Shown: positions 1-64,000 of the stretch, one piece after another
How the letters are laid out: every line of letters begins with the position of its first letter
How positions within the stretch are numbered: position 1 is the stretch's first letter
The notes under the pieces: generated by a model
What the model saw: the letters and a program-made list of their open reading frames with translations, nothing else
Databases searched by the model: none
Told to the model about the DNA's origin: nothing
Assembly: GCA_033439255.1 (NCBI GenBank)
Contig: CM065879.1
Coordinates: 290,501 to 354,500 of the forward strand
DNA: 64,000 nt
Reading direction: 5' to 3'
DNA from: Hericium rajendrae
Taxonomy: Eukaryota > Basidiomycota > Agaricomycetes > Russulales > Hericiaceae
Position numbers and translations under genes: made by a program

Positions 1-982
1 CGCGTGAACGCGGGATATCGCGCACGTGTCCAGATGCGGGGCCTGCTTCTGGAGCATTGCACGCGTGTCCGAGAGGTGGGGCGCGCGGGCGTGGTATTGC
101 GCACGCATACGGGCTGTGCTGCGCGCGGGCACGACGTGGTGCACGTGCGGGGTGTTTTGTATGCGTGCGGGGTCGTGCGGGCATGCGGAGTGTGCGCCGC
201 GCGTTGATGCGTGCGCCGCGCGTCGATGCGTGCGCGGGGCACTGAGCGAGCTTGCGGGGCGTTGGCGCGTGCACGGGGCATTGCGCAGGCGGGTGGGGTG
301 TTGAACGTGTGTGGAGGGGGCATGGGGCGTCAGCGCGGGACGTTGCGCGGGCGGCTGGAGCGTCGCACGCGTGTCCGGGGCGTTGCGTGCATGTCCAAGC
401 GTGGCCCGCGCGGGCTGGTCGTGGCGCGCGAGCGTGGGCTGCTATGCCGTGTCCGGGACGTGAAGGGCGAGCGCAGGGCATATCACGCACGCGTGGGGCT
501 TGGGAGGTGCATGCGGGGCCACGGGGCACGCGTAGTGCTTCTTGGGCGCGAGCATGGGGCATTGTTCTCGTGGGCGGGGCGTTACGAGCGTGCGGGGCTT
601 TGGGCGAGCGTGCGGGACCGTTGGCAATGGGCACGGACGATGTTTGAGTCCCGTTGCCAGGGCAACGGGACTCGACGGTGCGCGCTTGCGCGGACGTGGA
701 GGGCACAGGCGATGACGTGGCCGCCGGTGCGGACACGTTGTTGACAACGCGCAGACGGCGTGCAATAGTGCGTGTGCGTGGCCCGTGCCCGTGCGCGCGA
801 ACGGGGAAGCCGGGGCTTGTGTGTCGTTGAGGTCGTGCGCGGGTGACGTGGGGTTTTGGGAGTCGCGCATGGGACGGGGAAGCTGCGCGCGGGTGAAAGT
901 GGTGGTGAGGGGCACGACAGGGCTGGTGGGAGCGAGGAAGAGGCCGAGGGAGCGCGAGCGGTCGAAGGAGAAAGAAAAAAAC
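1..982. repeat. GC-rich degenerate minisatellite-like block
   Basis: The block is very GC-rich, with strong G excess on the + strand. Short words such as GTGCGGGGC, GCGTGCGGGG, GGGGCATTGCG and GCGTGTCCGGGGCG recur in degenerate form, so frames on both strands stay open by composition and yield Arg/Ala/Gly/Cys-rich translations with no recognisable domain. I see no splice signals or conserved motif that would support a gene. It reads as decayed repetitive DNA that may flank the AT-rich stretch to its right. Confidence 0.5.
646..673. repeat. Perfect 13-bp inverted repeat
   Basis: GAGTCCCGTTGCC is followed by the 2-base spacer AG and then its exact reverse complement GGCAACGGGACTC. It lies inside the GC-rich repeat block and has no gene around it. 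Confidence 0.8.
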
Positions 983-1015
983 GAGAGTATCGCTCGAAAA
1001 ACGAGCGATACTCTC
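983..1015. repeat. Perfect 14-bp hairpin
   Basis: GAGAGTATCGCTCG, a 5-base A loop, and the exact reverse complement CGAGCGATACTCTC. It lies at the sharp change from GC-rich repeat to lower-GC sequence, so it may mark an element end. A transcription terminator role is not implied in a eukaryote. Confidence 0.8.
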
Positions 1016-1249
1016 TGGTTTAGGGCAAAAACAACAAAGATAAGTTGTTTTTACTTACCTGATAGCCCTCTGCTTACTACTGATCCTCCGCACCGAAGTT
1101 GACGAGCTCGGGGTGAAGGAGAGAATGAGGCGGCGAGGGAATGGAGAGGGGAGTGACGAGAGATGAAAGATGGAGTCGGAGAGGGACGAAATAAGTCGAC
1201 GCGCGTTGACGTTCGGTGCTTCAGCCACCGACCCAGCGAAGTCATGTTA

Positions 1250-2380
1250 ATCGAGCTTCAACAAGTCTAATAAAATCGTATAAATTCAGAGAAAAAGCGC
1301 ACAGTCAAAGATGATACATTAAATTCAAACATATGAGAAATCTGATGATCTACTGTACTATATCTCCCTGAGCCGCAACATCAACTTAATTAAGTCTGCC
1401 AGCCCAATCCCTGACGCGACGCTCGGCAACGCCCGGCAGCCGCGATTCCCGGCTTCTCCCGGGATTCGTTTATAAGGCTCGCGCGACGCGCCTTTCCTCT
1501 TGCTCTTAACCCCCACCATGTCCTGCCACGTCGACGCTTCGTCGTCGTCGGCTGCTCGCTCGTCGTCATTGCTTCGTCCGTCGTCGTCGTTTATTACTCG
1601 TTGCTATCTCTATTAAGGTAAGGTTTTATTCTTTAATCTCGTATGTCTTGTGCTAATGCCTTCATACTTATATCAGTACCTTTGTATACTTACTAGGTAA
1701 GGTTTGTTATGTCTTATACTGATGCGTTAGAATTGTCTAGTACATTTTCGCTTTTCTCTTAGTTTGGTAAGCTTTACTATGTTTTCTTTGGAGTGTCTTC
1801 TAATATTAATATATATTTGTTTTAGCTATTTTCGCTTTTTATAAGAATGGTAAGTCTTAGTGTTCTATCTCTTATCTTTACTAATGCTTATGTTGTCTTA
1901 GATTGTCCTTTATGTTTAGTATATTATGTAGTATAAAGTTGTAGTATACTATTATGTTGTAGTTAGTCAATGAAAATTTGTTGTCTTCTCTCTGATTTTG
2001 TGTGATCTTCGTGGATGATTTACATATATCAATATGTAGATATCTGTCTACTTTCACTAAGTCTAGTATAACTATAAATTCAAATCATAACATTATAATC
2101 TATTAAGAATATGTAGAATATTTAGCTTATTGTAATCATCAGAATATCTATAGTATTTGTAGTGAATATAATCTACATAGCTACCCTCATAGCTTCATAG
2201 CTATGTCTTGTAGCTCTGTAGCTATCATAGCTATCTCTTATAGCTCTATAGCTATCATAGCACTCTATAGCTATCCTAAGTAGCTCTATAGCACTCTATA
2301 GATGATCCCCTTCTATGGCCATCTATAGAATAGGTGGCATAGCTATGGCCCTATGACATTTATATAATCTATATAGAGCT
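1250..2380. other. AT-rich gene-free stretch
   Basis: No gene is supported. A TATA-like TTATAAGG near 1470 precedes a short open frame starting at ATG 1518 that encodes a Ser-rich peptide of about 33 residues and ends just before GGTAAGG. After it come several GGTAAG words and TTAG/CTAG acceptors up to about 1860, then plain AT-rich DNA. The short frame could be a 5' leader or an upstream ORF, but nothing downstream continues it. Confidence 0.4.
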
Positions 2381-2392
2381 CTATAGCCATGT
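2170..2392. repeat. TAGCTCTATAGCTATC imperfect tandem repeat
   Basis: Words TAGCTCTATAGCTATC, TAGCACTCTATAGC and CATAGCTATG recur in close succession. Many are self-complementary (TATAGAGCTCTATA). The array ends just left of the first gene of the transposon cluster, which fits a subterminal repeat of that element, but I could not define terminal inverted repeats or a target duplication. Confidence 0.55.
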
Positions 2393-3094
2393 GGATTTTC
2401 TCAGATGTCCCAAGATGTGACCGCATTTGTGTGGCGAACGACTTGGTGTACTCGCCAGCATGCTTAGATGCTTGTCTGCATAGAGACGACATGAGGACAG
2501 ATACTGGACATACAGCAACAGTACGGACCTGGCCTGCACATCAGGAGGAGCCTCCGTCTTTGTCCACAATGCAGCATACTCCTCATATTGGGTCATCTTG
2601 TCCGGAGTAAGGTTGTTCATCACCTGACTCACTGCCCGGGAGTAGATCACAATGTGGGCTTTGCTTCCAGGCTGCGCACCACCAGATAGTACTTTGGCAT
2701 GCTCCATGATGGCATCGCGTTCTATGTGCTGGACTACGGCCTTGAGTGTCCATGTTCGGACATACTTAAATGAGTCCGCCTTCCGAAGCCGGTGCCTGCC
2801 ATGTTTTAGCAGCCACTCGTGTATCAACTATATAGCGAAAGTGAGTTAGCAGCGACAGCTCATCAACAGATGCAGGCATACCCGCTGGACCCTGGTCAAC
2901 TCAAGACCCCTGTATGAAAAACGGCCAAAGAATTGACCACCAGGTGCCTTGAGGTCCGTAATGATACAACGTCGTCCAGCCTTCCCGGTCTCCTTAAAGG
3001 CCTTCAACTATGTTTTGAGAAAGTCAATCTCGTCCTCCGACAGATCAGTCTTGACAGACTTGGACTTTTTCTGTGGAAGGGGACCTCTCGGCAT
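2381..3094 (-). pseudogene. KDZ-element companion gene, probably broken by a stop
   Basis: The reading starts at an ATG at 3094 (protein start MPRGPLPQKKSKS), runs through DLSEDEIDFLKT and then meets TAG at 3008-3010. The same frame continues immediately as LKAFKETGKAGRR. Further on, an intron with GTATGCC donor and CTAAC...TATAG acceptor (about 2829-2882) joins LTRVQR to LIHEWLLKHGRH, and the frame remains open to 2381 with a stretch like MTQYEEYAALWTKTEAPPDV. I recall this style of protein (short basic start, FL...LPxxxxA, then EY...W...PPxVQ) from basidiomycete KDZ-rich regions, but I cannot assign a function. It is divergent from the TET/JBP gene, with only about 170 bp between the two starts. 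The TAG could be a real nonsense mutation or an unrecognised tiny intron. The C-terminal end is uncertain. Confidence 0.55.
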
Positions 3095-3265
3095 TAAATT
3101 GAAAGTAGGAGGGGCGAACTGAGGGAAGGGGCGGAAGAAGGCAAACTGATCAGCAAATGGATTATAGTGCAGCGGAACGACATGGACTGACTTTTTTTTG
3201 TTTTTCATGTACGTCCTCAGACATACGGTCTTCAAAGGTAACCAATATGATCCGATCTTTGTCCA
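3095..3265. promoter_or_regulatory. Short bidirectional promoter region
   Basis: Only about 170 bp separate the ATG at 3094 (minus) and the ATG at 3266 (plus), so both genes should share one promoter. The stretch includes an A-rich tract (minus strand AAAACAAAAAAAAGTC). No clear TATA box is seen. In the forward frame the first upstream stop before 3266 is TGA at 3248-3250. Confidence 0.4.
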
Positions 3266-4864
3266 ATGCTGTACAGGCCGAATGAGGAATCCATCACCGG
3301 CAATCTCCTGCCGAAGCACATGTGGATAGCCGAATGCTTGGTGACAAACCTCTGCCACATCAAAGACCGCGACCAACCAGCCTTACTTTCCGCGCTGATC
3401 CTCATTTCCGCTCATTCCCCAAGTGAGATGTCCGAAGTCGAAGCAATCTCAATCTATCTGAAACACATGTTTCATTGCTATTTGGCTAACCACCAGAAGG
3501 TCGACTTTGCCAATCCTGCCCCGATCCCATACTGGATGCTGTCATCCAGCCTGCGCTGCGAGCTGGATTATATTGCCTGGGAGTTGGTTGCTGCTTTTCT
3601 AAACCGTAGTATGTGTATCAATTTGAAAATGAGATGATTGAAAACTGATGTAACTTCAGTCCGGATGACTTGGGATGCACAGCATTACACCAGCCGCATT
3701 CCGAAGAAATACACCGGACTCAACTCACCGACAGAAGCATCCCTACACCGGCGTTACCCGGGCCTAACCTGGGGTACCAACAATACCTCATGGCCTCTGA
3801 TTGATGTCCCAATGACGGTCTCGGATACACACACCAATCACCTGGTGTGGTACCTACCAGGTGTGCTGTCCCTGGAACGACAGGTGGCAACTCGCATTTG
3901 ACATCACCCGTCATTGTGTTGATCAATTGCTTGTGCAGGCCATCATGTTCAATGCTGCAAAGATCCTCGAGCCCCTCTTCCAAAGGAGCTGGACTGAAAT
4001 TTACAGAAAGAATGGGCCGACGAATCCAGGACCAGCAGGATCGGGCATTGTCAAGTCCGCGAAGCAAGCAGCAGGCTCGAGGTCCAAGGGAACGAGGTCC
4101 GAAGCCATGAAGTCTCTGACTCGTCATGCTCAAAACCTTTATCATAATCCGGTAGTCTGCACCTTGCATCCTGGCTTTGTAGATTTGTCCCCAGCATGGT
4201 TTGCACTCGGCCATGAGGTATGAGACCCTTCCTTCTATCGTCGATGTAGAATTCAGTGTGTACCTGGATTTCGCTGTAGGACACTCACTTTCCCCTCTAC
4301 ATGTCTGTCTCCCTCAAGACCCAGCGGGCAAAAGAATGGCTGCTAGCATTCCAGGAATCAGGCGCGATCATGAGTGCAATTCTTGGGGTCATATACCCAG
4401 AATTACACGAGGCTGGCATATGCACGTTGGAACGGCTCAGAGATATGCCGGAGTTTCGTGAAGTGATGTGCCACTGGACATCTGCATTTAGTGGTGTCTC
4501 GATCATCTCTAACTGGGCCACCATGCCGCATAGAGATATGGGAGGTCGCGCCGAATGGCCAGATCTCCTGGCGACGATCGGCACATATCCTGATGCAGAA
4601 CTGCACCTCCAGAATCTCAACCTGAGGTTTGCATACAGGTCCGGGACACTAGCTGCGGTCTGCTCAAAAATGGTAATCCATGCAGTCCCAGAATGTGAAC
4701 CGGACAGGGTGTGTTATGCATTTTGGATGAGAGATGCAGTGCACGAGCGCATGATCGTCAAAGCACCGGACTGGTGCAATGACAGTCAGTTCAACATCCC
4801 ATCCAAACCCGACGTAACGGACGAGTCATCGCAGACTCACGCATCATTACCTTTTTCATTGTAA
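3266..4864 (+). CDS. TET/JBP-type 2-oxoglutarate/Fe(II) dioxygenase (KDZ transposon cargo)
   Basis: This is a putative DNA 5-methylcytosine dioxygenase acting in the nucleus. Four exons join cleanly: 3266-3608, 3660-3883, 3939-4217 and 4280-4864, giving about 476 residues. The middle exons carry WYLPGVLSLERQ followed after the splice by AIMFNAAKILEPLFQRSW, typical of the region before the catalytic core in fungal members. The C-terminal half holds NWATMPHRDMGGR (HxD iron ligands near H366/D368), then MVIHAVPE (distal His near 417), then DRVCYAFWMR with the Arg expected to hold 2-oxoglutarate. I see no in-frame stop. The gene is head-to-head with a minus-strand companion and directly upstream of the KDZ transposase on the same strand, the arrangement known from mushroom genomes, where TET/JBP genes ride on KDZ elements. 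The second intron starts GTGGCA, a weak donor, but the join preserves frame. The N-terminus could extend through an unseen exon. The family call is confident; substrate and activity are inferred. Confidence 0.85.
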
Positions 4865-5020
4865 TAGCATATTCTTATCCCCGATGCTGTGAGATTCCTT
4901 GTGTCCCCACAATCCCCTTCCTCTGCTGTTCCTCCGTCTGCAGTTCTTCAGTACCATTTTCTTCAGTTGCTGGCCTGACTTTGCTCCCCCTTCCCAATAT
5001 CCTCTTTACCGCTTTAATAG

Positions 5021-8000
5021 ATGCCACCCAGAGTGAAGAAAGGCCGTGGCATATGGATCGTCATGCAAGAAGAACTTGAGACTGGGCGTGGAACACGGAA
5101 AGTCAGTCGGCCAGCGGCTCAACCCAAGCAAACCAAGGAGGCCGATGATGCCTCATCAGACCGGAATGGAAGCGGAAAGTGTGCCCGTGCTGACAGAAAG
5201 GGTGATTCGTCACGGACTACCCGCCAAGGATCTACAGCCAAGGCCGATGGAGCTGCACACGTCTCCCCAGAAGCTCCGGTCATGACCGAGCAAGACTGGG
5301 AGCTGTATCATGCCCAGTCACTTAAACCGCGGAAACCCCGTGTACGTCTCCAGCTTTGGAATTCATTTCTGTCCTAATATCATTCATGTAGACAGACCGA
5401 ACATGGCTGACCGAATGGACAGACACCGAAGATGACTACATTCACACGATTCTCCAGGGTGAGGCCCGAGAGGACACATGCGCCACAGTGCAATGCAAAC
5501 GGAAACCCGAATGGCGGTGCAAGGACTGCTTCTCCAGTCCGCAATTCTGCGCAAAGTGTTGTAAAAGGTGCCACAGTCATTTGCCATTCCACCGTGTTCA
5601 AAAATGGACCGGTACGCATTATGAGCCGGCTTGGCTCAGTGAACTCGGCGTTCTCATATATCTGGGACATGCTGGCTCACGCTGTCCGTCTATTGCTGGG
5701 AATGGCCATGATTCAGATAGCGCAGAATCCAGGACGACTGTTTCTTCCGGGATGACTCCTCGACCATCCAGCCATTCTATTCAAGACCTGAACCATTCAT
5801 TCACAGCATTCCGTTCACCATCAAGTTCTTCCTCCCGAGGCCCTTCACCCCCTGCCACGAATGACATCCTATCAGGTTCAGAGGATGGGTACTCAGAGAT
5901 CGGTAATTCAGAAGTTGTGTCACGGGCTGCTACGACTTGTCCGCCGTCTCCAAGTGAATCGACTACCACCAGCAACACCAGCAGGTCACATATCCGGTCA
6001 GTCTTAGAGACCGTCCATGTTGGTAGAGGCCACCGGAAGGAGAAAGAAGGGACCATTTCTACTGTGACTTCCCAGGAACCCCACATTGATGACTCTGACA
6101 CTGATACTCCAGCCACATCCATGCATTTACTCCCCAATCGTCGCATCACTAGTACTCATGGAGACACAGGGGATATTGGACGATCAGCCGGGCTGGTGTC
6201 CGATGTACTTTCAGAATCTGAGGCTGAGTCACTACCAGCTGCCTCCAAATCCATGCGCGGCCGCCTCATCACACGACCTCATCACAGCCGACAACCATCC
6301 CCATCACCACCCACACCCTTATCATCAACCCGAAGGATGACTACACGCTCACATAATGGAGCTCAGTCCAACGACGACCACCGAGGACCGGGGCCCAATT
6401 GTAGGACACCAAGTCCGGTGCCTACCATCCACTTTGACGAGTTCCAACGTGCTTCTGCCTACATGGCGAAGACTGAACAGGAAGCCATAGAATGTGGTGT
6501 CTTCCAGAAGGACCGGCCATGTACGCTAGCTGCGAGCCTCCTTGATGACGATGATTATGTCCATGAGGATGATGGAGACACCGATTGGGAGCATGTCAAC
6601 GAGGAAGATACCTTGGCGGAGGCTGAATGTCAGGCCCGGAGTCAGAGGCTCCATGCTAGCGAAGATACACCGGATCATATCCTGACCATTGTTGATCGGT
6701 CCGGAGTGCACGAATTAGGAGTGGTGAACTGCTATTGCTCTACTGATGAACCACTGCACCGTCAACTCCTTCGGAGCAATCTATTTCCAGCATCATTCCG
6801 TCGGCCCCAGACTGCGTTCACATTCCAGGTGTTAGAAGACTGTCGTTTGGACAATCTTGAATGCAAAACCTCATTTTTCCAGTTCTTCGGAAAGCTCCGT
6901 CGACTAACCAACCCTGCCTTTCCGGATTCGGTTCCTGTTGCATTGCATGCCTTAACAGTTCTCTCATTGGCACTAACACATTCTCATAGGACCATTATCG
7001 GGAACTTATGCGGTCTCTGTGGGTATGGAGGCACCTGCAGTATATGCGATGGCATGGTTTCGGTCATCGCACTGACATGCCAGGAAATGGAGACTTGGCA
7101 TTATTCTGTCCCACATGTCCTCAACCAGGAGAAAACATGCTGCCTGAAGACCGACTGTGAGTCCATTATTTCCCATCCAGTTCTCTTCATTGACTGCTGG
7201 TTTTCAGTGACCTCGATGCACGTATACAAATGCAGGATGGCAACTTTACTGCCCAGCTGGAGAAGATGAGAAGACCGGACAACGATTTCGCTTTGAGCGA
7301 TGGCACCGGGTTCATGGTCGAGAGCAAAAGATACCATCAACATCTCCGCAGCAATCGGGAGGTCAGGCAAGAGGTGCAACTAAGTAGCATATTGCATTAT
7401 GTGGTCGGTAACCGTTTTGCCTGCAACAGTGATCCACATGCAATGACCACCGCGCGGTGAATCAAGCCAATGCCCGGAAGAGTAATTTATACTCATCCGG
7501 TTTGGGGTCCGCTGCCTGCATGCATGGGGCATTTATACCACACACGACAGTGGACTTTCAAAAGGGTGAACGGTAGGTGTATCTCTCTGTCAGTCCACAA
7601 AGATAATGTTGTGCTGACAGATAGTCTGCAGTCAAGTCAATATGGATTACTCCGTCTGCCAAGGGTTGGGGTACAAGTCGCAAGGTCTGACTACAGCGAG
7701 ACTCTTGTATGACATCGCTTGCCAGTGGTTTGTCAATTTCTACTCACGTGTGGACCGGAGCGAATTTTTGGAACTACCTCCGGACATGGAAATTATATCC
7801 GGTATTGGTCTTTTCCACATCCACGGTCACCGGCAAGAATGCCTCGCTCGGTTTTCACCAACGTTCATTCCGGGCGCACGCCAGGTGGATGGGGAGATAT
7901 TGGAGACATTGTGGGCTCCTTTGAACGAGATCTCACGAAGTACGAGAGGGATGTCTATCTCTCACAGGAGGGAGATTTTGGATGATCACATGAATGACTC

Positions 8001-9533
8001 AAATTGGAAGAAGCTTGTACACAGCGGTATGCATGTTTCGATCATTGTATGAGCTCCCTGACCAGTACTGAAAGTCGGGAGCAGTGAAGTCATTGTGCAA
8101 GAAGTGGAAGAAGTCAGCAACAGGTCTCGAGATTGCTGAGACAGCATTCGCAGATTTTGATCACACAGTGCCTGACGACGTCCATGATGGATGGAAGAAG
8201 ATAGAAGAGACTGCACAGAAGAACCGCTTACGGGATATAAAAGCAATGGACGTATATGATCTGCAGATCGACGGACATATGCTCCCAGCCATCCTCAGCC
8301 TGGAGAACAATTGCTAATGTCATAGACAGTACCAGGAAAAGCAGAAATGGAAAACCGACTTGTGGCTGCAGTGGAGTCTGACAGGCTTCGTGGTTGCGCT
8401 GCATGGATTCACTCGGGACTCAAGATAGAAGAGGCTCAGTGCGTTGTCCGATTTACCATTCCTTTATTCTGACGGAGCCAATGGTCATGCTAGGCTACAG
8501 CTGGCAGCATACGTCCGAAGCGTTGGTAAAACTGCTACATTAAACCAGCAGAACACCATCGCAGAACGACGACGACGGCTGCAGACCCAAATTGATCAGT
8601 TTGAACGGCGGAGTCTGCCTTACATGTCCAAAGGCGAGGATTGGATCCCCGGATTCACTATCGGACGGATGATCGATGACGGTGCCGAATACGATGAACT
8701 ATGGGAGGACGTCCGCACTGAATATTCGAGACCTCTCATCGACGACGATGCAGCAATTCCGCCAGAGCGCATTGCCCTTCCATTGCCCTTCACTGTGGGA
8801 AAGGCACTGGTCACTACTCATGGACTTCACGGCGTGTTGGAACAGGAAATTGACCTTCGGATCGGGCAAATGAACGATGTGCTTAGTCAGCTCCGTATAG
8901 CTCTCAGCGAGAAGGCATTCCAGTTTCGGACGAAGGTGCGGGCGGCCCGCAGATCACAACGAAAGCGGACAAGGGCTTGGGCAGATATTGAGACTATGGA
9001 CAAGGTTGTCCAACAGCAGTGCCGTGTCTACAACCGAGCACGATGTGCTCTAAACAGCCTTGGGCTTGCAGATTCTGACACATTGAAGACTTATAAGGTC
9101 TTGCACCGGTCGGACTTACGGGCGCAGACATTTGTCATTGACTCAAGCATGCGGGGATCTCGTAATGAACCTCTTTCATGGTTCTGGAGACTGGGACGGA
9201 AAGGCGAGAATGACAGTAAATGGACAATGGAATGTGGGTCCGGTCTGCTGCATTCAACATGATCCCTGTCACTGATGGAGAATTGTAGTTTATCGTGTTC
9301 ACTGGCTACGGTCTCGGGCCCAGATGAAGCAATGGCGTGCGGAGCGGGAAGCCCTTCCAAGGGAGATGGCACGAACGATCAATTACTTCACCAAGAGGGC
9401 AGAACGGTGGGGAAAATGGAAGGCCAACAACACAGATCCAGGGCACCAAAGCTATGCCTCCAGACAGATGGCACTCTGGATTAGCATGGCCAATCAGGCA
9501 GAGAGTGCATTTGCAGAGGCATTGGCACAATAG
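5021..9533 (+). CDS. KDZ (Kyakuja-Dileera-Zisupton) transposase with CxC2 zinc-binding cluster
   Basis: This is a large DNA transposase of about 1330 residues in ten exons: 5021-5341, 5392-6930, 6990-7156, 7208-7373, 7430-7572, 7632-8016, 8075-8251, 8326-8438, 8494-9233 and 9289-9533. Domains in order: a basic N-terminus; a CxC2 cluster near residues 137-168 (CATVQC, WRCKDC, FCAKCCKRCH) followed by a W-rich tail; a long Ser/Pro-rich acidic linker (about 180-480); then the catalytic region. Its hallmarks are CPTCPQPGEN, DGNFTAQLEKM, LSDGTGFM, STCNDHRAVNQAN, VDFQKGERQVNMDYS, YDIACQW (catalytic Asp near 806), GIGLFHIHGHRQEC and DGEILETLWAPLNE (catalytic Glu near 870). The C-terminal part is Arg/Lys-rich and helical. 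All joins keep frame, but exon 5 opens with TGA (7430-7432) where family members usually have a sense codon before STCN. That suggests one disabling mutation unless splicing differs there. Promoter and ends of the element are not defined. Confidence 0.85.
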
Positions 9534-9817
9534 TACTTCAACAATGTTCATGCCTTTTTGATTTGTGGTATCAAACCCGGAGACGAAGAATGTGCATTAA
9601 AAACATCACAAAAGAATGACTGTACAAGTAATATTATTCTCAGGCAGATGGCTGGACCAAAAATGGAGCACGCCTCACGGAAGGTCGGATTGAATCAGGA
9701 ACAACACAGTATCTCAAGCCAGTCCCGGTCCTACTGTGTGTACGTTTAGTTGCAGCATGACTTCCCTTTTTGCTGTCCTTGGGTACATCTCACTGCAGTT
9801 GCTGGTGCGCCTCCCCT

Positions 9818-11381
9818 CTACAAACCGTCACACAAATTCCAGGTCTGCTGAACTCGCCCGAGACATCTCCGCAAGTAGTGCTTGCAGATCAACCTCTGAC
9901 GGGGTTTGGCGGCCTGAATGCGCCCTTGTGTGGGTTCTTTCAGGATCTCTACAAGCAATGTTAGAAGGAAGGGGAATGATATGTACACACATACCGACAA
10001 TGACCTTGTTAGCCGCAGGCTTCCTGGGACGGGATGGGCCGGCAATGCTCGAGGAGCGGGAGGCAGCCGGATGCTGTGATTTGGATATGGATCCTGAATG
10101 CCTCCCCCGGTGTTGTGCTGCATTCCGGGCCCTACGATTCTGAGGTGTGTTGTGGCTGCAACGCTCCCGACGGATGTCACAACCGATACAGATATTTGGA
10201 TGGCCCTCTTGGGTGGCACAGCAGTCACCGTGTTTCACGCAGCCATTGCATCGAAATGGCTATCCAGAACTCAACTGTCAGGAGGGGGGATCATCGGACA
10301 AGGAGATCCACCCACAAAAGGAATCTCGGTTAGGTACGGGTTGTACCAAGATTTCTTACTGGGCTGGCGCCGCCGATTATACAGGCCAAATTTGGGCGGC
10401 GGAGACGGTTTTCGGAGTACTTCGCGTGGCCGAAGACCAGACCGCTGCATTGAACGACCCACCGCGACCGCCCTAGATGCGAATGTCGATGCAGATTGTG
10501 ATGCGGGAACAACATCGGGATGCAGAACCTGACTTTCCGTGGAACTGGCCAATGAATGATAGGGCAGCTTGTGAACCATGCGTGACCGAGGAGGGCCAAT
10601 CTTGGCACCGGGGGGGAGGCCTGACTGGCTTTCCTCGGTTTCCTCGCTCTCTTCGCCTGAACAAGCACATCGTCAGTAGACTGATTATATGGGGAAACTG
10701 TAAGGGATACATGCGGGCAGGGAGCATACCCAGGTCGGACAATGACTGCATTGCTGGAGCGTCACAGGCTGGTCTAGTGGGGGGAGTCATTCCCTGATTT
10801 GTCTCATCCCCATTGCTGCACCACGAATTGACAAACCAATCGACGAGGGAGTCCGGAGTCGAATAGCGGACGGCATCCTGTGCAGGGACAAGTAATTCCG
10901 CTATCAGGGACAATGTCAGGCTACATCCTTGCAGATTACAATAGCGAGCTTACGGTTCTCCCACCAGCGCAGGCCCAAATCCATATTTTGCACCTTGACG
11001 TTCAAATTGCGATCCTGAGGATCAAGAAAGCTTGCGAGCTGGCGTAGATCGAATAAGCCCTCTGGGTCCGTCTGGCTCTGCAAGAAGTTGAGGTAGCGGG
11101 CTGTGTGGCGCATATACCCGGGGGTCAGCATCATCATTTCCCTGACACCTGCCTCCATGGCCGACTCCCTGATCCTCTTTGCTGAGACCTGAACATAGTT
11201 TAGCAACGTGGAGACCAGTGAATTGAAAAGAGCATACCATTTCTTTTGTGAATTCTGTCTGCCAGGCACGCCGTGCATGCTCTGACAACTGAACAGGTGC
11301 TCTGCTAGCAGCATGAAGTGCGAGCCCAACACGCACCGACAAGATCAAGTAGCTGGCATTCAGAACGTTGACACTGTCCAT
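9818..11381 (-). CDS. Transposon-associated protein with C-terminal Cys cluster (Z family, copy 1)
   Basis: I do not recognise a named family. The model begins at ATG 11381 (MDSVNVLNASYLIL) with exons 11238-11381, 10925-11188, 10730-10877, 10316-10656, about 9994-10259 and a last exon ending at 9818 or 9828, giving roughly 400 residues. The N-terminal half ends in LGLRWWENRKLAIVICKD. The middle is Pro/Arg-rich and disordered (GLRPREVLRKPSPPPKFGLY). The C-terminal part has a compact cluster FRCNGCVKHGDCC, then ICIGCDIRRERC, eight cysteines in C-x2-C-x5-CC and C-x2-C-x6-C spacing, which should bind zinc and perhaps DNA. The last intron can be read with two acceptors, giving different C-termini. 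One reading ends ALLAEMSRASSADLEFV, which looks the more natural. It is divergent from the coiled-coil gene at 11870. A second, decayed copy lies at 19404-20439. Confidence 0.6.
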
Positions 11382-11869
11382 AGCAGCCAGAGGTAAGAAA
11401 GAATGAAAGTCTGAGAGAGAGAGAGTGACGCAGAAGGGGATCAAGATGCACAATTGGACTGCCAACGTGTCACCCATGCAGTGATTGTCATGTGTTACGT
11501 CATCGCAGGCGTGGACCGCAAGAGGTTTGAAATTTTGTTTCAAGCCACCATTGATCAGATGACTGATGTTGCGTAGTCCGGTGGGTCTGGATCATTCGTG
11601 TTTGTGTTGTCATTTTCGGACCAGAACCCCACGCCCCTAATCTGATCGGACCTACCTTGTGCATGCCCGTTACACGCGGTGTTAAGAGAGGTTCCGCATT
11701 ATCACAGCTTCCATCTCCCCTTCCGCCCCTCGTCCTCACATCCTGCAGCCTACCGTCCTTTGCTCAACTCTGGTCGTGAGCTCCGGAAGTAATATGGGTA
11801 TGCCGCATATTACATAGGTCTTTGTGTCTTTCTGACGATTGTTGAATAAATCGTACAATCCTTGCGGTG

Positions 11870-12781
11870 ATGCCTATCAACACACATCGAGGATTTCAAG
11901 CTTTGGCGCATGACACAGAGCTTGTTGGTGAGAAGAATGTGGCCGGAGACATGAGTGGCCAGGATGCAGCGCCGAGCAGTGTGCCACCGCTTAGTCAGGA
12001 GTCGGACTGGCAGTTGAAGGAAGGCATGGTACGTGGGATCACATTGGACATCAGCGAGAGGCAACTGACAATCTTCAGAACCTGATGATGGAGTTGGGTG
12101 ATCAGTTCTCCGAAGTGGAGGGGAGCCAGGACAATTTACCGTATGTAGATCAGGTTTTCGGTGTGACATTTGACGTTTGACCATATTGTAGTAAAACAGA
12201 TGGCACCATCGATTCATTACCTCCAGTCCGCACCGAGTTAACTGACAGGGGAATGCCAGGGCATACTGACGGACGCCCCCTTGCCGACCTGGCCAATGCA
12301 GAGTCCAATGTCGGAGATGTGCCGCCCTCTCAAGAGCAGGTTCCGACGTCTCAGGATGTTGAAATGGAGGATGGCTTACGCACCCCGGTTCCACATTCTG
12401 CATCGGTGTTGGCGGCCCTCGGCCAGGTGAGTTGAGCCAGGTGAAGATTTGAGAGACATCTCGCTGATGTTCTTCGTAGGATCTTCCCGATAGCGAATTC
12501 CTACCCCCGCCTCCGAGAGCACCGGTCGATGAGAAATCCCGGATTATCTGGATCAAAGGTGCACTTCGTGGTATGGTTCTTTCTCACTTTTTTTCGGAAC
12601 CATATTCATTTGCTATCTAGCTCATATCAGGTGGATAACGGATCGGAGAGAGTCCCTGCTCCGGGAGTTGCGGGACTTGGAATCTCGGGCAGCTCAATTA
12701 GAGTTATTGAGTGCCTCATATACCATCCCTCCGGATGCCCAGGGTGAGAGAAACGCAAGCGAAGGCTCGTCAAATGTATGA
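11870..12781 (+). CDS. Small acidic protein with C-terminal coiled coil, transposon-associated
   Basis: No recognised family. Exons 11870-12028, 12079-12140, 12192-12426, 12480-12570 and 12621-12781 join in frame to about 235 residues. The first two thirds are polar and acidic (EGSQDNLP, DVEMEDGLRTP, LPPPPRAPVDEK). The end has an Arg/Leu/Glu-rich helix, WITDRRESLLRELRDLES, with heptad character. The last intron is read with acceptor CTATCTAG rather than the later ATATCAG, because only that keeps frame. Start ATG at 11870 follows a stretch with no clear TATA. It is divergent from the Z-family gene, a pairing repeated at 19404-22473. Confidence 0.5.
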
Positions 12782-13792
12782 TAGCTTTGGTGCTGAGTTC
12801 AGCTAAGCGCCAACGATTGAATATCAGTATGGAAGTATGGATCTTAGAATAGGAACTAGGAAATTGTAAGAAATTTCCAATGGGGACACGAAGGTGAGAC
12901 AAAGTTAGGTTCGCGGTAGGTCAATGGGACACAATGGGTTGGCGGGGGTACTGAGTAAAACCGTGTTCATACTCCGGCCTCATTCCCTCGATATAGTGCT
13001 GTCTTCTCAGATTATGATACCCAGGTATTCCCATGTATATGCGAGCGTATCATGTCCACTTCCACAGAGCGCACCTGGTCCATACACGACCCTAACCTTG
13101 CAATTTAGAGAGAATGAAACTGAAAAGGCGTGCAGAAAGAACCACCATCTCGATATCTCTCAGCGGGTACATGATGATGCCCACCATGGGACCTTCACAT
13201 TGGCTCTGTCTAGATATCCAGTGCGACATCCTTTCTAACCAAGCCCACGACGATGCAGCGGATTTGCCAGAGACCCCCAACACTGTCGATGTCTTGTAAG
13301 GTTAAGCTATAGCCGCGCGTGCTCCACATCAGCTAGGTTAGAGTGAAGACAAATTGGCCCAAGCTTGCCGGAAGCTGGGTTACTGTCCGGACATGGGGGC
13401 CTGCAGGGTTCCCGCCAAGGAGAAAAAATTGGGAGAAAATCTGAATTTCAGCGGATCAGGTACACAATCCCGACGAAATTGTACAACATCAGGCTGGAAC
13501 CAAAACTTCATCGGCACGGATTCGGGGCCTTCCGACTGGGCTGTCCGGACATGGGCTTTAAAAAAATTGACCCCGGTTGTATACCAGTCCATACCAATTA
13601 TACGGGGTCTTCTCATGCACCGCCGCATCATGCAACTGTCAATCCGGTCAAATGTAGTCATAACGCCACACACCTGTCACCCTGGCCAGCTGTTTATAAA
13701 CTGCTCATCCATAGTCCACGTTTGTTAGTTTTTCTCTGCCTCGACGACTACCCTTACTTATTGTTGCTATATCCGTCACCCGAAAATACATC
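12782..13792. other. Intergenic region with a 15-bp direct repeat and F-box promoter
   Basis: No gene is seen. CTGTCCGGACATGGG occurs at 13383-13397 and again at 13541-13555, 158 bp apart. A TATA-like TTTATAAA near 13690 lies about 100 bp before the F-box gene start. Confidence 0.4.
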
Positions 13793-15777
13793 ATGTCAAC
13801 CGGATCAAGTTTCCAGATCTTGAGGCAAGTCCGGCGGGATCTTTCATCCATCAATGTTTGGATTACTGACTACTCGCATCCCCTTCCAGGATTCCTGTAC
13901 ACCCTGACCCAGTTGATATAGAACAGCAGCGAGCTGCCATTGACGAGGAGCTAAACCAGCTACTCCTCCTCACCCTCGATGCTCGTGCCCGGCGAAACAG
14001 ATTATCACCCCTGATCCGCATCCCCACCGAAGTGTGCACGCGCATAGTCCATTTTCTCGCTGCCAACCAGCGGCCGGGTCCCAAAGACCTAGGGTGGGTC
14101 AATGTCACCCATGTCTGCCGCACTTTGAGATCCAGGGCACTCGAGGATCCAAGCCTCTGGACTACCATCAGCGACGGACTCCGTACGCCATTGCAAAACG
14201 CAATGGTCATCCGGTCCCGGTCTCTGCCCCTCTCTTATTCTATCACCTACACCAGATGGAACCCCCCTACCTTGGATACTGTCGAGCTGCTCTCCAGAAC
14301 AATCCATCGCATCCGCGACCTTTCCCTCCAAAACTTTTTTGTCAGCAGCATGCAAAACCTCTGGCCATCCATGGCCCATCCAGCCCCGATGATTGAATCG
14401 GTGATTTATGCGCTCCCTAGATGGTCCTCCTATCAAGGTATCGATATGCTCCCCGCTGACCTCTTCGACAATCATGCTCCATTGCTACGTAAGATGACGC
14501 TTCGTTGCGTCGTCCCGGTGTGGTCCGGGAGTATTCTACGTGGTCTCACCAATCTCCACATTAATAATAAATCCACCCGATCAGATCTGCTAAATATTGA
14601 TCCTGACCACAAGATTATTTTCGACCATCCATCGGACTATGTAGCATCTGAAGAGGCACCTCCTGTTGCTCCACCCAGCGTCAATGCTTTGAGAGAGATG
14701 CTCGAAGCTCTCGGTCAGATGTCCAACCTTCAAATGCTGTTTCTCTCCCACTGCTTCCCTCCTCTCCCCTCCCCTCCTCCCGTCATGCCTGTGGTCACAT
14801 TCGGTTCTCTACAAAAATTCACATGTCAGGACAAATCATTCCTGCACATGGCGCATGTCATCAAGCACATCACTGTACCTCCCTCTTGCAATATCCTCAT
14901 CCTCGGCGATCACCCTCAGGCCGGCGAATTTGCCCCACTCACAACATTCATTGATAGCCACATCTCACCCCATCCCCTGAGCATGCGCATCGGTTTTATC
15001 TCTTATAACCTAGCCTGGGACATCTACTTATCAGGATATCCTCCCTTCTCCGATCACACCGGCCATCCCACCTTTGACCCAGATCTCCCGAACATCTCGG
15101 TTGTCGTGTATGCCAATACCGATGGGTATGACGATGAGAGACCTCCAGAGAGGCGCCCCATGATAGAGGACCTCAATCATGTCCCAAGCACAGAGACCAA
15201 ACGTCAGATACGGCATCTTGTTCTGGACTTTGGAGAGGACCATGGTTTGGAACACTGGGACAATTACATCATCGAGAAGATCACTTTTCGCGACTGGCTC
15301 TCTGGTTTCCATGCCTACACCGGCATTGAAACCATCGCGGTGAAGGGCGACAGTGGCCGTACGCTCTGTATGGCTTTAGCCGCACCCCGCTCCTTTATGC
15401 CCCCTCCTCCGGAGGAAGATGAAGTCGAGCCGATCACAATCCTGGACTCAGATGAAGTCGACGAGGTCCCAATGCCAGACTCGTTCCCGCACCTCTTCAG
15501 AAATCTATTACGTATTGAGTTCATGGAAGTCGATTTTAATACAAGTTACCCCAGGCCTCGGGATAGTCCGTGGTCCATATATGAGGTTTCTCGTCCTTCC
15601 TATGCCATTGGCTACATTCTCAAGCAATCCCTGTCCCATCGCTATGCGGCATTTGGGACACGGCTCACTCTCGTCATCAAGCATTGCACAATCACGATCA
15701 ACCAGGTGGAGGAGCTGCGAAGCCTTGCAGATGTAGAATGGGACTATCTGCAGTCTCCGTTGACAGGAGAGGATTGA
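13793..15777 (+). CDS. F-box domain protein
   Basis: Two exons, 13793-13824 and 13890-15777, give about 639 residues. The start is MSTGSSFQIL followed by a helical stretch DEELNQLLLLTLDARARR. Then comes an F-box-like segment with LIRIPTEVCTRIVHFLA, VNVTHVCRTLRS and PSLWTTI, the usual pattern P-x-E-v-x-x-x-I plus W-x-x-V-C-x-x-W. The rest is a long Leu-rich region as in basidiomycete F-box/LRR-like proteins that recruit substrates to SCF ubiquitin ligases. The first intron appears to be GC-AG (donor GCAAGT at 13825), since only that join puts the second exon in frame. No stop codons are seen. Target unknown. Confidence 0.75.
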
Positions 15778-15846
15778 AGGGTGCGCGGAACCTGTGGGGG
15801 AGCCTGGCTCGAATTACGAAATTTGGTTACCACATGTATTTTTAAT

Positions 15847-16785
15847 TCACGCATCGCCGAAAGGAACTCCCTTCTCACTTATGATGTAAACATTGAGCAT
15901 TCCTCCAAGTAAGAGCTCACCCCTGTTGCCTTGCCGGTGACCCCTGCATAGTGCCAGCGGGGTGACCAGTTCAATACATGAAAGTAAGTAATCAATCCTG
16001 GAGCGACGGGCAGCTTTGCGAGCCTTTTGCTTTGGTATACCAAACACCGGTGGCGGGGCTGGCCTCCGCAGGGTAGCATGAGGACGAAGGCCATCTCGGA
16101 CCAATGCGTGGTCAACCGGTGTGCTGTCCCGTGCACGGTCAGAGACTCTGCACGGTATCGGGACAATGGGTGCAGGCCGAGGGTGTTACAGTCCAGGAGC
16201 AAGCAATAGCTCTGTGGTGCGAGGCATGGAATAGGGGGTGTCGAGTTGGTGCGGGGTGTCGAAGACATCATGAGATGCGGGAATGTGTCGATTGCAGGAG
16301 CTTCATCTGGGGCGCTGGTTGCGGTACTCGCCTCGCGTTTCGTGGCTTTGTATCCCTCCCAGTATGTGTCATTTCTGCCTTCTTTCCTCCCCATCATTAT
16401 CCCTGCTTCTAGTCCTTCCTCCCAGACCCCATACTCTGCCTCTTTGCATATGTGCATGAGGAAGTCAGTGTCGATCTCATCGATTGACATGGCGAGTGAT
16501 GCGGGGGTGCTTACCTCAAGGCTACCCTGCTTAGTGCACTCGCTCGGACCCTCCTCATGACGTGCGCTCCGTCCTGCCTTCGTGCTTCCCACCAACCCCT
16601 CACGCCCTCGCGAAACCTGACTTTCGCCCAGCCATCAGACCTGCCTCGTAGCCGTTCTGGATCGCGGTGGTGACGATGTCGTTGTGGAGCATGCGATCGA
16701 CGAAGTCCGGCTCAGACTCTGGTGATTCGTAAGTGGCAGCCGTATGGGGCTCACCCAGTTCGATGCCAGTCGTCGGCGGTTTCAC
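15847..16785 (-). pseudogene. Z-family C-terminal exon fused to duplicated EAG-GRK exons
   Basis: The stretch at about 15990-16160 encodes IVPIPCRVSDRARDSTPVDH, then ALVRDGLRP and LRRPAPPPVFGIPKQ, which matches the second Z gene (IVPAPRGVSARTPDNTPVDR, PAPPPVFGIPKR) residue for residue over most of its length. The DNA there is also clearly similar to 19410-19560. Upstream on the same strand are two related short units, NGYEAGLMAGRKSG and EEGLEAGIMMGRKEG, which look like a duplicated exon. I cannot join these into one intact frame: the Z-like frame has a TAA just upstream. Most likely this is a composite, decayed locus. Confidence 0.45.
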
Positions 16786-16959
16786 ATCGTTGTGCGTGGG
16801 TGCGGGGCATTGTTAGACGCAGTCCAGGCCCCTACAGGGAGCGAGTTCTCGGGCTGGAGAGATGACCTTTCGAGGTCCGATTCAACAGGTGTCCGTTGAT
16901 ACCCCGAGCAGGGACGGCACATGCGAAGATTGACGCAGCCTAGCACCATTATGACGCTG

Positions 16960-17770
16960 TTCTGGTGAGTTTGTCGTGGTAATTAGCTGAGAGAAACTGA
17001 AACTTACAAGAAGCTCGCAACAAGCAGCTTTTTTCGGCCCAAAATTCGACGCCAGATTCCCCACGGCGAGCGGCGAGCACCGTCATTAGGCCAAATAGTC
17101 GGAGTCGATGTCCGTGAACGTCAACATTTACAGTCGCGCGAGCTCTGGGTGGAGCCCAGTGTGATCTGCGGTGTCATTCTCGTGAGTTCTTTTTCATTAT
17201 TAGCCGAGGTGAATTGGAGCTCACCTTGAGGTCGCCAATAACAGTTATTTTGGTTTCAAAAATCGGGCCCAGAGGCCCCGCGGCGAGCAGGGACCGCTAT
17301 CATTAGAGCAAATGTTCGTATTCCGCAAAAGTTCACGCGCTGTCAGCAACGGCGCAGGCGTGGGGCGCAGCCCCGCGCATGCTTGATGCTGGTGAGTGTT
17401 CCGAGCGCGCGGTTTTGACGATGTTTCAGTTATTGACTTGATGTCTTCGTGGAAGGCGTTTGTCGCCTCGGAGTTTTGAGGTCCAGGCTCCCGAGGCTTG
17501 CGGCAGTTGGACGTGGTAGACGGAAGATATTCGTTGGCAATGCGAATGGACTTCCGTTCACACTGATCCGAGCGCTGGGCGTAGCCCAGCGCGTGCACTG
17601 ACTCGCTATGTGACGCGGTCAGTCTCTTTCATCGAAATGAACCGAGGGGAAGGTGGACAGACCAGGAGCTCGAAAAACAAATTTTTGTTGCCCAGACATG
17701 TGGCTTTCAGGCCCCGCGGCGAGCAGCAGTCACACTCCGAAGATGAAGTGCTCATCGTCGTGGTGAGCGG
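16960..17770 (-). repeat. About 216-bp degenerate tandem repeat carrying exon-like units
   Basis: Blocks beginning GTGAGT near 16960, 17180 and 17391 repeat at about 211-220 bp. The word CCCCGCGGCGAGCAG or a close variant recurs near 17041, 17275 and 17712, so spacing is one or two repeat units. On the minus strand each unit reads as a small exon followed by a GTAAGT/GTGAGC donor, a CTAAT-like branch point and a CACCAG/CACGAG acceptor. Two units encode similar peptides, one with PWGIWRRILG and one with PRGLWARFLK, the second with a stop. This looks like exon-level tandem duplication in a decayed minus-strand gene. Confidence 0.5.
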
Positions 17771-17849
17771 TGGCGACACTGGGCGTATGTTCGCACGCGC
17801 TTGCAGGGCACATCATGGAGTTAGAAGTAAAGATTGGGGGGAGGAGGCC

Positions 17850-18780
17850 TTTGCGCACGGGGATAATGTGGTACTCACCTCGTATTCCCGCTCTGCCAGT
17901 CCCCTCTTGCGCGGCACTTTCGAAATCCATACATCCGCTGTGCCGTCGCATTGCTGTCCGCCTGAGCACCTTGAGCTAGACATCTCGAGGGCGTCATCGT
18001 CAAGTATGTGGAGGCGGGACGCGTCTTCGCTCATGGCGCCCGCTCTCCGCTGTTAGCGCGTGCACCAGAATGGCACCATTGTGGGCGCTCTGCAATGCCC
18101 GGGCGTGCTGAGTACGGGTCATGTCTGCGATTCGGGCGTCACACGCTCCAGCTGGACATCGAGCGCGATGTGGTTTCCCAGCGTCCGTTGCATGCCCTGC
18201 ACACTCTCGCATTCTTGAATCCTTCGACATCACGTTCTATCCTCTCGATGACGCTGCTCACGGTGTGCATGTGTTCGAATCGGACTGGAGAATGTGGTGA
18301 GTGCCGCGTGCTTCATTCTGAGAAGGCGGTCTTGTTTACCATTTCCCCTTTGCGTACCCTACTGATCTCGCTCGCCTACAGACTCTGCGCCTGATCGCAT
18401 ACCCTTCCGCAGGACCAGTCTGGAGTGCCGTCCGCCAGTTCCAAACCGAAGGCGTCATCGTCAAGTTAGATGCGCGGATCTCATCTGGCATTCAGTTTCT
18501 GGCTGCTTTCGTCGCGCTTTTCAATCTCCCATGCGCTGACGCCTTTCCCGGATGAGCCGGTTCGGAGTTCGGCTGGATTCGACACCATGAGTGAGTTGTA
18601 CTTTGCTTCGCGGAATGGGATCTTGCTTACCATTTCTCGTGCACATAGCCTGCCAATCTCGCTCATCCACCGACTCTGCCCCTGCGCCCGCGTCCTCGAG
18701 CGCCGTCTGCCAGTCTCGCGCACAGCTCCATGGCATGCCAAGGGCGTCATCGTCAAGTTCGAGAGGCCGCGCCTTGCTTG
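17850..18780 (-). repeat. Three tandem copies of an LDDDA exon/intron unit
   Basis: GGCGTCATCGTCAAGT occurs at 17990-18005, 18451-18466 and 18743-18758, each preceded by a similar block with ACTCACC- or TTACC-type donors on the minus strand and similar words such as CTGATCTCGCTC / CCAATCTCGCTC. On the minus strand the units encode LDDDALEMS, LDDDAFGLELADGT and LDDDALGMPWSCARDW. The order of exon, intron and neighbouring sequence is shared, so this is duplication of an exon with its flanking introns. No complete reading frame links the three. Confidence 0.5.
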
Positions 18781-18789
18781 CCATGCAAC

Positions 18790-19400
18790 CGCCGGGCATC
18801 ACGTCCTTTCCCACATGGGTGTTGGACATGTTCGGGGGTCGTTTGTGTGCGCTCGCTCTCGCGGTTCAAAGCGGACTGGAGGGGGGAGACTGGCGAGCGC
18901 TGTCTTCGTGGGCACGCGATGCGTTTGCGGGGGTCCAAAACGTGCCGGTCTTCACCGGACCACCAGACTGGTGGGTAGAGTTGCGGGGACTTGCGAAGGG
19001 ACGGGACTGGGGGCGTGGTGCTGATTAGCACTGGTCATGTCATCTGCGCGGACTCCACGGTGGTCCCCGGGCTCGTTGGCGGGCATATATGGGCGTGTGA
19101 TGGGGCGGAGCGGGGCGGGCATGTTGTTCAATGTCTCGGCATGCGTATGCGATGCAAGAGGGGTGGGGTGCTTACCCGAGGTACGTGTCCTCCCTGCATG
19201 TTGCTCGCGGTGTGCTCACCTCCGTACGTGGCCCAAGGCCGCTCTGCGACTCGTTCTCCACGGCGATGGGATATGTTGCATGACAGCATAATGTGCACGA
19301 GTCGTTGGGTCGGGGGAGAGGTTTTGGACACGGGATAGGTCGTGCGGGGTGCAGGATATGGGTGAATTATGATAAATGCCTAGCTACTATTACATGCAAG
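18790..19400. other. GC-rich gap between decayed units and the Z copy 2 gene
   Basis: Open frames exist on both strands, but none shows a domain or consistent splice structure. It is probably further decayed duplicate sequence. Confidence 0.3.
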
Positions 19401-19403
19401 AAA

Positions 19404-20439
19404 TTAATCAACCCTGGAGCGACCGGCGGCTTTGCGCATCGGCCGCTTCGGTATACCGAACACGGGGGGTGGGGCTGGCCTCCGCAGTGCAGCAAGCGGT
19501 CGAAGACCCTCTCGGACCAATGAGCGGTCGACCGGCGTGTTGTCCGGCGTGCGCGCGGAGACTCCGCGCGGTGCCGGAACAATGCGCAAAGGCTGGGGCA
19601 GCCGCCCTCCGGAACTCATCATTGCGGGTCGCTGCTGCCGCGCGGAGGCATGAGATTGATGTCCCATGTCGACATCCGGAGGCGTGCGACCCACAGCAGG
19701 CTGGTCCGGCTGGTCTGAGCGGTGCGATGTCAGTATAAAAGCAATGACAGAAGAGTTGAGGAGGGATACGTACTACTGGTAGCACGATGCCCTTCATATT
19801 GCAGAGACTCCGGCGACTCTGCAAACAACCCGCGCCAGGCGTCAGCGTTGATGGGGCCTGCGAGCGTGAGCTCCGGAGGAGGGAGGGTATAGGCGGAGGG
19901 GGTGGGATCATATATTGGATAGACCAGGTCTTGTGGAAGGTGAAAGATGGGGAAAGATGCGTCAGAGATCTGTACTGTGATGGACATCAGCTGACGCATT
20001 TGTTCATGACAATCAGGAACGCACCATCCTCCCACCAGCGATGACCACAGAACTGCTCCGACCTTGCCATCCAGTATGACGGACTGAGACCATCGATATA
20101 CGCGTAATCGGAGAGCGCGTGGAGATTGACGTTCTCAGGCTGCATGGACGAGAGGACTCGCATGGTGTTGCGCATGAACGAGGGGACGGGGACTAGTGTC
20201 TCCTCGGACACATTGGCCGTGCTCGCTCGAATGGCGTCAGCATGCTCCTACAAAGCACTGAATAGAAGCGGAGATGGTAGCCGAGGGTGACACACCAAAC
20301 ACTGGATGAAGCCATGCACCCAGGCGACACGCATGCCCGGAGGCATCAACGGGGATGTTGCCCTTGCAGCAACAAGACCAAGACCGACCGAGTCACAAGC
20401 AGCGGAGTACGCTGCATTGAGGTCCGCAATGGAAGACAT
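19404..20439 (-). pseudogene. Z-family gene, copy 2, frameshifted and lacking the Cys cluster
   Basis: ATG at 20439 opens MSSIADLNAAYSAACDSVGL. An intron near 20240-20290 (donor GTGTGT, acceptor TTTGTAG) leads to EHADAIRASTANVSEE, then FCGHRWWEDGAFLIVMNK, which parallels LGLRWWENRKLAIVICKD of copy 1. Right after this the frame meets TGA, while the next frame continues as MSITVQISDASFPIFHLPQD and on to GPINADAWRGLFAESPESLQ. No canonical intron of normal length links the two, so a 1-bp deletion near 20005-20015 is likely. After a further intron the last exon encodes TPVDRSLVREGLRP and PAPPPVFGIPKR and ends SRVD then TAA (19404-19406), without the zinc-binding cluster seen in copy 1. It is divergent from the coiled-coil gene at 20793, the same layout as copy 1. 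Confidence 0.55.
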
Positions 20440-20792
20440 GATAAAGCTAGGATGAGCGATGATTGAAAACAGAGACCGCAGGTTAATAGTGACTGAGGAA
20501 GGCAATGATGTGGGGGGAGGGAAGGAGACCGAGCGCGGACTTTGATGCTGCTTTGTTTGTCACGTGTTGCACATTTCATCGTCACAAAAATGATGTCACA
20601 TCGTGCTGATGTAATCCGGTTCTGACCGTCCGGTCCTAGTCAAGTCGGTCCGGCCGGACCAGCCCGGTTACCTGGATCTTATGTCATCTAACCTTAACCT
20701 GACTCAAAACTGACTTTGTCTCAAACCCGAATCAAAGGGCAGGCATTCCGTGGCATGCGGCAACTCCCGGTCGGAGATGGAATGACTTTGCG

Positions 20793-22473
20793 ATGCATGG
20801 TCTGTCGTCTGTGAGTGTTAGGGAGGCCCATCGTGCAGAATGTCCTTGTCCAATGCCCTGCCACACTACCGCTTCTCGCTCTTCCACAAGCGTAACGTTC
20901 AACTGGACGACTCTCCGGGCCACTGTTGAGAGTATGGAATATCGGATTGGAAGAGATCTTGACAACGTGGCAGATGCGGGGATGGTAGACAGGCTGTGGT
21001 GCCTCGCTCGCATTTGCAGTGACACAGTAAGTGTCTATGCTATCTTCCAGCTACGTACACCCTGACGCGCATCGCAGGTCGTCATCGAAAAGGCGATTGC
21101 AGAAGTCAAGCGCCTCGAAGCTAGCACTCGGATTGACCGTCCCTCAGGTGGGAAATGCATCTTGGAGAGTTTCCCCCCTTTGCTCATCAAGGTTGCGGAG
21201 TGGTACAAGACTTGTTATGGTGGAGGCAGTGGGGTGATGCTTGCACCTGATGGAACCATTGTAGAGTCACTCCTACGGGCAGTGGAGAGGTTCCGGATGT
21301 CGAGGGGAGGGATCAGACCGACGACAATGTTGGAGGGAGGACAAGGTAATGACTTTGTTGTATGTTCCTTGTTCTGCACTGATTTCAGATTTAGGCCCTG
21401 CAGCTCCAGACAAGCGTCAGCATGGGGATAAGGAGGGCCTAATTGCAGTGGAGGATAAGCTGGGCAATGAGGATAATGGATCAACTCGCAAAGGTGTGTT
21501 GTCTCATAGTAATCTTGTATTGCACATTAACAGCTGTTGTGTAGGAAGTCCGCAGGTCATCGGGAGTGGAGACGTGTTAATGCCGACGATGCCTATAGTA
21601 CCAGCAAAGAGGCGGAATTGTGAACCTGCACTCCAACGACTGCCGCCGCCCAGTGCGATCACTGGCAGAGCATTCCACGGGCCAATCGTCCAGAGTCGTT
21701 ATCTCCGGGCTAGCAGTCCGAGCTCTCTGCCGCACGACAACATCGATCCGAAGACCACCCCGGGAAAAGGTTAGTTCATGTATCATTTCCGTTGCATGAT
21801 CTCATCGGTTTCAGATGTACCTATGGTGTGGATCCAGGCCAAGGCCCAATCTTTAGTACAACTTCAGACACGGACTGACAAAGACCGAACTGGTGCGGGT
21901 AGCCAAGCTTCTCAGGAGTGCCAGTCGGCACCTGGTCCATCTAGCATAGGGACGACCACTCCGGAGCTCAGCCGGTACGAAAGAGACAACGTCGCAGCTT
22001 CTTATGGCCAAACCGGCTTGGTTAACATGAATATGCTGCATGACATTGACCAGCACATCAAAGGGCTGCATAAGAATGTTGATCATGTGTCCATGCAATT
22101 GGAGAAAGGCCTTCAGTGGTATTCCCTAGCTGCAGAGCAGGGCAACGTCATCCTCAATCGCATAGCTTCTCTGGAGCAGAGTGTGACGGTGATGAGACAG
22201 GAGCTGAAGGAGGGTATGAAGGATTTGGAGGACAAGCTCGACGATGTCTCTCGACAGGTTGCCGACTTAGAGTGTGAAGTCCCTGGTTTGTCCGACGCTC
22301 TCTCGACTCTTCGGCAGGACCATGATGACCTGTCTGAAGAGGTCCAACATCGGTTTGACACAGTCGCAGACCAATTCAGCTGGGTCAACACTCATATGCC
22401 CCTTCCTACTGACGAGTTTTCGACGGACTCAGAATTGGGAGAATCCTCTGATAGCAACGTTGGAGATAAGTAG
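20793..22473 (+). CDS. Coiled-coil protein, transposon-region accessory gene
   Basis: Five exons, 20793-21026, 21078-21345, 21389-21493, 21545-21769 and 21815-22473, join in frame to about 496 residues with no stop. The N-terminal part includes MEYRIGRDLDNVADAGMVDR and EWYKTCYGGGSGVML. The middle is Pro/Arg-rich and disordered. The C-terminal third is a long predicted coiled coil (IASLEQSVTVMRQELKEGMK and DLEDKLDDVSRQVADLE), with an acidic Ser-rich tail (TDSELGESSDSNVGDK). No enzyme motif is seen. It may be a structural or oligomerisation partner of the adjacent Z-family product, judging only from the repeated divergent arrangement at 9818-12781. Function unknown. Confidence 0.55.
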
Positions 22474-22860
22474 TTCATATCATTGATCTGTGCATTCTTT
22501 TTGTGTCTGTCCATGAGTCCGAATCTGCTGTATTCCAAATTTCTGTACCAGTCCGAATCTATTTTTTCATTCCCAGTCCAGAAATTTGTCAAGAGCTGAA
22601 GCATTGGAATTTGAATCCGGTACTCCAATAATCCGATGTTTCAGCCCTCTGGTAGTCCGGTAGTCCGGATTACCGGTAATCCAGTCATCCGGTGAACTAA
22701 GAGTCCGGTAAAGTGAGAATCCGAGTCCGAATAATACAAGTCCGAATCCGAGTCCGAGTCCGAGTCCGAATGTGCATGCAGTGGTCCGAGACCGGGCTGG
22801 TGAATCCGGACAGGGACGAGGCCAGTTGAGCTGGGCCGTAGTTTGCAAGGCATTAAATAT
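22474..22860. repeat. TCCGGT/GTCCGA microsatellite-like tract
   Basis: After the coiled-coil gene there is a dense run of AGTCCGGTAGTCCGG and, at about 22739-22770, GTCCGAATCCGAGTCCGA-type hexamers in tandem. No gene is seen. Confidence 0.6.
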
Positions 22861-22876
22861 GGGTGACCGAGCTGCA

Positions 22877-23041
22877 CCGTAGACTGCGGTACATATCTAT
22901 GCAAGCCGACCCGTAACCTACGGTCTATTCCCAAATCCAGCTGGTTCGTGGCTTACGGACCAAAAACGGTGATTCCAGCTGGCTTTGACCAGCCCGTAAC
23001 TTACGGCCTTAGGCCACTTTTGTCTGGCCCGTAGGTTGCGG
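22877..23041. repeat. Array of five 13-bp quasi-palindromes
   Basis: CCGTAGACTGCGG (22877), CCGTAACCTACGG (22911), TCGTGGCTTACGG (22946), CCGTAACTTACGG (22994) and CCGTAGGTTGCGG (23029) all fit CCGTA-N3-TNCGG or a close variant. Spacings are 34, 35, 48 and 35 bp. The array ends about 12 bp from where similarity of the truncated protease to its neighbour copy breaks off. Confidence 0.7.
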
Positions 23042-23053
23042 CCAAAGTCACAC

Positions 23054-24162
23054 CATTGACTGTCGGGATAGTTGTGGAACAGCTGTGCATCGCCATTTTT
23101 GACCAGAATACGATTACTGCCGGTGTCGAGGATGGCCTGGATGTCTGACAGGATGTCCTGCCCATTCACATTGACCTTCGCGACGTGGACTGCCCAAATC
23201 CCGGACTTGCTATTATCTTGGTTTGCCATTCGGATGAGATTGTCCGCACCGGTCTGGAATTTGGAGGAGTCAAATCCGCCAAGCGTGACCTGCCCGATTC
23301 CCGGAGCACCATTCGTGCCTCGCCCCAGCTGAATACCCACCATGCTCTTCGGAATCAGACCAAACTCGAGAAGACCCTCGAGGAGCGTAATGCCTCCGGT
23401 GCACGTTGGTTTATCGATTTTCTGACAAGTCAGACTTCATCAATACATTCTATATGATGGTAAGCTGATTCTTGACTCACCCCGTTCGTAAAGCCAGCTA
23501 TCCCTGACGCAAGTAAGTTGGCTAGTTGTCCTGTCAGCGTGTCTGCAATCCCGATGGGGAAGCCCATCATGGTATCGAGAGCCCCGACTTTAACACTATC
23601 TCGAGCAACCGTCCCCTGAGCCCTGCTCCTTCCGCCTCCATATGAAATACTCCAAGGTATATTCAGATCCTCAAATGTTGTTGAAGAAGATGGTCCAAGT
23701 CCTTGGTTGTTTCCCTATCAAATGCAAGCTAGTATTTAGCCGCGAATTAGAGATTGAGCTTAGACGCGAACCCTCTGTGGACATGTTTCCGAGGCCACCC
23801 AAAATGTACCTGAGGCGGTGTCGAAGACAAACTTTGAAGCCTGGGACTGTGTTCCGAGAAGAATCCCCATCGTATAAGCTAGAGGCTGTCCTTGTCGTGA
23901 ACCCTCTGTGAGGCGAACATTGATCGTGCGTGGGGCACGTGCTGTGATATTCCTAGAGAGAATGATACATTATTGCTGCTAAAGTTGAAAAGGCATCCAC
24001 TCACGACAGATCGAGGATGTCATAATGTACGATGGGATAGGGCTGGCGCGCACCGAGAGCAGTGTCATGAGAACCAGTAGGGACGGCATGAGTGCCTCGA
24101 GACACGCTGAGCGCAATGACGACAGCGTTCAGAAGCACGGTAAATAAGTGATGGAGCTGCAT
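23054..24162 (-). pseudogene. Secreted aspartic protease (A1), truncated duplicate with DTA active site
   Basis: The exon structure mirrors the intact neighbour: exon 1 24005-24162 (signal peptide MQLHHLFTVLLNAVVIALSV), exon 2 23772-23952, exon 3 ending in AGFTNG, exon 4 starting KIDKPTCTGGITLLEG. The first catalytic motif reads FVFDTASGTFW, so the DTG loop has become DTA. The second reads AILDTGSNRIL and is normal. Translation follows the paralogue up to AQLFHNYPDS near 23054, then runs into unrelated DNA (the quasi-palindrome array), so the C-terminal third, about 100 residues, is missing. Introns and frames before that point are intact. I call it a pseudogene because of the truncation together with the active-site change. 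It lies in tandem, same strand, about 2.67 kb downstream of the intact gene. Confidence 0.75.
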
Positions 24163-25446
24163 GATTGTTATAGTGATGCAGAAATGAGCGAAGACGATGG
24201 GCGTGCCAGCGACCCAAAAAAATGAGATAGAATGAGCGATCGGGGGAAGGACCAGCCTTGCTGTGAGTGGAACCAGTGCTAGTACCTTATATACCATTAC
24301 AACGAAAGCTGTTGTTGATGAGCCAAGGCCTTCCTTCTGTATGGCTTTTCAATTTCGCCGGGGCCTCGTAAAGCAGACAAGCATGCTGTGGGAACATCGC
24401 GCATGTGCGCTCCCTCAGCGACTCCACTTTGCTCACGGCTTGCGACTTTGATTTGAGGTAGGCTTCCCAGAAGATTGAACACCTGAATATAGATCTGTCA
24501 CGTTATAACCATACAATCCATAGTAACGACAGTCAGTGCCACGAAGTGATGGATGATAGTAATGTTTCTGGAGCAACATCACTACGTGTGATAGAATCAA
24601 TCAGTTCAAAATGAAGAAGAATTTAATGACTGGACCTTACTGATGAAGCGTTAAGACATGGTTCCACGTGCGTGCGATGGGACTCGATATGCCGATGCCC
24701 GTGGGGCATACCGGCGTGACCATCCCCAATGACAGAATGTGAGCAGGTACGCCAAGAATACGCAATGCGAGCAGACCTCACGACTGTAGACCATCCTCTC
24801 TGCAGTATATTGAGATTCAATTCCCATATTACTGCTTTCTTGTCAGAGAAAGCGGTACAACAGCATATAGAGTACCTAACTTCGATGCTCAATGCCGGTA
24901 GCATCGGTAGCATCGGGGTTCTCAATATACCTTGGCGACGCTTCGACCCGATCCAGATCATGAAGTACTTAGTACTCACTATCAAATACCATCGAATTTT
25001 CCGGAGTAATGGAGGCAACTATAGCCTCAAGGTCATTCGTAACAGTTTGAAAGATCGATGGTTGAGGGTGGGCGATGTCTATTGACTCCAATGAAGGATG
25101 TCGATGCGGTTACCGTGACGACTTTTTGGTGGAGTTGGAAGAGTTCAGCTGTCGCTTAGTCATTGGACAGCATTAGTACTTACATATCTCATCGATTCAT
25201 CCGATGGATCATCTCGCTGCGGTCCGTGCGCAATGCAGGCCCGCCTGAGAGAGTCAGTAAAAAAAGTATACTGTAATAGTCTTCATTTCGTGATATTCAT
25301 TAAGCGAAAATCGTTGAGTATGAAGGCGGCTGTTCATCAACATCGTCCACGGTTGGCATTGGAAGACAGGTCGCACGATATTGAAAGTGCACTCGTTAAG
25401 ATAATATCGCAGCTAGTTGTAGTACCTCGTAGACTACCCCAAATAT
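24163..25446. other. Upstream part of the duplicated protease unit, copy A
   Basis: No gene is confidently seen. The stretch resembles 26835-28060: a TATA-like TTATATACCATT lies at 24287-24298 and again at 26960-26971, followed by GATGAGCCAAG and TTCTGTATGGC in both. GAGTTCAGCTGTCG occurs near 25141 and near 27953. This is one arm of a tandem segmental duplication. Confidence 0.5.
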
Positions 25447-26834
25447 TTACGCGTACTTCGCCAACGTGATCTCATTCGCATCTGAGTCGAGGATTTGATA
25501 GGCGCTCTTCATGAATGGTGTGCCAAGGATCCACCGGCGCGTGCTGCCAGAGGGTGGCAAATCCTGGATGAGGGAATAACAAAGGCCTCTGTTGCCTATT
25601 TTCATCCCAATTATGTCCAAGGGATTGATCGTGAATACAGCCGAGCCGACCTGGAAGGACATGGTCGGGATCTTCGTATGATCACAGGGCAGGCCATATA
25701 TGCCGTCTGGAGTCTTGACCGTCCCGGGATAGTTATGGAACAACTCCGCGTCACCATTCGAGACCATGATCCGGGTGGTGCCAGTATCGAGGAGGGTGTC
25801 GAAGTTCGATCGGACGGTCTGCCCACCCACATTGATGTCCCCGAGGCGCACCGCCCAGAGCCCGAGCCCGGTACGATCCTGATTTGCCATTCGGACGAGG
25901 TTGCCGGTGCCGGTCTTGAATTTGGAGGGGTCGGCTCCGCCAAGCGTGACCCGCCCGGATCCTGGTGCGCCGTTTTGGCCTCGTAACAATTGGATGCCTA
26001 TCATGCTCTTTGGGATCAAACCCGAAACAACGAGGCCTTCGAGGAGCGTAATCCCTCCGGTATGGGTCAGTTTATCGATTTTCTAATAAGTCAGAGTTCA
26101 TCAGTAAATATATTCTGAAAGATGGCAAGCCGACAGCTTTTGACTAACACCGTTCGTAAAACCAGCTACCCCCGACATATGAGAGTTGACTAGTTGTCCT
26201 GTCAGCTTGTCCGCGATCCCGATGACGAAGCTTAACATAGCGCTGAGACCCCTGATTTTGACACTGTCTCGGGCGACCGTCCCTGAAGCCGTGGTTGTAC
26301 CGTCTCCATATGCTGCGCTCCAAGGTATCTTCAAATCCTCGAACATTGTTGAAGAAGACGGGCCAAGCCCTTGGTTGTTTCCCTGTGAAATATAAGTTAG
26401 TATTAAATCGAGGTAGAGATTAAAGTTATATACGAACTCTCTGTGGACATGTCTCCGAAACCGACCAAAATGTGCCTGAGCCAGTGTCGAAGAGCATATC
26501 TGACGCCTGAGTGTGTGTTCCGAGTGTAATCGGCATCGTGTAGGCTAGCGGCTGTCCACCTTGTGACATCCCTTCCTTCAGCGGAACATTAATTACGCGT
26601 GGGGCACGTGCTGTGATATTCCTACAGAGAGTGCTCAATTATCGTTGCTCAAATTGAGCAGAGGCATCTGACTCACGAAAGATCGAGGTTATCGTATGAA
26701 ACAATGGGGTTGGACTGGCGCGCACTGACAACAGTGTCGCGAGAACCAGCAGGGACGGCATGAACACCTCGAGACATGCTGAGCGCGATGACAACAGCAT
26801 TCAGGAGCACGGAAAATAGATGGTCTAACTGCAT
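25447..26834 (-). CDS. Secreted aspartic protease, pepsin-like family A1
   Basis: Four exons, 26677-26834, 26438-26621, 26149-26382 and 25447-26082, join in frame to 403 residues. The signal peptide is MQLDHLFSVLLNAVVIALSM with a probable cleavage after VHA. Catalytic motifs are MLFDTGSGTFW (Asp near 98) and TLLDTGTTRIM (Asp near 291), the two aspartates of the pepsin active site. The flap-type sequence WSAAYGDGTTTASGT sits between them, and CYSLIQDLPP with WILGTPFMKSAYQI fits the C-terminal lobe. It should be an extracellular or vacuolar endopeptidase with acid optimum. TATA-like TATATAAG on the minus strand lies about 125 bp upstream. The second intron's donor GTTCGT is weak but keeps frame. 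A tandem duplicate at 23054-24162 is truncated. Confidence 0.85.
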
Positions 26835-26956
26835 AATTGGTTTAGTGATGCGGAAATGAGTGAAGATGATGGGCGTGCCAGCGACCCAAAAAAGAGGAAA
26901 AGAATGAGCAATCAGGTGAAGGACCAGCCTTGCTTTGAGCAGAACCGGTGTTCGTA

Positions 26957-26965
26957 CCTTATATA
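26957..26965 (-). promoter_or_regulatory. TATA-like box of the aspartic protease
   Basis: Minus strand GTATATAAGG, about 125 bp before the ATG at 26834. The same word is kept in the same place before the truncated copy (near 24287). Confidence 0.4.
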
Positions 26966-26971
26966 CCATTG

Positions 26972-28770
26972 GGAAGAGAACCGCTATTGATGAGCCAAGA
27001 CACTCCTTCTGTATGGCATTCTAATTTCGCCGGAAGCTTTGCTAGAGCGCATGAGCGTGCTGTATAACATCGCACATGGGCGCTCCTTCAGCGACTCCAC
27101 TTCACTCATGGTTGCAACTCTGATCTGTGGTAGGCTTCCCAGTATATTATACATCTGAATTTAGATGTGTCACACCGCAACCGAATAGTCCATAGTAATG
27201 ATAATCAGTGCCACTCACGAAGCGATACATGATAATGTTTCTGGAGCAATATCACTACATGTAACTGAATCAATCAGTTCAAAATGGAGAGTCTAATGAC
27301 TGGAACTTACTGATGAGGGGTCCAACTTGCTCCCATGGGCGCGCGATGGGCAGCACTCGACCAATACGATTGAGACTTTTTGGTAAAATCGCAAGTCTGT
27401 TCTGGGAGCCCTGTCATCGTAACACGCCAACGGGGCATCGGGCACACCGGGTTGACCGTCCTGCAACGACAGAATGTGAGAAGGTCTGCCAAAAATACGC
27501 ATTACAACTAGGTCTCATAACTGGATCATATTGTGTGGAGTGGATTGAGATTCGATTCGCTGCCTTTCCCCATCTTGCTACCTTCGCGTCGGAGTGCGCA
27601 GAAGGAGTACGCAGTCATACGGCGCGTGCCTAAGTTTGGTGCTCAGACAGGTAGCCTCAGACGTCTCGATATACCTTGACGACTGGATAGTATTCCCGAT
27701 CGAGATCAGTGGGTACTGTCAGAACATATCCGCTTTTCTTCAATGACGAAGGGCCGGAGGCAGCTGCAGCCTTAAGGCCAATTCGTGACAGTTACTATCG
27801 GTACTTGAGGCTGAGCGATGACTACTGAAAGTGGCTGGAGAGATTGACGGTCTGCATCGTCCGAGATGACAACACCGAGTGCAAGCTCAATGCAGGCTTG
27901 CTCGAGCATCTGTAGGATGGCCGTCATTGTCAGAGAGGTGTGATTCGGTGGCGAGTTCAGCTGTCGTTTGTCATCGTAGACAGCATCGGTACCTCACCGA
28001 TTTATCCGACTTGCAATGTGGTTGGTCCGCACGCAATACATTGATGAGGGGTTGCCGTCTGTTCTCGAGATAGAAAGGGTAACAACCTCACCAATATACT
28101 CATGGAGTGGCAGTATCCTGCGGAAGAGACTGCAAATGACGGGCGGTGCGGCGTCCTGGCGACGCACAATTCAATAAGTCACTCTAACAAAAAATGAATC
28201 AGTGGAAAAGGGCGATACTATGATTCAACGCCATTAATAGTAGCGCAAGTTGCCGCTCCAACTGAAGGGTACTTACCCGATCGTGATCACGGAAGACACG
28301 AATCTTTGGTTCAAACTTCAACAGAATACATGTTGATGGCGGAGCTTCGTAGCAAGAGCACGTTCTAAAGAGAGTCGGTAACAGGTGAATACGGGACGAA
28401 AAGACCACGTTCACGGAAAAGGCTGACCAGATATGTAATAGAAAAATAGAGGGAGGTCTGCACTTCTTTTGGCAAGTATTGTTAGAGAATTCAGGCTCGG
28501 CAGTGTCGTGCCTCCGTTTTGTATTGTTATCGTTGATGTGCTTCGTTAATTGGTGAGATATCCGTGGAGTAAGAATTCTACCTCCATCGGGAGTTTTATA
28601 GCGTGCAATCAAACCAACCATCAGACAGGTCGTCTCTTTGATACCGGCCGAGCACTGCACCTCTCAACTCAATGCCAATGTCATAGATCGTATAGGCCTA
28701 ATCAGATGTGGGAATCCAATACGCCACCAAGCTGGGCACTGAATATTCGGTCTGAAGATATTTCATAGTA
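26972..28770. other. Upstream part of the duplicated protease unit, copy B, plus unique spacer
   Basis: The sequence to about 28060 is the second arm of the tandem duplication (compare 24300-25260). From 28060 to 28770 no gene is recognised. Confidence 0.4.
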
Positions 28771-28774
28771 AACG

Positions 28775-28782
28775 TATATAAA
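28775..28782 (+). promoter_or_regulatory. TATA box of the Ser/Thr/Lys-rich secreted protein
   Basis: TATATAAA about 140 bp before the ATG at 28924, followed by a pyrimidine-rich leader (CATCTCATCTTCTCATC). Confidence 0.5.
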
Positions 28783-28923
28783 CCGGACGGAAGACTCACC
28801 AAATTCCTCAGCCTGGTTGCTCCCCACATCACTCATTTACTTCAGGTGCTGGTCTCCTGTAGTTTCCCCTCGTTCATTTCAGCCAATTATATCACACCAT
28901 CTCATCTTCTCATCTAAGTCAAC

Positions 28924-29855
28924 ATGCGCTCCTACGCCGCTGCGATCGCTGTCCTGTTGGCCGCCCAAGTCGCACCGTCACTTGCCGGTCCTTTGAAGTC
29001 AGTTTTCACTCAAGCGAAGCTCGTCTAGCGACTTACTTTGCCTTGAATTGTTTTCTAGTTTCGATGCCAGAGAGCCACAGTTGCCAGACGTCACTGTTTC
29101 CAACGATCAGCCTGGAATTACCCAAAGGTATGCAATCAGGCTCGTTAAGAGCTCTTAATCGAAAGTCTGAATATCGCACCTGCAGCGCCGCAGTTCTCAT
29201 GGCAAGGAAGACCACTAAGAAATCCTCGACCAAAACAAGCAAAACAGCCGAATCGAAGAAGACCTCCGAGTCGGCCAAGACCGAAACTTCGAAGAGCGAG
29301 ACTTCGAAGACCGCATCCTCGGACACCAAGTCGTCCAAGGCAACGGGCACATCGAAGACAAGCTCTTCCAGCAAATCCAAGGCAACCGGAAAATCGGCGA
29401 GCCCAACGAGCACCGGCACCATATCCATACTTTCCACGTCGCTCTCGCTGCCGCCCATGGGCGTCGGCCCTGATGACGGTCCGACGTCGAAAGTGACGCC
29501 CATTCCGTTCCCGGACCCTTCGGCTACCGATAAGACCAGCTCGACGAAGGGTGGCGGCTCGACGAAAGGCGGAAGCTCGAGCAAAGGTGCCAGCTCGACG
29601 AAGGGCGCCAGCTCGACGAAGGGCGCCAGCTCGACGAAGGGCGCCAGCTCGACGAAGACCTCTGCCAAGTCTGAGACGAAGACGTCGAGCACGTCGAAGA
29701 GTACTATCACCAAGGCAACGAGCAAGCGCGATGCGGCTCCATCGGATCCTACGCCGTTCCGGTATGTAAACGTTTTGGCGCAGAACGTACAAAGATGCTT
29801 AAGCCTTTTCGACAGCGCTGCCCGCCGGGAGATGGAGTTCGACGACCTTGACTAG
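28924..29855 (+). CDS. Secreted Ser/Thr/Lys-rich low-complexity protein
   Basis: Four exons, 28924-28997, 29059-29127, 29186-29761 and 29816-29855, give 252 residues. The N-terminus is a clear signal peptide (MRSYAAAIAVLLAAQVAPSL, cut near SLAG). The body from about residue 52 on is mostly Lys, Ser and Thr (KTTKKSSTKTSK), with a short hydrophobic break ISILSTSLSLPPMGVGPDD in the middle. Four tandem 18-bp units at about 29586-29657 encode KGASST repeats. The C-terminus is AARREMEFDDLD. No GPI signal is evident, and the many Ser/Thr would be O-mannosylation sites, so a wall-associated or matrix role is possible but only inferred. No named family. Confidence 0.75.
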
Positions 29856-30505
29856 GCGACGGAGGAAGATGGTCGGTGCTTGTGCCGAGGTCGCTTAGCC
29901 ATGTACATGATGCTAGGAGGGTGAAGACTGCACCTATCGTATGTTGAATATGATTGGTGTTTTGAACGCAGAGAATGTTGACACATCGTGTGCGCATTTA
30001 TATAAGACATCTGCGTGGAATTGGATCAACAGAGAATGAGAACTCGACGGATGGCCATACGGCATGGCACCACAACCGCCGTCACTCACGCAATCCATAG
30101 CGCCAAGGCGTTCTGGTACCAGCAACGATGGGGGAACCGACTATATGCGCCAGGCACGAGGATCGTGGATAACACCTTGGCAAAGACCCTAGGAATCTTT
30201 ATACGCCACGCAACGCACAAGCACTGTGTCATGGCATACGGTATCCGCCCTCCTGTGACCGTACCTCGGAGAAGGTTGAATGCACGTACTACTGCGTCAC
30301 GAGGCATGCTAGCTTGATCGACTCGAAAGTCCATCCTGAATCCAAGAGCGACTCCTAATATTTTAGAGTATAGGCTCTAATGTAGCTTAATTCCGCAGAG
30401 CGATCGCTCGAAGCAGCTTGTCCGTCTGAGATCTGGATTTCAATGCTATTCCCGCAGATTTGAAAGAGCAAGATCCTTACATATCATATAGAAAAGACCC
30501 AATGC
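29856..30505. other. Intergenic region
   Basis: No gene or repeat is recognised. It separates the convergent 3' ends of the secreted protein gene and the P450 gene. Confidence 0.4.
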
Positions 30506-32857
30506 TCATCCCCTCTTCACCGGCGACACCCACAACGGCAGCTGCGCCCCCGCCTCCATATCGCTCTTCAAGAACGGGCGCTGCACGAGCTGCGACTTGA
30601 TCTTGATTTCCTCAAACGGCACCGTCATGCCGAACTCGAACGCGCGCACCAGCGTATACAGCAGCGCCTTCATCCTGAGAAAGTCCTCAGTAATTTTACC
30701 ACTTAACGAAGAGGTACCCTTACTCGACGACAGAGAAGCGGTAGCCGATGCATGCGCGCGAGCCGCCGGAGAAGGCGAGGCTGTTGCCCCAGATGCCAGG
30801 GATGGCGTGTATCGCATCCGGTGGGCTCTGCCACCGTTCCGGGCTGGCAGAATACAGAATGAGCATATATCCGGGTGAATGAAATCCGATGCGTACTTAA
30901 ACTCGCGAGCGTCCTCGCCCCACAGTTCCTTCGAGCGGTTGACACCAAGAATAGGAATAAAGATAGAGTCGCCTTTAGCTATCCTAAAAGAAGCGGAGCC
31001 ATTCATTGCTAGTCAGAACGCCAGAGTTCCATGACCTACGTGACATTGCGGTGCCTCACACCCTTTCGGTCGGTCCACTCTACGTCCGTCGGAAGGATGT
31101 CATCCGTGTTCGCTGTCCGGACTGTGCTCGGCACGGGCGAGAAATGCCGCATGACTTCACGCACGACAGCATCGAGGTACTGCAGCGCGCTCAGGTCTTC
31201 CATGGTCGGGGCGTTCGTGTCTACAGAGAACAGTTCTTCGCGGAGCTTGGTCTGGACAGCAGGGTGGTTGGCGAGAGCAAGCAGTGCCCATGTTACGGCA
31301 GTGCTGTTTGGGCGACGCGGTCAGAAAGGCTCGTGGAGAAACAACGCGAGCAGCATACCTTGTTGTCTCATGCCCAGCGATAAGGAACGTCGGGACCTCT
31401 GAAATGAACGGGGTCAGATCAATTCAGCCAGACAACAGTGTACGTACGCGCAAGCACGTCAATGTCATCCATCCGCAAGTTCTCCGACAGGTCCGTCGCC
31501 ATATTCGCCTTGACAAGCAGACTCATCAGATCCCGGCCTTCGATATCCGTGCGACCGATTTCGACGGTCTCTCCTGTCTTCCTAGACTCAGCTGCAGCGA
31601 GCACTGCAGCCTTCTTCTCAGCCAGGAGCTGGTGGCCGATACGTGACATTGACCTCTGTGCATCGGCGGCCGCGCGCGACTGCTTCGTTGGCTAGGTGGA
31701 ATGTTAGAGCTCATAAATTACGCATGAAAGAAGGAAAAGGCACAATAAATTTCAAGAACGGGATGAAGACTCGGAGGACGTTGATAAATCCTCGACTGCC
31801 ATTGCCGCCGATCATTGTCCGTACTGCCACGTTGAGCTCATTTTCCTCTCCCTCCGCGTTGAGCGCATTAAAGGCATAGTTAAAGCCTGCATATATGAGT
31901 GCAAGGAATCGGGATGAATAATGATGAAGCCGACCTGCTAATCCAATGATATCAAGTGTCGTCTTGTTTAGCCATGGCAGAACGTCGATCTTGGCCTTGC
32001 CATCGGTAAGTTTCGTCTGCGAGATTTCGGCGTTCCAGATGTCACGAAGCTGGGAAAGGCGTTAGCAGGATGGATGCGTGAGAAGTAAAAGCACTGACTT
32101 GGCAAGATTTCTGCACAAAGATATCTGTGAGGGCGCGAACTTGTGTTGGGCCGAATGCCGGACTCTTCGATCCAATATGAGATCTTGTTAGAGTAAGGAA
32201 GAAAAGAAGTATACCATTATTCTCCGCTGATCAACAAGTAAGGTCACAACTGGCGGATTCATTATGAGGGGAGGATGCTGCCTACCTGTTTTTTGTGCTG
32301 GTCGCCTTGCAATGCAATCAAGATCAGACTGTCGTTATAGCTCGAGGAATTGACTGCCAACCTTCCACAAACAACAGGCCTGAAACGTTGATTCGACAAG
32401 ATTCAGGAATATGAAGGCGGAATAAACACACCCTGTCCGAGAATCTCTCCCAAGCTACGCCGAATCTGGTCAGGTTTTTCGTATATCATGGGATGAGCCA
32501 AAATATGATTTATGGCCCGCAAATCCAATGTCAACAGCCTATCTTTCTGTAGAATCCAATTTAGGTATCTGATCTACCAAATAAAACCTTGGCGAGACTC
32601 ACCATGAGGAAACCGTGATATTTGATAACAGGGCCGAACTCGTCGAGCCATTTCTCGTGGAGGACCAGTGCGTCTGCTTCGAAAATTTCTTTCATGTTGC
32701 CCCATATGAAGCTCGGCGATGTCGGTCCCGGTAAATTGCGTAGAGGCGAGAGATATGGGTTCATGAGAAACCGCCGTGCGAGCTTGTAGACGAGGGGGAT
32801 GGCGATTGCCAAGCCCGCCGTCCACAGCACCGTAGAGTTCATTGCGAGGAGAGTCAT
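30506..32857 (-). CDS. Cytochrome P450 monooxygenase
   Basis: This is a multi-exon P450, with start ATG 32857 and stop TGA 30506-30508. The N-terminal anchor [20 protein letters not shown] is followed by the Pro-rich hinge [12 protein letters not shown]. The I-helix reads [12 protein letters not shown] and is interrupted by an intron (donor GTATGC) before [10 protein letters not shown]. The ExxR motif is EVMR in [11 protein letters not shown]. The haem loop reads [13 protein letters not shown], matching FxxGxRxCxG with the Cys ligand. The C-terminus ends [11 protein letters not shown]. Many introns (roughly ten) interrupt it, and I see no disabling change in the motifs. It should sit in the ER membrane and use a P450 reductase. 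Sequence style fits basidiomycete-specific P450 clans, but I do not assign a CYP number or substrate. Confidence 0.85.
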
Positions 32858-32895
32858 GCTCGGAGGGAGTATGTTCAGATCAGAGCAGGTATCTG

Positions 32896-32904
32896 AACTT
32901 TATA
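32896..32904 (-). promoter_or_regulatory. TATA-like box of the P450 gene
   Basis: Minus strand GCATATAAAG about 40 bp before the start codon at 32857. Confidence 0.4.
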
Positions 32905-33846
32905 TGCCCAAGGAGACCGGCCTAGGGTATTAATGTGGGAATTCGAAAGCCTCGGGGTGCGACGTACGCAAGTCAGGAGCCGGTGTGCTGACGCGGATCC
33001 GGCCAACCTGTTTTAGGCTCACGTCCTCCCCGTGATCAAGCTGAATCAGCAAACTGCCACCCAAGCAAGTTATGAGACGGCTGAGTGCTGTGTGTTGGGG
33101 GAGACAGGACTGTGGGTGGGGTCAACAGCGACCGGCAGCGATGAATGGTCCCGACGGCCCGACGGACGACAGCTGCCTCAGATCAACTGGACGCCTTCAG
33201 GTCCTGAATTAGCGCTCCTTCCCACGAATCAAGCCAAAGTAAAAGAGACAGATGCCCAACGTCGTGTACGTCGACGTGCACGAGTACGCGGCAAGATAGA
33301 GGACGCGTCGAGGCGGACGTGAACAGGATGGGACTCGACGACGCGCAAACACCATGCCGGCCGCAGTTCAAACTCAGTTTGTTGTCAGCCACAATACTCA
33401 ATCATTCCTTCCTTCCCCACTGATGATCGCATCGAGGCAAGTACTTGACCTGGCCCTACTGCAGCCAGCACCAAGATCATTATACTCTGATAAAGCCTTG
33501 GTCGATTCGAGAAAATGCATGACTGACAGGAGCGAGTCGCAAAATGTTTCTCTCTTTTGTCACATACTTACCGACTAGCGGAGACCATCCGTCGCATCCG
33601 AGCGGGATGAAATTTGCTTCCGAGCCTTGAATGTCTCAGTATTGTCGCAGCTCCATTGTTGAGGTCCTATTGTTCCTCGATAATCCTACTTAAGCAGGAC
33701 AGTCGTCGTTCTGTAACGGCTAAACTCCCCATATCTTGGTACGAAAGGCAGGCCACCAGCAATACAACGCTACTTCCACTGCTGTCTCACAATACTTTGC
33801 ATCATCGAGTCTCAGAAAATCTAGCTATAAGATCAAGTATCTCATC
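32905..33846. other. Intergenic region
   Basis: No gene is seen. It holds the divergent upstream regions of the P450 and the F-box gene. Confidence 0.4.
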
Positions 33847-35793
33847 ATGCGTTCGGACGATTTCGAAAAAGGAGTGAAGTACGTTATCAAGGCTTGTTCG
33901 TTGCTCTTTGTGCTTAAAAAATATGCTCATGTTCGCAGTGACTACTGGGCAAAGTGCTTGCGAACAAGACTCGTTTCCACGGACGGCGTGTCCGCGTGTA
34001 GCTCTGTGGAGATCGTTGATCGCACTCGTGATATGCTTTTGGCGGAACTCAAGTCGATTCAGCATCTCATCACGCTCACCGTCGCTCGCGTCAACGACCT
34101 ATCCATCACAGCACGATTTCCCTCGGAAGTGCTCATGCACATTTTCAATCTTCTCGCAGAATGTGATCCTCCCTCATCGAAACCATTGAAAGGCGACAGG
34201 ACCCGTCAGAAAGAGCACCTCGGATGGATACCTCCCGTGACTCACGTCTGCCGGCGTTGGAGACTGATCGCGCTTTCTGCGCCTGGCCTCTGGACCAACA
34301 TAGGAGCCCCGCAGACAGGGCCGTGGATGAACGCGATGCTCGCAAGATCCAAGAAGGTTCCTTTCACCCTCTCGGCATGCATCACACGAGACCACAAAGT
34401 CTGCAATGCCGTTCTCAAGGCAGTCAGTCCCCCTTATGTACGGCGCATGAAGGGCCTGCATCTCTCAGACGAATACAGGAAGCCTGCCTGCGACTCGGAC
34501 TCGGACTCGGACCAAGACGACGGATACGGACCTCTTGACGACCGCAGGGCCGCAGTCCTCGCGGGCTTCAAACACCCTGCGCCCATGCTGGAATCACTGA
34601 CTTTCGACAATGTCACCAAATCCAGCATGTTGCGGTCGGACATCTTCGCTCGCAAGCTGCCCCGTTTACGCCGCCTTGCCATTCGCAAATGCGAGGGTGT
34701 GCGTTGGAACGCGCCCTACCTGCGCAACCTCACGACTCTTGAGCTGATCTTCGAAGAGCATTTTTTATCCGCCAAGTTGCTAGCTTTGCTCAAGGAGTCG
34801 GCCAAGCTGGAGAATTTAAAGGTCACTCGAGGGGGGTATGTCAAACCTAAAGGCGCTATTCCAGACGAGAAGGTATTCGTGCCATCTCTCAAGTCATTCT
34901 GTTTCGACAGTCGAGCGGACAAGCTATGCGCGGAGTTTCTTGATCGCCTAATTATTCCGTCAGCAGCCAAGAAAGATTTCAGGTTCTGGGGGCCTGACGC
35001 TGAGCAGTCACTCCGCATCATCCCTTTTGCTACGGGTTTCGTCGACACTACGGGTATCCTCTCCCACCTATCACCTATCAAGATGAAGATAAAGTATAAG
35101 AAGGCCATACATTGCAGTCATATCACACTATCGCTCTATCTTCAAGACAACGACGATGATTCTCGGATCTCGGTACAATGGAACACCGACTATCAGTCGA
35201 ATCTCTCCGCGGACGACCTCGCCGCAGTGCAACTGCTGTTCAGCTCTTTTGACACCAGCGAGCTCACATATGCTTCGGTCACCTCAGAAGAACTCCCCGA
35301 TGCCGTCCACAGCATCTTTAAGGAGACCTTCAGCCAGATGTCCGCGCTGACCAAGCTCACGTTGAGGGGACGCGGGATCGGCCCTCTGCTCAGCCTTCTG
35401 AAGACCACGCAACCCCAGTCCGAGGACGCCGAGATGGAAAGCTTTTATGGGGATCCGTCGACACGGCAGTCTTCATTTCTTCTCCCAAGTCTCCAATGTC
35501 TCTGGGTGACAGGTGCGCCGATGGACGGGACCACGACGAAGGGAAACGCTGCGGGCCCCAATCTGGGTGAGCTGCTGCTCAGCGTGGCCAAGAAGCGAGA
35601 GGCACTGGGGGAGCGCATCCCTCTGCTGGAGGTCAGATCTTGCCAGGGCAGCGACCCGCTGATGCCTGAACTCTTTCATCATGTCGGCCAGCTAAGTTTG
35701 GACAGCAGTAGCAGGCCTTATTTTGAGGCCCACGTCGTGTACCGAAATAAGCTTCCAAGTGACACATGTAAAATACCGCCTTTGACATCCTAG
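33847..35793 (+). CDS. F-box domain protein with Leu-rich C-terminal region
   Basis: ATG at 33847 (MRSDDFEKGV). A 60-bp in-frame intron at 33879-33938 (donor GTACGT, acceptor TTCGCAG) is likely, since the retained sequence looks non-conserved; the protein is 628 residues if spliced and 648 if not. A helical start LLAELKSIQHLITL leads to the F-box ITARFPSEVLMHIFNLLAE, then PVTHVCRRWRLIAL and APGLWTNIGA. The C-terminal part is a series of Leu-rich stretches as in fungal F-box/LRR proteins. An acidic run DSDSDSDQDD near residue 200 is encoded by GGACTC repeats. It is presumably an SCF substrate adaptor. It converges with the aldo-keto reductase gene. Confidence 0.8.
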   Translation: MRSDDFEKGVKYVIKACSLLFVLKKYAHVRSDYWAKCLRTRLVSTDGVSACSSVEIVDRTRDMLLAELKSIQHLITLTVARVNDLSITARFPSEVLMHIFNLLAECDPPSSKPLKGDRTRQKEHLGWIPPVTHVCRRWRLIALSAPGLWTNIGAPQTGPWMNAMLARSKKVPFTLSACITRDHKVCNAVLKAVSPPYVRRMKGLHLSDEYRKPACDSDSDSDQDDGYGPLDDRRAAVLAGFKHPAPMLESLTFDNVTKSSMLRSDIFARKLPRLRRLAIRKCEGVRWNAPYLRNLTTLELIFEEHFLSAKLLALLKESAKLENLKVTRGGYVKPKGAIPDEKVFVPSLKSFCFDSRADKLCAEFLDRLIIPSAAKKDFRFWGPDAEQSLRIIPFATGFVDTTGILSHLSPIKMKIKYKKAIHCSHITLSLYLQDNDDDSRISVQWNTDYQSNLSADDLAAVQLLFSSFDTSELTYASVTSEELPDAVHSIFKETFSQMSALTKLTLRGRGIGPLLSLLKTTQPQSEDAEMESFYGDPSTRQSSFLLPSLQCLWVTGAPMDGTTTKGNAAGPNLGELLLSVAKKREALGERIPLLEVRSCQGSDPLMPELFHHVGQLSLDSSSRPYFEAHVVYRNKLPSDTCKIPPLTS

Positions 35794-36153
35794 GGTGTTC
35801 GAGATTGCGTCTGCTTTCATTATCACGCCTTGCTTCCCATCCAGGCTGTTTAGAAGTTTGCTGGAGATCTCGCAGACTGACTTTGATAAAGGCTGCGGAG
35901 AGTTCAAAAAGGTTGGCGCACAAGGCTTCCCGTGCTGCTATATGCTGCCATTTTGGAGGGGCTTCTTCATGCCTGGGAGATGCGTGGCCGAGCTGTTCTT
36001 GCAAATAACATCAACACAGGGGCAATGAGGAATGCAGGTCATCAGATGCGCGTAAGTGCAAGTTGTGGCATACAAAATCTTCAGTTCCCTGACAACATGA
36101 TATATTTACAAGCTTGACATAGAAGCATGTACAGTTCTACGTTGGACCATATC
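35794..36153. other. Convergent intergenic region
   Basis: No gene is seen between the F-box stop and the aldo-keto reductase stop. Confidence 0.4.
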
Positions 36154-37729
36154 TTACTTCTGCGCGGGCTTGATCGGCGCAGCCTTAGGCCAAATTGCGA
36201 CAGGCGCACTCGCAGCTATGATAGGGTGCTCCTTCGTCCCGTCGCCCTTTTCGCCATGAAAAAGCACATGAGCATACGATAAGAGGAGAGACTTTCAAGA
36301 ATACACGCACAATGAGCCAGTTCGGGAACCCGACATCAAACGGAACGACACTCTCCAGATACGCGATCTGCTCGTTAGACAGCACAATCTCCAGCGCCTC
36401 GATGTTCTTCAGCATATTCTCGACCTTGCGTCCGCCGATCACCGGGAACACATACGGCGTCCTCTGCAGATGATACGCAATCGCCACTTCGCAACACAAC
36501 ACCCGTCAGCAGGTTTGTCTCACAACCGACTGCAAAGGGCAACGCACCTGCCTGTATGGTCTTCGCGCCGACTTCGGCCGCGACCTTCTCGAGGGCGGCG
36601 CTGATCGCGCGGTCGTCCGCGCTGCGCTCCCATTTCCCGTCCTGCGTGAACGCCGTGCGCGCGCCCTCACCGCGCTCGCGTCGGGCTTTGTCTTCCGCGT
36701 CGGTGCGGAAGCGGCCGCCGCCGAGGACATCCCACGGCGCGAGAGCAAGACCTGAATAGAATCAGTCGAGAATTCTAATGAGAGGATGACTGGCGGGGAC
36801 TGACCGAGTTCACGAGCCATGGGGATAATCTCGCGCTCGAAGGAGCGCTTGCCGAGGTTCCATTGGCCTTGGTAGATGCAGAAGGGCGTTTTACCCTGAT
36901 CTTTGGCATACTGGTTCGCTTGAGCCACGATCCATGCGGGCGCATCCTGCACATGTGAATTAGGACAAGAAAAAGCGCCGAATGAAAACGCAAACTCACG
37001 GAGATTCCCTACAAACCATAAGTAAGCCGATATACTCGCAGACGGCGGATGAGAAGACTTACGAGATGCAAAACCTTCCCGGAGAGGACCAGATGATGCA
37101 GGCTATTCATCAGTTCTTCAACGCTAGTTTCCCAATCGTACCAATGACAGTACAGAATATCGATGTAATCGGTGCGCAGCTTCTTCAACGAACCATTGAC
37201 AGCCAGATGAAGCGACTTCGTGCCGTTCCCGGTATAGTGGACCTTTTGCGCGACCGAGGCATCGTTACCCTTCCACGGGGAGCTGTACTGTGTACCAGAA
37301 AAAATAGACGTAAGTATTGGATCACTGGATAGAGAACCATAAATATTCTCACTGACCTTAGTCGCGATGACCATCTGGTCTCGATTGCCTCGCAGCTCCA
37401 TCCATTCACCAAGCAGACCTTCCGAGGTACCATCCTGGCTGTTCAAAGTAAATATCCAACCGTCCTTCGCATTCAGAAAAGAACTCACTAGTTTTGCACG
37501 CGGTATCGACAAAGTTTCCACCCGCCTCGAAGTAGGCGTCAAGCAAGCGGAAACTGGACTCCCGGGTCATAGCGCCCATGCCTTTGGACCATTCCGTCCC
37601 GATTGACATCGCACCGAGCTGGATGGGGGAGACGCGGATGCTGGCGAGCGGGGACAATAGACGGTATTGCCCGAGCGGAGTGGGCGTTGTGGGACGAGGC
37701 GGAAGGTAAGGTGCTTCAGACTGGGACAT
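36154..37729 (-). CDS. Aldo-keto reductase, aryl-alcohol dehydrogenase (AAD) type
   Basis: Start ATG 37729 ([13 protein letters not shown]), stop TAA 36154-36156. Exons carry [26 protein letters not shown] (catalytic Asp), [22 protein letters not shown] (broken here: [12 protein letters not shown], then [10 protein letters not shown] with the catalytic Lys), [20 protein letters not shown] (catalytic His), and the NADP-binding end [20 protein letters not shown]. The last exon reads [20 protein letters not shown] and ends PIKPAQK. It should be a cytosolic NADPH-dependent oxidoreductase of aryl aldehydes, as in lignin-degrading fungi. The Asp exon joins to QDGTSE through donor GTGAGT, giving DTACKTSQDGTSE, where relatives have DTANNYQD-like sequence, so the catalytic Tyr is not seen in this model. 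A TATA-like TATAAAAT lies about 65 bp upstream. Confidence 0.85.
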
Positions 37730-38648
37730 GATTCAAGATATCGGATTTGAGCTCTGGAGGGGGGATGTGGAATGAAGACGAGATCGACAGCCATTTTATA
37801 CGACGGCTGCTCAGATGCACTGGTTAGGACACTGACGCGCCAGAACGCCAATGCAGCTCTGTCTGCCACTAACATGGTTTCAAACCCTGATTGCGCAATT
37901 GTCAGTGCATGAAGGCCTAGTTTTTGTCTCCCAGAGAAGTACTACCTTGGTCAAGGGAAGAGACGGATACTTATGAAAGCGCCTGCAATGGACCAATGGA
38001 CCAGAGTGTACGGATGTGATCTCATCAGTATGATCCTGTATGGCGAGGATCTTTTCATCGAGCAGGAATAGAGACCGAGAAAAATTTGTCCATCACGCAA
38101 AAATGGCTTACAGCTATCCAGGGAGGTTGGAAGAATTCGGAGTAATTTGGAGGTCATCCGAAGTCGTTGTCAGTTGAGTTGTGACTGGTTGGTCGTGACC
38201 GGCGGCAGCCGTCGCCGCCCGAGGCTGCAGGCGTAGGCGAAAGGTTCTGTAACGTCACCGTCACAATGTGCCGCCCGGCTCGGTCGTCGATTCATCGAAC
38301 TTCTGCCTAACCCTTGCTGCCAGCTGCTTGAGCAGTGGGCGATCTGTTGTCTCTGAATGTTCAACGTAAGTACTATGGTTGGATGTTGACTGGAAAGTGG
38401 TCCAGGTTATCTTGCGTTGAAGATTGACATGGTGAGTACATATTCAATGTTTTCCGCCCGGCCGTTTGAACTGTGCTGACATCGATAGCAGCACATTCGG
38501 ACACAATGAGTTCATGGTCTCAGAATGCAACGTGATGTGGCATGAGAGGGCTCAATTTCGCTTTTTCCTTTCTCCATTGTTCCAAGCCTGCCGCTTCACG
38601 CATAAATACGTAACGTAACTCACCGTTGATTTCCTTCCTTCCTCCATT
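37730..38648. other. Divergent intergenic region
   Basis: No gene is seen. TATAAAAT on the minus strand (37793-37800) serves the reductase, and CATAAATA near 38601 may serve the kinase. Confidence 0.4.
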
Positions 38649-40960
38649 ATGTCCGGACAGTCCCAGCCTGAAATCGACGGGGAAATGAAGAACGACCGCT
38701 GCTATCCTATCGTCCCAAGCTCACAGAAGCGTATTCACGCGCCAAAGTTTGAACACTTCATGCTTGACCTGAAGCAGCCCCTGCTATCTCTTGCATCGGG
38801 TATTCGGAATGAAAGCAGCATGGATCGCCTTTCACACAAGCGCATAAGAGTTGCAGGTTCTGAGTCAGATGCACTGACTGTGGAACCGATTTTGACGTGC
38901 ATGAACTATCCTCTCGTTCTCAACTGTACAGCACGCCCGTTGAAAGACTTCAAATCGTCGCGCGAGCTTTGTACATCTATCCGCGATGCGGTTGAAGGTA
39001 CGCGCACCATCCATTTCATTGAATCCAGGCTAATCATAATCTCATAGCTCACGGGAATTTCTATGTGAAGACCGGCATCTTGCATCGGGACGTGAGCGCT
39101 ATCAACATCCTCATCGCGGACGGGGGAAAAGGCCAACTCATCGACTCAGACTCTTGCATCCGCGTTACTTCGGAGACATCACGGTGCCATTGGAAAACCG
39201 TAAGCGACCTATGCGCAATAGCTTTTTGGCTTCACAGGCTGATCCATCGAGCTTTCAGGGGACTTGGCAATTCACGGCTGGCCAGATCCTGAGGCATCCC
39301 GGTACTCAACACGAGTTCCGCCACGACCTAGAGTCGTTCTTCCACGTCCTCTACTACCACGTCATGCGCTACTGCCACAACCCTTCAGGAACACTAGCGA
39401 GCGACATACTCAGAATATATGACTCTTGCTCCTGGGACTCCGCACACAAGAGCCTCTATGGCGGACAAGAGAAAATATGTACCTTCGGCGGCAGGTACCT
39501 CGACCCGCAAGAGCTCTACGACCAGCTCACGCCGTCGTTCGTGGAGCTCCTCCTAGACCTCGACGAGCACTTCCTAAATACATATATAGGCGAAGGCTCG
39601 AGGTCCTACAACGAGGCATCGTCCTCCGCGTCCTTCACGCTCCTGGCCAACTCTGAAGGCGTCCTGGCCATCTTCGACAAGCATCTCAAGGAGGACGACT
39701 GGCCCACTGACGATGCGAGCTATGATCATATAGTAGAGCGCGCCAAAAAACGCACTTACAAACTGGAGTCGATAGCATGTTTTCGAGCCTTACTGCAGCA
39801 AACGTATAAAGCAGTTATCGGAAGGCATCAAGTATCCCGGGACTGGCTGCTGCCGCGTCTCCTTCCCGACTTTGCGTACGCCGCGCCATCTGCCCACCAT
39901 GTGGATGTAGATAATCAGATCGCGTTGACCCAGGGCTTCAAGGCCCCGCACGCTAAGTGTCCTCTCATCCTCGATTGCGTAGGCCGTTCTATGCATAGCT
40001 TCGACTCATCGTGCGAGCCCTGCACGTCTATCCGCGATGCGGTGGAAGGTACGCACAGGGTCCACTTCATCGCGCACAAATGACTCACCATTGCTGCCGC
40101 AGCTCAGGGTGCTGTCTATGAGAAGACTGGCGTTTTGCATCGGGACATCAGTGGCGCAACCATCCTCATCGTGGATGGGGGTATGGGCCAGCTCATCGAC
40201 TGGGATCTCTGCAAGCTACCAATGCGTGGAACGTCACGTTGCTATTGGAGAACTTCATGTGAGGATATATACATGTACCCTGCAAATGCTTACCCACCAA
40301 TGCGCCTTGCAGGGGACATGGCAGTTTACCGCGGCCGCGATCCAAGAGCACCCGGGCACTTCACACGAATTCCGGCACGATCTGGAATCCTTCTTTCACG
40401 TCCTCCTCTTCCACGTTCTGCGATACTGCCGAAACTCACTACCGACGCTGGAGTTCAACATGCTCGAAGTGTTCGACTCCTGCCGTTGGGATCCTCCGAC
40501 CAAGGCGCTTATCGGTGGGCTGCAGAAGCTGAGTGTCTTCGACGGCAGGTACTTCTCCGCACGCGATCTTCGTGGTCAGTTCAAGCCCTCTCTCGTGGGC
40601 ATCATCCAGGATCTTCGCACGCAATTCAGGAACGCCTATGCTGATGAAGATATACGGCACTACGATGAAGCAGAGACCAAAGCCTCCCTCACCTTCCTTT
40701 CCAATGCCAATGGTGTCATCGCGGTCTTCGATAAGTACCTCGAGGAAAGTGACTGGCCCGCCGACGACGCCGGGTACGACAACATAACAGAGTCCGCGAA
40801 GGAGCGCGCGAGGTCTGGTCGTACAGTGCTGACGACTGCGTACTCCTGCAGCAAGATGCTGACGGCAACGTATACGGCCAATGTCGGAAGATGCCGCTTA
40901 TCTTCGCGCTGGCTCGTGCCGCGTCTACTTCCTGGGAATCAAAGCAAGATAGGCTACTAA
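38649..40960 (+). CDS. FunK1-type protein kinase with two tandem catalytic halves
   Basis: Exons 38649-38997, 39048-39199 and 39259-40048 read without a stop and splice in frame into a second, homologous copy (40103-about 40258 and 40313-40960). Copy 1 has LCTSIRDAVE, GILHRDVSAINILI (HRD with the Asn of the catalytic loop), GQLIDSDS (in place of the DFG-type LIDWD), TWQFTAGQI, GTQHEFRHDLESFFHVLYYH and LLPRLLPD. Copy 2 has CTSIRDAVE, GVLHRDISGATILI, GQLIDWDLC, TWQFTAAAI, SHEFRHDLESFFHVLLFH and VPRLLPGN. HEFRHDLESFFHVL is the FunK1 signature. The N-terminal (ATP-binding) lobe is short or absent in both. In copy 2 the catalytic-loop Asn is Thr, and the donor near 40259 (GTGAGG) gives a frame change, so copy 2 may be non-functional. 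Alternatively there are two overlapping partial genes. Confidence 0.65.
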
Positions 40961-42231
40961 AGCAGTATTTCCGGATGGTGTTTACTCTCGAGTCAGTAAT
41001 GAGGTAGTGTGTAGTGAAATTATATGTATGGGCACTCTCACTGGTCCTCACCACGTTCCAACCTCGTTTGATGAGCGCCAAGATAAACAGCTTACAGTAC
41101 TGCATACTAGATCCCTGCACACCGAGCCTTGAGGTGTTGTTCTACAATATCCTTTTCGAGCTTTCCCAGGAGATGTGCTGGCGGTCGATCAAGTCTCTTG
41201 ATCGTGAGGCGCACTTAGACGCTGGATGAATCTCCAGACTTGGATCGCGAGTATCGCTCTTTGACCACCAAGATTCCATCTTGTCTCAGCTTCCTCCATT
41301 CCTTGTCTTATGCGTAGTCCTGTCGAAGGGCACCCTGTCCTTGTGCCAGTCCTAGTCATCATTGACTGTGCGAAGTCAAGGTCGACTGTCAAAGCGTCGC
41401 CGCGTCGGACCCAAAAGGAGCATCTTGCAAATCTGCCTCCGTCGCGCCGCTGAGTTGGCGATGCGCCAAGCAGTCGTCGTCGGTACCGGAAGCAATGCAG
41501 CTTCTTTCACGGGGCTATCGCTCGTTGGATGTTTATGGGGGCAGTGACAATGTCTAAGTAGAACGGCCTCAGCTGGCCTGCCATGTAGGTAGGCAGTTTA
41601 GACCATGACAGTCGTGAGGTGATAGCATATCGAGAACTGCTGGCTTTGACGCACCGTCAACAACGGCATAACGAATCTTCGATGACCGCGGATCGGGAAG
41701 ACATCTCGTGAGAAACGACGCTTTGATAGACAGCACTATCGCGATATCTGCAGATGACGTAGACCTGCGCGGACTCATCTGTGATCGGTATCCAGTACCC
41801 CATTTTCGACAGTGAGCTTGGAAATGCACGGTGATGTTTGAGTCATGTTTGTCAATAAGTATGGGCAGAACGCACATGCCCGAGATTCAAAGTAGCGCCT
41901 ATGTGAATACAATCGCAGCAGAGTCACCTTCGGTAGCCCTTATACGCTAGCGGGCACAAGAACAAGAACGACATAGCAACCAGAGCACCGGCCGGCCGAC
42001 GAGACGGGGGTTGGACAAAAGAACAAAGGCGAGGATAACGTCCGGAATTGATGGCCGCCGTCGGCCCGCGCTCGGCTAGATCAAAGCGCACTGCGCCTGG
42101 ATTCCTCATAAGCCTCGCTTGTCCCTCTATTCCTCTCCTCGCTCTTACCATAACCACCACCATCTCCAAGTTTCACGACGACCTCATAGTCCTACGAACA
42201 CACCACAAGCATCAGCGCAGCGGACGTTAAC
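40961..42231. other. Intergenic region
   Basis: 1.27 kb with no recognisable gene. Short open frames show no domain or splice structure. Confidence 0.4.
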
Positions 42232-43435
42232 ATGAACATGCCGTACGACACTTTCACCGCGTCTGCTCGCGGTCGAGCAGATGTCGCGTCCTCAATGGCC
42301 TCAACGACGACCGTGGCGTCCTCGGTGCGTCTGATTGTATCGCCCAATGTTCTTATATAACTGACCATCCTTCTCATAGACTTCCCTACAAACAATTAAC
42401 GACTCTGCATCGCCGCTTTCCCTCCGCGCCACGACCCCACGCACCACCTTTCGCCCATCTATCTCGCACGAGACCGAGGCGATCCAGTACTCTGTAGAAG
42501 AAGACGAGGACATGGATGCTGATATATCCTCCTTCGACCGCTCCTCCCCGTCCTCCTCCCTCGACCACGCCTGCTCCACCACCGCCGTCTGGAAATCCAC
42601 CCAGCGCACCCAGCGCGCCTCCGAGACCTCGCCACCAATTAAATACGTTGACTCCTCGTCGAAGTCGGTCCACCGAAACGACCGCCGCGCCGACCGCGCC
42701 GACCGTCGCGAGAAAGACTACCACAAGGCGTGCGCGAGACGGTCCGCGCTCAAGCACCTCAGGCAGACGCGACGCGACGTCGCCGCACGCCGCAGCGCGT
42801 CGTTCCATCTCTCAGGCGCTCAGGAGTCTGACCTCGGGGAATGCTTCGACTGGGGCGCAGCGGGGAAGAAGCAGCCCGAGCGCCTCACAATCAAAGTCCC
42901 CGGCGCGCGGTCCGTCTCCTGGATGACAATGAAGTTCCGCGCGCAATCGCTGGATGCCCAAGGCCCCCCACCCCCCGCGCCCTCCGACCACACAGCCACC
43001 GACGACGAGGTCGAGGTCGAGGCGCCTTCCGCATGCCCCTCTCCCTCGGACAGCGAGCCCCCCGCCCGCCTCACGATCAAGATCCCCGCGCCGACCTCCG
43101 TCACCTGGCTCACGAAGCTCATGGCACAGCAGACTCTCAGCGACCGCGCAGGCAAGCGTGCCGTGCGCTTCGCCGATCCCGTGCCCGGCAGCGACGCGGA
43201 CGACGAGGCGCCGCACTTCCAGCGCTCGCGCGCGCATCGCGGAGTGTCGGATGGCGTCGCGGCACCGCGCAAGCGCGTCGATACCGGCGCGCCCTACTCG
43301 CGCCCGGAGTCGAGCGCACGGCTGCGCGCGATGCGCGAGCGGCTTGCGCACGATGAGGGGGCTGAGTTCCGCCGCCGGCGGGGGCGCCGCGAGGAGGAGT
43401 CGCGCGCGCGACGCCGCGTGCACATGCCCTACTGA
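42232..43435 (+). CDS. Disordered Arg/Ser-rich protein with a duplicated RLTIK motif
   Basis: Two exons, 42232-42324 and 42380-43435, give about 382 residues. The start is MNMPYDTFTASARGRADV. Low-complexity Ser/Thr and acidic tracts (EEDEDMDADISSFDRSS) are followed by a basic stretch RNDRRADRADRREKDYHKAC. A motif then appears twice: ERLTIKVPGARSVSWMTMK and ARLTIKIPAPTSVTWLTKL, about 75 residues apart. The tail is very Arg-rich (FRRRRGRREEESRARRRVHM). No known domain is seen. The composition suggests a nuclear, nucleic-acid or protein-binding role, but that is inference. The strong codon bias to G/C and the absence of stops over 1 kb support coding. Confidence 0.65.
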
Positions 43436-44705
43436 TAGGTTGTCTGCGCCTGCCTGTCGCCCGACGCATAGATCTGCTGTATTTCTTTTCTCCTTTTTCT
43501 TGCTTTCTGTTTTCATCTCTCGCCATCTCTCGCGCATCTGTGTACGATATACCCTACTGTAATTGCATAAGTTATTTAGGATGCATGTCTTCCTTCGCCG
43601 TGCTTGTCGTTGTACCCCCTTCGTAGCATGGACGATTCTTGTAGTATTCATACATAGCTGGTGCTGTATACTCCGCCCTGTTGCTATATCTCGGGCGTCG
43701 ACTGTAGCAAATGTAGCTGAAACTTTGATTGCGACTGAGCGTCCTCGCGCGTTTTCTCGTGCACTGCGATCCCAACTCCAGTGAACAGTGCATAAATATT
43801 GATCGCTCAATCAGGCTCACATTACAGGTTTAGAGTTGCAGCAGATGGCTCGCACTCGCAGAAGAAAGTCCGGCGAGTCGCAGATGAGGTGGCTGAAGAC
43901 GTGACTTAATGTGACTAGGCGTTATGTCTGTGACCATCTGGCCTCGCCGCAGCGGCGGGCTGTCGTCGTCGTCTTGCGCAGCGAGCTCAATGCTCATAGA
44001 CTTGAGCTGTTTGAATTTCCAACAAATACACACTACACGAGATATAAGTGTTACTTCATTTTTTGGTGACCAACTGATCCCACTATGGCTTTGCACCCAG
44101 GCTGTAGTTGACAAATCTCACGCAAGCCTTTGCACCAGGGGGATACGTGGTCCGAAGACGACGACGAGGCTAGTAGCCGGACGATCCAACACCAAAACCC
44201 TCGCACCCCACCTTGCGCGTGCGCAACCCCGCTGACGAGACACAGCGCGCGTTTCCGAGCTCCTGCACCCCGTCTCTCTCCCGCTCGCCTCCCGCTCCCT
44301 CTCTGTCTCGCTCAGCCAGGATGCGGAGCAGCTGCAGCGCAAACAACCCGCAAGCGTGCCCTACAGCACGAGATGAGCATATCCAAGGTCTTCAAGGACA
44401 AACCGCGGCGGCCGACCCAGGCCAAGCTTCTGCTGCAACGAGACGCGGCCCGCACAGAAGAGTCTGAAGACGACGGCGGGCGGACCTTTGGTTCTTGTCG
44501 CAAGGACGCCGGTGATGGCGGGGCACGGGGCAGGACGGCGGCGGCAGGGACTCGAATTTCGCGCCATTCTAGCTACAGGCAGATACGCATATCGTATACA
44601 ATCAAGAAAGCACAGCATAGGTGAGAAATTGGTTACGTTGTAATTGCGATTCAACAAATGAAGCCTATTTTCAATGACTCAACCAAACATTGCTTAGTCT
44701 ACAAG
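43436..44705. other. Intergenic region with weak coding signs
   Basis: No gene is confidently called. Around 44130-44624 the + strand is open and GC-rich, with peptides such as MSISKVFKDKPRRPTQAK and, in another frame, QDAEQLQRKQPASVPYSTR, but no consistent exon chain emerges. Confidence 0.3.
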
Positions 44706-45422
44706 CTAGTCTTTGTCTATGATGGCCGCTATCCTCTTCATCTCTGCATCCCACTGCTTTCCATACAAAGAAAGCCATGCGCCCTTTGTCCACTTCACAT
44801 GCACCGTCCCATTCTCGTCGGTTTCCCTCCGGGGCTTTGAGAAACTAACTTCAGTGCCGATGATTGCCACACCGATGGCGCGCTCATCCCATCTCTCCCC
44901 TTCTCGCCCTAACAGGTACATATATTGACTTAGCTGGAATTGAATAGCTGATTTCTGAGATGCGGTAGGTGCCGGCTGATCATAAAGGGAGCCAATCTCG
45001 CAAACAAGACGAACTAAGTCGGAGGGCCAACCACCTTGTGCGTTCTGTTCGTAATAACTCGCAATAACGAAGTCGGGATAATTCTTCTCGACCTCAACTG
45101 CCTGGCCTACGATACAAGGAAGATTCAGAAAAACTAGAGAAGGGAAATGGCCATTGAGAAACGTACCGGTTGAGTCCACGCTTGTATCTTCTCCTGCGTC
45201 CAGCTGACCGAGTATGTCGTAGTAGGCGACATCGGCCCTATAGTCCTTGGGACGGAGAAGGCCTTGAGGTTTGACCAACGCCTTCGGAAAACGGAGGTTG
45301 AAGTACTTGTCCAGTGGTCCGTACTGGCTGAACTGGAGCTTCGGTGGGGAATCATTCCATCGTTCGATCCGTTGCCGCAACCTTACGGGGATGTCAGCTG
45401 CAGGATCGAATGATACAGCCAT
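44706..45422 (-). CDS. Unknown protein, possible PD-(D/E)XK-like fold
   Basis: Start ATG at 45422 (MAVSFDPAADIPVRLRQRIE) is preferred over the upstream in-frame ATG at 45494, because a TATA box lies at 45509-45517, too close for the latter. A 60-bp in-frame intron (donor GTACGT, acceptor TATCGTAG, about 45107-45166) is likely, giving 218 residues. Features are NYPDFVIASYYEQ, then LVRLVCEIGSLYDQP and QKSAIQFQLSQYMYLL, which recall the PDF...E-x-K core of restriction-like folds, though Gly stands where Lys would be expected. The C-terminus has WTKGAWLSLYGKQWDAEMKR. I do not assign a function. Confidence 0.6.
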   Translation of the reverse strand: MAVSFDPAADIPVRLRQRIERWNDSPPKLQFSQYGPLDKYFNLRFPKALVKPQGLLRPKDYRADVAYYDILGQLDAGEDTSVDSTGTFLNGHFPSLVFLNLPCIVGQAVEVEKNYPDFVIASYYEQNAQGGWPSDLVRLVCEIGSLYDQPAPTASQKSAIQFQLSQYMYLLGREGERWDERAIGVAIIGTEVSFSKPRRETDENGTVHVKWTKGAWLSLYGKQWDAEMKRIAAIIDKD

Positions 45423-45508
45423 TTTGAAATGGAAGATAGCGTCGACTAGCTGCAACAATGAACGTGGGAGGAGAGGGATGTTGGTGTGCAACATTTCACG
45501 TTGGCCAG

Positions 45509-45517
45509 CTATATATA
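45509..45517 (-). promoter_or_regulatory. TATA box upstream of the 45422 gene
   Basis: TATATATAG on the minus strand, about 90 bp from ATG 45422 and only about 15 bp from ATG 45494, so it decides for the downstream start. Confidence 0.55.
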
Positions 45518-45759
45518 CTGATTTCTGCTCGCCTTAGCTCCGTCTCTTCCATTTGCTATCGTCATAATCATCTATTGTTGAAGTGATTCTGTTTTCTCCT
45601 GAGTACGCTGTGCGTCCATTGTTCAAAGAATTGCACACGCCCGTTGTTCGAATTGCGGAGCCACCCGCCTATCGCTCGAAGCATTGGTACCTGAGCTCAG
45701 GATGTATTGTTCGAAATTTCGAACAGAGTCATTATATCATTTCAACCACAAGTTCAGCC

Positions 45760-45931
45760 CACTAGGGGCATTAATGGATTTTGGCCTGGCTGTTATGTCA
45801 CTAAAATGCGTTTGTCGCGACTAATTTTGGCCGTTTCTTTGTCCGTAGACAAAGGTTTGGCTGAAATAAGTTGCGATAAACACATTTTGGTGACATAACA
45901 GCCAGGCCAAAATTGGCTAATGCCCCAAGTG
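45760..45931. mobile_element. Foldback MITE-like hairpin element
   Basis: Two 84-bp arms (45760-45843 and 45848-45931) separated by the 4-base loop CGTA are inverted copies at about 81% identity, including a perfect 23-bp core TTTTGGCCTGGC...GTCAC. The ends are CACTAGGGGCATTA and TAATGCCCCAAGTG. Many mismatches are transitions. No target duplication is obvious. There is no coding capacity. Confidence 0.75.
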
Positions 45932-46245
45932 CACGGGCCACAGGGCCTGTGGACTTGAACATATTTCATCGAGGGTCTCGGGGTCACGGTTGAGGGTGAG
46001 CCTATCATAAAATCAGTCAAAACCAGCCCAGAAAAGGTCAGAAATAACGCTACGTCTTTCCTACATCGGATTCAATTTTCCAGAATGCCAGTAGTAGAGC
46101 CAAAGAGGCCCTTCTGGACCCCTTCTCATTGCCCTTTCTGCGAAAACCTCCCTTAGATCCACGCTCCATCAGTCGTCACACAATGCTCGCGCCTTAGCCG
46201 CGCGCTACCCGATCTGTTTGAAATTCAGAGCCACGCCGGAGCCAC

Positions 46246-46318
46246 GCACCTATTTTTCGAAGCGCTGCGTCGGGCACCTATTGTTCGAAGCACTGCGTCG
46301 GGCACCTATTGTTTGAAG
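46246..46318. repeat. 28-bp direct tandem repeat, 2.6 copies
   Basis: Units GCACCTATT..TCGAAGC..TGCGTCGG begin at 46246, 46274 and 46302 with two or three base changes. Related TGTTCGAA words occur near 45650-45725. Confidence 0.75.
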
Positions 46319-46563
46319 TACACACGTGAACTGAAGAATCAGAAAGATGAGATCGTCAGATCGATGAGGTGTGCGAATATGCGAATTACGTCATCTCACA
46401 CTTCAGCATATATATCAGGCGGTTGGGCCACCAAACCATATAACAACCCGAAAGCCCTTGAAACCGCATTCCCAAGTGACACAGCATCTCACGTTAAGTC
46501 ACAAAATCTCATGTACGTGCATTATGCCCGAGTGTGGAGTGTCCTCTGATTTTCGCGTGCAGC

Positions 46564-47041
46564 ATGGTCAAAGTCCTTGGAGGATACATCGTCAATCAGG
46601 AAGCTATGGTCGACTTCCTCAAGTCCGTTGGTCACGAACCTGATGCTCCAGACGGAACACCAGACATCGTTGACATCGTTTTCGCCTGGACGGGCTGGTA
46701 CATCTGCCAGCCAAAGGACGCTTGCGTGCCTATACCAAATTGTGTGTCCGTTCTTCTTCAACTTGCCGCATCGTTGTACTGACTGACGCTGTATAGGCTT
46801 CGAGGAAGGCGACAAGTGGTTTCTCGCATTCCTAACCAGAAGAAGTGCCGATCGTGCCAAAGCGGATGTTAGGCTCAAGGAGGTAGACTACGATCGCGAC
46901 ATAAGGGACAAGTTCATTGCTAGCACTGGCAACAGACTCGACGCGAGCGACATGCAGTTCATCAGCAGGCCTCAGGGTGTTTTTCGTTGCCCGGTCGCGC
47001 CGCCCCGCTGTCCCGTAGGATTCGTAATGCCTACTGAATGA
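46564..47041 (+). CDS. Small protein of unknown function
   Basis: Exons 46564-46741 and 46797-47041 join in frame to 140 residues. The start is MVKVLGGYIVNQEAMVDFLK; after the splice comes CFEEGDKWFLAFLTRRSADR, then RDKFIASTGNRLDASDMQFI and a Pro/Cys-rich tail (CPVAPPRCPVGFVMPTE). No signal peptide or domain is recognised. A TATA-like ATATATAT lies about 155 bp upstream. It is similar in size to the next small gene but not in sequence. Coding support is the clean splice and the natural composition. Confidence 0.55.
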
Positions 47042-47633
47042 TCAAATTGTACTTGTGGCGTTTCATGCATAGGTTTCAGATATATTTTTGGCAATAATCA
47101 ATGATTCCCTACAAAATTGTGCTAGTAAACCTACAGATGCTAATAGCCATGCGTCTGAGTCGAAGATTCAATCAGTCAAATCTCACGTCGTTATTTTGTG
47201 GCAAGAGCTCAGTCTTCATCTAATCAGATGAGAGACAAAGGTAGATAAAACGAACCTTGTTTCTATAGAATTTCGACTTATAAAGATGTGCCCAAAGGTG
47301 AATGTCCCGTTGTCAAGGCGGGCACCCCGACATCGGAAGACGATGAGCGCAGGGTCGCAAACGTTGTGGTGGGACAACCTCAGGCGGATGTCGGCCGAAC
47401 AGCAATATTTCAAGCCGCGAGTGACGAGTCACGTCTCTCAGCCGCAGCATCTGCGACTCTTCTGCGAGCCATCTGCGGCAATTTTGAACTCGAATAGCGC
47501 AATTTTGAACACCCCTATTGACAGTGATAGAGTCCATTGTGTATTAGCGGAACCGTTTCTGCTGGCTATAAAATCTCGCGCGTCAACTACAGACACCTCA
47601 CTTCCAACCTCCTCTCCGTCGTCTATCAGCACT
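47042..47633. other. Intergenic region
   Basis: No gene is seen. A TATA box TATAAAA at 47567-47573 precedes the next gene by about 60 bp. Confidence 0.4.
47567..47573 (+). promoter_or_regulatory. TATA box before the 47634 gene
   Basis: TATAAAA in a GC-rich context, 61 bp from ATG 47634. Confidence 0.5.
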
Positions 47634-48206
47634 ATGCAACGCGCTCAAAATCCAGTAACCCAAGTAGTTACATGCAAAGACACGCAGGAGAGCTTCGATT
47701 TTTTATCGAAACTTGTCGAGGACGATGCTAAGGCAAAGGGCCTAACCATTGTCTCTGATTTTCGTGTGCGTACGCTCGAACCTCGATCTTTATACGACAT
47801 CTCAGTGAAAGGATGACAGGGTCCACCTCCGCCTGGGTCCAGGTCGACTACGTACTTCATCCCGGGAACTACGCGCCTCCGCATGCGCATCACTTACCTG
47901 CCTCTCTCATTCGTGTGGATTCTGGACTTTGTCGACTCCAAAGGCGAGCGTTTCGTGACAGAGACCGGACTCCGTGTCGTCGACGTTACCGGATACGCGG
48001 GTGAAGGCGGAGGGGCTGAGCTGGCTGAGCTCAACAGAATCGGCACATACTCTGTGGCGCCTGATAAACAGTCAGATATGTACACGCTTCATCCCGCCAG
48101 ATACTATCGTCTCTTCTGGAAGAATGGTAGCCGCACCCCAGTGAAGACCATCCGGTTCCTTGCGACCCTCGAAGACCCGTCGAAGCACGACGTGATCGTT
48201 GATTGA
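47634..48206 (+). pseudogene. Unknown protein interrupted by an in-frame TGA
   Basis: One frame runs from ATG 47634 (MQRAQNPVTQVVTCKDTQES) to the stop at 48206 and would give 190 residues, but codon 61 (47814-47816) is TGA, between YDISVKG and QGPPPPGSRSTTYFIP. Both sides look coding: upstream FDFLSKLVEDDAKAKGLTIV, downstream LPLSFVWILDFVDSKGERFV and YYRLFWKNGSRTPVKTIRF. No intron fits across the stop. A CGA-to-TGA transition would explain it. The promoter is intact (TATA box, pyrimidine-rich leader), so decay would be recent, or the stop may be read through. Family unknown. Confidence 0.55.
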
Positions 48207-50001
48207 TTGAATACTGGTTCGCATTTTTTTCTACCATCCAGTTTATGTCATACACTGCAAAGCTCTGACCACACATTTTGATCTATGCAGATACAATTTC
48301 TTGGTGTCAACTGTTTCCTCTGTATTGCTGGCTGTCGTTTTGTCGAACCTGACTTGATTGGAAAGAATAATCAATTTTTCTGGATCATGAGCTTCCGGGA
48401 TCTCCTAATGACTCTGGACTAGAAGAGCAGTGACTCCGTTCGTCCTTTACCTCCGTCCTTTAATGCCCCTTACAAGACAGATGCGATGCGGTGCGTTTGC
48501 ATGTGAATAGTCCAGACCTCCATCTTCCTATCGCTAGGCGCAGGGAATTATTGCATCTTGATAACGCACTCTCAACTTCTAGGAATTTTTGGTATCCGCT
48601 ACCTCAGCCAGAAGCTCTCATCGGACGAGGACATTGCCTCGTCCCCTCCGCACTCAACGTGGATCCCATTGACATGTCCGGCGACCGCGCACATACCAAC
48701 CAACTCTCCTGACTGCCACGAAGAAGGGAACTGGTGACGCGATCTAGTCGGCCCCGTCGACCGCCACATCAGACGTGGCACAGTATAGAACCTTTCTCAA
48801 AATCTGGGTGTCGAGACTAACGCCATGACTGGTTCATTAGGCATTCAAAACGCGCAACCTAGTCTCTTATTTCAGTTTCCCTGGCGTTCGTGCACACTGG
48901 TTATACCGACACCAGTGTATGACTCGTCTGACCATCTATTCCTCATGCGGTTCGGCCACGATGAGTGGATTACTGACCTTCCTCTAGCCAAGACTTCCTT
49001 TCGGCACAGTTGCCCAGATGGGCTGTCATCAGTGCTGTGTAACGGCCCGAATCCCTTTTGAAAAGCTGGAGCACTCATCACGGAACATGAGGAAGCAACT
49101 ATGGTGCTCTCTAATACAAAGTCCCACCATCAGATAGCTTCAGTGACAGGCCGTTTCATGCCTTTCCATTCTCCTTCCATATCGTGTTTCGCCGCCTTCT
49201 TGACAATCAGCAGTCAAATTAATTTGGTAGGCCTCAAGAGCTCTCTATGCGAACTTTTGCAGCTCCGGCAGTTTCCTGGGCAGACTGTATGTCGCAAAAT
49301 GGCCGATCTTCGAGAGGTGCCTGGCCTCAGTCGGTACGTATATATCGGCGCGTCATGATGATCAATGCCCCTTCCAAAGAGGTGCTCCGCGCGCTTTCTT
49401 GCAGCGGCGACGAAGTCATCCATGCATGTTCAATGTTAGACACTCAGCTCCGGCTCTCCAGGATCGGGGCTGCATCCCTGAGCGCTGAGAGCGCTGAGGA
49501 ACTTGATGAGCTGTTCGTGCTCAGAGCCATCGATCTATCGGCGCGGTAATCATAAATTCATGTGTTATGTAGACGAAGACAAGTTGAAGTAGTGAGGAGA
49601 TCTGTCACCTCTATAAACCAAGGCGTCTGTAACTTCGCCAACCGATTCATTTCCTGCCCCAACATGAGCAAGATCATCGTTTCGACAAGCCGTCCTTCTC
49701 TGTCAACCTCGAAGGGAACGACCTCTTAAGGACAAGCCGAGGTACATCCAACCTGCTGCTACATTCTGGGAGCAATCTACATGCGTCGACATCATGACAC
49801 CACCTTGCGAGAAGTGGCTTGCAAGAAGTCCGAGATACGAGTCAGTAAATAGATGATACAAATCCATTGCGGCGCGATGGTGTCGGCATTGTAGAGGTGC
49901 GGGAGAACAGGACTAACAATATGACAACATGAGAAGGGTATGGAGGATACATAAGGTTATGCAAGACAATGCGACGGTTATTAGAGGTGCGAGAGCGTGA
50001 T
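48207..50001. other. Intergenic region
   Basis: About 1.8 kb. Short open frames exist (for example 49247-49549) but none has a recognisable domain or promoter. Confidence 0.4.
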
Positions 50002-53000
50002 CTAGTTGAGGTAGCCACGACACTTGGCAGAGCCGCAGAGACAAGGAATCTTGTCTTGCTCGATAGGAAAGTGATAATCTATTCGCAACGAATCAGACCT
50101 TGCCGGAGCACCGGTTAAGAGAATACTCACCGTAAGTAATTTCATCGCCGAGCTCTATGTCCTGCTTTGCATAAATGACAATCTTCTTCTCTCCATTGAT
50201 TGTGATAATTTTAGCAGTGCAGTTGGGATCGCAGGAGTGGTTGATCAACCGCCTGCATCAGAAAGCATGAGTCCCGTTGTCCTAGCAGACGCGAAAAAGC
50301 CAGTACGCACCCGAGGTTCCCCTTCTTCGTAGCATCCACCACCAGATCCTCATCGATCCGGAACAAATAACTGCTCCCAATCCCCTGCCGCTCATACGCC
50401 TTCTCGCGCTTATCCGCAACCTGCGCGCGGATCACCTCGCCGACATACTCGATCACCATCTCGCCGCGCGAGATGCGCTCCATCGCATACAGGCCCCAGT
50501 CGTGGATCGGCGAGCGCGCAAAGCGCAGGTGCTTCTTGCGCGTCTGCAGCTGGTTGAACTTGAGCGACAGCTCCGCGGCCGCCGTCTCGCCCTTCGACAG
50601 CGCCATCGCGCGCTGCACCTGGTTGATCTCCTCGAGGCCCTGCGCCTGCCGCCGCGCGTTCGCGCGGTTCGACCGCGAGGACGTCATCGTCTGCTTTGGC
50701 TGCTGCACCGTCGCGTCCTCCACCGTGTCCGCGATGGCCGTGCGCGACGCGTACTGCGCGACGTACGCCGACTTCTCCGCGTGCGAGATTTTGTAGTAGC
50801 CCTCGGTGCGGGCGGAGCCGGTCGCGTGCACGCGGAAGGGCGGCGGTGCGTCGGGGTCGCGCGGCGGAGGAGAGGGCGGGCGGAACGACGGAGTCTCGAA
50901 GCCCATGCTCTCGGCCAGCGCGAGCCGGGCGTAGAATAGATCCTCGTCGTCGGCGCAAATGCCCTGTTCGCACGGATCTGGGGGAGGACTGATTCGCGGC
51001 GGGACCTTCGGCTTCTGCGGAAGCGTGGGCGGAGGCGAAACGGACGAGCCAAGATCGGGGGACACGCGGAGCTGCGTGACGGCGGGCGCGGCGAAGTCGA
51101 GCTCGTCCTGGTAGACGACTTCGTCGACGGTCGGCACCTTCGCGCCCTTCTTGCCGGCCTTCTTCGCCTGACCCTTCTTCGCGGGCGCAGGCTCCTCCTC
51201 GACCAGCTCGATGTTGACCTTGACCTTCTTTTTCGCGGGCTCCTCGGACTCGTCGCGCTCTTCCGTCGCCTGCCGCTTGCGGTCCTCCAGGGGCTCAGCA
51301 ACTGGCATCGCGATCTCCTCCGCCTCCTCGTCCTCAGACTCGATCTCCTCCTCCGCAACCCGGACCTCGACCTTCTTCCGCTTCTTCGCCGGCAGCTCCA
51401 CCTCATCCACCTCCATCTCCTCCTCGCCCTCGCCCTTTTCCTCCTCCCGCAAGGCCTTCGCCTCCTCGCGCACGCGCTTATTCTGCTTCTTAAACGACAG
51501 CCCCTTCAGCGAGCGCACCTCGAACGTCTGCGGCTGCACCTGCGGCGCGATAGGGCCCGGCTCGCGCCGCCGGCCCTTCTGCTCGTCCACGAGCCGGCGC
51601 AGGCGCGCCGCGACGAGCCGCTCGAGCACGTCCTTCTCAAGCATCTGCCGCAGCTCGCGCATGATCATCGCGTTCGCCTGCTCGACGAGCTCCGCGTCGT
51701 CCCACGTCGTCTTCGTGGGCGCCACACCCGCGCCGGCCGTCGGCGGCGGGTGCACGCTCACGCTGACCGTGTGGTGCCCGAGCGTGCGCCCGCCGAGGTT
51801 GAGCACTTTCGCCGCGCGGCGCGCGGCGTCCGCGGACTGGAAGGAGACATACCAGCCAAGATGGTCGTGAAGAATCTGGCGAACAAGCACCACCATCAGT
51901 AACAAAGCACAAGCTAACCAGGTGCATAACCACGCACCTTGTCGACCTTGAACCCCTCAAAAAACACCCGTACGTCCTCCTCCCTCATCGCGCCCACAAG
52001 CTGCCCGCCATGCCCATCAATGCTCACATGCTCGAACCCGTTCCTTGCCAGCTGCGCCATCACCTCCTCGCGCACCCGCGCCTGCGCCGACCGGCTCGAC
52101 TGCCCCGGCTTGCGGATCGGCGACGGCGAGCGGCTGCGCGACCGCGACCGCGACGAGTGCCCGGGCGACCAGTGGTCGTCCCCGCGATGCACGTGGTGGT
52201 GCGCCGCATAGTGCGCGCGCCTCGAGCCCGACGCCGCCGCCTCGCCCAGCCGCGCCTTCACGAGCGTGTCGGGCGGCCGCCGCACGCGCGGCGCCATCGG
52301 CTGCAGCGGGCCGAGCGCGGGGAACACCGTGAGCTGCGAGGGCGTCGGCGGCTTGGGCGGAAGGTTGGGGCTGGGCGCGGGGAGCGTCGACAGCGGCGAC
52401 GCGCTCGGCCCGGCTTTGAGGTGCGAGGTGACGAACGGCAGGCGCGCCTGTGCGGATACTGACGGCGGGATGGGCGTGTGTCCCGACGCGGACATCGACG
52501 ACGGCGTCGCCCGCGCAGTGTCCTTCTCCTTCTCCCGCCGCTTGCCCTCGCGCCCGCGCCGTCTGCGCTCGTCCAGCTCCCGCAGCACCGCCCGCAGCTT
52601 CTTGCCCTCCCCGTCCAGCACGACACGGATCGTCTCCCCAGGCGCACCGCCCACGCCCACGCCGAAGCGCTTCCCGTCCTCCTTCTCCACCGCGCGTTTC
52701 GCTTCCTCGTGTGTGGCATAGCGAATCGCGACGATGCCCAGCGCCCCGCCCGTCGTCTTGTCGATCTGCGGCTCGAACCCGAGCACGGTCCCGTAGCTCG
52801 AGAAGTGCCGCCGGATCTGCGCATTGGGCGTCAGCGGCGAGATCTGCGTGGCCAGGATCGACGTCGCGGGCGGCGGGCCGGTCGACGTCGTTGGGTCGTA
52901 CTGCAGCACATGTCCAGTCAGCAGACACTTATGAGAGAAAAAGGAGCGTGCGCACCTCGTAGTTCACGACGTACACCTCCTCGCGATGCGGCCGCGCGGG

Positions 53001-54663
53001 TAATGGTCGTCGAAACCCGTCGACCTTCCGCGGATCGCGCACGAGCGGCGAGGGCTCGCCGTCGAGAACTTCTCCCGCGTTGCGGAGCAGCATCTCCTTC
53101 CCCTTGCCCTTCCCACGTATGCGCTCGGCTGCATCGTTTGTTAAACGCACGCGCTCGATGAGGTTCGCCCACATGTCGGACGGCTTGTCGACCACGGGAT
53201 CGTAGACCACCTTCCAATCCTTACCTGGCGGGAGATCGGCAGGCGAAGGCGGCCACGGTGGGAGTGGAGGGAGAGAGTAAAGTTTTGGGGGAGAGGGTGG
53301 AGGCGGTGGTGGTGTCGGTGGCTTAGATACAGGTGCGGGAGGCGGCGACGGCGGTGGCGGCGGTTGGGGTGGAGGTGCCGTTGTGATGGGAATCGGCGGT
53401 GCTCGCTGTGAGGAGGCGGGCGTCGGGAGGGAAAAGCGGATGGGCTGAGGCGCTGGAAGAGGCGCTGGTGCTGGGGACGTCGGTCTAGGTGGAGGAGGTC
53501 GTAGGTCGTCTGGAGGTGGAGGTGGGGGTTGGTTAGCAGGTGGAGGTGGAGGTGATAATGGGGGCGGCGGCGGCGATGGTGGCCGTGGAGGAGCCGCCAA
53601 CGACGGTGGAGGTGGGGGCGGTGGCTCGACGTCCGGTGGGGGTGGAGGCGGCGGTGACTCGGCCGCTGGAGGTGGGGGCGGCGGAGGCGAATGAGACGGT
53701 GGTGGTGGAGGCGGAGGTTCACTCGTTGGCGGCGGAGGCGGCGGCGGTTCAGATTTCGGCTGTGGTGGAAGTTTGGACGTCGATGCGCGCGGCGCGGTAG
53801 GAATTGGCTGCGAGATTGTCGCAAAGCTAGAAGACCAGCCGCTAGGTCCACGTCCATTGGTATTGGGTGCTGCCAAGGGGGCAGGGCGAGGTGAAAGGGG
53901 AGTAGGTTCGGAAAGAGGATGGGACTGCAAATGAAGTGTCAGCGTACATCAAAGCAACAGACCGAAAATAAAAAATAACGGTCATTTGACTTGCCACCGA
54001 CACCAACGACGGTAAGACAATCTCCAACCAGTAATAAAGTAGTTTTTGCAACTCTCCAGACTCGACCCTAGCTAGTCGATCCATTAGTCGCTCCACCCAA
54101 CCATCCATAGCTGCTTACAGCTGCATCTCAGTCGGACTCAGTGCTCCACCAGTCGAGTCCGAGTCCGAATCGACCAGTCGCGAAAACTCTCCCAATAATG
54201 ACTCTGCAACGTGCCCAACAGCAAGTTTTCGATCTCTTATCGCGAACTCGGCGAAAAAACGAAAGAACCGAGGAATGAAGACACCTACACTGCTCGCAAT
54301 CGCCTGATGACTCCATTTGATCTCAACCTGCTTGCCCTTCTGCGCATTCCGACCCTGCAACGCGCTCGGCCCCGTTGGTGGCGAGGGTCCATTAGGAGCC
54401 TTGCTTGCTGGTGCCTGTCCATTCGCACCCGCGTTGACAAACGCCTTTGGCGCTCTGGGCTGAGCATGCCCGTGGGCGCCATTCGTGAGACTTCGCGGGC
54501 CTGTAGGAGGGACAGCGCCGATGCGAGAGTGGGCGGGTCCAGTGGGCGGCGACGTCGCAGACGGGCCCGCGGGCGGCGCTGTGGCAGAGCCTGACGCCGC
54601 CGCGGTGGCGGCGAGCGAGTTGAGGAGAGCGCGGGGGCCGCGTGGGGGCGCCTTGCCGGACAT
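50002..54663 (-). CDS. SET1: SET1 histone H3 lysine-4 methyltransferase (COMPASS catalytic subunit)
   Basis: ATG at 54663 begins [17 protein letters not shown] with PPTGP repeats. After a long intron come poly-Pro tracts (about 53300-53780), then [18 protein letters not shown], an RRM-like region ([38 protein letters not shown]), a second RNA-binding-like stretch near 51750-51870, acidic/Lys-rich linkers, and [17 protein letters not shown] starting the SET domain. It continues [37 protein letters not shown] (catalytic NHS) and [19 protein letters not shown], then the post-[16 protein letters not shown] and TAG at 50002-50004. The last two introns (about 50257-50311 and 50079-50130) splice in frame. 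It methylates H3K4 in the nucleus within COMPASS. Start and long first intron are the least certain parts. Confidence 0.9.
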
Positions 54664-55443
54664 AGAATACGAGGAATAGATAGGGCCAATATGAATACGT
54701 GTCGAGTGTCGTGGGTGTTTGTGTGTCGGCGGCGCCGTCGCCGTCGACGACGAGAGGGAGAGTGTGGGAGACAAGAGAGGCGCGGCAAAGTCAGACGCCG
54801 TCAGCACTGGCGACGCCAACCTTTGTCAACAGCGGCCACATCCCTTGATCTCCTATTTTCCCAGCGAAGCTCATCCAATTTAGTCCATCAGACACGCTCG
54901 GCGTTCTCAGCTCGCGTATTCAGTCAATAACGGCAGCGACGGTGTACAGAGAGGTGCGGGGATGTCAGGCTGCAAAAGGGTGCGACGCCGTGGGACCCGG
55001 GGGCACCGTGCGCTGTGCTGAGGTCGTGTACAGTGTGCACGGGCCTTGCTTCGTCGTCTTTCGAACACGAGAGATCCATTTTTTGTCCCAGCGGAGATAC
55101 TGATTTTTATCCGCCTCGTTGCCAGTGACTGACGTCGCGGCGTCGTCGAGGGGGACATACAACATGCTGCGCAGCGTGCTCGTCGCTCGAGGATTCTCAT
55201 CGCGAAGATCGCCGCTACAGAATCTCTCGGAAGCTTGTTCAGATTTCGTTACTGATTGCATCGGAAGATCAGTCTTCTCGCCAGCGCTCAGGAGGCCGGG
55301 GACGACAAAGCTCGTCCAGCGTTCAGGTCGGAACTCTAGCTCAAGAAATGTTGTTCTCTGGTATGTAACTCTATTTTTACTTGCCAACCTTTGACTTCAA
55401 GCATCGCTTTTGCTCGGCGGGGGTATGCCTGTCAATTCGTCCG
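54664..55443. other. Intergenic region
   Basis: A minus-strand open frame at 54965-55387 has no domain and may be chance. No gene is called. Confidence 0.35.
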
Positions 55444-56211
55444 TCACTCCCTCTTCATGGCCTGTTTAATAGTCTCCCGCACCCCGCCCTCCCAATCGTC
55501 CCAACAAATCGACAGCACCGCCGAATCCCTCCCCGGCCGAGGATCGCCCTCTTGCGCCTGATTCCCGTCCTTCCCCTCTGCTAATACCCGATTCCACCTC
55601 AGCACGCCCTCCATCCGGAACCCCAGCCTCTCCGCCGCGCGCACGCTCGGCCCATTCCGCACGTTCGCCATCCACTGCACGCGCCGCAGTGCAAGCCCGT
55701 GCGGCCCCGGCTCGAGGCACCACCGCAGCAGCAGCCCCGCCGCCGTCGACGTCACGTACGACCGCTGGAACGCGGGGAACGTCACCACCCACCCGATCTC
55801 CGTCGCCAGGTTCTCGCGCGACGTGTGCAGCAGCCCAATCACGCCTGCGAACGCGCCCTGCAAGCCCTCCACCGGGTTGAGCGCTGGCCGCGCCGTGTCG
55901 AGCACGGCGAAGAGCGCCCATGCCGGGTCGCGCCGCACGGCGAGCTCCACGAAGGAGAGGAACTGCGCGAGCGAGGTGTGCGTGTGCGGCAGCCAGCGCT
56001 GCAGCGCCGGGTGCGCGGTCACCTGTGCGAGGTACGCCTCGGCGAAGACGCGCGGGATGAAGAGCGTCAGCTTGACGCGGTCGTTTTCGAGGGCGCCGTC
56101 CGGCGGGAGCGGGAAGGCGAAGTTGATGTCGTACGGGTCGGGGCCCCAGCGTGCGGATGCGTCGAGCTCGGCGGCAGGGGCGGGTGGGGTGTAGGTGTTG
56201 ATGTACGACAT
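55444..56211 (-). CDS. GNAT-family N-acetyltransferase (RimJ/RimL-like)
   Basis: A single exon of 255 residues, MSYINTYTPPAPAAELDASA to the stop at 55444. After an N-terminal extension comes the substrate-side LTLFIPRVFAEAYLAQV, then GAFAGVIGLLHTSRENLATE (beta strand of the acetyltransferase core), IGWVVTFPAFQRSYVTSTAA (the motif-A region, with Q-R-S-Y-V-T in place of the usual RGxGxA), and VQWMANVRNGPSVRAAERLG followed by FRMEGVLR, the hallmark N-x-x-S-x-x-A-x-x-x-x-G-F-x-x-E-G. These proteins acetylate small molecules or protein N-termini in the cytosol. Substrate unknown. Intact. Confidence 0.8.
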   Translation of the reverse strand: MSYINTYTPPAPAAELDASARWGPDPYDINFAFPLPPDGALENDRVKLTLFIPRVFAEAYLAQVTAHPALQRWLPHTHTSLAQFLSFVELAVRRDPAWALFAVLDTARPALNPVEGLQGAFAGVIGLLHTSRENLATEIGWVVTFPAFQRSYVTSTAAGLLLRWCLEPGPHGLALRRVQWMANVRNGPSVRAAERLGFRMEGVLRWNRVLAEGKDGNQAQEGDPRPGRDSAVLSICWDDWEGGVRETIKQAMKRE

Positions 56212-56531
56212 TGCGTGGGGTGGGGTCCACGCAATGTTTTTTTTTAGCTTTATGCGCTGGTGGGTCGGAGTCAGTCGACGCTGGAAGGTAAGTAGGAGGC
56301 TACTTATGACTCCGCGTTGAGCGCTCTACACTGATTACGATCAGAGTTGAATGAAATTCAAGCACATGCTCCTCTTGGCATAATTGCCTCCCCGCGGCGC
56401 CCAATGCGAGCGACTCGTTTATAAGCCATCGACTTTCACTCTGCAGGAGTAGTGCCGGGCTTCGGTCTCGGACACACTGCGGTAAGAAAATTCAAGCATC
56501 TTCATAAAAGCGATGTTGGATCTAGAACAAG

Positions 56532-56622
56532 TCCCTGGTAGTATATCGGCTAGTACACCCGCCTGTCATCAGAGTTTGCTCAGAGTCCGCGGGAGAGCGG
56601 GGTTCGACTCCCCGCCAGGGAG
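56532..56622 (+). tRNA. tRNA-Asp (GUC) with a 19-nt intron
   Basis: The acceptor stem TCCCTGG pairs with CCAGGGA, discriminator G at 56622. The T arm contains GGTTCGACTCC. The anticodon stem CCCGC/GCGGG encloses CTGTCAC, anticodon GUC, once the intron at 56569-56587 is removed. The intron follows the base after the anticodon, the standard site for eukaryotic nuclear tRNA introns. Confidence 0.9.
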
Positions 56623-56919
56623 TAAGTCTCCAAGCCTTAAGTTTTATTAGTGTGTTGTGTGCTACGGAGACGCTAGATTTTTAAACCTCAACATACTATT
56701 TTCCGCAGAAAACCAAGGAATAACTACGTATGCATACATTCTAATGAACCCGTATGACACATTAGCGGACCTACAAAAAGGCATCATCCCCGACCCGACT
56801 GGGAGAACTCCAACCATGTTTACCGTCTCTTGGCAGCTTACCCAAAGAGCTGCTTCGCCCTGCATGCCCCACTCGACATCAATTCTCATGTATCATGGCT
56901 AAATATTGATTCAAGGGAC

Positions 56920-59858
56920 TTACACAAAGATCCAGAGATTCTGCGGATTGTTGTACGTGTCCTTTGTGTACGGGAGCTGGACTGAGGGATCAAGATTAGG
57001 CTTAGCAGGACATCAAAGCAAACTCGAATCGGAGGCACGCACGTTTGGGCAGCTCGGAGACGTATGCTGAGTTCAGGAGACATTTCAGGATGGAGAGATG
57101 AGTATTGAATGGAGCACGCACCGATGGGTAGCTTTTCGTCGAGGAAACTCCATGCTGGAAGAGACGCAGGAGTTGTACAGAAATTCCATGTCTATTCGAG
57201 CTCACTCACCGGTTCTCCAGTTGTGTCTGCATGAAACCCAGGTCAGGACCATTCATATCTCGATCGCATATAAGGCTCACCGCATGTTGGAAGACACCAG
57301 TCTTGGCGAACCAGTTAGCAGACAAGAGCAGAACGCAACTGAAGGCCTTACAGATCAGGCGGGGCGAGCGGATCCTATGTCATGTGCGATGATTAGCGAA
57401 GGCGATACCACTGAGCACAGACACTCACGTCTTTCAGCCCAGCTGTCTTGATTTCCGTATCGAGGTCGGACCATTCCAACACCTGGTTGCCCGCCATGCC
57501 TTCACCCCGGGGTTCAGACGGCTGCGATGAAGAAAGCAAAGGAAGACACCTTTGAACTCGACAGCCTCGCCCGGCTTCCCGCCGAACACTGCGATCGTGG
57601 TGTTATGCCGCTCGTTCATGAGCGTGCTGAACATGGCGCAGGTGGAGGCGCAGTCGCCGTTGCTCACTGTAACGCCAGACGGCATCAGCATTTCGTTACG
57701 AGAAGAGATGGGTGAGTCTGACCGATTGCGACGTTCCTATGATGAGCGTGAGTTTTCTGCTTTGCGCGGAAGAGACGAGATGCTTACTTGAGGTCGAATG
57801 GCGGAGTTGCAGGCATGGGGACAGCGAACGGTGTGCAGATGTCCTGAATTGCAGAAGCTCAGTCGCAGAGACGCAAAGATAGACAAGAAGGAAGGTACAT
57901 GGAAACGTGTCGATGTAGGATCGCTCCGTCCATTGATCGTCAGCGGCGCGGAGGGATCATTGTAATTGAAGTTGAGCGGCATCGCGGTGTCATTTAGAAA
58001 TGCCCCTGAGAACACAATCGACACATGCTCGGCATAGACTGCGAGAGAAAAGGAAGACACGTACAATTATCCGGGGCATAGAACGATATGTTTTCGCCTA
58101 TGCCCTGAGCAATATCGGCGGCGAGGATTCTCTGCGCGAGCGGGTTCGCGCGCGAGGTACTCTGGAACCCGCTACGTACATCCATCAGCAAGGGCGCTGG
58201 AGGACGGAAGCTTACAATCCAACGTACGGAAAGCCGAAGTCGGTGCCTGCGAGAAACGAGTGGAGGAAGAAGCCGAGACAGACGAATCCTCCTGTCGATG
58301 ATGATCCAAGCATGAGCTTCGCTTGCGTGCGTATCAGGAGAGAGTTACTTACCGCCGTTGTCCGTAAGGTCAAGAAGCAAGTGCGTGACGTTGGACTGCT
58401 GGAATTGGGTGATCGCTGCCAGCGTGTCGGTTTGAAACTGGTTGAAGTCGCCCTCAAACGAGCCCAAGAACATCTGCCACATGCCTGTCAATATCCCAGA
58501 ATAAAACCCGCGCTGAAGTACAGTAGGTCTCACCACTCCAGTCTTGTTGTCCGGGAGTATGAAAGACTTGATGACACCTGTGCTGCCATTGACCGGCGGC
58601 AGCGTGGGCAGGAACGGTGCGGGGAGACCCACGGCATTCTTCGGCGCAGTGTCGATGATCGCCGCGCGCGCACGACGGCGCGGTGTCGTCGTATTCGGCA
58701 AAGCATTGGACTGCAGCCGGAGGTCGACGCCGTTCGTCTGGTCATTTGCAGCACAGTTATTCGCCCAGCTATGTGAATGCCGCGCTCCTTAGGTAAGAGT
58801 CCCGGGTGCATTTAGAACACGCTCACAAAGATTCTTTATCCGTGAACGGAGTCCCGATGAAGTTAGCAAGGAAGGGAACAGTCACTGTCTCCTCGCGCGT
58901 CGAATTGACAGCGATCAGCTTGAACGTCAGCTCCGTCTGCGTGAGCAGCTCCGGGCCTGCGACGTCGCCAATGCGCTGCGAAAACGAGTTCGTGCCATCG
59001 ATGCGGTAGCTGCTGAACGCGCTGTTGACGCGCGGGCCGTGTGGGAGGTAGTTCCCCGAGACGGTGCTCGCGACGACGTCGACGTAGTCGTACGCGGGGA
59101 GGCCCTCGATCTCGAGCACCTTCGCGCCGGCGAGGCGCCTCCAGTCAAAGTGGATGGAGTCGAAGAAGCCGGTGAAGTTGGTTCCTAGAAGTTCCAAGAA
59201 TTCTACAGAATCGGGCACGATGAAGACGTTCTGGACACCATCTTCTTCAAGGCTGACGACTGGCGCCGGGAGGATGTTCTGGTAAGAGTTGTAACAGTTT
59301 GGAAACCATCCTGTTTTTTCCCATCAAAACGGCTCGTGAGATGTTTAATCTGACAACATACGAGTATGTCCGTCATTTAACTGAGTTGTGAAGTTGTAGA
59401 CATCGGCGTTGAAGTCGAAATCGGTCTAAAAGAGCAATTAATGAACAAATGATCATGGAACCATCCCTATCAGGTATATTCGAGTATTACCTCGTATTTT
59501 GTCTGATTGCTTCTCGCGATGTCGGCGCGAATATTAGTAGTCGACTCTTGGAACGGGGCGGGTGAATCGAGATAATAGTCCTCAAAAGTGTAGAAGTCGA
59601 AGACACGCGAAATCACAGTGAGCACATTCTGCCTGCATACAGATAATATTTAGTGCAAATTCAATTTAGACCTGTTCAGACCTACCTCAAGGTCTCATTA
59701 AAGGGAAATGCCTTCTGGCATGCGATAGCATCGGCGGTGGGCACGAAAGCAAGACCAGCAATCTTGGCGCATGGATCAGATGCGTCGGAGATTGCAGATG
59801 AAGGCAGCGCTCGAGTGAGCAGGAAGGCGAGAGTGGCACTGGCAACGGAGGCCTTCAT
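56920..59858 (-). CDS. Secreted S41-family (C-terminal processing-like) serine peptidase
   Basis: ATG at 59858 opens with a signal peptide MKASVASATLAFLLTRALPS. Many short exons follow in order: VLTVISRVFDFYTFEDYYLD; VPDSVEFLELLGTNFTGFFD; GAKVLEIEGLPAYDYVDVVA (PDZ-like); the central VTHLLLDLTDNGG; LAQRILAADIAQGIGENISF; the nucleophile region VTVSNGDCASTCAMFSTLMN with Ser in CASTC; then AVFGGKPGEAVEFKG, AGNQVLEWSDLDTEIKTAG, DPLAPPDL, WSFLDEKLPI, AYVSELPK and YTKDTYNNPQNLWIFV. Consecutive donors and acceptors keep frame wherever I checked. It is the Agaricomycete type of S41 protein with many N-glycosylation sites, presumably extracellular. The 3' end is uncertain: either TAA at 56920-56922 or one more exon after GTAAGT. 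Confidence 0.8.
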
Positions 59859-60995
59859 ACTGCTAGAGGCACGATGGCAATCTGTCGCAAGGCATCGTCC
59901 TCGAAGATCCGCACGTTAAATATATCTTTCGAGGAGGCCCGGGAATGGTCTAAATAGGCACGGTGTACCTCGAACTTCTTGTCCGCATGGAGCATCGCTC
60001 GTAGCACGCTGGCAGGAAGGCAGGTCTCCCAAGGGGATGAAGAACTTGCTTCAAAAGGTGCTCCTTGTCACGGCCATAGCAGCCGCTGTCTGCGATAAGG
60101 GATCATCAAGTAATGACGGCAGCATCAATGGACGTGGCGACCGTATCTCGAACGTACATGGCCATTCCTGGGGCGCCGGGCGCCGTGGCGTTGCAGCACA
60201 AAACGAGAACACGCATGAACCCACAATTGGCTTTTGGACACCGAAGCAAAGATTCGGAATTTTGAATCCTAGATACACTGAGGAAATGTGCATTGTGCAT
60301 CTACGAAGATCAAATGCCTTAGATGGTCCAGGTATGATATCAGTCTCGCGTACCCACGGTTAAATTTGTGACATCCTGGCACACGACGTTCGGGCTCGGT
60401 ATGCAATCTTCCCAACGCACGACCAGTTATCGGCAAAGGATTCAACAGCTGCATACAGGGAACAAGGGTACGTCAACAAGGAAATGGCAATATTCGATCC
60501 TGCTTTTGGGACTGTGCATACGTCACCTGACATCGTGGAATAAAGAGAAGTCAGAGATAAGTTCAAGTTGGAGCGCACGGCAGCGTGATATACTCATGAA
60601 TGTTACCATCGCATGCCAGCCAGGGTACCGTGTTCGAAGCATCGCGGTTGAGTGCAAGAAAGTGCAAGACGATGTCGTGGACTCGTGGCCAGGTATGAGT
60701 TCGGCAAACCCCGCGAAACAAACTTCTACACGTAGTCACTAGGACAAGCAGGTTTATCAACCACTTGCGAACCACAACACAAATTCGAGGTAGGTTTCGG
60801 AACCATGAACTCAATCAGCCTTGATTCGGATGGGCATGAAGGTCTCATGAATAACACCATGTATTCATGCACATTGACTTCAGCCTTACGGGGCTATGGA
60901 GCGACCACCGTCAAGTTCGTGCAATTCTAGCCTGCCAATTGCTCTGGTCTAGTACTGAGATGATCTGGTGAGTTTATTTCTATGCATCACAAAAC
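59859..60995. other. Intergenic region
   Basis: No gene is recognised. A minus-strand TATA-like AGATATATTTAA near 59915-59930 lies about 60 bp before the S41 start. Confidence 0.4.
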
Positions 60996-62482
60996 CTACT
61001 CTACTGATGAGCCACTCAGCTTGCTTTCGGCCGTCCGATCCCTTATCCCTTTCAAGAACGGCATCAACATCGTCCCGCCGGTGCCCCTAGCCTCCTTCTC
61101 AGTCTGCACGGCTCCCAGCACTTCACCTTTCGGTGCAGCGCGCCGCATCTGGTTGATAACATAGAGCGTCGCAATCCGCACATGAAGCGTCCTGAATCGC
61201 TGAAGCGCCGCGATCACTGTATTGTACGCTTCGCTCAGCTCCCTGTCGCGTGCCTCCTTGACGTACTCTCTCAGCGCCAACCCTCGAGGAGCCAGTACCT
61301 TGAAGAACTCGCGATGCGCGAGCGGTAGATATTCCCGTATGCGTTCCAAGAAGTTTCCCTGTGGCTTTGCTTTAGATCCTCCTTCGTCGCCTTTCCCGTT
61401 CGCCGCCGCCGGCCGCTCGTGTGTGATGGCGTCGATCCCCAGGAACACATCCAGAGCCTGAATGATCGTGCTCTGCGCTGCCGTTGTCCCCGAAATATCA
61501 TCCGCAATCCACACGCCGCCCTCACCCCTCTTCAGCCATTTATTGCCCTCGAGCGCCTCTTCCGCATCCACCGAGCCGTTGATCTCGAAGACCCATGGGA
61601 CCTCCTTCTTAGCGCCTACAAACCACGGACGCACGTCATTGTAAAAGACCTCCGGCGCACACGTGCCGCGCAGGGCGTCAAGCATTGTCCCCATGGTGTT
61701 GACGTGACCCGCTAGCGCTTGCAGGAGCGGTATGATGTCCTTCGGAACCGGCCGCCCACCGTCCTTGGCGAAATGCTGTACAAGATCACTCATGACCCGC
61801 ACGCTGCGCACACCCTCCCGCTCGATCAGCAGCCCGCTGAGGTAAAATTGCATCTCGTCCGCCGTCTGCGAGAACGTATGCTGCACGAGAATTTCCTTCT
61901 CATGCTCTAGGCCCTTCGCATCGCCAAGCCTGAAGTTGTAGAAGTTGCAGTCGGCGAATGTCATGACGGGCGGGAGATCTACCGCACGAGACATGCCCAG
62001 GAGCGGCACTGCGAGAGAGGCCGGTATGACCACGTGCGGGGACTTCTTTGCATCTGGGAGGGAGTGGATATAGAAGTGCTGAAGGAAGGTAAGGACTCCG
62101 CGGGCAAGATTGAGGAGACGTAAGTCATTCTTAAGCAGTGAGATGGACAGCACTGGGATCTGGACGCATAAATCTCAGCATGCATCGACTGCAGCGCACG
62201 TCCGGGACTGACCTCGCGAACGCTCTGGCGCCAGGCTTCGGCAGCAGGAGAGGAATCATTCAGCTTGACGGGGAGTGCTTTGGCGCGTGCCAGCGCATCT
62301 TCCCAGGCAGTGTAGTTGCTGGGCAGAAGGATGGGCAGTGGAGCATCTCCGACGAAGAGAAATCCATGCTCGAAAATCTGGGAGATGTCAGACGCAGCGT
62401 CAATCGCCTTCTGCGAGCTCCTGGAAACAGGAGGATAAGTGTGGACGGCGGGTTCAGATTTGGAAACGAGATCGTGCGGCAT
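60996..62482 (-). CDS. Indoleamine 2,3-dioxygenase
   Basis: Exons 62213-62482 and 60996-62159 give 477 residues starting MPHDLVSKSEPAVHTYPPVS. Family features in order are FYIHSLPDAKKSPHVVIPAS, FADCNFYNF, EILVQHTFSQTADEMQFYLS, LLQALAGHVNTMGTMLDAL, PEVFYNDVRPWFVG, QALDVFLGID, YLPLAHREFFKVLA, and TLHVRIATLYVINQ with the proximal haem His, then GTGGTMLMPFLKGIRD. It opens the indole ring of tryptophan to N-formylkynurenine with haem and O2, feeding the kynurenine/NAD pathway in the cytosol. ATG 62482 is the first in this frame. A 5' leader intron ending TTGCAG about 38 bp upstream and a TATA-like TATATAAT near 62620 suggest a spliced leader. Intact. Confidence 0.9.
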
Positions 62483-63236
62483 GTTATCCGTAATGTAGTT
62501 AGATGGATGCAGAATCTGCAACGAAGTGCGTTATGTTTCAGTTGAAGCTTGGGACCAATGAATGCTCACCAGAATGAAGGCTTCAAAGCGATCGGATGGA
62601 TAGCGAATGCTAATGCATTCATTATATACGATGCGATGATGCAATTAGCTCGCTCCTGAGACTAACCTAGATTCAATCTAATGCACGAGTCTTCCGTAAC
62701 GCATACTGCCAGATATAATTGGCAAGATCCGGACCCGATATTGCATCTGCACGCACCCTACCATCACTCCTCACGACGCAATGCCCCACGCATCTACCGA
62801 AGTGCCGCGCCTTGGCGGACGACAGGCGTTGAGCCTGAAGCGCTGAAGGCTGAAAGCGCGTCATCTACATCATTTGCAGGTACATTGGTAGCGCACAAAC
62901 GCATCCTGGCCAATCCAAAAGTCCGTAAAAGTCGTGGTTCCGTGCTCCGGAATCGTAAGACCTAGATCCGGCCGGCGGTTCATTCGTCGATCGCGGCTGC
63001 GGGCCGATCCATATCCTTGAGGAACAATGCATTTTCTGGGGGGAGTAAACGGGGCGAGAGCATCCTATCTTGCCTAAGGACGAGGCCCGCGTTTTTGAGG
63101 TCTTCAGGGAGCGTAGACTCGCCTAGGTGGCAAACATTCACTAATGGACATGCTTCACGGTCTCGAACGAATGGACGGCTAGGGGTTCAGGAGGCTTTAT
63201 GCATCGAGCCGGTACTCTGGCGATGTTTAGCATCCT
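62483..63236. other. Intergenic region
   Basis: Upstream region of the dioxygenase (leader intron about 62520-62570, TATA-like site near 62620) and 3' flank of the hemopexin-repeat gene. No other gene is seen. Confidence 0.4.
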
Positions 63237-64000
63237 TCAGTGGTTTCCGAAGAAGTTGGCCTGGACAAGCGATGGCCAATTGTCAGTAATGGTGTAGGGT
63301 TCGTTTACGACGAAGTCCTCTTCATTGTTCTCTAACAAAAAGTACTACCTTCAGACTTTGCGACAGAAGCGATCAAAAAAGGGCTTACTACTCACCGCTT
63401 CTTAACTTTACAAGCACATATTCTTTCTTTGAAAAGAAGTAGGCCTCATTCTCGGCATTTGGGTTTGGGATCACGATGTCCACTGTCTCGAAGCCGGCAC
63501 TTTTGAGGGACGGCCACTCGTCCAAGATGGTTCTGGGGCTATATATAATACCGCTACCATCCAAATCTAATCCAAGAGTGTTAAAACACCGAAAATGAGA
63601 CAGCGAACTACGAACTCGTACCGGGCCTGATTTTGATAAGCGCACATTTTGTGTCGCCGAAGATATACGCCTCATTGCTGTCCAGCGGGTTTGGCAAGAT
63701 GGCGTCAAGCATATCAAACCCAACGATCCTAATGGAAGGCCACTTGTCCGCAATAGGGGTCGGTCCATCGACAACATAGTCCCTGGTGTGCCCTTGAGGT
63801 TCTCGGCTGTTAGTCACGATGCAACACGAAATGCATACACTTGGACACACCTGGCTCGACGTGAATAAGAGCGACTTTATCAAAGCAGACAAAGTACGTC
63901 TCATTCTTGTCTTCTGGATTGGGCAACACGGCATCTACGTGTCCAAATCTTGCCTGCTGCAGTGCGGGCCAGTTTTCGAACAAGAGCCCGGGGCCATGCG
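63237..64000 (-). CDS. Hemopexin-repeat protein, 5' part outside the window
   Basis: The 3' portion of a minus-strand gene that continues past 64000. Successive repeat units read ENWPALQQARFGHVDAVLPN, DKWPSIRIVGFDMLDAILPN and DEWPSLKSAGFETVDIVIPN, each followed by a NEAY-F...K-hydrophobic strand (NEAYIFGDTKCALIKIRPG, NEAYFFSKKEYVLVKLRSG). A last unit NNEEDFVVNEPYTITDNWPS then stops at TGA 63237-63239. This is the hemopexin/pea-albumin-2 blade pattern, usually four blades forming a propeller that binds small ligands or polyamines. Introns separate the blades. The last intron runs from donor GTGAGT at 63395 to acceptor TTGTTAG. Ligand unknown. Confidence 0.75.

Follow-up and report, generated by a model that had tools for sequence, protein, structure and literature searches.

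A 32-kb TET/JBP-carrying KDZ transposon of Hericium rajendrae, its copies and their record of CpG decay

Background

TET/JBP and KDZ are said to have been the subject of a 2014 paper in PNAS. KDZ elements of the TET+ Kyakuja kind are now in print: Kyakuja-1_LB and Kyakuja-2_LB of Laccaria bicolor are described with 5'-CA..TG-3' ends and 7-bp target duplications (Kojima 2025, PMC12730594). According to the same text, the Coprinopsis enzyme CcTet oxidises both 5mC and 6mA, and its Gly331 and Asp337 are tied to these activities (PMC12730594). Transposons of Coprinopsis and Laccaria are reported to bear oxidised 5mC (PMC12730594; PMC8889193), CpG-biased change has already been reported for basidiomycete repeats (PMC4014442), and both Kyakuja and F-box are mentioned in PMC12062965.

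The locus analysed here lies in a stretch of 64,000 nucleotides of H. rajendrae DNA (the window). An initial annotation of that stretch, made from its letters, had called a KDZ transposon carrying a TET/JBP DNA dioxygenase at 3266-9533 and had noted that such linkage was known from mushroom genomes; the published TET+ Kyakuja bear this out (PMC12730594). The gene pair is indeed there. As the limits of an element, these coordinates fall short, since they enclose only the middle of a 32-kb-class unit that carries more genes and occupies C2:275773-313562.

The element and its copies

The mobile unit is about 32.1 kb long; two copies measure 32,079 and 32,084 bp and, over the stretches compared, are colinear with the window and with each other. 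Both ends are present in the window copy, which spans 37,790 bp with nested insertions included. Seventeen loci resembling that of the window were chosen from at least 172 KDZ matches in the genome (46.8 Mb, 19 contigs). All 17 fetched loci align to the window, 16 of them at about 99% identity (97.6-99.7% for single pieces) and one, L024, at 95.7%; the 16 are referred to below as the close copies. Rightward, homology ends at window position 23062, where the right ends of the other copies coincide. Leftward, it breaks at 2408 because a 3,082-bp element is nested there, and the left half of the transposon resumes beyond this insertion (C2:287386-289823), continuing to a left end at C2:275773. 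The total thus exceeds the 32.1-kb unit plus the nested insertion by about 2.6 kb, and this surplus is located outside the window. Two other placements of the left edge were considered and rejected: truncation at 2408, which the remainder found past the nested insertion contradicts, and an end within C2:277994-278793, where there is none.

The nested insertion (C2:289826-292907) has the ends CATCTGA../..TCAGATG and a 2-bp duplication, TC. Its part at window positions 1500-2407 has 45 repeat matches genome-wide (69-100% identity), many of them stopping at 2407. Its ends resemble the CATCA..TGATG ends given for PlavakaB in the text of PMC12730594.

The termini of the transposon itself are 5'-CACACAATACATTG on the left and CACACCATTGACTG-3' on the right, that is, of the 5'-CA..TG-3' type. 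Flanking target duplications of 7 bp are identical in 11 of the 13 same-orientation pairs for which both ends were read (additional single ends were seen whose partners were not read); the window copy agrees at 6 of 7 bases, and the pair designated C3b has unrelated flanks. The one mismatch in the window copy, TCAGGAT against TCGGGAT, is itself a change of the CpG-decay type. The eighth flanking base is mismatched in 6 of the 11 exact pairs on one side and in 8 on the other. We assign the element to Kyakuja on these ends and the duplication length. A 334-bp subterminal inverted repeat begins 12 bp inside both ends, and its arms are mostly 97-99% identical; the outermost 12 bp of the two ends agree at 6 positions. 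With up to 2 mismatches allowed, the genome contains 30 matches to the right-end 20-mer and none to the reversed control. Nine guessed left-end sites were checked: ends were absent from those of C4a, C5 and C3, and were located elsewhere for C4a and C3 and not found for C5. On C16, a left end at 833509 and a right end at 923448 lie in opposite orientation and have AATATAC as a common 7-bp flank, such as an inversion splitting one inserted copy would leave.

Table 1. Features of the locus, in window positions
Feature	Position	Strand	Basis
Part of nested insertion splitting the window copy, foreign to the element	1..2407	.	ends, repeat matches, element resuming beyond
In-window portion of TET+ Kyakuja-type element	2408..23062	+	copy alignments, coinciding right ends
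5' part of gene divergent from TET, limits approximate; 3' part in left half past nested insertion	2408..3382	-	open frames
TET/JBP exon 1	3266..3608	+	predicted splicing
TET/JBP exon 2	3660..3883	+	predicted splicing
TET/JBP exon 3	3939..4217	+	predicted splicing
TET/JBP exon 4: HxD, distal His, Arg, equivalents of CcTet Gly331/Asp337, Trp361	4280..4864	+	profile, alignment
CxC2-KDZ transposase, ten predicted exons	5021..9533	+	profiles, exons predicted by reading
Premature stop TGA in the window copy's transposase	7430..7432	+	copy alignment
Approximately delimited gene with Cys-rich stretch; 30% to 19987-20241 over 91 aa	9828..11390	-	open frames, comparison
F-box-like protein, 635-aa open frame	13870..15777	+	24.0 bits, just below Pfam cut-off 24.3
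Open frame, 55% over 65 aa to 19388-19582	15879..16634	-	open frames, comparison
Gene, limits approximate, partly related to genes at 9828..11390 and 15879..16634	19408..20470	-	open frames, comparison
Subterminal inverted repeat, right arm, 334 bp, 97.6% identical to left arm of C10 copy	22717..23050	.	alignment
Right terminus, ..CACACCATTGACTG-3'	23049..23062	+	coinciding right ends of copies
Right target-site duplication TCGGGAT (left copy TCAGGAT, beyond window; 6/7)	23063..23069	.	flank reading

The TET/JBP gene

The predicted four-exon TET/JBP gene (3266-4864, plus strand) runs from an ATG at 3266 to a stop at 4862-4864, with introns at 3609-3659, 3884-3938 and 4218-4279, and encodes 476 aa. 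A slightly longer spliced sequence of 481 aa, used as the query, matches the Pfam Tet_JBP profile at 62.3 bits (E 4.1e-17; cut-off 34.9), and residues 101-461 of the same query match the solved structure of Coprinopsis CcTet, 7vpn, at E 1.5e-30. The catalytic residues align with those of CcTet: H366 and D368 form the HxD motif, H416 is the distal His and R425 the 2OG-type Arg; the roles given to the individual residues follow in part PMC12730594. A TET/JBP-type dioxygenase with exactly these motifs is what had been read from the letters initially. The equivalents of Gly331 and Asp337 are, by alignment, G371 and D377. This putative 5mC dioxygenase accordingly retains the Fe/2OG-binding residues along with the Gly331/Asp337 equivalents, and the Arg that precedes HxD is replaced by Trp in the window copy.

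The reading frame of the window TET gene is open, yet six residues differ from those of most other copies. One of the six is Trp361, next to HxD: the residue is Arg in most other copies and in CcTet, and Gln in L021. In three other close copies (L010, L011, L013) exon 4 is split by insertions. Stops are absent from the covered TET sequence of 15 other close copies (L009 is uncovered, L011 and L013 are covered in part), and the diverged copy L024 carries them. The absence of stops from close copies is expected because TET has a single site at which CpG decay can create a stop, and KDZ has 14; it was dropped as an argument for constraint and likewise has no bearing on whether TET is a mere passenger (see below).

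The KDZ transposase gene

The TET stop and the ATG of the KDZ gene are separated by 156 bp on the same strand, in agreement with the spacing of about 160 bp given initially. The exon model of the transposase was predicted by reading, with the end of the last intron set by eye; its introns are at 5342-5391, 6931-6989, 7157-7207, 7374-7429, 7573-7631, 8027-8084, 8252-8325, 8439-8493 and 9234-9288. Single exons match CxC2 at 85.0 bits and KDZ at 94.0 bits, and the joined exons of the corrected model raise the KDZ match to 135.1 bits over profile positions 51-217 (cut-off 26.6). Profile searches of the kind suggested along with the first reading of the locus thus place both Tet_JBP and KDZ above cut-off.

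The premature TGA of the window copy is a C-to-T change at a CpG, in a codon that specifies Arg in 16 of 16 close copies and Gln in L024. Six of the 16 other close copies likewise have a transposase interrupted by a premature stop. A frame break near 7456 had been read as a small insertion, a reading rejected in favour of an intron (7374-7429) followed by this private stop. If the open spliced frames of the initial annotation were meant to include both genes, the statement holds for TET and fails for the transposase. With its transposase broken and its TET damaged, the window copy therefore most likely cannot mobilise itself; having kept both ends, it might be movable by protein supplied from elsewhere.

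Pairing of TET/JBP and KDZ genes in the genome

A KDZ match lies within 6 kb downstream, on the same strand, of 36 of the 46 Tet_JBP matches in the genome and of 34 of the 38 that exceed the cut-off. Random placement (1000 placements) predicts 0.56 such pairs, calculated with 127 KDZ matches (those matching only the first part of the profile, and those unlisted, being left out) and with the sizes of C11 and C12 entered as rounded guesses. With 36 pairs observed against 0.56 expected, the pairing is not by chance; many of the Tet_JBP matches are copies of one family, and therefore they do not count as independent events. The association extends beyond this family: the genome has several diverged families in which TET adjoins KDZ, and their TET is 36-41% identical to that of the window.

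Three further observations concern the genome-wide matches. The two best Tet_JBP matches, C1:1705501-1705935 and C12:2182408-2182842, have no KDZ within 6 kb among the matches used, and are possibly stand-alone or host TET genes. Six matches below the cut-off (27.5-30.2 bits; C2:33965, C2:3866436, C4:1122998, C9:549710, C4:348987 and C14:67218) also have no nearby KDZ and could be of the divergent PE type described in the text of PMC12730594. At C1:9106-23931, C17:25249-40071 and C18:396816-411630, near contig ends, a TET-KDZ pair is accompanied by a second KDZ gene, the distance between them varying little from about 14.45 kb, as in subtelomeric duplication.

Cargo genes

The F-box-like gene of the right half is matched in the left half by an inverted paralog (46% identity over 334 aa of the C-terminal part), whose own F-box match is only 12.9 bits. 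Counting the window, the right-hand gene occupies 17 places (95-100% identity), and about 19 places have left-type paralogs. More distant relatives, at about 23-40%, are mostly on C13 and C8, which suggests that the F-box-like gene was captured from a host gene family. Compared with solved structures, the F-box-like protein found nothing (best E 0.45). Outside the element, at window positions 34072-34764, there is a weak F-box-like relative (28% over 234 aa).

For the gene divergent from TET, the two frames in the window gave no Pfam match, and the exons in the left half gave only DUF4028 at 13.6 bits (cut-off 25). The three minus-strand genes of the right half share partial kinship (Table 1). 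Kinship was also suspected between coiled-coil-like genes near the two ends, for which tblastn at E 0.01 gave no match.

One could imagine a two-part anti-silencing kit, with TET directed against the methyl mark and the F-box-like adaptors of both halves turning a host ubiquitin ligase on silencing proteins. We regard this as a long shot; if true, it would explain why a 32-kb DNA transposon has kept both F-box-like genes.

The mutational record

Over 2408-9960, the 16 close copies and the window (17 rows; L024 was dropped) depart from the majority sequence by 401 substitutions, 384 of which are C-to-T or G-to-A, 320 of these at CpG. Counted by site, 305 are C-to-T or G-to-A (246 at CpG) and 17 are of other kinds. 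Individual rows stand at 0 to 50 substitutions from the majority, and three of them are at or close to it (L019 at 0, L017 and L018 at 3 each); the family has therefore moved recently. The window copy has a minority base at 31 sites in the same interval (sites at which more than 80% of the other close copies have the majority base), all of them C-to-T or G-to-A, and at 22 of the 31 all other covered copies agree with the majority. The ratio of observed to expected CpG is 0.81 in the element as against 1.10 in 23071-64000. Such a scar is expected of cytosine methylation or of a RIP-like process, and the pattern of CpG decay suggests that the copies have been methylated.

The same signature is found in other repeats. 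In a control KDZ group with no Tet_JBP within about 10 kb, of whose 10 members 9 were fetched, 34 of 35 polymorphic sites are C-to-T or G-to-A and 27 are at CpG in seven close rows, and 90 of 111 and 45, respectively, in all nine; this control is small, since three members have a TET-KDZ pair at a distance of about 12 kb and certain rows are identical to each other. The corresponding figures for a second TET family are 36 of 38 sites and 32 at CpG in eight of its nine rows, and 57 of 73 and 39 in all nine; for an RVT_1 repeat (6 copies) they are 60 of 68 and 34. Because the TET-less KDZ group and the RVT_1 repeat have decayed in the same way, there is no sign of protection by TET: a sparing of TET+ copies was sought in the substitution spectrum (spectra were compared, not rates) and none is visible. 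CpG-directed decay acts on the repeats of this genome generally. The comparison suggests that the copies, though carrying TET, were methylated and gained no visible protection relative to TET-less repeats.

Within the family, CpG changes in TET comprise 29 missense and 12 silent, against 24.9 and 15.9 expected (p 0.39); those in KDZ comprise 95 missense, 41 silent and 8 stops, against 96.2, 41.5 and 6.4 (p 0.81). These changes are neutral in both genes, as expected of copies decaying in place. The test is a weak one because any copy of a DNA transposon should decay neutrally once inserted, and it says little about selection between moves.

What might TET do for the transposon?

The most likely explanation is that the locus holds one copy, decayed but with both ends retained, of a large DNA transposon of the Kyakuja type (KDZ), whose TET would oxidise 5mC on element DNA and so ease silencing. 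The directly observed part of this explanation comprises the ends, the target duplications, the copy family, the gene pair, the nested insertion and the C-to-T decay at CpG; the remainder can be pictured as follows. The CA..TG ends would be the substrate of the transposase, with joining staggered by 7 bp. TET protein would work in trans and oxidise 5mC, perhaps also 6mA, on element DNA, and some copies would thereby evade methylation silencing for long enough to allow transposase expression and movement. Copies that stay put would be re-methylated and lose CpGs by deamination, as the window copy presumably did. Counting against this explanation, a RIP-like process would leave a similar scar, one of the 13 end pairs (C3b) has unrelated flanks, the like decay of TET-less repeats gives no sign of protection, missense and silent CpG changes in TET follow the neutral expectation within the family, and TET is split in three close copies.

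An unlikely alternative, though one to be taken seriously, is that the element picked up TET a single time and has since replicated it as an inert or no longer useful passenger that does nothing to silencing today: CpG changes make up a similar share in TET+ copies and in the KDZ group with no near TET match, the missense-to-silent ratio within the family is the one expected without selection, the TET gene of the window has six missense changes, the conserved Arg before HxD among them, and insertions split the gene in three other close copies. The weakness of the within-family test takes force from the second of these points, since any transposon copy decays neutrally after insertion, and a passenger does not readily account for the retention of TET beside KDZ in diverged families (36-41% identical). 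A different proposal retains an active enzyme and changes its purpose: TET would write oxidised bases (5hmC, 5fC, 6hmA) as a persistent mark, used for instance in choosing targets or in timing movement, rather than undo silencing. The oxidised 5mC reported on Coprinopsis and Laccaria transposons (PMC12730594; PMC8889193) is in line with such a mark, and continued CpG loss in TET+ copies suits it better than it suits full demethylation; we nevertheless consider it quite improbable. Finally, the notion that TET is a host gene adjoining the transposon by chance is scarcely credible and already refuted by the ends and the copies: TET genes outside such elements may exist, the two best Tet_JBP matches (C1:1705501, C12:2182408) having no KDZ within 6 kb, but the window TET lies inside the element ends, a segment that includes it is repeated at many places with about 99% identity, and 36 of 46 TET matches are paired with KDZ.

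The explanation that we prefer, an element-borne TET that eases silencing, bears on a standing question, whether a transposon-borne TET alters the methylation, and hence the fate, of its own copies. The element makes this question testable in one genome, now that exact ends, size, gene load and mutational record can be given for a recently mobile TET-carrying transposon.

Comparison with known systems

The enzyme itself compares with CcTet of Coprinopsis cinerea (PDB 7vpn, 8jkk) in its catalytic domain, HxD, distal His, Arg and the equivalents of Gly331 and Asp337; it differs in being distant in sequence (E 1.5e-30) and in the window copy's Trp, where CcTet has Arg before HxD. With Zisupton, which carries TET in some fungi, the element shares by name the KDZ Pfam family, but Zisupton makes 8-bp duplications and this element 7-bp ones (PMC12730594).

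The closest relatives are the TET+ Kyakuja of Agaricomycotina, which likewise have a KDZ transposase and a TET/JBP gene inside the element, 5'-CA..TG-3' ends and 7-bp duplications, and whose TET is of the AG (CcTet-like) type with the Gly/Asp pair (PMC12730594). Kyakuja-1_LB and -2_LB are described as having no terminal inverted repeats, whereas inverted repeats of 334 bp lie 12 bp inside the ends here; the absence printed for two Laccaria families is perhaps not a rule for all Kyakuja (PMC12730594). Unlike the published TET+ Kyakuja, this one is 32 kb long and carries two F-box-like genes; the word F-box is absent from the main text of PMC12730594. We take the element to be a further family of the TET+ Kyakuja kind, of which a named equivalent may exist in PMC12730594, the comparison being with the text of that paper alone. 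Its F-box-like cargo and its long inverted repeats extend the published picture of TET-carrying elements.
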